Part shown: one piece after another, positions 1 through 39,320 of the stretch
How the letters are laid out: every line of letters begins with the position of its first letter
Position numbering within the stretch: the first letter of the stretch is position 1
Translations under genes and position numbers: made by a program
Notes under the pieces: generated by a model
Databases searched by the model: none
Seen by the model: only the letters and a program-made list of their open reading frames with translations
What the model was told of the DNA's origin: nothing
Virus record (IMG/VR): IMGVR_UViG_3300031864_000221
Span: 1 to 39,320 of that record
Direction: 5' to 3' (one strand)
Length of the DNA stretch: 39,320 nt
Source of the DNA: a virus

Positions 1-2
1 AT

Positions 3-116
3 GGACAAGTAACTTTTCTTCACCCACAGCCCCATATGGATATACATGTGCCTGATAGTCGGGGGGGGGGGGGGGATACCAGGTATGAAAATTTTAGAAA
101 TAAACTCTTAGATTAG
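3..116 (+). CDS. 3' end of an upstream phage gene (partial)
   Basis: The frame starting at base 3 is open from the window edge to a TAG at 114-116, directly before the AGGAGG ribosome site of the sheath gene, which is the spacing expected for the preceding gene of a tail operon. The visible tail reads ...VPDSRGGGGDTRYENFRNKLLD. It crosses a run of 15 G at 61-75, which supplies the glycines, so the true frame depends on the exact length of that run; the +1 frame is also open from 13 to a TAG at 109-111. No family is recognised. In Mu-type tails the gene before the sheath is a small connector or completion protein. Confidence 0.35.
   Translation, partial: GQVTFLHPQPHMDIHVPDSRGGGGDTRYENFRNKLLD
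61..75. repeat. Homopolymer run of 15 G
   Basis: Fifteen consecutive G lie just upstream of the sheath gene, inside the 3' end of the preceding reading frame. Such runs slip in replication and can switch frames; they are also a common place for sequencing or assembly error. Nothing comparable occurs elsewhere in the window. Confidence 0.9.
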
Positions 117-129
117 GAGGAAAAAGAAG

Positions 130-1716
130 ATGACAATTACATTTAATAATATTCCAACGAATCTACGTACTCCAGGGGCCTATCTCGAAGTTGATAATTC
201 AAGGGCACTTAGAGGATTGATTCAAAATCCACATAGAGCTTTGATTATCGGTCAAAAAATTGGTCATGCCTTCACTCCTGCTGCCCAAGTCGGCGCTGCT
301 GATAATGATGTCATAATGGCGATTACAAATGATAATCTTGCAGATGGTTTTTTTGGAATTGGGTCTCCTGCTGCTCGGATGTGTAATATTTTCAAAGCAA
401 ATAATCCTAATACAGAATTGCATGCATTAGCTCTTGCAGTTTCAACAGGAAATGTTCACGCAAGTTGCGATCTTGACTTTTCATGTGCTATGAATGATAC
501 TGCCGCATCTGTTGCGGGTACATATTATCTGATGATTAATGGTCTGACATGTTATGTTGACATTGAAGTGGGTGATTCTGGTGCTGCTATTGCTACTAAT
601 TTAGAGGCAATAATCAATTCAATGGATGAACTTCCTGTCTGGGCGTCAGCGTCTCATTATCTTGGTGTTGGAAGCCTTGGTCATCTAAATCTTGAAGTAA
701 TGTATTCTGGTACTTTAGGCAACCAGATGGATATCCGGACTAATTATTATCAAGGCCAGGTTTTTCCTTCATGTTTTAGCTTGTCTGTAGAAAGGAATAG
801 TGGCGGTACGACTGGTGGGTCTGTTTTATCATTTGCCACTGCCACAGGAACGGTGCACCTTGATAGTGCATGGGCATTAATTGATAATGATCAATATCAT
901 TATATTATCCAACCATATACAGACGATACGAATCTAACAGCAATAGAAGATGAGCTTGAAGATCGGTTTTTGCCCTTGAATGATCTACAGGGGCATGGGT
1001 TTGCAATGATCCGAGATTCTCATACAGGGTTGACAACAAGGGTTGCGGCAACTGCTGCCGGTGGCGGCAGAAACAGCCCGCATAATACAATTATGGGGGC
1101 CACTGGCTCACCAAACGGAGTAGAGGAATGGGCAGCGGCACTTGGGGCGGTAGCTGCCTGGAATCTTAATAATGACCCAGCCAGGCCATTGCATTTTTTG
1201 AAACTTAAAAATCTTTTGCCTCCTAAGATTGAAGACCGTTATTCAAGGGCAGAAAGAGATATTCATCTTTATGATGGGGTTGCAACTTTCATAGTAGATA
1301 CTGGTGGCAATGTGGTGATTGAGAGATGTATTACAACATATCAGAGAACGGATCTTAATACCCTTGATCCGAGTTTTCTTGATATTCAAACACTTGCAAC
1401 GTTAGGCGAGATTCGTTATCAATACAAAGCAAGGATGGCTTCGAGATTTATTATACCAAGATTCAAGCTGGCCGACAATACTTTTCCAGTGCAGCCAGGT
1501 AGTTATGTTGTGACACCAAACACTGTTAAGCAAGAAACTATTGCCTTATTCACGTTGTTGCGAGATAAAGGGTTGATTGAAAACTTGGATGAATTTATAG
1601 ACGCCCTTATAGTTGAGCGGGACCTCACAGACAGGAATCGGGTTAATGTGCTCATTCCTTGTGATTTGATAAATGCCTTCAGAGTTTTGGCAGGGAATAT
1701 TCAATTTATCCTGTAA
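130..1716 (+). CDS. Contractile tail sheath protein (Mu gpL-like)
   Basis: This 528-residue protein has the features of the Mu gpL sheath family: an N-terminal stretch (NIPTNLRTPGAYLEVDNS) that resembles the sheath start, a family-typical central region and a C-terminal domain (residues about 400-528) with the QTLATLGEIRYQYKARMASR segment. The sheath surrounds the tail tube and contracts on infection. The length is close to Mu gpL (about 495 residues). A strong AGGAGG site lies 8 bases before the ATG. The tube gene follows, as in Mu, after a 116-base gap that holds a hairpin. The assignment rests on sequence resemblance and gene order. Confidence 0.93.
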   Translation: MTITFNNIPTNLRTPGAYLEVDNSRALRGLIQNPHRALIIGQKIGHAFTPAAQVGAADNDVIMAITNDNLADGFFGIGSPAARMCNIFKANNPNTELHALALAVSTGNVHASCDLDFSCAMNDTAASVAGTYYLMINGLTCYVDIEVGDSGAAIATNLEAIINSMDELPVWASASHYLGVGSLGHLNLEVMYSGTLGNQMDIRTNYYQGQVFPSCFSLSVERNSGGTTGGSVLSFATATGTVHLDSAWALIDNDQYHYIIQPYTDDTNLTAIEDELEDRFLPLNDLQGHGFAMIRDSHTGLTTRVAATAAGGGRNSPHNTIMGATGSPNGVEEWAAALGAVAAWNLNNDPARPLHFLKLKNLLPPKIEDRYSRAERDIHLYDGVATFIVDTGGNVVIERCITTYQRTDLNTLDPSFLDIQTLATLGEIRYQYKARMASRFIIPRFKLADNTFPVQPGSYVVTPNTVKQETIALFTLLRDKGLIENLDEFIDALIVERDLTDRNRVNVLIPCDLINAFRVLAGNIQFIL

Positions 1717-1759
1717 AGTTAAAAGGTAAGATAAAACAGATTATTAGGCGACTTAATAG

Positions 1760-1812
1760 AAGGCCAACTGTTCTTGAAATAAAATTCAATTGCACTTTGG
1801 CCTTTTTATTTT
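1760..1812 (+). terminator. Possible rho-independent terminator or attenuator between sheath and tube
   Basis: AAGGCCAA (1760-1767) pairs with TTGGCCTT (1797-1804), with a nested TTGAA/TTCAA stem (1774-1778/1785-1789), and is followed by TTTATTTT. It lies within an operon, so it may reduce rather than stop transcription, or stabilise the 3' end of the abundant sheath message. Confidence 0.45.
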
Positions 1813-1832
1813 AACAAAGGAGGAAAAAGAAA

Positions 1833-2222
1833 ATGGCTGGAAAAATCACGGGAAGAGTAGAAGTTTTAGTGGATGGAAAGCTTCTGTTGAATAAAGCAGG
1901 AGCAAAGGCAGTTGGCATTGGCATCTCAGGGCAACCGAATTTTGAATTGAAGGCAGTCCAAGGGGATACTGGGCCACACGGATATGTTGAAGAACCTATT
2001 CCCGCTCGATGTGAAGTAACGATAACAGATAGAGATGACATTAGTTTAAATGATCTGGCGTCTGTGATGGGAACTGGGACTGTTATCTTTCGAGCTGCTG
2101 GGGGTGGCAAGAACTATACAATGGAAGGTGCTACATGTTTGCGTAATTTCACCGTCACTGGGGGTGAGGGAGAGACGGAGGTCATTTTTGAAGGGCCTTA
2201 TTGGACGGAAACAACAGAGTAA
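1833..2222 (+). CDS. Tail tube protein (Mu gpM-like)
   Basis: This 129-residue protein belongs to the Mu-type tail tube family, judging by its start (MAGKITGRVEVLVDGKLL), the middle GDTGPHGYVEEP segment and its position directly after the sheath. It polymerises into the inner tube through which DNA passes. An AAAGGAGGAAAAAG ribosome site precedes the ATG. The size is close to Mu gpM (about 118 residues). The next gene is the tail assembly chaperone, as in Mu. Confidence 0.92.
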   Translation: MAGKITGRVEVLVDGKLLLNKAGAKAVGIGISGQPNFELKAVQGDTGPHGYVEEPIPARCEVTITDRDDISLNDLASVMGTGTVIFRAAGGGKNYTMEGATCLRNFTVTGGEGETEVIFEGPYWTETTE

Positions 2223-2234
2223 GAAGGATGCATT

Positions 2235-2540
2235 ATGGAAAACGAAAAAGGAATTGTAAAACTTAAATTTTCAATCCCAATTCCCAAAGAGGGTGGCGGC
2301 ACAGTTGAAGTTAATCAGCTGAAAATGGGGCGTTTGAAGTTGAAACATTTGCGATTGTTGCCTGAGGATTTCACTGAAAAAGAGGGCAAAGTTGCCCCTG
2401 CTGAATTGATTCCCTTGATTGCAGGCATTACAGACATTCCGGTTGAATCTGCTGATGAGATTGATATAGAAGATATTGAGCCAATTGTTGACGAGTTGAT
2501 GATTTTTTTAGCAGATTTCCTCCAGACTGGAAAGAAATAG
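2235..2540 (+). CDS. Tail assembly chaperone, short form (Mu gp41 / P2 gpE family)
   Basis: This 101-residue acidic protein matches the phage tail assembly chaperone family (E/41/14 type): a KLKFSIPIP start, a VNQLKMGRLKLKHLRLLP segment and an acidic C-terminal half. It lies between the tube and tape measure genes. Such chaperones bind the tape measure protein and recruit tube subunits, and are made in two forms through a -1 ribosomal frameshift. Here the slippery heptamer T TTT TTA lies in frame at 2504-2510, 10 codons before the TAG, and the -1 frame continues for 50 further codons. Confidence 0.88.
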   Translation: MENEKGIVKLKFSIPIPKEGGGTVEVNQLKMGRLKLKHLRLLPEDFTEKEGKVAPAELIPLIAGITDIPVESADEIDIEDIEPIVDELMIFLADFLQTGKK

Positions 2541-2662
2541 CTTGGGGGATAGCATATTTATTTAAGTTTCAGCCCAGTGAGATTTGGGAAATGGATATGG
2601 ATGATTTGGAATTTTGGAATAAAGGAACTAATCAGATTGCAAGGTGGTTAAGGAATGGCTGA
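2504..2662 (+). CDS. -1 frameshift extension of the tail assembly chaperone (Mu gp42-type / P2 gpE')
   Basis: The -1 frame has a stop at 2489-2491, no start codon after it, and then stays open to a TGA at 2660-2662, so it can be translated only by frameshifting. It encodes about 50 residues: SRFPPDWKEIAWG, then IAYLFKFQPSEIWEM, then DMDDLEFWNKGTNQIARW. The last part is the typical short extension of P2/Mu chaperones, where an aromatic-rich helix contacts the tape measure protein. The slip site T TTT TTA is at 2504-2510. The extension overlaps the tape measure start by 8 bases. The frame and heptamer are seen directly; the frameshift itself is inferred from the family. Confidence 0.85.
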   Translation, partial: FFSRFPPDWKEIAWGIAYLFKFQPSEIWEMDMDDLEFWNKGTNQIARWLRNG

Positions 2663-4373
2663 GAAATACGATCTTAGTGTTATTTTGAGGGTACTTGACA
2701 AAGCCTCTGCTCCATTGACTCGAATAGGCACAAAGTTCCGACAGCTGACTCGTCCTATTGATGCTACGAATAGAAGAACGCAAGCATTGGGAAGAACTCT
2801 TCAAAAGGTTGGCAAGAGCATGGGCCAGGTTGGACGTAGCATGGCCTTGAAGATGACTTTACCTTTGACTCTGATGGCAGGGCTTGCAACGAAGGTTTCT
2901 ATTGATTTTGAAAGTGCTTTTACTGGAGTGCGGAAAACTGTTAATGCAACAGAAGATCAGTTTGCTGAATTGAAAAAGGGATTGATGGGTTTGTCACGAG
3001 AAATTCCTATCAGCACACAAGAGATTTTTGGCATTGCTGAGGCCGCTGGCCAATTGGGGATTAAGACAAAAAATATTCAAGCCTTCACAAAGGTCATGGC
3101 AGATCTGGGGGCAACTACAAATTTGTCAGCAGATGAAGCGGCTACTCAATTGGCACGATTTGCGAATATTACGGGGATGTCTCAGGATGAGTTTGAGAAG
3201 CTTGGGTCTACTATTGTTGATCTTGGTAATAATATGGCGACGACTGAAGCAGAGATTGTGGAGATGGGAATGCGATTAGCTGGTGCAGGCAAATTGGTTG
3301 GGATTTCGGAACCAAAAATAATGGGGTTGGCGGCAGCTTTGACTTCTGTTGGTATAAGAGCTGAGGCTGGTGGTACTGCCTTTTCGCAGGTCATGAGAAA
3401 AATTGATAAGGAGGTTGGCACTGGAAGTGAGAAGATGCGGGGTTTTGCTTATGTTTCTAAAATGACAGTAAAGGACTTTGAAAAGCTTTGGAAAGAGGAT
3501 GCCGCTGAGGCTGTTTTGAAATTTACAGAAGGGCTTGGGCGGATGAGTAAGGAAGGGGTTAATATAAATCAAGTTTTAGATACTCTTGGAATGGAAGGAA
3601 TGAGAATTTCTGATTCATTATTGAGGGCTGCTGGATCAGGGGAGTCGTTTCGGGATGCAATGGTTCTTGGTAACAAGGCATGGAATGAAAATATTGCATT
3701 AACAAAAGAGGCTAATTTGAGGTATGGCACTACAGCATCACAATTGAAAATTGCAAGAAATAAGGTTATGCAAATGGCGGCTTCTTTTGGGGATATATTG
3801 AAGAAGGCTTTAATTGCAGTTGTTAATTTTCTTGAACCTGTGATTGTATGGTTGGAGAAGATGGGACCGACTGGGAAGACGATAATCATTGTCATTGCAG
3901 CATTGGCTGCTGCAATTGGCCCTTTGTTGATTGCCCTTGGGCTTATGACGGCTGCATTTGGGGGTATAGTGGCAGTTGCCACCCCTGCTCTACTTGCCTT
4001 AATTATTCCTATTGCTGCTGTTACGGCAGCAGTTGCTGCAATTGGATTTGCTATAATTCAGGTGATAAGGCACTGGGAAAATTTGAAGGCTATCTTTACA
4101 AAGAAAACTGAGATAAAAACTCCAAAAATAGAGGCAGGGACAGAGACTGAGAGGAAACTTTTAGCTGATTTTGTGGGAGCCGATTTTGTGGGGACCCCGG
4201 CAGGAGCAGTTGGTGCAACAGCAGGAGCTCAGAAGTCTGAGACAGATATCAATATCAAAGTCTCATCTGATACAGGGTCGACAGCCACTGTGGAAAAAGT
4301 GAAAAAGAAGAAAGGGGATGCAAATGTCTCTACCTCCACGATTGGATATGTAGGGGCTTTGGATTTTGGGTAA
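2655..4373 (+). CDS. Tail tape measure protein (TP901 core family)
   Basis: This 572-residue protein sets tail length and is ejected at infection. An N-terminal basic helical region (residues 1-70) leads into the conserved TP901-type tape measure core (about 75-330), with the segments FAELKKGLMGLSREIP, SADEAATQLARFANITGMSQ and GTAFSQVM. A long hydrophobic block follows at about 410-475 (repeated IIIVIAALAAAIG-type runs), which could span the host membrane. The C-terminus is Gly/Ala/Lys-rich with two ADFVG repeats. It is rather short for a tape measure, so the tail is predicted to be short to medium. The start overlaps the chaperone extension. Confidence 0.92.
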   Translation: MAEKYDLSVILRVLDKASAPLTRIGTKFRQLTRPIDATNRRTQALGRTLQKVGKSMGQVGRSMALKMTLPLTLMAGLATKVSIDFESAFTGVRKTVNATEDQFAELKKGLMGLSREIPISTQEIFGIAEAAGQLGIKTKNIQAFTKVMADLGATTNLSADEAATQLARFANITGMSQDEFEKLGSTIVDLGNNMATTEAEIVEMGMRLAGAGKLVGISEPKIMGLAAALTSVGIRAEAGGTAFSQVMRKIDKEVGTGSEKMRGFAYVSKMTVKDFEKLWKEDAAEAVLKFTEGLGRMSKEGVNINQVLDTLGMEGMRISDSLLRAAGSGESFRDAMVLGNKAWNENIALTKEANLRYGTTASQLKIARNKVMQMAASFGDILKKALIAVVNFLEPVIVWLEKMGPTGKTIIIVIAALAAAIGPLLIALGLMTAAFGGIVAVATPALLALIIPIAAVTAAVAAIGFAIIQVIRHWENLKAIFTKKTEIKTPKIEAGTETERKLLADFVGADFVGTPAGAVGATAGAQKSETDINIKVSSDTGSTATVEKVKKKKGDANVSTSTIGYVGALDFG

Positions 4374-4375
4374 AA

Positions 4376-5896
4376 ATGTCTTCATGGCGTGATAGATTAG
4401 TATGGGTAGAGTCAGATAACCAACAGAGGAAGAAAGCCTCTTTTCGGGGAGTCCCTTTTTTTATCCGGGATTCAGACCGAAGCATTGGCCGCAGAAATGT
4501 TGTGCATCAATATCCGTTTAAGGATGTCCCGTATGTTGAAGATCTTGGTCAAGATGCTGATGAGTTTATTGTTAACGGATATGTTGTTCAAAATGAAGAC
4601 AACGGTCAAGATTATATTGATGAGAGAGATGCCTTAATCAAGGCTTTGCGAGAGCCTGGGCCAGGGACATTGATTCATCCCTATTATGGCGGGTTATGGG
4701 TTAGTCTGTCTGGCAAAGCTCGGGTTGAAGAATCCTTCATACAAGGGGGCATTGCCCGGTTTACAATGGCTTTTATCTTGGTCACTGAAGCAGGCCAGGC
4801 AAAAGCTAAGGTTATTCCATTTCCTAAGACAGAGACGGATTATGTTGAGGCTGTTGATGATAAGGCAGAGGAGTCTTTAGATGCGGCAGAAGATGAATTT
4901 TCAGAAAAGGCTGATTTGGAGGATATGCCCAGTTATGCTGAAAATTCGATTATGGATGCGGTTGATTCTTACAAAGGAATGCTTCAAACAGTTAGTAAAT
5001 TAGTTCAAGGAGCATTCCCCTCTCAGATTTCGGCGTCATTGGCATATTTGACAAAGGCTTATTTAGGTATTGATTTGGCAACATTGTCTGATGTGTGTGC
5101 CCTTGCCAGCGGAATTGGAGATATGTTTAATGGTTTAAAGAGCATTGCAGGAATGTATGGGGATCTTTTATCTGATCAATTGCTTGGAAGTTGTAGTGGA
5201 ACAGTTAAAAGTTTTTTTTCGGGGCCGATGGCTACAACAGTAGAAGTTAAAGCAACAGAAGGATTTGAAGCCAGTACAATGGAAAAGCCTCTGAAAATAA
5301 ATGAAAATTTGGGCAAGACGACGGTTAGGGCAATGCTGGCTGTAAATTGTTTTGGTGAAAGTGAAGGTGATGCAAACTCAATATATGGGGGAACAATTCC
5401 TTCTGTAACCATTACAACAGCTCAGAAAGCAAGGCAAGCTGCAAATTTGAATGTTATTGTTAATTTGGTTCGGATTAATGCAATTATTGTAGCTATGAGG
5501 ACTGCTGTTAGGATTAATTATAGTAGTTATGACTCTGTGATGGAAATGATGGAAGAAGTAGTAGGAGAGCTGGAAAGTTTATTACTTAGGCTTGGTAATG
5601 ATGCTGCTGATACGGATTATGATGGATATAATATTACAGTTGCATCTCCTGCTTCATATCAGGCGTTAGTTGGTTTGAGGCCGGTATTTGTAGAAGCAAT
5701 GATTGCGCTCGGAGCTTCCTTAGCAAAAATTATTGATTATGAGGTCCCTCCTACAACGATGCCAACATTGATTTTAGCATATGATAAATATTTTGATTTG
5801 GATAGAGAATCAGAAATAATTGGGAGAAACGTTTCTTTAATTGACCACCCAGGTTTTTTGCCAGGGGGCAAGACGATAGAGATTTTAAATTTATGA
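4376..5896 (+). CDS. Mu gpN-like tail/DNA circularisation family protein
   Basis: This 506-residue protein carries the N-terminal domain of the gpN family (annotated as DNA circulation/circularisation protein): WRDRLVWVESDNQQRKKASF, then a gly-rich region where PGTLIHPYYGG and FTMAFILVTEAG are clear landmarks (residues about 85-140). In Mu the protein is a baseplate/hub component; the circularisation name is historical. The remainder is helical and poorly conserved. It starts 2 bases after the tape measure stop and its stop overlaps the next start by 4 bases, so the three genes are probably translated together. Confidence 0.87.
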   Translation: MSSWRDRLVWVESDNQQRKKASFRGVPFFIRDSDRSIGRRNVVHQYPFKDVPYVEDLGQDADEFIVNGYVVQNEDNGQDYIDERDALIKALREPGPGTLIHPYYGGLWVSLSGKARVEESFIQGGIARFTMAFILVTEAGQAKAKVIPFPKTETDYVEAVDDKAEESLDAAEDEFSEKADLEDMPSYAENSIMDAVDSYKGMLQTVSKLVQGAFPSQISASLAYLTKAYLGIDLATLSDVCALASGIGDMFNGLKSIAGMYGDLLSDQLLGSCSGTVKSFFSGPMATTVEVKATEGFEASTMEKPLKINENLGKTTVRAMLAVNCFGESEGDANSIYGGTIPSVTITTAQKARQAANLNVIVNLVRINAIIVAMRTAVRINYSSYDSVMEMMEEVVGELESLLLRLGNDAADTDYDGYNITVASPASYQALVGLRPVFVEAMIALGASLAKIIDYEVPPTTMPTLILAYDKYFDLDRESEIIGRNVSLIDHPGFLPGGKTIEILNL

Positions 5897-6972
5897 GCGA
5901 AGAAGTCATATTGAAAGTTGGAGGGCGAGCATTTGGTGGATGGACTGGGGTTGCTGTTGAGAAGTCTATGTATCAAATGGTAGGGTCTTTTGGATTAGCA
6001 ACAACAGATATTTTCCCCGGAGAGGCAAAAAAGTGGGGATTTAGTTTCGGAGATGAATGCATTGTCGAGATAAACGGTCAGAATTTAGTAACAGGATATG
6101 TTGAGGACATTTTGATTGATTATGATTCTGCAACGCACAATATTCAAATTGGGGGAAGGGATAAAACTGGAGATTTAGTTGATTGCTCTTTTAATGAAGA
6201 GGCAAAAGAATGGAAAGGTTTATCAATCAAAACAATTATTGAAAGGCTATGTAAACCTTTTAAAATTGATGTTGTAGTAGATGATTCTGTTTCAGCTGAT
6301 GCTAGTGCTATATGGCCAGAAAATCCTTTTAAGGCAAATGAAGGGGATGTTATTTTTGAATTGATTAAGAGAGCTTGTAGCATGAAGGCTATTTTGCCAA
6401 TATGTTATGGTGATGGGAAATTAACTTTAACAAGAGCGGGAAAAAAATATAAGGCTTGGGATGTATTAGAGCCAGGTCGAAATGTTTTAAAAGGCAGTTT
6501 GGATGGTAGTGATAAAGACCGCTTTCAAACTTATATTGTCAAAGGGCAAGGACAGGATAGCAATTGGATGACCCCTACCGAGGCATCATCTGGGCCAATT
6601 GGACAGGCAATAGATAACGTAATTAAACGATATCGTCCAATAATCACTTTTGCGGATGGTAAAAGCGATAAAGGGCTATGTGATACAAAAGCAAAATGGG
6701 AAAAGAATAGACATGCCGGTGAATCTCGTAGCCTTGAATATGAAGTGCAGGGCTGGACGCAATCAAATGGAAAGGTATGGCCTCTGAATGCAATGATTCA
6801 AGTAAAAGACAAAATTTTAGGTATAAATAGCACCCTGTTAATTTCCCATTTGTCTTTTTCAATTGATGAAAGAGGAACAATTACTCAAATGAAAATTGTT
6901 GATCCAAATACTTTTACAGTTTTGCCAGTGGATATAAAAACAGGGAGTGACGGTTTTGCTTGGATGAAATAA
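5893..6972 (+). CDS. Baseplate hub protein (Mu gpP/gp44-like, late control D superfamily)
   Basis: This 359-residue protein resembles Mu gpP (about 379 residues): a start with VILKVGGRAFGGWTGVAVEK, then LVTGYVEDILIDYD and GGRDKTGDLVDCS, and a later DRFQTYIVKGQGQ segment. In this superfamily (T4 gp27-like) a trimer forms the hub that joins the tube to the spike. Its position between gpN and the gp45 spike matches Mu. The start overlaps the previous stop (ATGA). Confidence 0.88.
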   Translation: MSEEVILKVGGRAFGGWTGVAVEKSMYQMVGSFGLATTDIFPGEAKKWGFSFGDECIVEINGQNLVTGYVEDILIDYDSATHNIQIGGRDKTGDLVDCSFNEEAKEWKGLSIKTIIERLCKPFKIDVVVDDSVSADASAIWPENPFKANEGDVIFELIKRACSMKAILPICYGDGKLTLTRAGKKYKAWDVLEPGRNVLKGSLDGSDKDRFQTYIVKGQGQDSNWMTPTEASSGPIGQAIDNVIKRYRPIITFADGKSDKGLCDTKAKWEKNRHAGESRSLEYEVQGWTQSNGKVWPLNAMIQVKDKILGINSTLLISHLSFSIDERGTITQMKIVDPNTFTVLPVDIKTGSDGFAWMK

Positions 6973-6973
6973 T

Positions 6974-7459
6974 ATGCTTTTAAATGATCTCAAAAGGTTA
7001 ATTCAGCCATTAAGAAATAAGATTTTTCTACTGCTTGGCAGGGCTATTTTGGAGGCTGTTAAAAATACTGAGTTAGCTCAAAAAATTCAAGTCACTGCTC
7101 TTAATGGAGAGGTTATTAGTGATATGGAGCGTTTTCAGGAATATGGTTTTGAAACTTATCCTTTAGAGGGGGCAGAAGTTGCTGCTATTTTTTTGAATGG
7201 TAATCGTGATCATGGAATTGCTATTTGTGTTCATGATAGAAGGTATAGGCCACAAAATTTAGCTGAGGGAGAAACGGCATTATATACAGATGAAGATGAA
7301 CCAGCACAACAGCATCGTGTTCATTTAAAGCGAGGGCAGATTATAGAACTGGTTGGAGGAGCTGGTGCTGTGGGAGGGGTAATCACAAATCAAAGTCTTG
7401 ACCCTTTCACGGGGAATCCACATATAGATCCTTCAACTAAAATAAAAGCGAGCAAATAG
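6974..7459 (+). CDS. Baseplate central spike (Mu gp45-like)
   Basis: This 161-residue protein has the gp45 spike layout: an N-terminal helix, an OB-like domain (TALNGEVISDMERFQEYGF through GAEVAAIFLNGNRDHGIAIC) and a C-terminal repetitive tail ending NPHIDPSTKIKASK, which in this family forms a trimeric beta-helix that pierces the outer membrane. It is shorter than Mu gp45 (about 197 residues), mainly in the C-terminal part. It starts one base after the hub stop. Confidence 0.88.
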   Translation: MLLNDLKRLIQPLRNKIFLLLGRAILEAVKNTELAQKIQVTALNGEVISDMERFQEYGFETYPLEGAEVAAIFLNGNRDHGIAICVHDRRYRPQNLAEGETALYTDEDEPAQQHRVHLKRGQIIELVGGAGAVGGVITNQSLDPFTGNPHIDPSTKIKASK

Positions 7460-7468
7460 GAGAATGAT

Positions 7469-7684
7469 ATGTCTACAAGTGCAGCCGCTATAGCAGCGGC
7501 GTTAAAACCGTCCATAAAAGCAGCTATGGCAGCGGCTGCAGAACCGTGTAATTTTAATATGACAGGGGGTTGGGTTGATTGTTGGATAGATGCTTTTGCC
7601 GAGGGTATAGGTGCAGGCCTTTACCCTGAATTGCAAAATCTAGAGGATACGGCAGGGACACCTGCATCACCGAATCATCAGTAA
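7469..7684 (+). CDS. Small Ala-rich protein in the baseplate cluster
   Basis: A 71-residue frame with a good ribosome site (AGGAGAATGAT before the ATG) lies tightly between the spike and the gp46 gene. The N-terminal half is Ala-rich and helical (SAAAIAAALKPSIKAAMAAA); the middle holds CNFNMTGGWVDCW. Mu has no gene here. I do not recognise a family. The position suggests a spike accessory or baseplate protein, which is inference only. Confidence 0.65.
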   Translation: MSTSAAAIAAALKPSIKAAMAAAAEPCNFNMTGGWVDCWIDAFAEGIGAGLYPELQNLEDTAGTPASPNHQ

Positions 7685-7692
7685 AGGAAAAG

Positions 7693-8175
7693 ATGCCTAA
7701 AGATATTCGCATAAGTTGGGATCTTGATTTAACAGAAGGCGATTTTGCCTTTGACAGTGAATTACAAGATCTTGAATTTGATGAAAGTCTTGAAACGGCT
7801 GTGATTATCAGTCTTTTTACAGATCGTCGAGCCAATGAAGATGACATCTTGCCTGACCCTAATAATTTAGATCGAAGGGGTTGGTGGGGAGATTTAACGA
7901 CATCTTTTGAAGATGATCAAATTGGATCAAGATTGTGGTTGTTAGAAAGAGAGAAGACCCTTGAAAGTGTTTTAGTCAGGGCTAAAGAATATACAAGAGA
8001 AGCTCTTCACTGGATGATTGAAGATGGTGTGGCTGTAAAAATAGAAACGGAAGCAGAAAGACAAGGGACCCCTGGAAATGATATTTTGGCGATTTCAGGT
8101 AAAATTTTTAAGCCAGACGGAACAGTTGTTCCGTTTAAATACTCAGCACAATGGATTCAACAAGGATTGAGGTAA
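7693..8175 (+). CDS. Baseplate wedge protein (Mu gp46 family)
   Basis: This 160-residue protein matches the phage GP46 family: DIRISWDLDLTEGDFAFD near the N-terminus, then DESLETAVIISLFTDRRA, RRGWWGD and GSRLWLLEREK. Such proteins join the hub to the gp47 wedge subunits (T4 gp25-like). It is a little longer than Mu gp46 (about 145 residues). Its stop is 4 bases before the gp47 start. Confidence 0.92.
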   Translation: MPKDIRISWDLDLTEGDFAFDSELQDLEFDESLETAVIISLFTDRRANEDDILPDPNNLDRRGWWGDLTTSFEDDQIGSRLWLLEREKTLESVLVRAKEYTREALHWMIEDGVAVKIETEAERQGTPGNDILAISGKIFKPDGTVVPFKYSAQWIQQGLR

Positions 8176-8178
8176 ATT

Positions 8179-9270
8179 ATGCCCTTTAGTCGAGGTTCAC
8201 TTCAGACAATTGTTGATCGGATAACATCTGATTTTCAATCTCATATCACAGGTGCAACATCCCTTTTGCGGAGATCCGTTTTGCGGGTGATTGCACGGGT
8301 GAATGCAGGTGCTTTTCATTTGCTCTATGAATATCTTGATTATCAGGCTAGACAGTTGTTTCTTTCAACAGCAGATGAAGCAGGACTTGAAACTATTGCT
8401 TCTGAATATGGAATTACACGGAAGGCAGCAGTTGAGGCTGTTGGGTCGGGAACGGCCACGGGAACAAATGGAATTACAATTCCTGCGGGCAGTCAACTAA
8501 CCTCTACAGATGATCAAACTTACGAAACGGATGAAGATGTGGTGATTGCAGGCGACACGGCGGTTGCATTTACTGCAACTATAGCAGGAGTAGATGGCAA
8601 TGATGATGCAGGAATTACGTTGACTTTTGTTTCTCCTATTGCAGGGGTTAGTACTTCATTGACGGTTGATGCTGATGGGATTTATGACGGAACAGATGAG
8701 GAGACGGATGAGAAATTAAGGGCAAGGGCATTGTTTCGGAAAAGGCGCCCCCCACATGGTGGTGCATCTTTTGATTATGAAAATTGGGCATTAGAAGTTT
8801 CTGGTGTCACACGTGCTTGGTGCCTTCCTTTATATATGGGAATTGGCACAATTGGAGTTGCTTTTGTCCGGGATAATGATGATAATATAATTCCAAATGC
8901 TACCCAGAGAGCAACAGTTCGGGCATATATTGTCGAGCATGAAGATCCGGAAACGGGGGAAATGATTGGTTGCCCAGTGACGGCAGAACCTGGCCTTTTT
9001 GTAATTGAATTGACGCAACAGGCTGTTAATTTTGAAATTGCTATTTATCCAAATACAGCTGTTGTTCGTGCTGCTGTTGAGGGTTCTTTAGCGGACTTAA
9101 TAACAAGAGAGGGAGGCCCTGCGGAAGCAATTTACTTGTCAGAGATCGATGAGGCAATTAGTTTGACACCGGGGGAAGAAAGGCACCGACTGGATTTGCC
9201 AGTGATCGATCCGGTAGCAGCAACAGATCGAGTGCATGTATTAGGCACAGTGACCTTTACGAGTTATTAA
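8179..9270 (+). CDS. Baseplate J-like protein (Mu gp47)
   Basis: This 363-residue protein is a baseplate J/gp47 family member: YLDYQARQLFLSTADEAGLE near residue 60, the TIPAGSQLTSTDDQTYET strand region, the ETDEKLRARALFRKRRPPHG segment (a hallmark: residues about 175-195 linking to the wedge) and the GVTRAWCLPLYMGIGTIGV segment. It forms the iris of the baseplate periphery. The size equals that of Mu gp47 (about 360). It is translated in line with gp46 and gp48 with gaps of 1-4 bases. Confidence 0.94.
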   Translation: MPFSRGSLQTIVDRITSDFQSHITGATSLLRRSVLRVIARVNAGAFHLLYEYLDYQARQLFLSTADEAGLETIASEYGITRKAAVEAVGSGTATGTNGITIPAGSQLTSTDDQTYETDEDVVIAGDTAVAFTATIAGVDGNDDAGITLTFVSPIAGVSTSLTVDADGIYDGTDEETDEKLRARALFRKRRPPHGGASFDYENWALEVSGVTRAWCLPLYMGIGTIGVAFVRDNDDNIIPNATQRATVRAYIVEHEDPETGEMIGCPVTAEPGLFVIELTQQAVNFEIAIYPNTAVVRAAVEGSLADLITREGGPAEAIYLSEIDEAISLTPGEERHRLDLPVIDPVAATDRVHVLGTVTFTSY

Positions 9271-9271
9271 T

Positions 9272-9979
9272 ATGGCGAGATCTGCGATAGATTATTTGCG
9301 ATTATTACAGAGTTTATTGCCACGTGGAAAGGCATGGACCCGTGAAGAGGGGTCTGTTCTGACGGAGTTCTTGCATGGGGATGCAGAGGAATTCGCACGG
9401 GTTGATTCAAGATCTGCCGATTTATTGATTGAGAGGGACACTAGATATGCATCTGAATTATTAATTGATCATGAAATTGATCTCAACTTACCAGATGAAT
9501 GCTCTCCTGAAAATCAAACGATTCAAGAAAGAAGGTTGGTTGCTCATGGCAAATTGATTACTTTGGGAGGACAGAATCCAGCATATTTTATTGAACTTGC
9601 AGCGGCATATGGTTGGGATATTACGATTACTGAATATATTTTTTATTGGAAAATTACAATTGGCTATGGAGGGGGTTCAGTTGTTTATGCCATGTGTGGG
9701 AGTAGTGAATGCGGGGATTGGATTACTTTTCTTCCTGGGGTAACTTCAATGATTTGTTCATTGGAGAAATATAAACCTGCTCATACAGTTTTAATTTTTG
9801 CTTATGATGGAATTGAATTTGATGAGGCTTTTAATTTAGCATTTGATTCGTTGCCTTCTGAAGGGGAGGCTTATCTTTATGGGGAATTTTGGCGAGCGTT
9901 TAGTTCTGCATTTGATGTTCGTTATGGAGGTGAATATTTTGCAGATGAATTTAGTGGAGATTTTAGAAAACCATTTTAA
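9272..9979 (+). CDS. Tail protein of the Mu gp48 / YmfQ family (DUF2313)
   Basis: This 235-residue protein begins with the family pattern YLRLLQSLLPRGKAW...EEGSVLTEFLHGDAEEFARV and continues with a DINLPDE-type segment (NLPDECSPENQTIQERR). The family links the gp47 wedge to the tail fibres. The last 70 residues (from about 165) extend beyond Mu gp48 and contain three similar FD..F/Y.GE.. motifs. It follows gp47 by one base. Confidence 0.88.
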   Translation: MARSAIDYLRLLQSLLPRGKAWTREEGSVLTEFLHGDAEEFARVDSRSADLLIERDTRYASELLIDHEIDLNLPDECSPENQTIQERRLVAHGKLITLGGQNPAYFIELAAAYGWDITITEYIFYWKITIGYGGGSVVYAMCGSSECGDWITFLPGVTSMICSLEKYKPAHTVLIFAYDGIEFDEAFNLAFDSLPSEGEAYLYGEFWRAFSSAFDVRYGGEYFADEFSGDFRKPF

Positions 9980-10004
9980 ATTATATAGATAGGAGGGAAT
10001 TATC

Positions 10005-10586
10005 ATGGCTGATACACAACGCACCCGAGCACAATTAATTGCTTTATTTGCAGATAATGTGACGGGGCAAATTAGTGCTCAGGATTTAAGGGATTTTCTG
10101 GTGACAATAATGGAAGATGAATTTGCTAACCCTGGTGACTTTTGGGTAGGACCGGATGAGGCATATCTTGTAACCCAGGACACCGGCAGGGGCTGGAAGA
10201 TGTATGGCCAGGAAATCTCGCTGTCATATTCCATAGCAGACGGTCTCTCCTTTGGTCAGATAGTTATGTTTGCATCGACCTCAGCATGGCGTCAGGCATG
10301 TGCTTCAAACAGCATCGAGAATCAGGCGATGTTGGGCGTTATGATGGGTTCGTATGCGGATGCGGCTGTCGATTGCATTATTCTACGTAAAGGGCTGGTC
10401 TATGATTCTATGCTTTCCGCAAGCATGAATGCCAGAAACGGAGGAGCCGTTTTTCTGTGTAGTGATGATTCTGCTGCGAGGGCAGTCATATCTAACCCAA
10501 CCCAGTCTAGGGCGATAGGGGCCATAATAAGCCACGAGGCAGGTATGTGGTTTTTTGATCCAACTTGGGCGGTTGTTGGTGTATAA
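10005..10586 (+). CDS. Tail tip / receptor-binding candidate with a conserved phage N-terminus
   Basis: This 193-residue protein starts with a stretch common at the front of phage structural proteins (TRAQLIALFADNVTGQISAQ, DLRDFLVTIMEDEF); from about residue 45 the sequence changes to a Ser/Ala/Gly-rich, beta-type domain ending HEAGMWFFDPTWAVVGV. The bases coding for that second part (about 10140-10580) are visibly richer in G and C than the neighbouring tail genes, which suggests a swapped-in receptor domain. It lies between gp48 and the tail fibre. The function is inferred from position and architecture. Confidence 0.7.
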   Translation: MADTQRTRAQLIALFADNVTGQISAQDLRDFLVTIMEDEFANPGDFWVGPDEAYLVTQDTGRGWKMYGQEISLSYSIADGLSFGQIVMFASTSAWRQACASNSIENQAMLGVMMGSYADAAVDCIILRKGLVYDSMLSASMNARNGGAVFLCSDDSAARAVISNPTQSRAIGAIISHEAGMWFFDPTWAVVGV

Positions 10587-10602
10587 AGGGAGGTGAAAGA
10601 CC

Positions 10603-11772
10603 ATGCATAGAACAGAAGGTGTAAATAATGTTGCCGGTTATTTCGTAGACGGACCACCAGGAACGGCATTAGAGGAAAATTGGCATAATGCCGTACAAGA
10701 GGAAATAATTGCTGTTCTGACCGCTGCTGGAATTGATCTATTGACTGCTTCAACAGATACAAGGGATCAATTGAATACAGCGATACAGGCTTTGATAATA
10801 GCTGCCTTTGATGCTGATTTGCCAACACTTTCTTTACCTGCCAATGTAACCATCTCTGCCTTCATTAAGACCCTGCTTGATGATGCGGATGTAGGGGCAG
10901 CTCAAACGACTTTGGGAATCTCTGCCTTCATTAAGACCCTGCTTGATGATGCGGATGTAGGGGCAGCTCAAACGACTTTGGGAATCTCTGCCTTCATTAA
11001 GACCCTGCTTGATGATGCGGATGCTGCAACGGCACGTGCCACATTAGGAGCAATCGGTCTTGGCAATGGTGATGTGGGTCAGACCTCATTAAAAACAAGT
11101 ATGGGAAGTGTGGATAGAATGTCGGCAATTATTGGTCCCCTAACATTACCAGGTGGAGAATATGGATTTTATCCACAAGTTAAAATGAATAACACAGATG
11201 CAATTGCTTGGCGAGCTTATTTATTATCCACTGCGGATTATGCGACAACAACTTTTGCGGGATGGACATCATATGTAACAAATATTTCATTAGGCAGTGA
11301 TGCAGGACATACGATATATGTTCAACAAAGATATGTAACTGCATCTGGCGAGGTATTCTGGATTTTCATATTGAGAGATAAAACCACAAAAAATATTATT
11401 TCAATGTATCAAGCTCCTGATCACCCTTGTATGGGAAATAGCGGGAAACCATTGTTAATATCTCACCCATTTGGGAGTTATGATAAAAGTAAACATGAGA
11501 TCATTGTAATTAATCCAATAGATGAAGAAGTACAGGAAATGAGAGCAAAAACTGTTCAAGAGGATAAACCTGATAAAGATTTGCTTGATGTAATTTTAGA
11601 AGAATATGAAATTGATGAAATTTCAACTCCTAAATGGCCTACTAAAAAAGTGACGGTTGGTTTACCACCGGATTGGGATGAAGCTTGGAGGACAGGGAAA
11701 AAAGTTACGCCAATTAAAAAAGTTATACCTCAACCATCTTATATTCTGTGTAGAAAGCTGAAAAAGAAATAG
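10603..11772 (+). CDS. Tail fibre protein with three 22-residue repeats
   Basis: This 389-residue protein has a fibre-type N-terminus (VNNVAGYFVDGPPGTALEEN, then WHNAVQEEIIAVLTAAGI), followed at about residues 84-149 by three tandem copies of a 22-residue unit starting ISAFIKTLLDDAD, a form common in the shafts of trimeric fibres. A beta-rich region (about 170-310) is the likely receptor-binding head. The final 80 residues are unusually charged and end in KKLKKK-type sequence. No separate fibre assembly chaperone follows. The ribosome site is GGGAGGTGAAAG. This is the last gene of the + strand operon. Confidence 0.87.
   Translation: MHRTEGVNNVAGYFVDGPPGTALEENWHNAVQEEIIAVLTAAGIDLLTASTDTRDQLNTAIQALIIAAFDADLPTLSLPANVTISAFIKTLLDDADVGAAQTTLGISAFIKTLLDDADVGAAQTTLGISAFIKTLLDDADAATARATLGAIGLGNGDVGQTSLKTSMGSVDRMSAIIGPLTLPGGEYGFYPQVKMNNTDAIAWRAYLLSTADYATTTFAGWTSYVTNISLGSDAGHTIYVQQRYVTASGEVFWIFILRDKTTKNIISMYQAPDHPCMGNSGKPLLISHPFGSYDKSKHEIIVINPIDEEVQEMRAKTVQEDKPDKDLLDVILEEYEIDEISTPKWPTKKVTVGLPPDWDEAWRTGKKVTPIKKVIPQPSYILCRKLKKK
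10852..11049 (+). repeat. Three tandem 66-bp repeats in the tail fibre gene
   Basis: Units lie at 10852-10917, 10918-10983 and 10984-11049. The first two are identical base for base; the third is identical for about the first 41 bases and then diverges. Each unit is exactly 22 codons, so copy number can change without breaking the frame. Confidence 0.95.
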
Positions 11773-11839
11773 TCGATATGAAAATTCGCTTTTATAAACT
11801 AGGAGATTTTCAAGGTATAGTTGATATAAAAGCTAATGT

Positions 11840-11891
11840 AAACCTGATCTTGGAATGTTAGTTTTCTTGAGACTTTTCCAAGGTCAGGTTT
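11840..11891. terminator. Strong hairpin at the convergent junction
   Basis: Sixteen bases at 11840-11855 (AAACCTGATCTTGGAA) pair with 11876-11891 with a single G-U wobble and a 20-base loop. TTTA follows the stem on both strands. It lies between the end of the + strand tail operon and the end of the - strand operon, where a bidirectional terminator is expected. The T runs are short, so strength is uncertain. Confidence 0.6.
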
Positions 11892-11960
11892 AATAAGCAA
11901 CAAATCGTATTTGAGCATGAGGCGAAAAAAAATAGGCGATGGTGCTCATACTCTTTAAAT

Positions 11961-13445
11961 CTATGAAATAGACCCTTTTGGATTGATCTGCTTTGCTTTT
12001 TGATATGCAATTTTGGCTTTTTCTGTTTCTCCTAATCGCTGCAAACAATCTCCCTTGTGAAACCAGGCGTTGAAATCATGTGGAAATTTGTCTAAATAAT
12101 TTTCGTATGCAATCAATGCTTCTTCCAGCATTCCAGTTTGTTGATAGATCTCACCAACTCGGATTAGGAAGGGATCAAATTCATCTGTAGCTTCCATCGC
12201 CTTGCCGATTTCTTGGAGGCCATCTTGGATTTGGTTATTGATCAAGAGCACTTGCCCAAGTTCAAACTTGAACCTTGCATTGTCAGGAAAGTCTTTGATC
12301 AGCTTTTTGTATTCAGTGATGGCCTTTTCAAGATTCCCTGAATGATGCAGGGCGGTCGCCAGCCCCCATCTTCCTTCAATTTCCTTTGGCAATAATTTAA
12401 CTGCCTTTTGGAGCATAGCAAGGGCTTTGTCAAAGTCTTTGCCCTTTTTGCCTGTCTCTTTTGCCTGTTCGATTAAGTCATTGTATTTGAGGAGCTTGCG
12501 TTCATAATCTAAATTCTTGGATTCATTTTGTTTGGCTTTATTGATTGCTTTAGCTCTTTTTGCTAATGCTTTTTCTAATATTTTATTTGCTCTTCTATCC
12601 GATGAGTTTATTTTTATTATTTTAGATGCATCCAATAAAGGGTGTGCCCAATTGCCAACTTTGAAATAATCTTCTGCATCATCTAAATTGACTTCTTCTG
12701 GTTCAATTGGCCTCAACAATTTATCATCTTTTGTCTCATTGTATTTTTTGAGCAATTCTAAAGTCTCAGTATAGGATTTTTTCAGGGATTCAGCGGCTTT
12801 TTTAGCTGTACTTAAAATCAGCGTATTTCGTTCCATGCGGATGAAGGCGGACTTTTTATCCTTCAAAAAGTTCACTAATGTCTCGTCTGCTTTTAAGGCC
12901 CTACTTTGGATTGCTCGGCTGGCCCCATAAATAGCAACATTGACTAAGGGGTTCTTAATAGCAGCGACATGGGCCTGCTCTGAATATTTAAAATTGCATT
13001 CTGACAGTCTTACGATATGGTGTAATCGAGGACTTAGGATCTGCTTTAAAAGTTTTTCATAAAATTTGTAATTGATATCAACAAATTTATTGCCGCATTC
13101 CTGCCTGGCTTCTACAAGGCAAGTTTCAAATACTCTTTCAGTTTTCTTTTTCATCAATTTTTCATATGCCTTGCGAGACATTAATGTTTTAATACCATGT
13201 GAGGCTGCCATTCCTTTTCGTGAACCTTCAATGACTGTTTCCAGATTGCCAATATCATCTTGCAACAGAGGAATGACCTTTTCAATCAGTTCATCTCCAT
13301 TGTCTGCCAGTTTTAAGAGAGAGGGGAGTTTGGATTTGTCAATTGATTTTTGGCAATACCTCCCAATGAAATCACAAAGGGGCATTTGGATTGTGCCCTT
13401 GATTTTGGCCCCACCTTCAGTTGCATTAATTACTTGTTTTTGCAT
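11961..13445 (-). CDS. TPR-repeat protein downstream of the Maf transferase
   Basis: This 494-residue protein has an unrecognised helical N-terminal domain (about 1-310, with AIYGASRAIQSRAL near 175) and a C-terminal array of tetratricopeptide repeats (about 325-490), for example GRWGLATALHHSGNLEKAI, EEALIAYENYLDKFP and AWFHKGDCLQRLGETEKA. TPRs bind proteins or peptides. The start overlaps the Maf stop by 20 bases, so the two are translationally linked; a substrate-binding or scaffold role for the transferase is a reasonable inference. No signal peptide or membrane segment is seen. It is the last gene of this - strand run. Confidence 0.78.
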   Translation of the reverse strand: MQKQVINATEGGAKIKGTIQMPLCDFIGRYCQKSIDKSKLPSLLKLADNGDELIEKVIPLLQDDIGNLETVIEGSRKGMAASHGIKTLMSRKAYEKLMKKKTERVFETCLVEARQECGNKFVDINYKFYEKLLKQILSPRLHHIVRLSECNFKYSEQAHVAAIKNPLVNVAIYGASRAIQSRALKADETLVNFLKDKKSAFIRMERNTLILSTAKKAAESLKKSYTETLELLKKYNETKDDKLLRPIEPEEVNLDDAEDYFKVGNWAHPLLDASKIIKINSSDRRANKILEKALAKRAKAINKAKQNESKNLDYERKLLKYNDLIEQAKETGKKGKDFDKALAMLQKAVKLLPKEIEGRWGLATALHHSGNLEKAITEYKKLIKDFPDNARFKFELGQVLLINNQIQDGLQEIGKAMEATDEFDPFLIRVGEIYQQTGMLEEALIAYENYLDKFPHDFNAWFHKGDCLQRLGETEKAKIAYQKAKQINPKGSIS

Positions 13446-14838
13446 TATTTTTTCCTTTCTTGTTTTCTTCCAAATGCCTTTCCACCATGCCGGAAAAGAC
13501 AGTTAAGAAACTTGCCAGCCCCATGTTCGTGAGAACGGGCTTCCCATAAAATCCTGGCACATAGTGGACTTGCCCCATGCTATATATTTTGTCTTTCCCT
13601 GTTAAACTGCATCTTGGATCTTTTACAATCCAGTCAATCCCTCCCTGTTCATTTACTTGTACCTCCCCTGAAGCATCTGCCAAAGGGGTATGGGAACCGC
13701 CTGACAAGGCCAAATCCTGCCCCAAAAATGCAATCGGATTGCAGCCTAGTAATTGGGCAAGGCCAAAAGATAAGTGAGCCACACTACCTCCGGCCTCAAT
13801 GAACCCTTTATCTGTTAGGATTCCTGTTGCCATATCTTCGTATCCCGGCACAGGGGTGGCGGCAATAAACTTTGGTCCCTGCCATTGTTTTAATAGCGGG
13901 GCATATGTCCGGTTGATCGTTACAAGAGGAATATTGCAGTCCATTAAGCCCTTGAAATGTCCGATGTTGACTTCTCCAAAGTCTACTGTGCACGAGAAAT
14001 CTATTTTAATACCATATGCCAACAAGGGCCGGATTGCCTGGCCGACACAAATGATAACGGCCCTATCTTTTAAGTCTATCAGATGGTGGATGTTTTTTGC
14101 TAATGATGGACCAGTGCTCACAAGAATTGCAGGTTTGTTTTTAAACAAATTTTTCAATTCGTTTACTCCCCGGTGCCTTATTACATAAGGCATACAGGAA
14201 ACATCATTATCTGCAATTATGCCCCCAGCTGCCCCCGCGACCGTTCCGGTATTACACATTATCTGATTGACTGTCTCTTGGGCAGCATTAATGATTTCTT
14301 CATATTCATGTGGTCGAAGGCGGGGGTATTTTTCAGTTGTTAGCATCCAATCAGAGACGACAAATTGACTGCTTAAAAAATGCAAGAGGTAAATCATTTC
14401 CGATTTGCCTGGCAAGAGCATCAATTGCCCATTTTGGAGTTCTTTTGAAAAGTCAAATTTGGATAGTGCTAATTTGATTATATGCCCAACGGGGTCAATT
14501 ACAATAACCCGATGTTCTTTCTCTCTTTTTTCCAAGACGGCCTTGCAAAAATACCCAAGGCCAATACCAATGATGATGCTGACATTTTCTTTGTACAGAT
14601 TCATCTTGTTTGCAGCTTCTTTAGCTTCTTTTTTGGGATCATCCATTGGATAGGCATTGATCAGGGAACCACCGCTTTGAATGAGTAGATTTTGGTCTCC
14701 GTTTTCACTTCGGATTTCCTGAATCCAGTTAACATCCTGTTGTTTCTCTAACCAATTAAACATTGCCGGATTAGATGCTTTCAGAGCATTTAGGTTTCGT
14801 TTAAGCTTCGATAGCCTTGTCTTTTTCTTTTTGCTCAT
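13426..14838 (-). CDS. Maf/DUF115 family glycosyltransferase (motility-associated-factor type)
   Basis: This 470-residue protein carries the DUF115 (6-hydroxymethylpterin pyrophosphokinase MptE-like) fold of Maf proteins: an N-terminal Rossmann-like segment (SIIIGIGLGYFCKAVLE, about residue 85), then the central core with KPAILVSTGPSLAKNIHHL, AVIICVGQAIRPLLAYGIK, FSCTVDFGEV and GCNPIAFLGQDLALSGG with a nearby HTPLAD. Maf proteins transfer nonulosonic acids from CMP-sugars to flagellin Ser/Thr. Here it sits at the end of a phage operon that encodes synthesis of such a sugar, so the same reaction on a host or phage protein is likely. The real acceptor is unknown. Its ATG overlaps the TGA of the 50-residue frame upstream. 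Confidence 0.82.
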   Translation of the reverse strand: MSKKKKTRLSKLKRNLNALKASNPAMFNWLEKQQDVNWIQEIRSENGDQNLLIQSGGSLINAYPMDDPKKEAKEAANKMNLYKENVSIIIGIGLGYFCKAVLEKREKEHRVIVIDPVGHIIKLALSKFDFSKELQNGQLMLLPGKSEMIYLLHFLSSQFVVSDWMLTTEKYPRLRPHEYEEIINAAQETVNQIMCNTGTVAGAAGGIIADNDVSCMPYVIRHRGVNELKNLFKNKPAILVSTGPSLAKNIHHLIDLKDRAVIICVGQAIRPLLAYGIKIDFSCTVDFGEVNIGHFKGLMDCNIPLVTINRTYAPLLKQWQGPKFIAATPVPGYEDMATGILTDKGFIEAGGSVAHLSFGLAQLLGCNPIAFLGQDLALSGGSHTPLADASGEVQVNEQGGIDWIVKDPRCSLTGKDKIYSMGQVHYVPGFYGKPVLTNMGLASFLTVFSGMVERHLEENKKGKNNAKTSN

Positions 14839-14987
14839 TTTTTGATCCTCTTTTCTTTTTCGACTGTTTTAGTGCATTCTCGCCATCTTTTAAGAAAAGA
14901 AGGCTTTTGCGGATTGATTCTTAATTTGTGTGCAATCATTTTCCACTGATTTCTGCTTAGAAATCTTCTTGCTGTTTTAACTTTCAT
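14835..14987 (-). CDS. Small basic protein (50 aa)
   Basis: A 50-residue, very basic frame (starts MKVKTARRFLSRNQWKM, ends EKRIKK) fills the gap between its neighbours: its ATG overlaps the end of the 67-residue gene and its TGA overlaps the Maf ATG (ATGA). Tight coupling on both sides supports translation. No family is recognised; the charge suggests nucleic-acid or surface binding, which is not shown. Confidence 0.6.
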   Translation of the reverse strand: MKVKTARRFLSRNQWKMIAHKLRINPQKPSFLKRWRECTKTVEKEKRIKK

Positions 14988-15180
14988 CTTTAATCCTTGT
15001 TATTTTTGTTTCGTTTTCATTCATTGTCATCTCAATTAAATACCTTTCTTTTTCTTCTTTTTCAATAATTATTTGTCCAAGTTTTAATGAATCGTCAACT
15101 TCACACACCCCTGCCCACTTCATTGCATCTTTATAATTGGGATATTCCTTAAACGTTTCTGGGCTTACAAAGATTTTCAT
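14977..15180 (-). CDS. Small hypothetical protein (67 aa)
   Basis: The frame extends to 15198, but an AAGGAG site sits 8 bases before the ATG at 15180 (MKIFVSPETFKEYPNYKD), so that start is preferred. The protein is short and mixed alpha/beta in character, with no recognised domain. It overlaps the TGA of a 20-codon frame upstream and the ATG of the 50-residue gene downstream. Confidence 0.6.
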   Translation of the reverse strand: MKIFVSPETFKEYPNYKDAMKWAGVCEVDDSLKLGQIIIEKEEKERYLIEMTMNENETKITRIKDES

Positions 15181-15239
15181 TCCATTAACTCCTTGCATAG
15201 ATCTTTAATTTTCTCATCACATTCTACAATCTTTTTCAT
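15177..15239 (-). CDS. Possible 20-residue peptide gene linking two genes
   Basis: The frame MKKIVECDEKIKDLCKELME starts in an ATGA overlap with the acetyltransferase stop and ends in an ATGA overlap with the next gene. Its last codons (AAG GAG) form the ribosome site of the following gene. It may be a real small peptide or simply a translational bridge. Confidence 0.35.
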   Translation of the reverse strand: MKKIVECDEKIKDLCKELME

Positions 15240-15775
15240 GATGGTTCTTGCATTGTTTGGTGCAATTTTTCTCCTAATTTTTGATATTCTTTTTGAGTTA
15301 TAGAAAATACCATACTATTGTAATATTTTCCTTTCCAATATTTTCTATGTCTTAATATTGCTTCTTTTTTAAACCCTTGTTTTAACCAGAATTTACTATT
15401 AGTCGTTGTTAAATATACTTCTCCAAAGATAAGATTTAGGTTTAAGAGATCAAAACCATAATGTAATAAGAATTTAACAGCTTCCCTGCCTATTCCCTGT
15501 CTTGTAAATGTCATCCCGATCAATAGAGAAATTTCAGCTGTTCTGTTAATAGGATGAAATTTATCTAATCCACAATATCCAATAAATTTATCATCATTAA
15601 AATAGATAAAGAAATATTTATCTGATTGAGAAAAGGATTTGGTCCATTGAATTTGCGATTCCCCAGGAGAAGTAAAGTCACCTGTTCTTAATGCTTCTAA
15701 TACAAGATTTCTCCATTGAGCTATTTGATTAAGTTCTTCTGGTTTTGGTGAAATTTTTTCAAATCTAATTTTCAT
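15236..15775 (-). CDS. GNAT-family N-acetyltransferase (PseH-like candidate)
   Basis: This 179-residue protein has GNAT motifs: WRNLVLEAL near the N-terminus, IGYCGLDKFHPINRTAEIS (beta4), then the acetyl-CoA loop region TRQGIGREAVKFLLHYGF (R/Q-x-x-G-x-G/A type) and the C-terminal FWLKQGFKKEAILRHRKY typical of the RimJ/RimL branch. In nonulosonic acid synthesis an enzyme of this family (PseH) acetylates the 4-amino group of the amino sugar made by PseC. Its neighbour is a second GNAT, so either could do that step. The start overlaps the upstream gene by 11 bases. Confidence 0.82.
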   Translation of the reverse strand: MKIRFEKISPKPEELNQIAQWRNLVLEALRTGDFTSPGESQIQWTKSFSQSDKYFFIYFNDDKFIGYCGLDKFHPINRTAEISLLIGMTFTRQGIGREAVKFLLHYGFDLLNLNLIFGEVYLTTTNSKFWLKQGFKKEAILRHRKYWKGKYYNSMVFSITQKEYQKLGEKLHQTMQEPS

Positions 15776-16295
15776 CTTTAAATTTCCCCTTTAAAATTCC
15801 ATATTCATATATGTCAACGTATTCTCCATTTAAAAACATAGCTTCTCTGAATCTTCCCTCCTCTTTCATCCCCAATTTTTCAGCAACCTTTCTCATTCCA
15901 AGATTTGTAGAAGAAGTTCCAGTAAATACCCGATGAAGATTTAGTTTGTCAAAGGCGTGGGTGATGGCCAATTTACAAGCAATTGTTCCAACCCCCTTTT
16001 GATAATATTGATGTTCTCCAATAACTATTGCAAGCTCTCCTGACCTGTTGATTGTGTTGATAGATTGAATACTGACATTTCCAATATGTAATCCGTCAAA
16101 TAAAATCGCCCAAACAATTTTATTTTTTGAATCAAGAGACTGTTTAAATTCTTCTAATTCTTTTTCTGATTGCGGAAATAACCCATGAGAATTATATTTC
16201 GTCACAATAGGATCATCCATCCAAGTTAAATAATTTCCAATAAGATCCCCCTTTTTTAACGGTCTAATCGTAACTTCTTTTTCGGTATAAATCAT
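15765..16295 (-). CDS. GNAT-family N-acetyltransferase (RimJ/RimL type)
   Basis: This 176-residue protein shows the RimJ/RimL-type GNAT layout: VTIRPLKKGDLIGNYLTWMD at the front, GNVSIQSINTINRSGELAIV, the acetyl-CoA loop YYQKGVGTIACKLAITHAF, and LGMRKVAEKLGMKEEGRFRE with the terminal Y. It most resembles acetyltransferases found in surface polysaccharide and nonulosonic acid loci, next to PseB as here. Substrate not determined. Its ATG overlaps the stop of an 18-codon frame. Confidence 0.82.
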   Translation of the reverse strand: MIYTEKEVTIRPLKKGDLIGNYLTWMDDPIVTKYNSHGLFPQSEKELEEFKQSLDSKNKIVWAILFDGLHIGNVSIQSINTINRSGELAIVIGEHQYYQKGVGTIACKLAITHAFDKLNLHRVFTGTSSTNLGMRKVAEKLGMKEEGRFREAMFLNGEYVDIYEYGILKGKFKDEN

Positions 16296-16348
16296 TTTAA
16301 AATCCTTTCTTTTAAATCTTTTCTTAATTCGTACATTTTTGTTGTCAT
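16292..16348 (-). CDS. Possible 18-residue peptide gene
   Basis: MTTKMYELRKDLKERILK has its own ribosome site (GAGGAGACATAATC) formed by the last PseB codons, and its TGA overlaps the ATG of the following acetyltransferase. It could be a small peptide or a coupling device. Confidence 0.35.
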   Translation of the reverse strand: MTTKMYELRKDLKERILK

Positions 16349-16350
16349 GA

Positions 16351-17301
16351 TTATGTCTCCTCGATCATTTCCCTTATTTGCTTTAATGTTAACCAATGGG
16401 CATTATTGTCACTACGATATTCGAGAGGGGCATATAATACATCTTCGCCTATTGTAATCTCAAATCTATTCTTAGTTATATTCATTACAGCATGCAGACT
16501 TTCTTCTTTTGTGATCAACGCTTCATGCAACTTTTCTCCTGGACGAATCCCTACAGTTTCAATTTTAGCATCTGGGCAAATTGCCTTTGCTATTTCAAGT
16601 ACAGTGGCACTGGGCATCATAGGAATGAAAATCTCTCCCCCTTCCATATCCTCTATTGCTTGTAAAATGAAATGTGAAACCTGATTTAATGTAATCCAAA
16701 AACGGGTCATATTTCTGTCAGTGATGGTTATCTTGCCGGTTTCAGTATATTGTTTTTGGAACAAAGGAATAACACTTCCCCGGCTTCCGATTACGTTACC
16801 GTAACGGCAGCAGGAGAAATGAGGGGCACGGTTTCCCGCATATGTGTTTCCTTGGATGAACAACTTCTCAGCACACATTTTAGTGGCCCCGTAAAGGTTA
16901 ATTGGGTAACAACTCTTATCACTGCTAATTGCCATTACCTTTTCAACTTTGTTTTCAAGGGCAGAATAAAGCACATTTTGGGCACCAATAACATTTGTAT
17001 TGATAGCTTCAAGAGGATTATCTTCACATGATCCGATTTGCTTTAGGGCAGCGGCGTGGATTATGATATCAACTCCTTTGCAGGCAAGCTCAAGCCTTTT
17101 GCGGTCTCGAATGTCCCCAACAAGAAAGGATATAGGGGCTCGGTTATCAATCTTTTGTTTCATTTCCCATTGCTTTAGCTCATCCCTGGAAAAAATCCTG
17201 ATGCCTCTCGGATGGTATTCATCGAGCAATTGCTTTATTAGAGTTTTTCCAAGGCTGCCAGTTCCTCCAGTTATTAAAACTTCCTTTTCATTCCAGTTCA
17301 T
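16351..17301 (-). CDS. pseB: UDP-GlcNAc 4,6-dehydratase, inverting (PseB-like)
   Basis: This 316-residue SDR enzyme matches PseB/FlaA1-type dehydratases along its length: the NAD(P) loop GGTGSLGK (residues about 10-17), FSRDELKQWEMKQK, IIHAAALKQIGSCEDNP, TNVIGAQNVL, the catalytic SSDKSCYPINLYGATK segment with Tyr and Lys, RYGNVIGSRGSVIPLFQKQ, DRNMTRFWITL and GIRPGEKLHEALIT. PseB turns UDP-GlcNAc into the 4-keto-6-deoxy sugar, the first step to pseudaminic acid. SDKSCYP replaces the more usual SDKAANP. The gene is at the head of a run leading to Maf. The upstream gap holds the pentamer tract. Confidence 0.92.
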   Translation of the reverse strand: MNWNEKEVLITGGTGSLGKTLIKQLLDEYHPRGIRIFSRDELKQWEMKQKIDNRAPISFLVGDIRDRKRLELACKGVDIIIHAAALKQIGSCEDNPLEAINTNVIGAQNVLYSALENKVEKVMAISSDKSCYPINLYGATKMCAEKLFIQGNTYAGNRAPHFSCCRYGNVIGSRGSVIPLFQKQYTETGKITITDRNMTRFWITLNQVSHFILQAIEDMEGGEIFIPMMPSATVLEIAKAICPDAKIETVGIRPGEKLHEALITKEESLHAVMNITKNRFEITIGEDVLYAPLEYRSDNNAHWLTLKQIREMIEET

Positions 17302-17334
17302 TTATTCTCCTTTTTTGTTTAAATAAAATTTTAG

Positions 17335-17409
17335 CCTTGCCATACCATACCCGACCTCACCATACCCCACCGTGTCATGCCTAACCTATCCGCTCCGTGC
17401 CAAACCATG
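17335..17409. repeat. Degenerate pentamer repeat (CCNNN)15, potential G-quadruplex on the - strand
   Basis: Reading from 17335 in steps of five gives ccttg, ccata, ccata, cccga, cctca, ccata, cccca, ccgtg, tcatg, cctaa, cctat, ccgct, ccgtg, ccaaa, ccatg: 14 of 15 begin with CC while the other three positions vary. On the - strand, the coding strand here, it is (NNNGG)n, i.e. GG with three-base loops, the pattern for stacked two-quartet G-quadruplexes. It lies between the sialidase-like gene and PseB and is much richer in C and G than its surroundings. Confidence 0.8.
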
Positions 17410-17417
17410 CTTTGTTT

Positions 17418-18512
17418 TTAAATATTCCATTTGGTTGATGCTATATGTGTAATTTTGTCAGAATTTGTTATGTAGTAAACCGTCAATATTGACTCATCAT
17501 CAAGTTGAATTGACACAGGATAGCCAATGTCATTTCCCGCATGGGGCAATTTAAACCTATTTCTCCATTTCCTTTTATACAAACTACTTGAATACCCTAC
17601 TCCTTCTTGCAAGATCATTGGCCCAGTCCATGTTTGCCCTTCATCCTCAGATACAATTGCCCGAATGCCCATTGGTTGCGAAGCCCTGTATCCATAGCTA
17701 CACAAAATTCTCCCGTCTTTTAATCTTAGTAAATGAGGAGGCCCTCCAATTATGCTCTCATTTTTATTGGTGCGGACTTTCATTGGATAGGTCCATGTTA
17801 TACCAAGATCTTCTGACCAACTTTCCAGTAGATAAGGATGTTTGTCACTGCGAATGTGGGCAAGAATTCGATTGTTACCAAAGATAAAAGCCATTTCATT
17901 TCCATCAACTTCATCAGGGAACATATTCCATAAATGGAAGTTTTTGCCTTCGTCTTGAGATCTCCAGACAAAGCAACGGCTTTTCCCTGTTCCTTTTAGA
18001 ATGGCATAGGCAGGGATCAAGATTAGATTGTCATGGTGAAGACCCCTTGGGAAAGTCAAGACGATATCGATGCCTGGGATTTCATAGATTTTCTGGTAAT
18101 CGATCTTCCAGCCTTCTGGACGGTATTGATAAAAAAGACTCGTGCTTCTTGAAATTGTTTTGTTCCTATTTACTTTGAATCCATATGAGCCGGTTGCAAT
18201 TTTAGAATTATCAATCTCAAATGTGAATCTGTCTGATTTCTCCCGCGGGGAGTTAGAAGACCAATTGTAAGAGTGTGATAATATAGGAGAGAGCTTGTTT
18301 GAATCCATCCCAATTCTGCCATATATCCAACGATTGAAATCTTGCCAAATTTCTCCTTGATCAAATGATTCGAGCACATTCCACCAAAACAATCCCATAT
18401 GGTCAGGAACAGGGGCAGTGAAAAATCCAATTAGGATTCTGTCATTAAGTTTTTCCAGCAAAGGAAAACTGGAATATCTGTCTTTGTCTTTATAGATGAT
18501 TGGGTGTTTCAT
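17418..18512 (-). CDS. Sialidase-like BNR/Asp-box protein
   Basis: This 364-residue protein has four Asp boxes (S-x-D-x-G-x-x-W/F): SFDQGEIW (49-56), SQDEGKNF (185-192), SEDLGITW (233-240) and SEDEGQTW (288-295), the mark of six-bladed beta-propeller sialidases and related exo-glycosidases. The spacing (about 50 residues between the later ones) fits the fold. Sialidases release terminal nonulosonic acids. There is no signal peptide; the product would act in the cell, in the virion or after lysis. It lies in the same operon as genes for making nonulosonic acids. Catalytic residues could not be assigned with confidence, so another propeller function is possible. Confidence 0.72.
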   Translation of the reverse strand: MKHPIIYKDKDRYSSFPLLEKLNDRILIGFFTAPVPDHMGLFWWNVLESFDQGEIWQDFNRWIYGRIGMDSNKLSPILSHSYNWSSNSPREKSDRFTFEIDNSKIATGSYGFKVNRNKTISRSTSLFYQYRPEGWKIDYQKIYEIPGIDIVLTFPRGLHHDNLILIPAYAILKGTGKSRCFVWRSQDEGKNFHLWNMFPDEVDGNEMAFIFGNNRILAHIRSDKHPYLLESWSEDLGITWTYPMKVRTNKNESIIGGPPHLLRLKDGRILCSYGYRASQPMGIRAIVSEDEGQTWTGPMILQEGVGYSSSLYKRKWRNRFKLPHAGNDIGYPVSIQLDDESILTVYYITNSDKITHIASTKWNI

Positions 18513-18513
18513 T

Positions 18514-18699
18514 TCAATACCTTTTCTGAGGGGGAGGAGGACTAATTATATTTGGTTTGGGGTGCATTATTTTTAGAGAACACTTGTCCATTGAATGTAA
18601 TTCAGTACATTCCCTCTTAAATAGCCAAAGCGCTTTCTGCATATTAGGATGATTGCAACGGCTATAATCGCCATAATATATACAATTTATTCTAATCAC
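18514..18699 (-). CDS. Small Cys-containing protein (about 61 aa)
   Basis: The frame continues to a GTG at 18714, but AAGGAG lies 4 bases before a second GTG at 18699, which I prefer. The product reads VIRINCIYYGDYSRCNHPNM and continues with LFKREC, giving a C-(7)-C-(n)-C pattern that suggests a small metal-binding protein. The proline-rich end (SPPPPQK) precedes the sialidase-like gene. Its start lies close to the stop of the 3D-domain gene. No named family. Confidence 0.55.
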   Translation of the reverse strand: MIRINCIYYGDYSRCNHPNMQKALWLFKRECTELHSMDKCSLKIMHPKPNIISPPPPQKRY

Positions 18700-18710
18700 C
18701 TTTCTCCTTT

Positions 18711-19178
18711 TCACTGTAACGACAAAACCGCCAATACTCCTCGTTTTATTCCAAATTTCTTAGCACTCTTTAAACTTGGAAAACAAATGTCTATGCATTT
18801 CCCTTTTATTGATGCCCCCATTCTATCTGTGGCTCTACCAACGCCCCAACCGTCAATATAGATCTTTTTCCCGAGCCACCCCAGATGAAATAGCTCATCT
18901 GATATTGCCAAAGTGTAACCAGCAATTGGTCTTTTCATTGTTGCTGTCCTGGCAGGGTTTCGATCTGAGTTAATACCCTTTGAATTTGGGTGATAGGCAG
19001 TAACAGTGACCTTTTGGTGAGTGTAATTAATGCTGCCCATTTCAATGTAGGTTTCCAGTTCTGTTATTCTCTTTTCAAGATTGGATATTCTTATTTCAAC
19101 ATCGTCCGGAGTTGAATTGACCATTGAAGGAATGAATAGCAATATAAATGCGAAGAGACAAACCACTTTACTTTTCAT
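18711..19178 (-). CDS. Secreted 3D-domain protein (cell-wall-associated, MltA/RlpA-like barrel)
   Basis: This 155-residue protein has a signal peptide (Lys-rich start, hydrophobic core VVCLFAFILLFIP, likely cut near residue 22), a short coiled segment (RISNLEKRITELETYI) and a C-terminal 3D domain (about 55-155): VTVTAYHPNSKGIN, RPIAGYTLAISDELF, then D-x-W-G-V-G-x-x-T-D-R-M-G and IKGKCIDICF, which hold the conserved aspartates of the family. The double-psi barrel of this family acts on peptidoglycan glycan strands (lytic transglycosylase type). A role in wall degradation at entry or lysis is likely. It overlaps the NeuB stop by 11 bases. Confidence 0.82.
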   Translation of the reverse strand: MKSKVVCLFAFILLFIPSMVNSTPDDVEIRISNLEKRITELETYIEMGSINYTHQKVTVTAYHPNSKGINSDRNPARTATMKRPIAGYTLAISDELFHLGWLGKKIYIDGWGVGRATDRMGASIKGKCIDICFPSLKSAKKFGIKRGVLAVLSLQ

Positions 19179-20082
19179 TTTTGATTAACTCCTCTCGATA
19201 TTTTTTCAGAGGCCGCAATCCGTCTTCCGGATCTGTTCTCCATTTGCTGGCCTCGTCTTCTTTTGTCGAGGTTGAATGAATCCATTCTTTCTTGCCAATT
19301 ATTGCCATGGCATATGTTTTAAGTTCTTTTGCTTCATCAATAAGTTTTTTTGCCTCTGATGGTTTCCAGCAATGACCATAGAATGATTCGTCTCCCTTGC
19401 CATCTTCAAGATCAAAGTGAAACTCAACAATAGATGCTCCTTGCAGGATTGCAGTCAAAATTAATTCTGGGTTTCGGGTGTGATCGCTCCATCCAATCTT
19501 CGTTGGCACATAATTTTGTTCAAATCTTTGCTTCTCAATAGTTCTCGTAATTTTCTCAATGTCTTTGATCCGGGATAGGTTGCAATGCTCCGGCAGAGCA
19601 GGATAGTTAGAGTTACAATGCAAAATAGCATATGGAGGATTGCCTTTATGTATACCCCTTACTATAGGCCAGACTGCTTCATTTATGTTAGTTGTCATTC
19701 CTGTTGAGAAGATCCACGGGAGCCCAGCATCAATGACAGCTTTTAGCAAGGGAAACCACAATATTTCATAACTCCCTATCTTTAGCCAATCTGCATATTT
19801 CTTTGCAATCTCGACTGCTCTTAAATCAAAAACTGAGATGCCAAGTTTAACCCTCTTTTTGTTACAATATGATTTGATAGTGGGAAGAAAGTTTTCAGGA
19901 AGCTCCCATTTTTCCATTGAGCTTATGAGATCTTTAAATTCCGGGGCATAGAGCTGCCTTGCCTTGAACAATTGAAATTTCACAGCATTATACCCCGTCT
20001 CGGCTGCCTTCTCTATGAGTTCGATAGTTCGGTTTAATGATCTGTTATGGTTTGAGCCAATTTCAGCTATCCAGTAGATCAT
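19168..20082 (-). CDS. neuB: NeuB-family nonulosonic acid synthase without the SAF domain
   Basis: The family condenses a 6-deoxy or mannosamine-type sugar with phosphoenolpyruvate to a nine-carbon acid. The TIM-barrel motifs are clear: WIAEIGSNHNRSL at the start, YNAVKFQLFKAR, LKIGSYE, PWIFSTGMTT, HCNSNYP, IGWSDHT and VEFHFDLEDGKGDE (usually EKHFTLD). The ATG at 20082 is preferred over 20118: AAGGAGA lies 9 bases before it and homology begins there. The 304 residues end without the C-terminal SAF (antifreeze-like) domain usual in NeuB/PseI (about 340-350 residues). That domain normally caps the active site of the partner subunit, so activity or specificity may differ. Confidence 0.83.
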   Translation of the reverse strand: MIYWIAEIGSNHNRSLNRTIELIEKAAETGYNAVKFQLFKARQLYAPEFKDLISSMEKWELPENFLPTIKSYCNKKRVKLGISVFDLRAVEIAKKYADWLKIGSYEILWFPLLKAVIDAGLPWIFSTGMTTNINEAVWPIVRGIHKGNPPYAILHCNSNYPALPEHCNLSRIKDIEKITRTIEKQRFEQNYVPTKIGWSDHTRNPELILTAILQGASIVEFHFDLEDGKGDESFYGHCWKPSEAKKLIDEAKELKTYAMAIIGKKEWIHSTSTKEDEASKWRTDPEDGLRPLKKYREELIKNEK

Positions 20083-20103
20083 TTTTTTGTTCTCCTTATT
20101 GTT

Positions 20104-20151
20104 GCGATAAGCCGCCATCCCTTACGGTCGGCTTCAGTGGACTTGTTAGCC
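20104..20151 (-). repeat. attC-like site A (degenerate, before NeuB)
   Basis: On the - strand, GGCTAAC (R''-like, 20151-20145, containing the TAA of the 67-residue gene) is followed by a segment CACTGAAGCCGACC that is almost identical to site C, then GGCGGCTTATCGC. The R' side should read GTTRRRY but is CTTATCG, so this end is decayed. It separates the last small cassette from the NeuB gene. Confidence 0.55.
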
Positions 20152-20349
20152 ACCAATTATAGTATGTATTATTTGAGAGTCAGTAACATCCTCTGGCACT
20201 CCAGGCTTGCCAGAAACAGAACGATGAACAAACCCGCCCATTTCTCGGACAATCAAAACACTTTGACGAAACGTACTTCTTTCCCACATACATAGAGCAT
20301 CGTCTAATCTGACAATAGCTTTTTGAACTTCCGGATCTGGATGATTCAT
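20146..20349 (-). CDS. Cassette gene, 67-aa hypothetical protein
   Basis: This 67-residue frame (starts MNHPDPEVQKAIVRLDDALC) has a ribosome site (AAAAAAGGAGGCGTT) directly after the R' end of attC-like site B, and its TAA lies inside the R'' box of site A. That is the standard layout of an integron gene cassette. The middle reads SVLIVREMGGFVHRSVSGKP. I do not recognise a family. Base composition is a little richer in GC than the neighbours. Confidence 0.68.
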   Translation of the reverse strand: MNHPDPEVQKAIVRLDDALCMWERSTFRQSVLIVREMGGFVHRSVSGKPGVPEDVTDSQIIHTIIGG

Positions 20350-20366
20350 AACGCCTCCTTTTTTGG

Positions 20367-20439
20367 GTGGCTAACGCCTGAGCTACCCCGCCAGATTAGA
20401 GAAGCTATATCTGGTCGGAGTTCAGGGATTGGTTAGCAC
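20367..20439 (-). repeat. attC-like site B
   Basis: On the - strand, GTGCTAACC (20439-20431) pairs with GCGTTAGC near 20377-20370, and inside, ATCCCTGAACTCCGACCAGAT pairs imperfectly with ATCTGGCGGGGTAGCTCAGG, leaving unpaired bases as in folded attC sites. The terminal loop holds the TAG of the upstream 78-residue gene. The 73-base length is within the attC range. The R' end (GCGTTAGCC) is followed 13 bases later by GGAGG and the next ATG. Confidence 0.7.
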
Positions 20440-20641
20440 ATTTGTTCCATGCATCTTTAGCCTCTTGCTCATAATGCCACCAACAAGTTTGACACCCACA
20501 TTTCACACATCTAATCCTATACCCATGATTCTGCCTGGCAACCTTAGGTGGATAGCGATCAGAATAAACTTGCCCAAAAAATATGCCTTCATCTCTCTCC
20601 ATTTCTCCAGGCCCTCCACAATGTAAGCATGGATTTATCAT
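20405..20641 (-). CDS. Cassette gene, Lar-like zinc-finger protein (78 aa)
   Basis: The 78-residue product has CLHCGG at residues 5-10, YRIRCVKCGCQTCWW in the middle and AKDAWNKCANQ near the end. This CxxC...CxxC...AxxxWN pattern is that of the Lar (restriction alleviation) family of small phage/prophage zinc proteins. Lar of the Rac prophage modulates type I restriction; that role here is inference. The ATG overlaps the TGA of the 42-residue gene (ATGA), so both belong to one cassette. The last 11 codons run into attC-like site B. Confidence 0.7.
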   Translation of the reverse strand: MINPCLHCGGPGEMERDEGIFFGQVYSDRYPPKVARQNHGYRIRCVKCGCQTCWWHYEQEAKDAWNKCANQSLNSDQI

Positions 20642-20766
20642 ATATACTCATACATTTCAAAACCACATTGCGTACACTTATGTATGATTACATGTGAATA
20701 CTCTTCAGTTTTCTCAAACAGAGTATTTTTATTGCAATGTGGACAATATTCAAATGTTAATGTCAT
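20638..20766 (-). CDS. Cassette gene, 42-aa zinc-ribbon protein
   Basis: A frame of 42 codons (starts MTLTFEYCPHCNKNTLF, then HKCTQCGFEMYEY) with two CxxC pairs 20 residues apart, typical of a minimal zinc ribbon. A GGAGG site lies 5-9 bases before the ATG and directly after the R' end of attC-like site C. Its stop overlaps the start of the 78-residue zinc protein. Confidence 0.7.
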   Translation of the reverse strand: MTLTFEYCPHCNKNTLFEKTEEYSHVIIHKCTQCGFEMYEYI

Positions 20767-20777
20767 TTTTCCTCCAA

Positions 20778-20839
20778 AATCTAACGCCGCCGGTAAGACG
20801 CCACTTCTTAGTGGTCGGCTTCAGTGGCTTGGTTAGATT
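20778..20839 (-). repeat. attC-like site C (best match to consensus)
   Basis: On the - strand the site begins AATCTAAC (20839-20832; exact match to R'' RYYYAAC) and ends GCGTTAGATT (exact match to R' GTTRRRY), eight bases perfectly inverted. Between them, CCAAGCCACTGAAGCCGACC and GGCGTCTTACCGGCGG form an imperfect stem with bulged bases, and CCACT/AGTGG (with a 4-base loop) closes the hairpin. Length 62 bases, typical of short attC sites. Confidence 0.78.
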
Positions 20840-20978
20840 GTTTTTCTTGTTGCCATAATGGGGGAGTCAACATTTTATAACAAGCAGCATCTTTAGGAAT
20901 AATTACAGATTTTTCTCTAAAATTTAAAAGACAGTAACCCATTAAGCCCTCATACTTGCATGTTCCCGTAAAACACAT
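20808..20978 (-). CDS. Cassette gene, 56-aa Cys-rich protein
   Basis: The 56-residue frame (starts MCFTGTCKYEGLMGYC) has an AGGAGG site 6 bases before its ATG, which follows the R' end of site D. Four cysteines lie in the first 33 residues (C2, C7, C16, C33). The end (ATEADH) is coded by the left arm of attC-like site C. No family recognised; a small metal-binding protein is possible. Confidence 0.68.
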   Translation of the reverse strand: MCFTGTCKYEGLMGYCLLNFREKSVIIPKDAACYKMLTPPLWQQEKQSNQATEADH

Positions 20979-20992
20979 TTTAACCTCCTAAA

Positions 20993-21052
20993 ATCTAACG
21001 CATAATATTAAGCAGATTTATTTTTGCATAATACCGTATAGTGTTGTTATTC
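20993..21052 (-). repeat. attC-like site D
   Basis: On the - strand the R' end is GCGTTAGAT (exact consensus) and the R'' end is GAATAAC (partial match), which contains the TAA of the DUF3310 gene. Inside, ATTATGC and GCTTAATATTATGCG form an imperfect, AT-rich stem. Length 60 bases. More diverged than sites B and C. Confidence 0.58.
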
Positions 21053-21277
21053 TTTCCACCCCTCAAATTCAATTATCAGATCGATTTCATGTTTAATTTT
21101 TTTCAAATCTTCTAACCCTGCCCCTGTGGGATGGTCATATCTCAGTATTCTGCGAATAATTGCAGCCTTATGATGGGGTATCTGATTCTTAATGAAAAAT
21201 TCATAGGGCTGGATTTTGTAATGTTTATAATGACTTCCTCCTACTTGCTTGCTTGATGCTTTTGCCTTTTTCTTCAT
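21047..21277 (-). CDS. DUF3310-family phage protein, first gene of the cassette run
   Basis: The product (76 residues from the ATG at 21277, which has AGGAAA 8 bases upstream; an earlier ATG at 21301 sits on the predicted promoter) shows the DUF3310 pattern: QVGGSHYKHYKIQPYEFF, IRRILRYDHP and LEDLKKIKHEIDLIIEF. The family is common in phages; its function is not established. The TAA falls inside the R'' box of site D. Confidence 0.75.
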   Translation of the reverse strand: MKKKAKASSKQVGGSHYKHYKIQPYEFFIKNQIPHHKAAIIRRILRYDHPTGAGLEDLKKIKHEIDLIIEFEGWKE

Positions 21278-21307
21278 TAAGGTTTTCCTATGTTTTATCA
21301 TCTACTA

Positions 21308-21318
21308 TATTATACTGA
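21308..21318 (-). promoter_or_regulatory. Promoter -10 box P1, TCAGTATAATA, before the cassette run
   Basis: TCAGTATAATA on the - strand places a perfect TATAAT (21314-21309) about 30 bases before the DUF3310 start. The same AGTATAATA string occurs in three other intergenic sites (28331-28339, 35081-35089, 37048-37056), each before a - strand gene set. No clear -35 hexamer is seen. GTTGAAT just upstream (21324-21318) fits the GTTRRRY core, possibly by chance. Confidence 0.6.
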
Positions 21319-21333
21319 TTCAACCTATATATT

Positions 21334-22713
21334 TTAATTTAATTCTTTTCGATTCTCCCAAACTTTGTGAAACGCCTTTCCTACGTCATCTATATCCTTT
21401 TCTGTTAGAGGCAAACTGTGCAATCTCCATAAGAACAACTCCTCTTTCCACAAATGTTCGGCAACAGGGCAAGAACCTTGCGTGTAATTTTCTGCCATAT
21501 TGCCTCTTGGTGCCAAGTTAAACGGATATGAAGTGCCCCCATAGAGGCGCTCATTCTGAAACAAAGGAAAAAGATTGAGCGGTTTTATGTATCCACCCCC
21601 TATTGGCACCCCTTCTGATTCTCGCCCCTCTTCTGGGGCAAGTTCTGCTTTCACAGCTTTGATAAATTTGTCTCTATGCAATCCATTTGCCTTATTACTA
21701 TCCCATTTAAATGCTTGGACATAATAGCTATGGGTGCAATTATCCCTAATAGGTGAAGAGGTTATGGCTGGTATATCTGCTATTGCATCATCAAATGCTT
21801 TGACATTTTTCTGCTTTGTTTCTACGAAACCATCCAGTTTTTGTAATTGGCATCTGGCTATGGCAGCTTCGACTTCAGTCATACGGACGTTGAGGCCGAG
21901 CATATTTCCTGCATTGTTAGCTATATAAGCATCTCCAGCATCTATTTTTTTATCTGTATTGATAAGGTCATTCACAACAGCCTCAGCATGGTTTCTAATA
22001 AGTTGACACCTAAAGGCAAGGTCGCTGTCGTTGGTGACTATAACGCCTCCTTCACCAGAGGTGAGGTGTTTGCCGTGTGTGAGGGAGTAGATGCCCAGGT
22101 TGCCAATGGTTCCGGCATATTTGCTGCGATATACTATTTTATTTTCCGAGTAAATATTTGCATATGACCCTATCGCCTGGGCTGCATCCTCAATCACCAT
22201 AAGGTTGTATTTTTTGGCTATTGCATTTATAGCCTCTCTATCATAAGGTTGCCCAAATAAATCAACAGCAATTATAGCCTTTGTCCTCTCCGTTATCCTT
22301 TCCTCTATGCTTTTAGGATCGAGGCAGTAGTAGTCATATTCTATGTCTGCAAATACGGGGATAGCATTCCACCATAAAGGGGCAGTCGCACTACACGACA
22401 TGCTCCAGGGTGTCACGATAACTTCATCTCCTGGAGCTAACCCTATCGCCCCACAGGCCACTATCAAACCGCTTGTAGCACTGTTAACACTAATGGCATA
22501 TTTAACATTGAATTTCTCGGCCCATTCTTTTTCAAAGGCTTTGATTTGTTCACCCCCATAGAAATTCTCGTTCCAACTCCCCCGAAAATGGGAAAGGCGG
22601 CCACTGCGTATGACTGCTGCAGCTGCTTGGGCTTCCTCTTCCCCTGTTGTAATTTGACTTGGGAATGGTTTAGTTCTTATGGGAGTTCCCCCATTAATTG
22701 CTAATCTTGACAT
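21334..22713 (-). CDS. DegT/DnrJ/EryC1/StrS-family PLP aminotransferase (PseC role likely)
   Basis: This 459-residue enzyme has the family landmarks: the start LAINGGTPIRTKPFPSQ, SVNSATSGLIVACGA, PGDEVIVTPWSMSC, FADIEYDYYCLDP, VIEDAAQAIGS (the cofactor-binding Asp) and SLTHGKHLTSGEGGVIV, where the Lys forms the PLP Schiff base. Such enzymes add an amino group to keto sugars; next to PseB the expected substrate is the 4-keto-6-deoxy UDP-sugar (PseC step). The N-terminus is closer to inosose/AHBA-type members, and it is longer than typical PseC (about 380), so the exact substrate is open. The ribosome site is AAAAGGAGAAAACCAA. Confidence 0.85.
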   Translation of the reverse strand: MSRLAINGGTPIRTKPFPSQITTGEEEAQAAAAVIRSGRLSHFRGSWNENFYGGEQIKAFEKEWAEKFNVKYAISVNSATSGLIVACGAIGLAPGDEVIVTPWSMSCSATAPLWWNAIPVFADIEYDYYCLDPKSIEERITERTKAIIAVDLFGQPYDREAINAIAKKYNLMVIEDAAQAIGSYANIYSENKIVYRSKYAGTIGNLGIYSLTHGKHLTSGEGGVIVTNDSDLAFRCQLIRNHAEAVVNDLINTDKKIDAGDAYIANNAGNMLGLNVRMTEVEAAIARCQLQKLDGFVETKQKNVKAFDDAIADIPAITSSPIRDNCTHSYYVQAFKWDSNKANGLHRDKFIKAVKAELAPEEGRESEGVPIGGGYIKPLNLFPLFQNERLYGGTSYPFNLAPRGNMAENYTQGSCPVAEHLWKEELFLWRLHSLPLTEKDIDDVGKAFHKVWENRKELN

Positions 22714-22739
22714 TTGGTTTTCTCCTTTTCTCTCTTTAC

Positions 22740-22766
22740 ACCCCTCGCTGAAGTGAGGGGTTTTTA
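22740..22766 (+). terminator. Rho-independent terminator hairpin, + orientation
   Basis: ACCCCTCGC (22740-22748) and GTGAGGGGT (22753-22761) form a 9-base stem with a TGAA loop, followed on the + strand by TTTTT. All nearby genes run on the - strand, so this would stop antisense or read-through transcripts. On the - strand the hairpin sits in the leader of the aminotransferase gene with no T run after it. Confidence 0.6.
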
Positions 22767-22820
22767 TTTGCTTCTTCTCTTGGTATGATATATTTTAAAT
22801 TCTTAGGTTTCTTGTCTTCT

Positions 22821-23048
22821 TCACATTCTATTACCAACTATGTCCTTTTTTTCAGTATCAATGATAGAATTTATTTTATCTGCTTTATCAGTCTTATTTT
22901 CTTTTTCCATTTGCCTCAATTCATTAGCAGTCTGAAAAATTAAATTCCTTTCACTTAAAAACCAAGTTTCCAATGCTACGATACCTTGATTTCCATTAAT
23001 ATAACATTCTTCTAATAGTCCTATTGCATTATTGATCGTTGTGTCCAT
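22821..23048 (-). CDS. Small hypothetical protein (75 aa)
   Basis: A 75-residue, helical, charged frame (MDTTINNAIGLLEECYINGN, then ETWFLSERNLIFQTANELR and a Lys/Asp/Glu-rich end). The ATG at 23048 with GGGTAGGG upstream is preferred over the GTG at 23051. No family recognised. It lies between the aminotransferase and a small membrane protein. Confidence 0.55.
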   Translation of the reverse strand: MDTTINNAIGLLEECYINGNQGIVALETWFLSERNLIFQTANELRQMEKENKTDKADKINSIIDTEKKDIVGNRM

Positions 23049-23085
23049 CACCCTACCCTTCTTATCTTATTTAACTTCCTAAAAC

Positions 23086-23301
23086 CTATTTTAAGACCGT
23101 CAACTCCCCTTGGTTTCCAGGGGTTTTACGAAATGCTATAGCTATTATACATAACAACATTCCAAGAATAATAATAAAAGGGGACATTATAGCGACTGGC
23201 TTTATATCATTGGGAATAATGTTTTTATGAATTAACACAATGAATATTATCTGTGAAATAATAATAAGTAATCCTTCACAAAATAGAATAATATTATTCA
23301 C
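23086..23301 (-). CDS. Small two-helix membrane protein (about 71 aa)
   Basis: Two hydrophobic segments (IILFCEGLLIIISQIIFIVL and VAIMSPFIIILGMLLCIIAI) flank a short polar loop (HKNIIPNDIK), followed by a basic end. The GTG at 23301 has GGAGG 7-8 bases upstream and is preferred over the GTG at 23307. The ribosome site is made from the remnant of an oxidoreductase gene just upstream. Function unknown; holin-like topology is possible but unsupported. Confidence 0.55.
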   Translation of the reverse strand: MNNIILFCEGLLIIISQIIFIVLIHKNIIPNDIKPVAIMSPFIIILGMLLCIIAIAFRKTPGNQGELTVLK

Positions 23302-23353
23302 CTTCACCCCTCCAATATTTCATGCACAGCAATCGCATCTTCTGCCGTGCAAA
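23302..23353 (-). pseudogene. 3' remnant of a second Gfo/Idh/MocA oxidoreductase gene
   Basis: In frame and without a start, the - strand reads YLICTAEDAIAVHEILEG then TGA (about 23306). This repeats the end of the intact oxidoreductase at 24691-25698 (CTVKDAIAVHEILEGV), with strong base-level similarity. The copy lies directly after the PseF stop and the rest of the gene is missing, so the PseF and TIM-barrel genes appear to have been inserted into, or recombined with, a paralogous gene pair. Confidence 0.75.
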
Positions 23354-24034
23354 TCAAATATTTAATAATTTAAACATTAATTCTGCCCTTTCCCAATCTT
23401 CTATATTATCAATATCAACAACTCTATATTGTGGCAATATGATAGGAACAGAATCACCAAGAATTGTTTTTTTATCAAAAAAACTTTTAATATTCAACCA
23501 ATAAAATTGCCCAGCATCTTGATAATTTTTTCTAAGGTTGTTGGATGAAACAAATTCATATTCTGGCCAATTCATTTGTAATTGGCCCTTTTCATTTATA
23601 TGCATTGACCTTAAAACCGGAAAGGAAAATTCAGAGACAGAACAACAAGAATGGGCACCTTGTTTTGAAATCAAATTAAACCCTTTAATAAGATCTTTAA
23701 TTTGAATCATCGGGGCCGTTGCCAAAAGACAACAAAGATATTTTTCTTTGATTTTCATTTGTTTAATAGCATACAAGAGAACATTTGTCAATCCTGTATC
23801 ATTTTCTGCTATTTTAGGGGGAAGAAAAAAAGGGCACTCAGCTCCAAAATCTTTTGCAACTTTTGCGATTTCAGAGGAATCTGTAATAACATAAATATGA
23901 CTAAATAAATTAGATTTAATAGCCGTTAAAATAGAATAACTAATAATAGGGCTCCCATGAAAACTTTTAATATTTTTGTTCTTTATTCTTGTGCTTCCTC
24001 CTCTTGCCGGAATAATAGCAATTGATTTATCCAT
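23354..24034 (-). CDS. pseF: CMP-nonulosonic acid synthetase (PseF/NeuA family)
   Basis: This 226-residue protein is a pseudaminic/sialic acid cytidylyltransferase: IIPARGGSTRIKNKNIKSFH at the N-terminus (nucleotide-binding loop), YSILTAIKSNLFSHIYVITD, a LLATAPMIQIKDLIKG segment and, late in the chain, YQDAGQFYWLNIKSF, which is characteristic of the PseF branch. It activates the sugar acid with CTP for use by a transferase such as Maf. Its ATG overlaps the upstream stop. The gene is AT-rich compared with SpsF at 26252, suggesting a different origin. Confidence 0.88.
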   Translation of the reverse strand: MDKSIAIIPARGGSTRIKNKNIKSFHGSPIISYSILTAIKSNLFSHIYVITDSSEIAKVAKDFGAECPFFLPPKIAENDTGLTNVLLYAIKQMKIKEKYLCCLLATAPMIQIKDLIKGFNLISKQGAHSCCSVSEFSFPVLRSMHINEKGQLQMNWPEYEFVSSNNLRKNYQDAGQFYWLNIKSFFDKKTILGDSVPIILPQYRVVDIDNIEDWERAELMFKLLNI

Positions 24035-24689
24035 TGAAATATCCTTTCCATGCTTTGATTTCCTGTTTTAATAAAGATACATTTAAACCACAATTTGTTT
24101 CTATAAATGCTGGTAGATCCATTTCTTTTAAAATATTTATTGATTTAAAAAAAGATCTTTCTCCCTTTTTGAATTGTTGATGGCAAATATTGTTTGCTGT
24201 TGTACTTAGGTGAAGCTGTTTTGTCCTTTTTAAAAATAACTTTAATAATTCCGATGTTTTAGTTTTGGATAGCGTGTATGCGTGGGAAATATCAAGGGTA
24301 AAATTTAAGTTTTTATTTTTTTTCATAATCTCTAATAATAATTTATCGTTTTCATTTCCTTCTATGTTTTCAATAGATATATTACAATCTTTTAAAATTT
24401 CCAAAGCATTGTGCGAAAGATCATCAGGATGGAATGTGATATTTTTGGCTGAAATATTATGATACATATTATTTAAATCGATTAACCTTTTTTCACTTAA
24501 AAAAACAGGATGGAAACTAACATATTTTAATGATTTTAACCACAATATATTATTCTTTTTTAAATAAAACGGTTTATTATGCAATGCAATTTCTATACAA
24601 TTTATATCAAAGGTTTTTGAAACAATACCTAAAGATTCATTTATATCTTGAATCTTATAAATAGCTCCTGTTGATATTCCAATATTCAT
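24027..24689 (-). CDS. Xylose-isomerase-like TIM-barrel protein
   Basis: The product (220 residues from the ATG at 24689; GGAGGGG lies 7-8 bases upstream, made by the last oxidoreductase codons) resembles AP-endonuclease-2/sugar isomerase TIM barrels: MNIGISTGAIY, CIEIALHNKPF, YVSFHPVF, ITFHPDDL, SIENIEGN, FTLDISHAYTL, QLHLSTT, PAFIETNCG. The His/Glu/Asp positions could bind a metal. It lies between the oxidoreductase and PseF genes and may handle a sugar intermediate, perhaps replacing an enzyme not found here. The exact reaction is not known. Confidence 0.72.
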   Translation of the reverse strand: MNIGISTGAIYKIQDINESLGIVSKTFDINCIEIALHNKPFYLKKNNILWLKSLKYVSFHPVFLSEKRLIDLNNMYHNISAKNITFHPDDLSHNALEILKDCNISIENIEGNENDKLLLEIMKKNKNLNFTLDISHAYTLSKTKTSELLKLFLKRTKQLHLSTTANNICHQQFKKGERSFFKSINILKEMDLPAFIETNCGLNVSLLKQEIKAWKGYFNG

Positions 24690-24690
24690 T

Positions 24691-25698
24691 TTAAACCCCC
24701 TCCAATATTTCATGTACTGCAATAGCGTCTTTCACAGTACATGTTAAATCTTCTTTTCCATCAAGATAATTAACAGCATTATCAATTAAATTATAAAGGG
24801 CAACATTTAAAAATGTTTCTTTTCTGGTTACATCGGTTAATCGGTAATTGAGGAATTTATGAACACTCCATTCACTTTCACCTTGTTCAATTATTGGATA
24901 CATTTCATAATAAAATCCATTGTCGATAAATCGAACCCTACATTTTTCAAAAAATATATCAATTTCAAAAACTTTGTAATTTCTTGCGTCCAATGGAATG
25001 AATGAAATACTATTGCATTTTTCAAATTTAAAATTAACAGTAATTCCAGGATCTGTTTGATCCCTATCAATAATTAGAGGAGCTGATTTATCAATATTGA
25101 ATTCAATGCATTTTTCAAAAAAATATCTCATTAGGTCAACGGCATGACATCCTTCATGCTTTAATCCTCTTGTATAAAGCACTCGACAATTCAATGCCTT
25201 GCCAAATTTGCCAGAGTCAATTTGCTTTTTGATCTCTTGATAACCCTTGGCAAATCGGCGGATGTAATCAACCATGATGGGAATACGATGTCTTCCATCT
25301 TTTGTTTCTCCTTTTTGTTGGTGAATTATGTCATTTGCTTCAATAGAATCAAGGCAAAAAGGTTTTTCAGCGATGATTAGTCTGGGTTGATAATTCAATG
25401 TTTCTGATAAAATTTTATAATGTGTATTTGTGGGGGTTGCTATAATTACAATATCAGGTTTGCATTCTATCATCATTGGTTCGATAGCAGGATACATTGC
25501 TTTTACGTCCCACTTTTCACAGGCAGATAGAGATTTTTTTGTATCCGTATCAACAAAAGCAACTAATTCTGTTCTAGAGTGAGAGCAAACGGCATTGCTG
25601 TGTGTTAAAATATTTGGACTTCCAAGGTAATCGATATGATCGGGCTTTGAACTCCCTATGCTACCGCAGCCTACAATTGCAACCTTATAGTTGTTCAT
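24691..25698 (-). CDS. Gfo/Idh/MocA-family NAD(P)-dependent sugar oxidoreductase
   Basis: This 335-residue protein has the dinucleotide loop KVAIVGCGSIGSS (residues 5-17), DIVIIATPTNTHYKI and the catalytic-type IAEKPFCLDS (EKP motif, about 110), typical of the family; the C-terminal half is the alpha/beta substrate domain. Relatives oxidise or reduce sugar nucleotides or inositols, and often work with DegT aminotransferases, one of which is in this cluster. The end (DAIAVHEILEGV) is repeated as a remnant at 23302-23353. An AAGGAGGGGAGG site lies upstream. Confidence 0.85.
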   Translation of the reverse strand: MNNYKVAIVGCGSIGSSKPDHIDYLGSPNILTHSNAVCSHSRTELVAFVDTDTKKSLSACEKWDVKAMYPAIEPMMIECKPDIVIIATPTNTHYKILSETLNYQPRLIIAEKPFCLDSIEANDIIHQQKGETKDGRHRIPIMVDYIRRFAKGYQEIKKQIDSGKFGKALNCRVLYTRGLKHEGCHAVDLMRYFFEKCIEFNIDKSAPLIIDRDQTDPGITVNFKFEKCNSISFIPLDARNYKVFEIDIFFEKCRVRFIDNGFYYEMYPIIEQGESEWSVHKFLNYRLTDVTRKETFLNVALYNLIDNAVNYLDGKEDLTCTVKDAIAVHEILEGV

Positions 25699-25736
25699 TT
25701 ACTCCCTCCCCTCCTTCTTGCGACATTGTATTTCAT
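25695..25736 (-). pseudogene. 13-codon frame, possible remnant of the 53-aa gene
   Basis: MKYNVARRRGGSK ends in an ATGA overlap with the oxidoreductase start. Its codons resemble the end of the 53-residue gene at 26094-26255 (KHNVTPSRRRGNI), including the shared AGAAGGAGGGG that acts as the ribosome site of the next gene. It is probably a leftover duplicate 3' end rather than a functional peptide. Confidence 0.35.
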
Positions 25737-25761
25737 TTTTTTTACTTTTTTACACAGACCT

Positions 25762-26097
25762 TTAACAATTCTCAAAAAAAGTACGAAATATCTCAATTCG
25801 ATTTTTTCTGTTGGAAATTGGCTTGAGTTTAGACATTCCTTCGGTGGCCCGTTTCCATTTTTCTTTTGTTATATCATCTATGGCATTTATAATGTTGAAC
25901 TTCAATGGTCCAATATCAAAGTAAAAGCCACTGTCTGGTCCATAACTATCCTGATCTTCTGTTTTATATATCTCAATTCTTGTTTTTTCCAATTCTCTTT
26001 GAATAATATGTGCCTCTTTACTATTTACGACAATGTCAATATCTGAGTCTTCTGTAGCAGGTCCATAGACTTGTGTACCTGTAAATATAAGTCTCAT
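25762..26097 (-). CDS. Small nucleotidyltransferase-domain protein
   Basis: The 111-residue protein has the minimal nucleotidyltransferase pattern: GTQVYGPATEDSDIDIVVNS near the N-terminus, equivalent to GS-x(8-10)-[SD]D-x-D, giving two metal-binding Asp. It lacks a substrate domain and resembles MNT-type domains (antitoxin nucleotidyltransferases) and small phage homologues. The usual G-S before the loop is G-T here. Its ATG overlaps the stop of the 53-residue gene. The substrate cannot be inferred. Confidence 0.68.
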   Translation of the reverse strand: MRLIFTGTQVYGPATEDSDIDIVVNSKEAHIIQRELEKTRIEIYKTEDQDSYGPDSGFYFDIGPLKFNIINAIDDITKEKWKRATEGMSKLKPISNRKNRIEIFRTFFENC

Positions 26098-26255
26098 ATA
26101 TTTCCCCTCCTTCTTGATGGTGTAACATTGTGTTTGACCTTGTGTCTCTTAATAACCTTTCCTTCTGAAGATTTCACCAGGACTGTTAATGGATTTTCTT
26201 TTATTACTAATCCCTTGACAGGTTTACCACTTAATTGATATATGACGGTTTTCAT
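26094..26255 (-). CDS. Small basic protein (53 aa)
   Basis: The frame (starts MKTVIYQLSGKPVKGLVIKE, ends SRRRGNI) begins in an ATGA overlap with the cytidylyltransferase stop, has GGAGGAAGG before it, and ends in an ATGA overlap with the nucleotidyltransferase gene. Alternating hydrophobic residues (VKGLVIKENPLTVLVKSSEG) suggest a small beta-barrel. No family assigned. Confidence 0.62.
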   Translation of the reverse strand: MKTVIYQLSGKPVKGLVIKENPLTVLVKSSEGKVIKRHKVKHNVTPSRRRGNI

Positions 26256-27019
26256 CCTTCCTCCGGGGTCTTACGTTGAACTGATTGATTGATTTTAATT
26301 AGCTCTGGATTTTCTGCCAAAAAATTGACAACCCCTTCTGCTGTGAATGCAGGGTTATGCCCAAATCTATCAAATATAATTTTCAATAATCCATAATCTT
26401 CTGGGGTATCGAGGGTTAATCCGAGATCAGGCCAATACATTGACTGAGGGGGTTGCCATTGATAGATGCTGAAAACTTCAGGGTGTTGGGCAATATTCCA
26501 TCCACAATGTTTTGGGGGGTCGAATAAATCTTTACACTTTTGGAGAGTCCGAGCCCAGTAGCACTGAATATCTAACCCGTTAGGCCAAGAACGGGCAACG
26601 ATATCATTTGAAACGTAATCAAGATCGGGGTATAATTCTGTTTTTAATCTTCTAATTAATTCGTCAATATGCCTTGGGTCAACACAAGGACAGTCTGCCG
26701 TTAAATCTACAATGATATCTGCATCATGAGCTTCAGCGGCGGATATAACCCTCCCCATGACATCATCTTCTTCCCCTGCATAACGATGAATATAAGCCCC
26801 AGCAAACCTATTGATCCCTTGCTTTTCATGTACACATATTGGGTCGTTTGGGGCTCTTGCTGTTGTTGCAATCACAACTCTATCAACTGAATCTGCAAGA
26901 GAAACCCTTTTTGCCATCCACCAAAGGACAGGTTCCCCTGCCAATGGTAAAAGCACCTTTCCGGGCAACCGGGTTGATGCCATACGAGCTTGGATGATGG
27001 CAACTGTTTTAGTTTTCAT
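26252..27019 (-). CDS. SpsF/KdsB-like cytidylyltransferase family protein
   Basis: This 255-residue protein matches SpsF-type (spore coat polysaccharide) cytidylyltransferases: VAIIQARMASTRLPGKVLLP with the nucleotide loop, LAGEPVLWWMAKRV, DRVVIATTARAPNDP, EEDDVMGRVISAA, IIVDLTADCPCVDP and LTLDTPEDYGLLKIIF. SpsF enzymes are found with NeuB/PseF proteins in nonulosonic acid loci and may transfer CMP to a second sugar. Codon use is richer in GC than that of PseF. A GGAGAA site precedes the ATG, 6 bases after the upstream stop. Confidence 0.85.
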   Translation of the reverse strand: MKTKTVAIIQARMASTRLPGKVLLPLAGEPVLWWMAKRVSLADSVDRVVIATTARAPNDPICVHEKQGINRFAGAYIHRYAGEEDDVMGRVISAAEAHDADIIVDLTADCPCVDPRHIDELIRRLKTELYPDLDYVSNDIVARSWPNGLDIQCYWARTLQKCKDLFDPPKHCGWNIAQHPEVFSIYQWQPPQSMYWPDLGLTLDTPEDYGLLKIIFDRFGHNPAFTAEGVVNFLAENPELIKINQSVQRKTPEEG

Positions 27020-27025
27020 ATATAT

Positions 27026-27643
27026 TTATTCTCCGTAATCAACAGATGAAACTCCATTTTTTATTGTCACATTGATAGTTCGATCAGCACAACTTATGAG
27101 TTCAGGGATATGACTGATCATTATGATTTGTAGTCCTAATTGCTTGGAAATCTCTTGAAGCATTTGGCCAGCCAATGGCATTCGGCCTCGTGAAATCCAT
27201 TTGAATGGCTCATCCAAAATTAATGTTGCCCTGCTCCTGGGTTGTGCCAATGACCAACTCCCTACGCGTAAGGCAAAACTGGCAACGTCAACTGGGCCTC
27301 CTCCGCTAGCTTCTAAAGGTTTAATCAAGTTGTCATTTCGTTCAAAGGCAAGGCGACATTCGGTTGTACCTCTCCCTGTAATCTCAAATTTGGCTGACAT
27401 TTTATAGGGATTATTTTCGTAAACAGCAGCAAGAGCAAGACTGACAGGCTCCTCTATTCGATATTGTAGCTCTTCTTGAGTCGCTCTGGCTACAGCACTT
27501 ATGATTGCCTGTGCTTTCTCACTTATGGTGATTTCTTTTTCAACTGCCTCCAGTGTGGAGATAATGGATGTTAGATCAGCAGCAATTTGATCTCTCCTGC
27601 CAACTTTCTGTTCATATTTTTGTCTTATAGATTGAAGGTTCAT
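27026..27643 (-). CDS. sbcC: C-terminal half of a split SbcC/Rad50-like ATPase
   Basis: This 205-residue protein has no Walker A but carries the rest of an SMC/Rad50 head: a short coiled start (1-60), the ABC signature-like EASGGGPVDVASFALRVGSW (111-130; S113-G116 in place of LSGG), Walker B ATLILDEPF (139-147; D144, E145) and the switch His in MISHIPEL (178). It would pair with the Walker A half encoded at 29552-30775 to make one ATPase. The ATG overlaps the upstream TGA (ATGA). Together with the SbcD-like nuclease in between, it should process DNA ends during phage recombination. Confidence 0.82.
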   Translation of the reverse strand: MNLQSIRQKYEQKVGRRDQIAADLTSIISTLEAVEKEITISEKAQAIISAVARATQEELQYRIEEPVSLALAAVYENNPYKMSAKFEITGRGTTECRLAFERNDNLIKPLEASGGGPVDVASFALRVGSWSLAQPRSRATLILDEPFKWISRGRMPLAGQMLQEISKQLGLQIIMISHIPELISCADRTINVTIKNGVSSVDYGE

Positions 27644-27858
27644 AATTCCTTTTTCTTTATGATCAAGTCTTCTTCAAAAAGGATTTTTGCCATTTCTTCT
27701 GAGAAGACCTTAGTTTGCACACAAGCCCAACCGGGAGGGATAATGGCCTGTTTGAATTTGCATTGTTTTTTGGATTCTTCCAGTTTGAGAAAAATCAGCC
27801 TCTTTGCTTTATCGCTTATTGTCTTCCTCATGTTTTTATTCATTCCAAGCATAGGCAT
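27640..27858 (-). CDS. Small hypothetical protein in the SbcCD cluster (up to 72 aa)
   Basis: A frame of 72 codons (core: NMRKTISDKAKRLIFLKLEE, then PPGWACVQTKVFSEEMAKI) with ATGA overlap to the ATPase gene and overlap with the coiled-coil gene upstream. The start is uncertain: ATGs at residues 1, 3, 6 and 10 are possible and none has a strong ribosome site. No family recognised. Confidence 0.55.
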   Translation of the reverse strand: MPMLGMNKNMRKTISDKAKRLIFLKLEESKKQCKFKQAIIPPGWACVQTKVFSEEMAKILFEEDLIIKKKEL

Positions 27859-28075
27859 TTTCTAATTCTTCCTCTCCTGCCTCAAAATCCTTTTCCATCT
27901 GATCGAGCTCCCCTGCTCGTTTTTTCAATTGCTCATTTGCATCATCCGCAGTTTTGACTTTAAATTTTGTGAACATTTGATCTTCAATGCTACGGATTTG
28001 ACCCTTGACTTCTGCCTGTTGTGTCTTGGCATTGTCAATCTTTTCCTTAATTTGTAAAAGACGTTGTGTTGTCAT
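27836..28075 (-). CDS. Small coiled-coil protein in the SbcCD cluster (79 aa)
   Basis: The 79-residue product is almost all coiled coil (LLQIKEKIDNAKTQQAEVKG, IRSIEDQM, then LKKRAGELDQMEKDFEAGEE), with ENAYAWNE at the end. It sits between the SbcD-like nuclease and the C-terminal ATPase half. It could supply part of the arm missing from the split ATPase; this is inference. An AGGAGAATAAAAA ribosome site precedes the ATG. Confidence 0.65.
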   Translation of the reverse strand: MTTQRLLQIKEKIDNAKTQQAEVKGQIRSIEDQMFTKFKVKTADDANEQLKKRAGELDQMEKDFEAGEEELENAYAWNE

Positions 28076-28097
28076 TTTTTATTCTCCTACCTGTTAA

Positions 28098-28313
28098 TTA
28101 GAGCCTTATATTGTATGCTTCTCTTGTGTCTCCTCCTAAGAGAAGGTCTGAATCATCACAAATGAAAGAAATTCCTAGCGGAGGTTCTAATTCATCTATG
28201 GAGACTTCATTCTCTCTGGCTACAACTTTTTTGTAGATGAATTCTGCTTGTCCATAATTTTTGGCTACTATCCAAAGAGGACGATCATTATCTTGAACAT
28301 GAAATAATGGCAT
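28098..28313 (-). CDS. Small hypothetical protein (71 aa)
   Basis: MPLFHVQDNDRPLWIVAKNY leads into an EFIYKKVVARENEV helix and an acidic, hydrophobic end (GISFICDDSDLLLGGD). It has a strong AAAGGAGAAATAAA site and stands first after promoter box P2. The 83-residue protein at 31297 starts in a similar way (MPIFIAKTYEGEAES, ...VVLAKN), so they may be distant paralogues. Function unknown. Confidence 0.6.
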   Translation of the reverse strand: MPLFHVQDNDRPLWIVAKNYGQAEFIYKKVVARENEVSIDELEPPLGISFICDDSDLLLGGDTREAYNIRL

Positions 28314-28330
28314 TTTATTTCTCCTTTCAT

Positions 28331-28341
28331 TATTATACTGA
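28331..28341 (-). promoter_or_regulatory. Promoter -10 box P2, TTCAGTATAATA type
   Basis: CAGTATAATA on the - strand (TATAAT at 28337-28332), 18 bases upstream of the 71-residue gene, in a short gap after the SbcD gene. The same string occurs at P1, P3 and P4. No clear -35 box. Confidence 0.55.
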
Positions 28342-28365
28342 AAACAAGCCTACATTTTGAGAAAT

Positions 28366-29328
28366 TTATATAACTGCCTGCCAGACTTTATTTTTCACAG
28401 GAATTTCCGTTCGATATTTCTGAAAGTAATTTTCAATGTTATTAGGATATGATAGCTTTATTTCTACATCGTTCTTCACCCGAGTGATCAGGGCATTAAA
28501 CCGATTATCTCTTTCTTGGACACTATCAATATGAGTTCTTTCAATTACTCCCTGTTCAATCGGCAAGTAAACAGGCCCAATTTCATTTGTCTCTGCATAC
28601 CAAAGATAGACCCGTGGTTTGTGTTCTATCTGGGCGGCTGTACTACGCATCATAGATCCTGGGTTCACAAGCCATCGGCCTTCGTATTCTACTGTGAACG
28701 GTTTGTGATTGTCTCCTGATAAAATCAAATTGTACTCTGGGAATTTCTTGAGTAGTTGGTTTCCTTTCGGAGCTTCTTGACCAGGCCATAGGGGCTTATT
28801 CTCTATAACCATTTGGTGGGTCATGGCAATTTTTGGAATATTTTGAGTTCTTGGCTTGATGATATCACCAATGTGGTCAATTCCAATTCCATAGGAAAAT
28901 GGATATATTACAAAGTCTTTACATGATGAAAATTCAACTTTTCCTTTTGTTCCTATTAAGTCAATGACACGGGCTTCTGTCAAGACTCCTATGCCTGATT
29001 TTTGCCATAGATCTAATCTATGATTTGGGAGATCGTGTTGCCCTGCAATCACAACAGGGGGCCAGATTACGTCACTCACAAATTGAAATTTCGAAATAGT
29101 CCAACTTAACAACCAATTTGGCCATTGTGGTTTGTTTCCCAGATCACCAGCAATCAAAATTGGGCATTCATGCTGTTTAGATAGGGCAAGAATAAAATCG
29201 ACTTTTCTTTCCATGGCTGCAAAATAATCATCTGTGCGTCCAATTGGAACATCTGGGCGTAGGTGCCAATCTGCACTTAAAATAGCAGATGCTTTTTTAA
29301 TTTGGTTTGAACGTTTAAATCTGGTCAT
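28366..29328 (-). CDS. sbcD: SbcD/Mre11-like metallophosphoesterase nuclease
   Basis: The product (320 residues from the ATG at 29328, in ATGA overlap with the upstream stop; the frame runs on to 29346) has the metallophosphoesterase motifs in order: SADWHLRPD (DxH), LIAGDLGNK (GD), VIAGQHDLP (GNHD with Q for N), AMTHQMV and ILSGDNHKPF (GDNH in place of GHTH), then NPGSMMRS. These bind two metal ions. Mre11/SbcD nucleases cut DNA ends and hairpins with an SbcC/Rad50 ATPase, here in two halves on both sides. Two of the metal motifs are variant, so activity should be checked. Confidence 0.85.
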   Translation of the reverse strand: MTRFKRSNQIKKASAILSADWHLRPDVPIGRTDDYFAAMERKVDFILALSKQHECPILIAGDLGNKPQWPNWLLSWTISKFQFVSDVIWPPVVIAGQHDLPNHRLDLWQKSGIGVLTEARVIDLIGTKGKVEFSSCKDFVIYPFSYGIGIDHIGDIIKPRTQNIPKIAMTHQMVIENKPLWPGQEAPKGNQLLKKFPEYNLILSGDNHKPFTVEYEGRWLVNPGSMMRSTAAQIEHKPRVYLWYAETNEIGPVYLPIEQGVIERTHIDSVQERDNRFNALITRVKNDVEIKLSYPNNIENYFQKYRTEIPVKNKVWQAVI

Positions 29329-29555
29329 ATTATTTTTCCAATACAACTGAATTCATGAATCTTAATTTTTTTCAGATATACCTTTTCTCTAACCGACAGA
29401 GATTCTATAATTTGAAATCCGCAATCGAAAGCTGCTAGAAAATTTTCTTTTGTGATTAGAAATTTGTCAATAAAAGTTATTAAAAAAGAACCCTCAATAA
29501 ATTCCATTTTGCCGATTATCTTTTCTGAATTGTGATTGAACAGAATTGGTATCAA
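29325..29555 (-). CDS. Small hypothetical protein (76 aa, TTG start)
   Basis: The frame begins with TTG overlapping the TGA of the SbcC N-terminal half (TTGA), with AGGAG 6-10 bases before it, and ends in an ATGA overlap with the SbcD start. The product is hydrophobic/beta-rich (GKMEFIEGSFLITFIDKFLI). No family recognised. Coupling on both sides supports translation. Confidence 0.55.
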   Translation of the reverse strand: MIPILFNHNSEKIIGKMEFIEGSFLITFIDKFLITKENFLAAFDCGFQIIESLSVREKVYLKKIKIHEFSCIGKII

Positions 29556-30775
29556 AGCCTTTCTCCTTTCAAATATTCACAAGGCACATCAAATATTGGG
29601 CACATTTCCGGCAGAGACTTTTTAAACTCTGCCTCAAACCCTGCCCTCTGTTTATTTATGACTTCAAGATTTTCATTTAATTTGCCTTGTTGTTTCACCA
29701 AATCAAACAGATCGTTATATTCTCCTGTTTTAGCATCAATCTGTTTATCCAATTCAGATAGGCTATTTGCCTTGGATTCAAATTTTAATACAGTTGCATA
29801 CTTTGAGATTCTGTGTTCTAAGGCTACCAGGCCTTTTCCCAACCCTTCTAATTCCAGAAATTCGCCCCTTTTGGCATCTATTTGTTTAGCTTGATGAATT
29901 AATTTGTCAGCGAATTTTTTCTGTTGTAGCATTTCCTCAAACTTTTCAGATTGCTCTTTCAAGGACTGCAACTTGTCTATGAGAGATTCTAATTCATTAT
30001 GCTCGTCAACCTCGATATCAATTTGTTCGTTCAACTTTAATAATGCATTGGTGGCTTTTTCATGTTTAGCAACCTCATTCAATTTATCATATTCTTCACT
30101 TCGTGTTTTCAGATCAGTTGCCATGCCGGATAGAGAGGCATATTCAAGTTCAAGCCGTCTAATTACTACTTGCATCTTCTCTAACTTCACAAGCTGCTCT
30201 TCCGCCTCCGGCAACCAATCAAATGCCTTCAACTTCTCTATCTGACTTTCTTGATCTGCTTTTAACTTTGTACGATTTCCTTTTTCATCTCTCAGCATTT
30301 TTGCAATATTACTAATTGAACGATCAATGATTTCCAGGTTGACAGCATCGTTATAATGCTTAGCAACATCAGGAGGAGATTGCCCAAGTAAAAAAGGACC
30401 TTCAAGTTGGAATTGGATATTAGTCGGGCTGAAGTTGAGAACTTTTGCAACTGCCTCTGGCACTCCCTGCTTGAAGGATTTAAAGGGCTCTTTTTGGCCA
30501 ACTATTCGATAGAGATTTTCTGAATCAGACCGAAACCGTTCAACAGTTTGAGTTGTATCTTTATTATTAACTGCAAGTTGGGAAATGGTATCGCCACCCC
30601 AATATGATCGCAAGTCTTCTCCTGTGGGTCTATTGTTGGCAACCCAGTTTATGCCCCTTAAAATATTCGTTTTTCCAGAATCGTTTTCTCCCGTAATGAC
30701 ATTCACCCCAGGATGGAATTCAATGAGGGAATCTTTCCAGGAACGGAAGTTTATTAGCCTGATACTATTCAACAT
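29552..30775 (-). CDS. sbcC: N-terminal half of a split SbcC/Rad50-like ATPase
   Basis: The product (407 residues from the ATG at 30775; GAAGGAAA lies 9 bases upstream) has MLNSIRLINFRSWKDS, Walker A GENDSGKT (29-36), the Q-loop region (TNIQFQLEGPFLLGQSPPD) and then a long coiled coil (about 180-390). It ends at MCPIFDVPCEYLKGERL, a C-x6-C form of the zinc hook (normally CxxC) that joins two Rad50 arms. It has no signature or Walker B; those are in the separate protein at 27026-27643. So the ATPase is split at the hook. Confidence 0.85.
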   Translation of the reverse strand: MLNSIRLINFRSWKDSLIEFHPGVNVITGENDSGKTNILRGINWVANNRPTGEDLRSYWGGDTISQLAVNNKDTTQTVERFRSDSENLYRIVGQKEPFKSFKQGVPEAVAKVLNFSPTNIQFQLEGPFLLGQSPPDVAKHYNDAVNLEIIDRSISNIAKMLRDEKGNRTKLKADQESQIEKLKAFDWLPEAEEQLVKLEKMQVVIRRLELEYASLSGMATDLKTRSEEYDKLNEVAKHEKATNALLKLNEQIDIEVDEHNELESLIDKLQSLKEQSEKFEEMLQQKKFADKLIHQAKQIDAKRGEFLELEGLGKGLVALEHRISKYATVLKFESKANSLSELDKQIDAKTGEYNDLFDLVKQQGKLNENLEVINKQRAGFEAEFKKSLPEMCPIFDVPCEYLKGERL

Positions 30776-31304
30776 TTTGATGTTTCCTTCGCATTTCATT
30801 TGCTTTTTCTATCATAACTTCCCATTCCTTTGTCATTTTCCCGCTCTTTGGATATCCTGGTATTTTCCTTCTTCTGGAGTACATTTCAAAGTAATATTTT
30901 TTTACCCTGTTGTAATCCCTTTTGCCAAGTTTCTTAGCCTTTAATTTTTCATTTGGGTGAATATATTTCTGTGTCATCGGTGGATTTTCAAGATAGCTTG
31001 CAATATTCCTGAGCAATTCTGGCAGAGCAATAAATTTATTGAGCCCGTATCTTTTGTATAGCCGTGCAATTTTTCCCTCCATAACATTGGCTTGATTATG
31101 CAAAACGCCTCTCAATAAACCTTTACCGTCTTTCCCTACTTTTCCCTCTTCAATTTCTTTTCGGGTAATGTGCTTGTGATCGAAAACAGAGTCTTCAAAA
31201 AGGATTGCTTGTTTTAATATAGGACAAACGCCTCTTTGTTCTGTCCATTGTTTGTGGCGTAATTCTTTTAATTCATTCCAGTTTATTTGGACGAGTTTAC
31301 TCAT
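30765..31304 (-). CDS. Endonuclease VII-like (HNH fold) recombination nuclease
   Basis: The 179-residue protein has an endonuclease VII-like core: QRGVCPILKQ (about 23-32), FDHKHITRKEI (the D-H-x-H catalytic segment, about 41), then GLLRGVLHNQANVMEGKIAR (the RGLLC..CN equivalent). T4 gp49-type enzymes resolve branched DNA before packaging. The four zinc cysteines of T4 gp49 are mostly absent (CPIL for CxxC; HNQAN for CxxCN). The C-terminal half is basic. It is in the recombination operon next to SbcC and RecA-like genes. Confidence 0.75.
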   Translation of the reverse strand: MSKLVQINWNELKELRHKQWTEQRGVCPILKQAILFEDSVFDHKHITRKEIEEGKVGKDGKGLLRGVLHNQANVMEGKIARLYKRYGLNKFIALPELLRNIASYLENPPMTQKYIHPNEKLKAKKLGKRDYNRVKKYYFEMYSRRRKIPGYPKSGKMTKEWEVMIEKANEMRRKHQNVE

Positions 31305-31548
31305 TTGATATCACCAAATATTTTTTATCCCTGCTATGCCTACCAACTTCATACCCGTCTATTTTTCGTGTATGCACAATCGGCAAAACTCCTGTTATAT
31401 GATTTTCTAAATCTTTTTCTTCCTTGATAATAATTGTATGGGGATATATCCTTTTGCCTTGCCAATATGCCTGTGCCAATTCAATGTTTTTAGCAAGGAC
31501 AACCGATTCAGCCTCACCCTCATATGTTTTTGCGATGAAAATTGGCAT
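31297..31548 (-). CDS. Small hypothetical protein (83 aa)
   Basis: MPIFIAKTYEGEAESVVLAK, then AQAYWQGKRIYPHTIIIKEE and a polar C-terminus. AGGAGG, made by the last Arg codons of the upstream gene, lies before the ATG. The stop overlaps the endonuclease start. It may be related to the 71-residue protein at 28098. Function unknown. Confidence 0.62.
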   Translation of the reverse strand: MPIFIAKTYEGEAESVVLAKNIELAQAYWQGKRIYPHTIIIKEEKDLENHITGVLPIVHTRKIDGYEVGRHSRDKKYLVISNE

Positions 31549-31549
31549 T

Positions 31550-31879
31550 TTAAATCCTCCTTTTTCTTCTGATTGTGCCTAAAGGAGTCCCCACTCCTGT
31601 TCCTGTTGTTGACTCTTGTGCCCATTCAGGGTCTTCTTTTTTTAGATATTGATCAAAATTGGCTCGCACATCTTCTCCCTCTTGAATTACATCCTGCAAT
31701 AATTTCCGGCAGATTTTCATTCGCAATTCATCGGGGTTATCGTCTGGGCCAACGGTTCTGCTTTCTCCCATGCTAATTCTTATGGGCTCGAATTGATCTG
31801 GCTGAATGGTTCGTTCAACACTTACCCAAACTTTGTCTTCCAGGGCAGCAAGCAATTTTTCAATGTCTTCTTTAGTCAT
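31550..31879 (-). CDS. Hypothetical protein next to the recombinase (109 aa)
   Basis: A 109-residue acidic protein with an N-terminal helix (MTKEDIEKLLAALEDKVWVS), DELRMKICRKLLQDVI in the middle and an Arg-rich end (GTIRRKRRI) coded by AGA/AGG codons that double as the next ribosome site. Its ATG overlaps the stop of the RecA-like gene, so the two are co-translated. A helper of the recombinase is possible, but no family was recognised. Confidence 0.65.
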   Translation of the reverse strand: MTKEDIEKLLAALEDKVWVSVERTIQPDQFEPIRISMGESRTVGPDDNPDELRMKICRKLLQDVIQEGEDVRANFDQYLKKEDPEWAQESTTGTGVGTPLGTIRRKRRI

Positions 31880-33045
31880 TACTCAAACCTTCTTGATCTG
31901 CCAATTCTCATTGATTCTTCAACCTCCAGCCATGCCTTGCCTACAATTCTCTGCAATTCTTTTTCTGCCTGTTCTTTTTCAATCTTTTCAATTAGACCAG
32001 ACCTGCCTGCTTTCATGTCTAAGTCATGAGCAATAATAGTTTCCTTTTCCTTTTTCCACCATTTGCAGGCAACTAAAAAGTCAACATTTGCCGCTACATC
32101 ATCAATGCCATAATCGTCATATATATCAAATTCAATATTCCTTCTTTTCCCATTGAGTTTGTTTTTAGTGACTTCTGCTTTTGTTCTTGATCCGATTTGA
32201 TATTTGAGGCTTCCAACAGTTCGGGGTCGGCTTCCAATTTTATTCATCCAGACTTGATGGTATGAATAATAGTATGGAGACATTCCTCCTGATGTTGTTG
32301 TTTCTTTTTCACCAAATCCCCGCCCAATATTTGCCCGAAGTTGTTGAATAATAAAAAGGGCAGATTTTGTCTTTTTTAATTTGCTCCGAATCATTCTCAA
32401 GGCTTCGCCAATATGCTTGGCTTTTTCTGTTTTGTAACTGCCTTTCAACTCCTTTACTGCTTCAGCAGATTTCGCTTGTGCAATGGCATGTTTATACTCT
32501 TTTTCAAGTTCCTCCGATGTTGTCAATGAATCCAGAGAATCCAGAATATAGATAAAAGGTTTTTCAGAATCGGTACATAATCTTAAAATCGTTGCTTTGA
32601 AATCTTGAATTGTTTCTGATGGATTTGGTTCGTCGTCCTGATTTCCTGCTTCTATTCTGGCTTTAGAATTAATTATAATTCCATTTGGAGAAACCATCTT
32701 TCTGGAAAGCTTTTTGCCAAACAAATAAGGAATATCAATTCCAAGTGCATCTTCGCCATCATCATAAATGGGAATGTAATCATCAAACCGTTTGTCAGCA
32801 CAACATTCAGCAAGCATTGTCAGAACTTGCATTGTTTTTCCTGAGACTGACCCGCCAGGTAAAGTGACAATTTGGCCGAGCACAAATGCGCCTGTAGGAT
32901 CATCTGAACAGGCACAATTGAGCAAGGTAACGCCAGAGGGGATAAGTAAACTGGTATCAATTGGAAGGGGTCTTTCAGCTTTTCTCTTTGCTTCTGCTTC
33001 AACTTGTTCTGTCAAATCTGATCGGCGTCTATGAATCTCGGCCAT
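31879..33045 (-). CDS. RecA/UvsX-like recombinase
   Basis: This 388-residue protein has a RecA-type ATPase core: SLLIPSGVTLLNCACS before Walker A GGSVSGKT (64-71), the catalytic-Glu region IYDDGEDAL (93-101), Walker B FIYILDSLDSL (164-174), a FIIQQLR segment with the signalling Gln, and TTTSGGMSPYYYSYHQVWM downstream. It catalyses strand exchange in recombination-dependent replication. The neighbours (SSB-like protein, coiled-coil protein, endonuclease VII-like, SbcCD) form a T4-like recombination set. The N-terminus overlaps the HTH gene by 17 bases. Confidence 0.86.
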   Translation of the reverse strand: MAEIHRRRSDLTEQVEAEAKRKAERPLPIDTSLLIPSGVTLLNCACSDDPTGAFVLGQIVTLPGGSVSGKTMQVLTMLAECCADKRFDDYIPIYDDGEDALGIDIPYLFGKKLSRKMVSPNGIIINSKARIEAGNQDDEPNPSETIQDFKATILRLCTDSEKPFIYILDSLDSLTTSEELEKEYKHAIAQAKSAEAVKELKGSYKTEKAKHIGEALRMIRSKLKKTKSALFIIQQLRANIGRGFGEKETTTSGGMSPYYYSYHQVWMNKIGSRPRTVGSLKYQIGSRTKAEVTKNKLNGKRRNIEFDIYDDYGIDDVAANVDFLVACKWWKKEKETIIAHDLDMKAGRSGLIEKIEKEQAEKELQRIVGKAWLEVEESMRIGRSRRFE

Positions 33046-33226
33046 TGAGACCTCCAGTCAACATTTGTTCAAATTTCTGTTTATCTACCTTCCATCTCCC
33101 CCCAACTTTCAACCCCAGGCTATATCGTTTACACCAGTCAACAACCGTGAATTTGCCAATATGACCATATCCTTTTTCTTCATGCATTATGACTGCTTCA
33201 GCAGGTGTGATATATTCCTTTTTCAA
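33029..33226 (-). CDS. Small helix-turn-helix protein (excisionase-like fold, TTG start)
   Basis: The 65-residue protein reads KKEYITPAEAVIMHEEKGYG, KFTVVDWCKRYSLGLKVGGR, WKVDKQKFEQML: an HTH_17/excisionase-type winged helix pattern (GG-R-W-x-x-D after the recognition helix). It starts with TTG overlapping the TGA of the SSB gene, and its ribosome site is made by that gene's Arg codons. Such proteins bind DNA as regulators or recombination directionality factors. Placement inside a replication operon makes a regulator more likely. Confidence 0.68.
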   Translation of the reverse strand: MKKEYITPAEAVIMHEEKGYGHIGKFTVVDWCKRYSLGLKVGGRWKVDKQKFEQMLTGGLNGRDS

Positions 33227-34347
33227 GTTATTCTCCTTCTCCGAGGCTGCTCTGGAGGGCTTTCAGGAATGGATTCTTTAGGTTTATCAACAGGGGCCTT
33301 ATCATCATATGCCTTTGCACATGCATTATAAATCGTCTCTTCGCATTTCTCGCACTCTGGCAGGTTGTTGCAATCTTTTCCAAAAACCCCTCCATAGGGA
33401 CACTTAAAAGGGATGTCGTCTTCCAACTCCTTCTCTTCTTCTTTTACACTGTCAGATTTCAATTCTGAAGGAGACCCCCCTCCGATTCTTCTTCTTCTCT
33501 GAACTCCTGATCCTTGCTGTTCCTCTTCTCCTTCTTCTTCTTCTTCTTCTCCTTCTTTATCAGGATCAATTCCAAGATATGCCATTTTGACTTGCTCATA
33601 TGTTGGTATAATCAGCATAGCATCTAAGGAATGAGTCTTTTTCATTATAGCTTCTTCGTAAGGATCACGAGCAAGAAAATTGATACTGTGGGCTTCATGA
33701 AATGTATTTTTCCCAAGCCTCTTTTCCCTGGTTTTGAATTCAATGCTTCGACCATCAAGCAGATCCCAAAAAGTTGTAAGTCCATCTGGATCACTGTCTG
33801 TCGCTTCTTGAAGCATTTCTTCAAAAAGTTTGTAGGAAATATCAAACCCTAATTCAATCAATCCTGCTTCGCTGTTGTAATCATAGACATTGTAAAAACA
33901 GCGCCAAGAGGCATACAGAGATTTGATTTTCTTTTCGTTTTGTTCTGCCTCAGGCTTATCCCATTCTGCATACAATTGTTCACAAGCAAAACACCTCTGA
34001 CCGAATGCTTGCTGGAGACAAAGGTATTTATCATTGTTATCCCCAACATTGGAATGCACTGGAATTTCCAGTTTATAATCCCAATCTCCAATATCCAGGC
34101 CGGTTAATGTTCCTGATTTCATTCGCAAGTCTTTATACCAGGGCTGAGTGATTTCAAAAGGCAAAAGGTCAATGAGTCCTGTTTTTCCCTTCTCTAATTC
34201 AATGGCAAACTTATGGACAGGGCCATTTGCTTTGGAAAGATCAAGAACTGATTTCCTGCCCAGCCCTTTCTGGTCCCGTTCCTGGGCTCCTCTTTTGGTC
34301 CTATTCTTCAGTTTTTCGATTCTTTCTTCTCTCGTCTTTGTGCTCAT
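33223..34347 (-). CDS. Phage single-stranded-DNA-binding protein (gp32-like)
   Basis: The product (374 residues from the ATG at 34347 with AAAGGGGAAAG upstream; the frame reaches 34368) resembles large phage SSBs: a basic N-terminus, a core with KYLCLQQAFGQRCFACEQLY (a Cys cluster similar to the T4 gp32 zinc region), YNVYDYNSEAGLIELGFDIS and RLGKNTFHEAHSINFLARDP, and an acidic tract (EGEEEEEEGEEE, about 270) like the protein-interaction tail of SSBs. After this comes a second Cys-rich part (CPYGGVFGKDCNNLPECEKC) and an Arg-rich end. Gene order with RecA-like and clamp loader genes fits. Confidence 0.78.
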   Translation of the reverse strand: MSTKTREERIEKLKNRTKRGAQERDQKGLGRKSVLDLSKANGPVHKFAIELEKGKTGLIDLLPFEITQPWYKDLRMKSGTLTGLDIGDWDYKLEIPVHSNVGDNNDKYLCLQQAFGQRCFACEQLYAEWDKPEAEQNEKKIKSLYASWRCFYNVYDYNSEAGLIELGFDISYKLFEEMLQEATDSDPDGLTTFWDLLDGRSIEFKTREKRLGKNTFHEAHSINFLARDPYEEAIMKKTHSLDAMLIIPTYEQVKMAYLGIDPDKEGEEEEEEGEEEQQGSGVQRRRRIGGGSPSELKSDSVKEEEKELEDDIPFKCPYGGVFGKDCNNLPECEKCEETIYNACAKAYDDKAPVDKPKESIPESPPEQPRRRRIT

Positions 34348-34498
34348 AATACTTTCCCCTTTCTTCAAAAAATGTTTTGAAAATTACTTTTGAAACTATG
34401 CGGAAGATAACAGCAATGATAAAGAAAGCTGCAATCGCTGCAAAACAGACTGAGGCAATGATAAAAAAGTTATTTAATATAATGGAAAATCCTTCCAT
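34301..34498 (-). CDS. Small membrane protein overlapping the SSB start (65 aa)
   Basis: One long hydrophobic stretch (ILNNFFIIASVCFAAIAAFF, continuing IIAVIFRIVSKVIF) is followed by a highly charged tail (RGKYYEHKDERRKNRKTEE). The ATG follows the upstream TAA directly, with GAGGAA before it. The end overlaps the SSB coding region by 47 bases in another frame. Plausible single-span membrane protein; function unknown. Confidence 0.5.
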   Translation of the reverse strand: MEGFSIILNNFFIIASVCFAAIAAFFIIAVIFRIVSKVIFKTFFEERGKYYEHKDERRKNRKTEE

Positions 34499-35050
34499 TT
34501 ATTCTGTTCCTCGCCGTCTGCGCCTTTCATTAACTACTGCTCTACTGGTTTGAGTCTTTTTGTCCTGGGCCTCTTGCTGAATGCCTTGGCCTTGCTTGCC
34601 TGAGGCGATTTCCCTCTTTTCCCTTGGGGTTGAAAAATAATCACGGCTCCAAAGGATGACTTCATTTTCCAGGGCTGTTTTTCGATCATCCATTGCCTTC
34701 AGGGCATTTTTCGCCATATTGAGATCGTATTCCATATTGATCAATTCATTTTGGGCATCAGCATATTCCTTTTCAACAGTTTTTAACTGCGGATGGCCTG
34801 CTACAGTTGCATCAACTTGTTGAACTGTCATTTTAGGTTCTTGTGCCTTGATTTCTAAAATCAAGTTGCCTGTGGCCTCTTTTACATTTGTCTTTTTGAC
34901 ATCAATAAATTTAGCCTGTTGTTTGACCTGTTTATCCAAAAAGGCAACCTCATCAGCATATGCCTTTCGTTTGTATGCATGGCTACGCCACTCTTCATGT
35001 AGATCATCAAGGTCAATTGCTACATCTTCAGCAAAATTTAATTCTGACAT
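34499..35050 (-). CDS. Coiled-coil protein of the recombination cluster (183 aa)
   Basis: This 183-residue acidic/basic helical protein has two coiled segments (about 20-65 and 85-135: AYADEVAFLDKQVKQQAKF; NMEYDLNMAKNALKAMDDR style) and an Arg-rich end (NERRRRRGTE). It is encoded next to the SSB and RecA-like genes. In T4 the recombination mediator UvsY occupies such a niche; similar function is a guess based on position only. It stands first after promoter box P3. Confidence 0.65.
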   Translation of the reverse strand: MSELNFAEDVAIDLDDLHEEWRSHAYKRKAYADEVAFLDKQVKQQAKFIDVKKTNVKEATGNLILEIKAQEPKMTVQQVDATVAGHPQLKTVEKEYADAQNELINMEYDLNMAKNALKAMDDRKTALENEVILWSRDYFSTPREKREIASGKQGQGIQQEAQDKKTQTSRAVVNERRRRRGTE

Positions 35051-35080
35051 TTTAATTTCCCTTTATTTACTTATATATAT

Positions 35081-35091
35081 TATTATACTGA
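35081..35091 (-). promoter_or_regulatory. Promoter -10 box P3, TTCAGTATAATA type
   Basis: TTCAGTATAATA on the - strand (TATAAT at 35087-35082), 32 bases before the coiled-coil gene start. It shares AGTATAATA with P1, P2 and P4. No clear -35 box. Confidence 0.55.
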
Positions 35092-35115
35092 ATTTCCTTT
35101 CATATCCTAAAAAAA

Positions 35116-36084
35116 TTAAGAAAATACATCCGCACATGCTTTTGTCAATCCTGGCTTGCCTGTGTAGAAAAAATTGTCAGAAAAAGCGGTCAATACCAGA
35201 AGAGCACGGGTGAATGTTTGGTTATCAGGGCTGCTTTGTCCTAAAATTACTGTTTGCATGTATTTAAGTATTATGCGACGCACAACTTCTGGTTCTTCGA
35301 TAATCAAAAATTCCTTTGTCTTAGAATTATATAAAACTTTTCGGACATCATCCCAAGTACCCTTTAGCAATTTTCGACCTAATTCAAAGGCTTGTTTCTT
35401 CGTTGCCTCGCTTATCTGTACAGCATCAAGCATTTCTTCTGGGTTGAGGTCAATCACTTTATCCAAATACATTAAAGCTTGACCAGGGCTCCCGTCAGAG
35501 TTATTAGCAATTGCACTGATAACTTCATCTGAGACCCCTCCCTCTCCCTCTGCCTCTAATGTGCGTTTAATTAGAGTAATGATCTGGCCATTACTTAATT
35601 TCTTGAGATCAAAATGATGGACTCTCCTTTTTATGGCCGTATTTGCAAGAATTTTTTCACTTTCTGAGGTGCACATTAAAAAATAGACGTGAGAAGGAGG
35701 CATTTCCAAGGGCTTTTTCATCCCTTCCCAAAAATCTGGACTGGCCCTGTGACATTCCTCTAGAAAATAGATACGACACTTATTTGCCCTGTCCATTGGA
35801 TTAAAGATCATTGTTCTTTGAATCCCCCGTGCTGTATTTATCCCTCCCTCACTACTAGCGTTTATCTCTTGAAAATCCAAGTTTGATTCTTTTGGGGGGC
35901 ATCCTAATAGGTCAGAAACAATATATGCCAGAGTTGATTTCCCACAACCCGGAGGCCCTGTGAAAAGCCAGACATGCGGGATGTCTTTTTTTCGGTTGAG
36001 CAAAGTTTTTATCTCATTGATAATTGTCTCATTACCAATCATCTGATCAAGTTTGTTTAGTCGGTATGCTGTATGTAATGGCAT
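35116..36084 (-). CDS. AAA+ clamp loader ATPase (DnaX/RFC/gp44-like)
   Basis: This 322-residue protein has Walker A GPPGCGKST (43-51), Walker B region CRIYFLEECHRAS (103-115, with LEE instead of the usual DEx), a sensor-1 type segment FLMCTSESEKIL, and the Arg-finger-like IKRRVHHFDLKKLS, then the lid domain (GSPGQALMYLDKVID) and a C-terminal collar helix bundle. It loads the sliding clamp for the DnaE-type polymerase downstream. Only one clamp loader gene is visible. A weak AAAGGAAAATAAC site precedes the ATG. Confidence 0.87.
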   Translation of the reverse strand: MPLHTAYRLNKLDQMIGNETIINEIKTLLNRKKDIPHVWLFTGPPGCGKSTLAYIVSDLLGCPPKESNLDFQEINASSEGGINTARGIQRTMIFNPMDRANKCRIYFLEECHRASPDFWEGMKKPLEMPPSHVYFLMCTSESEKILANTAIKRRVHHFDLKKLSNGQIITLIKRTLEAEGEGGVSDEVISAIANNSDGSPGQALMYLDKVIDLNPEEMLDAVQISEATKKQAFELGRKLLKGTWDDVRKVLYNSKTKEFLIIEEPEVVRRIILKYMQTVILGQSSPDNQTFTRALLVLTAFSDNFFYTGKPGLTKACADVFS

Positions 36085-36086
36085 TG

Positions 36087-36251
36087 TTATTTTCCTTTCT
36101 CTTTTTGTTTTCTATTCATTGGAAGGTTAGTAATATAAGCATCACAATGACTGCAATAAGCAGCCTTTAAACCTATTGTTTTGACATTCGGGATTCCTAC
36201 AAATCCGCATTTTGGACACCGCAATTTATCCTTTTCTTTCCCTAATTTCAT
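36087..36251 (-). CDS. 54-aa zinc-ribbon protein
   Basis: The frame (MKLGKEKDKLRCPKCGFVGI, then KAAYCSHCDAYITNLPM) has two CxxC pairs 19 residues apart, typical of a zinc ribbon, with a Lys-rich tail (NRKQKEKGK) whose codons form the ribosome site of the clamp loader gene. It lies in the 170 bases between the 67-residue gene and the clamp loader. Confidence 0.65.
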   Translation of the reverse strand: MKLGKEKDKLRCPKCGFVGIPNVKTIGLKAAYCSHCDAYITNLPMNRKQKEKGK

Positions 36252-36254
36252 TTC

Positions 36255-36458
36255 TCAGACGAGGCCTTCCCTCTCTGCAAACCATAATTCAATCATAGCA
36301 GTTCCTGTATCGCCTTCATCTGGCCATTCTTTCATAAGGGATTTTGGAACATTGAACCTTCTATCACCATCATCAAACCACACTGACAGTTCAGTTTCTC
36401 CTGTATTTTCAACATCAAGCTCAACGAATTCAATGTCATCTATATCAATCGTTTCCAT
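36255..36458 (-). CDS. Small acidic hypothetical protein (67 aa)
   Basis: The product (METIDIDDIEFVELDVENTG, ELSVWFDDGDRRFNVPKSL, WPDEGDTGTAMIELWFAERE) is strongly acidic, with alternating hydrophobic residues suggesting a small beta sheet. It could mimic DNA or bind a zinc protein, but nothing is recognised. Tight spacing to both neighbours supports it. Confidence 0.6.
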   Translation of the reverse strand: METIDIDDIEFVELDVENTGETELSVWFDDGDRRFNVPKSLMKEWPDEGDTGTAMIELWFAEREGLV

Positions 36459-36716
36459 TTATTTTTCTCTCTCCCTTCTCTTTTGATTACAGATTTCCCT
36501 ACGCTCTTGGAAATCCATTAATGACTCTCCTGGCCTCATCTTTTTAGAAACTACTAATCCCTTTTTCGATGGAGTCCATTGATGATGTATTCTCTTTTTC
36601 ATTGTTTTGACTGCCCCTTGATAAACTTTCACCTTTTGTTGTTGGTTTAAATTAGGGTTGGCAAAGGCCAGTTTCATCGCTGCTTTGCGGATTTTCTTAA
36701 TTCGAGATTGGTTCAT
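36459..36716 (-). CDS. Small basic hypothetical protein (85 aa)
   Basis: A highly basic, helical product (RIKKIRKAAMKLAFANPNLN, QQQKVKVYQGAVKTMKKRIH, GLVVSKKMRPGESLMDFQER). No family recognised; nucleic acid binding is plausible from charge. Its start lies inside the 25-codon frame upstream, in a different frame. Confidence 0.6.
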   Translation of the reverse strand: MNQSRIKKIRKAAMKLAFANPNLNQQQKVKVYQGAVKTMKKRIHHQWTPSKKGLVVSKKMRPGESLMDFQERREICNQKRREREK

Positions 36717-36774
36717 TATATTTTTCTCTTTCCTTTTTTATTTTTTTTAAATCTCTATAAAAGATCATGTTCAT
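36697..36774 (-). CDS. Possible 25-residue peptide gene
   Basis: MNMIFYRDLKKIKKEREKYN is followed by five codons and TAA. AGGAGAAGTAAA lies before the ATG, right after the attC-like half site at about 36788-36813. It overlaps the start of the 85-residue gene. The layout repeats that of the cassettes near 20.1-21.3 kb, but the peptide could be a leader only. Confidence 0.4.
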   Translation of the reverse strand: MNMIFYRDLKKIKKEREKYNEPISN

Positions 36775-36786
36775 TTTACTTCTCCT

Positions 36787-36885
36787 TTTGTGTCTATCGC
36801 CTGAGCTAACCCGCCTTGAAGGTGCCAGTAAAAATATTATATGTTCAACACCTCTGCTCTATATGAGCAAGGCGGGCTTTAAGAT
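36787..36885 (-). other. Structured element with an attC-like (or D-arm-like) half site
   Basis: On the - strand AGCCCGCCTTG pairs with CAAGGCGGGTT, enclosing GCTC-ATATA-GAGC and AGGTG...CACCT, a three-way-junction type fold. It ends GGCGGGTTAGCTCAGGCGAT, which matches the R' half of attC-like site B at 18 of 20 bases (23 of 26 over the longer stretch), with GATAGAC in place of GTTRRRY. No R'' partner is seen. TAGCTCAGGCG also resembles a tRNA D-arm, so the origin is ambiguous. Confidence 0.45.
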
Positions 36886-37022
36886 GCTGGCAGACAGGAT
36901 TCGAACCTGCACGGGGCCAATTACGCCCCTGCTCAGTATTATCGTCTACCAATGGCAAGCCGTCTACTCCGCTACCTCTAAGTCTTTCATTAGTTTCACT
37001 TGCCAATTCCGCCACTGCCAGC
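36886..37022 (-). tRNA. tRNA-like gene, Leu-type ends with about 50 extra bases (probably broken or interrupted)
   Basis: The ends pair perfectly (GCTGGCAG at 37022-37015 with CTGCCAGC at 36893-36886). The 5' part TG-GCGGAATTGG is the start of a class II tRNA-Leu D-arm, and the 3' part GCAGGTTCGAATCCTGT is a normal T arm; GGGGC...GCCCC could be the long variable arm. The total of 137 bases exceeds the usual 85-90. A GGCAAG...CTTGCC hairpin flanked by ATTGG copies seems to sit in the D-loop. No convincing anticodon stem was found and CCA is not encoded. Confidence 0.5.
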
Positions 37023-37047
37023 ATAATTAAAATTTTCCTCTTTTCCC

Positions 37048-37056
37048 TATTATACT
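37048..37056 (-). promoter_or_regulatory. Promoter -10 box P4, AGTATAATA, before the tRNA-like gene
   Basis: AGTATAATA on the - strand (TATAAT at 37054-37049), about 27 bases upstream of the tRNA-like 5' end and overlapping the last codons of the polymerase gene. Same string as P1-P3. Confidence 0.5.
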
Positions 37057-39320
37057 ATTTTTCTGTTAATAATCTAAATTTCTTCGCAAAATTTCTTATT
37101 CCCTTCTCAAAATATTCCCGATTGCTGGGCCGTCGGGCAACAGCAGCAGGATGAAGGCACCAACAAATCCAAAATCCGTATTTTTCATTCCATTCGGTTT
37201 CACCACTCAACTTCTGAATGCCTCCGTCTTGCCCTTTGAAAACCTTGACGCAGGTATTCCCGATTGCAAGAATTAATTTTGGTTGTATAGTTTTAACCTC
37301 TTCCTCAAACCACGGCAGGCAGGCTTCAATATGTTCTGGTTTAGGAGTTCTGGTTGTCTCCGGATAACACCTGCAGATGTTGTTCACAAAAAACATTCGC
37401 CTCTCTAAACCATAAAGCCCCAGCTCATTCCATAGTAATTCACCTGCCGGGGCCTCTTCATAAAATCCCCGTCCATATTCATCTTCCAACGGCCCAGGAG
37501 CCTCCCCCGTTATAAAGGCATTGAAAATGCCGGGGGAGGATAATACAGGGGCTTCACATTCTTGCCTTAATTCGCATCTGCTACAATTTTTGATCTCCTT
37601 GTTTTGAAATCTTTTAACTGGATGAATTAATGGCTTTGTAGTTGTTGGTGCCTCTTCTAATTTTAAATCAGTGTACCCAATCAAACCAGTCAATTTTGGG
37701 TATGCATCTTCTGAAGGGGATAGGACAAATTGAAAATGCTTCTGAATTATTTCTGTGTCTGGTTCTGAATCGGGATTATTGGCTTCTATTTCCTTCAGCA
37801 ATTTTCCAAGTTCGGTTTTTGAATTAATAGTTGGCTTGATATTGAAAAAGCCGGCATTTGAATCTTCTGGAGCGCAGATTTTCTTTGCTTGCTCTGGGCC
37901 AATTGAATTGATCTCTATGAAAGGAGCATAAAGTGTTCTTCTGCCTTCTCCCAATATCCATCGGGTTGCTTCTGAAATGCCAACCTTTGGCCATACGACT
38001 TTGAATCCTTGCCTTAGTGCCTCATCAATTAATTCCTGCTTTTCTGTTTTGCTATATGACAGGCAGGCGCAAAGAAACTCCGCTGGATAATAGATTCTGA
38101 GCCATGCAGTTTGATACCCAATCATAGCATATTCCACTGAGTGAGCTTTGTTGAAACTATAATGAGCATGCTCTTTTAAACCTTCCCAAAATTCATTTGC
38201 TTCTTTTTCAGACAGTGTTTTCTGTTTTTTACACCCTTCAATAAATTGGACTCTATATGGCTCAAATTCCTTGGCGTCCCGTTTTTTGCCGATTACTTTG
38301 CGAATTTTATCTGCTGTGCTTTCTGACAATCCAGCAACTCGGCTGATGACTTGCATAACTTGCTCTTGATACACGATAAGGCCGTAGGTGTCTTTTGTAA
38401 TTTCTTCATATATTGCATTTAATGGTTTCCACTTCTTGCCATGTTTGCGGAGAATAAAATTCTCGGTCATGCCACTCTGATAAGGCCCCGGTCTTACTAA
38501 GGCAACAACAGCAACCATATCATTGAAGGAATCAATTCCTGCCTCTTTGCATAATTGAGTTGTTGGGCGAGCACTGAATTGGAAAACCCCAGATGTCTTG
38601 CCCTCTGATAATTGCTTGAAGACTTCTTCATCGTCTAAAGGAATCTTGTCAAGGGCAATGCCAACTTCAAGGCACTCCACTGGGAATTTATCCTCTTGCA
38701 TATCTTTATCAACAAAAAAACGTTCTGATTCTGGGTGCCAGAAGAAATAGGTCTGATCTGTTTCATTTATCAATCGTAGGCATTCCGATAAAATAGACAA
38801 GGTTGTCAACCCGAGGATATCTAATTTCATTAGCCCATTGTATTCACTGTCTTCCATGTCCCAGGCAGATACAACATTGCTTTTTTGTACTCGCAACGGG
38901 CCATACTTCCCGGATGTCAAATCATCATTACAAATCACAACTGCTGCTGGATGTTGCCCAAAATGTCGCAATTGTCCTTCCAATTTAGCTGCAAGACGAG
39001 CAGCATCAGGAAAGTTCTCTTTAAATTCTATTCCAATTCGATCTTCTTCAATGCAAGTGGCAACAGCATTCTTTTCAATATCCTGAGAGATTGCCCCAGC
39101 CATTTGTTTGACGTCCTTTGTTGGGATGTTAAATACTCTGCCAACATCCCAAATGACTCCACGGCTTTTCATTCTGCTATCAGTTGAAATACCACAAACA
39201 TTATTTCGACCATATGTTTTGTGGATATAATCAACAACTTGTTCTCGTTTGGAATCCTCAAAGTCTATGTCAATATCAGGATAGTCAATTCTGTCTTCAG
39301 ACAAGAAACGGGAAAAAGGC
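37055..39320 (-). CDS. dnaE: DNA polymerase III alpha (DnaE) fused to a family-4 uracil-DNA glycosylase (5' end outside window)
   Basis: The frame is open to the window edge, so the PHP and early palm parts are missing. Visible (numbering from the TTG at 39304): catalytic PDIDIDF (9-15) and MKLDILGLTTLS (third Asp), VRPGPYQSGM, TYGLIVYQEQVMQV and FNKAHSVEYAMIGYQTAW (family C polymerase), then a helix-hairpin-helix-like segment (INSIGPEQAKKI). From about 573 a second domain begins: CSRC (574-577), GEAPGPLED (600-608), ICRCYPE and IEACLPWF (C646, C662, spacing 16 as in family-4 UDGs), and a CLHPAAVARRP motif. Those four Cys would hold a 4Fe-4S cluster. The usual DnaE OB and tau-binding end is absent. 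Confidence 0.88.
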   Translation of the reverse strand, partial: PFSRFLSEDRIDYPDIDIDFEDSKREQVVDYIHKTYGRNNVCGISTDSRMKSRGVIWDVGRVFNIPTKDVKQMAGAISQDIEKNAVATCIEEDRIGIEFKENFPDAARLAAKLEGQLRHFGQHPAAVVICNDDLTSGKYGPLRVQKSNVVSAWDMEDSEYNGLMKLDILGLTTLSILSECLRLINETDQTYFFWHPESERFFVDKDMQEDKFPVECLEVGIALDKIPLDDEEVFKQLSEGKTSGVFQFSARPTTQLCKEAGIDSFNDMVAVVALVRPGPYQSGMTENFILRKHGKKWKPLNAIYEEITKDTYGLIVYQEQVMQVISRVAGLSESTADKIRKVIGKKRDAKEFEPYRVQFIEGCKKQKTLSEKEANEFWEGLKEHAHYSFNKAHSVEYAMIGYQTAWLRIYYPAEFLCACLSYSKTEKQELIDEALRQGFKVVWPKVGISEATRWILGEGRRTLYAPFIEINSIGPEQAKKICAPEDSNAGFFNIKPTINSKTELGKLLKEIEANNPDSEPDTEIIQKHFQFVLSPSEDAYPKLTGLIGYTDLKLEEAPTTTKPLIHPVKRFQNKEIKNCSRCELRQECEAPVLSSPGIFNAFITGEAPGPLEDEYGRGFYEEAPAGELLWNELGLYGLERRMFFVNNICRCYPETTRTPKPEHIEACLPWFEEEVKTIQPKLILAIGNTCVKVFKGQDGGIQKLSGETEWNEKYGFWICWCLHPAAVARRPSNREYFEKGIRNFAKKFRLLTEK

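Follow-up and report, generated by a model that had tools for sequence, protein, structure and literature searches.

Integron cassettes without an integrase behind a putative attI-like docking element in phages

Qi et al. 2023 (PMC9892861) described 17 phage CALINs, among them those of TJE1, PH101 and P12002L; attCs of virulent phages recombine with attI1, and IntI1 uses phage attCs (PMC9892861). Phages carrying pieces of host integrons, intI included, have also been published (PMC9892861). The locus reported here lies in a stretch of DNA, hereafter the window, that comprises a whole IMG/VR virus record of 39,320 bases, probably a genome fragment. With three predicted attCs within 0.8 kb and no integron integrase nearby, its array is a further phage CALIN. 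While phage CALINs are already published (PMC9892861), the docking element at the start of this array is apparently undescribed, and we found no description in open-access papers of a common attI-like element starting integrase-less phage arrays.

The carrier is a contractile-tailed phage, with sheath, tape measure, baseplate and fiber proteins encoded in the window; the sheath protein is 34-37% identical to sheaths of Mu-like and Bordetella phages. Replication and recombination genes are also present. Two observations concern the gene content at large. Positions 11961-27643 (minus strand) hold a near-complete nonulosonic (pseudaminic-type) acid kit of PseB-like and PseC-like proteins, two GNATs, a NeuB family member, two cytidylyltransferases and a Maf/MptE-like glycosyltransferase, with which a surface sugar could be made or decorated. 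A single ORF at 37055-39304 (minus strand) combines DNA polymerase III alpha domains with a C-terminal uracil-DNA glycosylase domain.

A preliminary description of the window had claimed four attC sites (A to D) separating small genes, and we found four sites at about the same positions, all on the minus strand, with small genes (56, 42, 78 and 67 codons) behind R' boxes. The region was searched with an attC profile, R1, made from 33 attCs of other phage contigs with the window left out of training (search space for E-values 516 kb). Because RNAalifold predicted only 3 pairs on the MAFFT alignment of these training attCs, R1 works largely at the sequence level. As independent yardsticks for attC calls we took class 1 integron loci, and R1 also recovers plasmid integron attCs (aadA2 at 47.6 bits, aadA1 at 44.0 bits). 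The features of the region are as follows, in the order in which the minus strand is read.

21334..22713, minus strand: DegT/PseC-like aminotransferase gene; left flank, on the upstream side of the operon (Pfam PF01041, E 5e-75)
21306..21337, minus strand: promoter-like stretch TTAAAA-N17-TATAAT, conserved in a related phage (G007)
21047..21301, minus strand: DUF3310-like small phage gene; flank, outside the cassettes (PHROG 5839 and 236 at E 4e-7; Pfam DUF3310 only at E 0.025)
20993..21035, minus strand: attI-like docking element, the former site D (R box GTTAGAT 20993-20999; predicted crossover after G 20999)
20785..20998, minus strand: cassette 1, with an ORF at 20808-20978 (56 aa) and attC C
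20779..20838, minus strand: predicted attC site C (R1 44.6 bits, E 4e-8; bottom-strand fold z -4.4)
20375..20784, minus strand: cassette 2, with two ORFs and attC B
20638..20766, minus strand: zinc-ribbon-like ORF of cassette 2, 42 aa
20405..20641, minus strand: Lar-like ORF of cassette 2, 78 aa (phrog_599, E 2e-5)
20369..20438, minus strand: predicted attC site B (R1 57.6 bits, E 3e-11; bottom-strand fold z -3.6)
20100..20374, minus strand: cassette 3, with an ORF at 20146-20349 (67 aa, no family) and the degenerate attC A
20100..20151, minus strand: predicted attC site A, R' box lost (R1 25.0 bits, E 0.002; weak fold, z -1.6)
19168..20082, minus strand: NeuB-family synthase gene, right flank (PF03102, E 3e-39)

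The attC model search that the preliminary description had proposed, carried out with our own R1 profile, thus gave matches at B, C and A. The R''/R' boxes (RYYYAAC / GTTRRRY) are exact in C (ATCTAAC...GTTAGAT, 20779-20838), as previously described, carry one mismatch class in B, and are reduced to R'' in A. Sites A and C have CACTGAAGCCGACC in common, which had also been noted correctly, and site C matches a G016 attC at 92.7% identity along 55 bp. Bottom-strand folding, likewise proposed, yielded attC-type hairpins with extrahelical bases, among them a T left unpaired in the L arm; B and C fold more stably than shuffled sequences, while A is weak and D does not stand out (z 0.2). We take A, B and C to be, in all probability, integron attC sites of the bacterial kind. 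The claim of four attCs holds for these three, A being without R' box, and fails for D, which has no R1 match. Since D is not an attC and the DUF3310-like gene lies in the flank (see below), the array consists of three cassettes with four ORFs. The last array junction is decayed, as site A has no R', and this decay suggests that at least part of the array may now be fixed.

Further carriers were found by scanning IMG/VR with the motif of sites A and C, the attC core and the array-start motif. These are G002 (IMGVR 3300031368_000001, 108 kb; the contig G004 matches it without difference over 55.9 kb), G003 (3300031864_000003), G016 (3300008516_000145), G017 (3300031578_000527) and G018 (3300031553_000021). 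G003, the pair G016/G017 and the pair G002/G018 have different portal, head and tail families, and outside the element, the attCs and one cassette most carrier pairs have little DNA in common, with short shared-DNA exceptions among G003, G016, G017 and G018. Array length ranges from 3 to 11 attCs, and the attCs are diverse within one array. In G016, some attCs (L050 1141-1966, minus strand) measure 123-129 nt and have the 3' part of the gene inside the hairpin. One candidate of the first scan, L002 (G001), has no supported array by R1. Two viral contigs found via a cassette homologue carry attC matches of other sequence types (L100 900-2940 and L102 1662-1719, both minus strand) and no attI-like element.

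Site D shows neither a hairpin (bottom-strand fold z 0.2) nor an R1 match, which rules it out as a fourth attC. It appears to be a copy of a separate attI-like element of about 40 bp ending in G^TTRRR. Leaving out the duplicate contig G004, we count ten copies, all immediately ahead of a cassette and spread over six phage contigs: one in the window, two in G002, one in G003, three in G016, one in G017 and two, in tandem, in G018. Eight arrays start with the element, three of these in G016; the copy in G003 lies inside an array, directly after one attC and directly before the next cassette. A sequence model of eight copies (R2), from which the window was left out, uncovered a previously unseen copy at G016 44307-44348, where the third array of this phage begins. 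In the window R2 matches 20995-21035 with 23.4 bits (E 3e-5), which makes this the most diverged copy and compares with 20-22 bits reached by chance matches in a larger scan; by blastn it is 77% identical to a G016 copy over 70 bp. Among nine copies, column identity is about 0.44 outside the element on either side and 0.7-0.9 from position -40 to -1, and the GTT is invariant. The conserved block stops at the base where integron cassettes join. In G018 (L053 509-586) two elements stand in direct tandem, and the R box of the first is where the second begins; in this arrangement the element looks like a minimal cassette in its own right, about 36 bp long. A looser element pattern returned 19 further viral loci, which have no attC, score at most 20.3 bits and were taken as chance; among cultured phages and plasmids there was no good element match. 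The element thus stands at the start of arrays with a cassette joined at G^TT, as an attI does, and its use as a true attI is putative.

In integrons, an attC is adjoined by the R' of the following cassette, and the partner expected for its R'' is therefore the R' with which its own cassette begins. This is the pattern found: complementary runs in 44 cassettes average 7.41 nt with the own start, compared with 4.42 nt in situ and 4.35 nt with shuffled partners, and none of 5000 shuffles came as high. The nine cassettes that directly follow an element have runs of 8, 3, 9, 11, 4, 10, 6, 9 and 13 nt, a result that only 10 of 362,880 permutations equal. Among the 33 attCs used for training, R'' pairs with its in-situ R' no better than with shuffled partners, and the signal appears with the own cassette start. 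Such pairing is the signature expected of circular cassettes that an integron integrase has joined; we see no explanation for it that would do without one. The arrays arose by the joining of circular cassettes, the first of them at the G^TT of the element. Cassettes 1, 2 and 3 of the window show runs of 8, 5 and 10 nt; as cassette 2 matches over 5 nt only and the last attC is decayed, the window array may now be inert.

Relatives of the window with the same flanks had been called for as a check, and one of them, G007 (IMGVR 3300031673_014237), has the flanks without cassettes. It matches the window at about 75% DNA identity along pieces that together cover 17 kb, and it is also related to the carrier G003 (78% over 12.9 kb). 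DegT, DUF3310 and NeuB genes are consecutive in G007 with no array between them, i.e. an empty site, whose junctions were read by eye as the MAFFT alignment misplaces the NeuB end. The presence of the same genes without the array indicates that the array lies inside phage DNA and that the contig is not chimeric there. The NeuB gene of the window, with a likely start at ATG 20082 behind AAGGAG, encodes a protein 75% identical to its counterpart in G007; no relative came up when viral contigs were scanned with NeuB. The DUF3310-like gene, which the preliminary description had counted as a cassette, adjoins neuB in this array-free relative and belongs to the flank. In the window the promoter-like stretch precedes DUF3310; in G007 it is found between DUF3310 and NeuB (L024 about 859-890, plus strand), and on account of this change of side the flank must also have been rearranged, which leaves the left boundary of the insertion uncertain. 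In the window the stretch probably drives a DUF3310-cassettes-NeuB operon, its promoter role being read from the sequence.

A forward ORF of at least 25 codons is present in 41 of 44 cassettes, a reverse ORF alone in two and none in one. The first cassettes differ between all platforms. Only a few of the 36 cassette proteins scanned fall into known families, RNA ligase, YopX and Lar-like proteins included. Much of the recognizable cargo is small accessory genes of phage type, and with such cargo phages probably use the platform to trade accessory or counter-defence genes. One cassette gene is common to G002 and G016 (92% DNA identity, different attCs) and has homologues in 20 further viral loci, mostly with no attC nearby. 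Homologues of the Lar-like gene of the window include an ordinary phage gene (L093) and a gene between GTTAGCA and an attC-like end (L094). In G003, a tRNA-like RNA of 127 nt with a large insert (L004 1061-1187; Rfam tRNA 33.5 bits, not called by ARAGORN) makes up a whole cassette between two attCs, and its acceptor-stem ends are the cassette ends (12-nt complement). Cassettes or flanks at L033 7780-7960 (G002) and L050 420-520 (G016) end in T-arm-like GTTCGATTC / GTTCAACTCC plus acceptor-like stretches, with no Rfam family match.

How these arrays came into phages can be read in several ways. Palindromes between short phage genes on one strand could be taken for simple terminators or for repeats that arose by chance; of terminators one would not expect matches to an attC profile that also finds bacterial controls, hairpins with extrahelical bases or cassette-circle complementarity, and this reading appears already contradicted and is highly improbable. 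It is unlikely, if less remote, that the element is the chromosomal-integron attI of an unsampled host, taken up together with its first cassettes by ordinary recombination and with no exchange in the phage. The cassettes and attCs do resemble those of bacterial integrons, and phages with host integron pieces including intI are on record (PMC9892861). A strict element pattern, however, gave three matches in about 85,000 GTDB bacterial and archaeal species genomes, none of them convincing and all in genomes without attCs by R1, and in genome samples of Bacteroidota and Chloroflexota, the two phyla sampled, attCs were only rare; no host integron came to light. Nor was any intI, which would adjoin an attI, found beside the element copies. 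IntI was absent from 13 virus records, the window and 12 others, a set that includes G002, G003, G004 and G007 but not G016-G018, and the arrangement of intI beside attI that defines a complete integron did not occur there. As the records are fragments, the phages may still code for an IntI elsewhere. The window record, itself a fragment, has no TIGR02249 or phrog_1 match. The phrog_1 family was used in place of PF00589, which missed the G016 integrase, so that this gene served as an internal positive; among seven records including G016-G018 it identified a phage-type tyrosine integrase only in G016, far under the IntI cut-off (31.8 vs 265 bits). Capture from a host also sits poorly with first cassettes that differ at every platform, with a phage that has three platforms and with cargo that is partly phage-type.

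Somewhat more doubtful again is a reading of the element as a promoter, or as a shortened AT-rich attC left from a lost first cassette, with cassettes added by attC x attC recombination. The element is AT-rich and precedes genes, G018 has it in tandem and G003 within an array, and weak hairpins are formed by three of the copies (z -2.3 to -4.0). A promoter, however, need neither end at the crossover base nor carry the R' complement of the first cassette; as to a remnant attC, six copies including that of the window fold little or not and none has a TAAC-type R'' box. In both cases it would be surprising that the element is far more conserved between unrelated phages than the attCs are.

We therefore favor, with a probability of about 0.7, that the region in the window is an integrase-less integron platform in a phage, made up of an attI-like element and three attC cassettes and served by host IntI in trans. 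The integrase-less array inside a phage, as first proposed, is borne out by profile, folding, cassette-circle and empty-site tests. The platform would work like an integron whose integrase is elsewhere and does not amount to a complete integron. In a host with an integron, IntI would cut out cassettes as circles, which the same enzyme would insert in trans at the phage element during infection or lysogeny; it may also move cassettes back out of the phage element. Inserted cassettes would be read from the upstream phage promoter within the DUF3310-cassettes-NeuB operon. That a cassette array recurs at this landing site in several viruses suggests that IntI-less viruses borrow the host enzyme. 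Cassette exchange by host IntI in trans is now better supported than in the preliminary description, and we still infer it. We see even odds for the wider proposal that unrelated phages possess a dedicated, phage-specific attI docking site (at most 3 copies per genome) and code for no integrase themselves, and that host IntI links them in a common network for the exchange of accessory-gene cassettes. If this is true, phages are integron users with their own landing sites and not passive carriers of stray attCs. There would then be a site-specific route to phage gene mosaicism beside homologous and illegitimate recombination, and the occurrence of one small cassette gene in phages with almost no other common DNA would be explained. 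Phage-to-integron gene flow would also be directly testable with the existing E. coli assay.

Compared with known systems, the arrays share with sedentary chromosomal integrons the small genes of mostly no known function and differ in being short (3 to 11 attCs), phage-borne and without integrase, and in the diversity of attCs within one array. The attCs are recognized by the same R1 profile as those of class 1 integron cassettes (aadA and others), including the AAGCCGAC core, whereas the cargo consists of small, phage-borne genes of phage type and no resistance genes. Like bacterial attI sites such as attI1, the element stands at the array start, ends in an R box and has the first cassette joined after the G. 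Unlike the attI of bacterial integrons it has no intI beside it, numbers up to three per phage and in one case stands in tandem; it has no clear sequence similarity to attI1, and its strict pattern was not found in bacterial genomes. The closest relatives are the phage CALINs (Qi et al. 2023), which are likewise integrase-less attC arrays in phages with small genes in one direction. For the CALINs of virulent phages no common attI-like element was reported (PMC9892861), whereas here one conserved element precedes the arrays in six contigs, and beyond the phage CALINs of that study we find an empty site and a cassette-circle signature.
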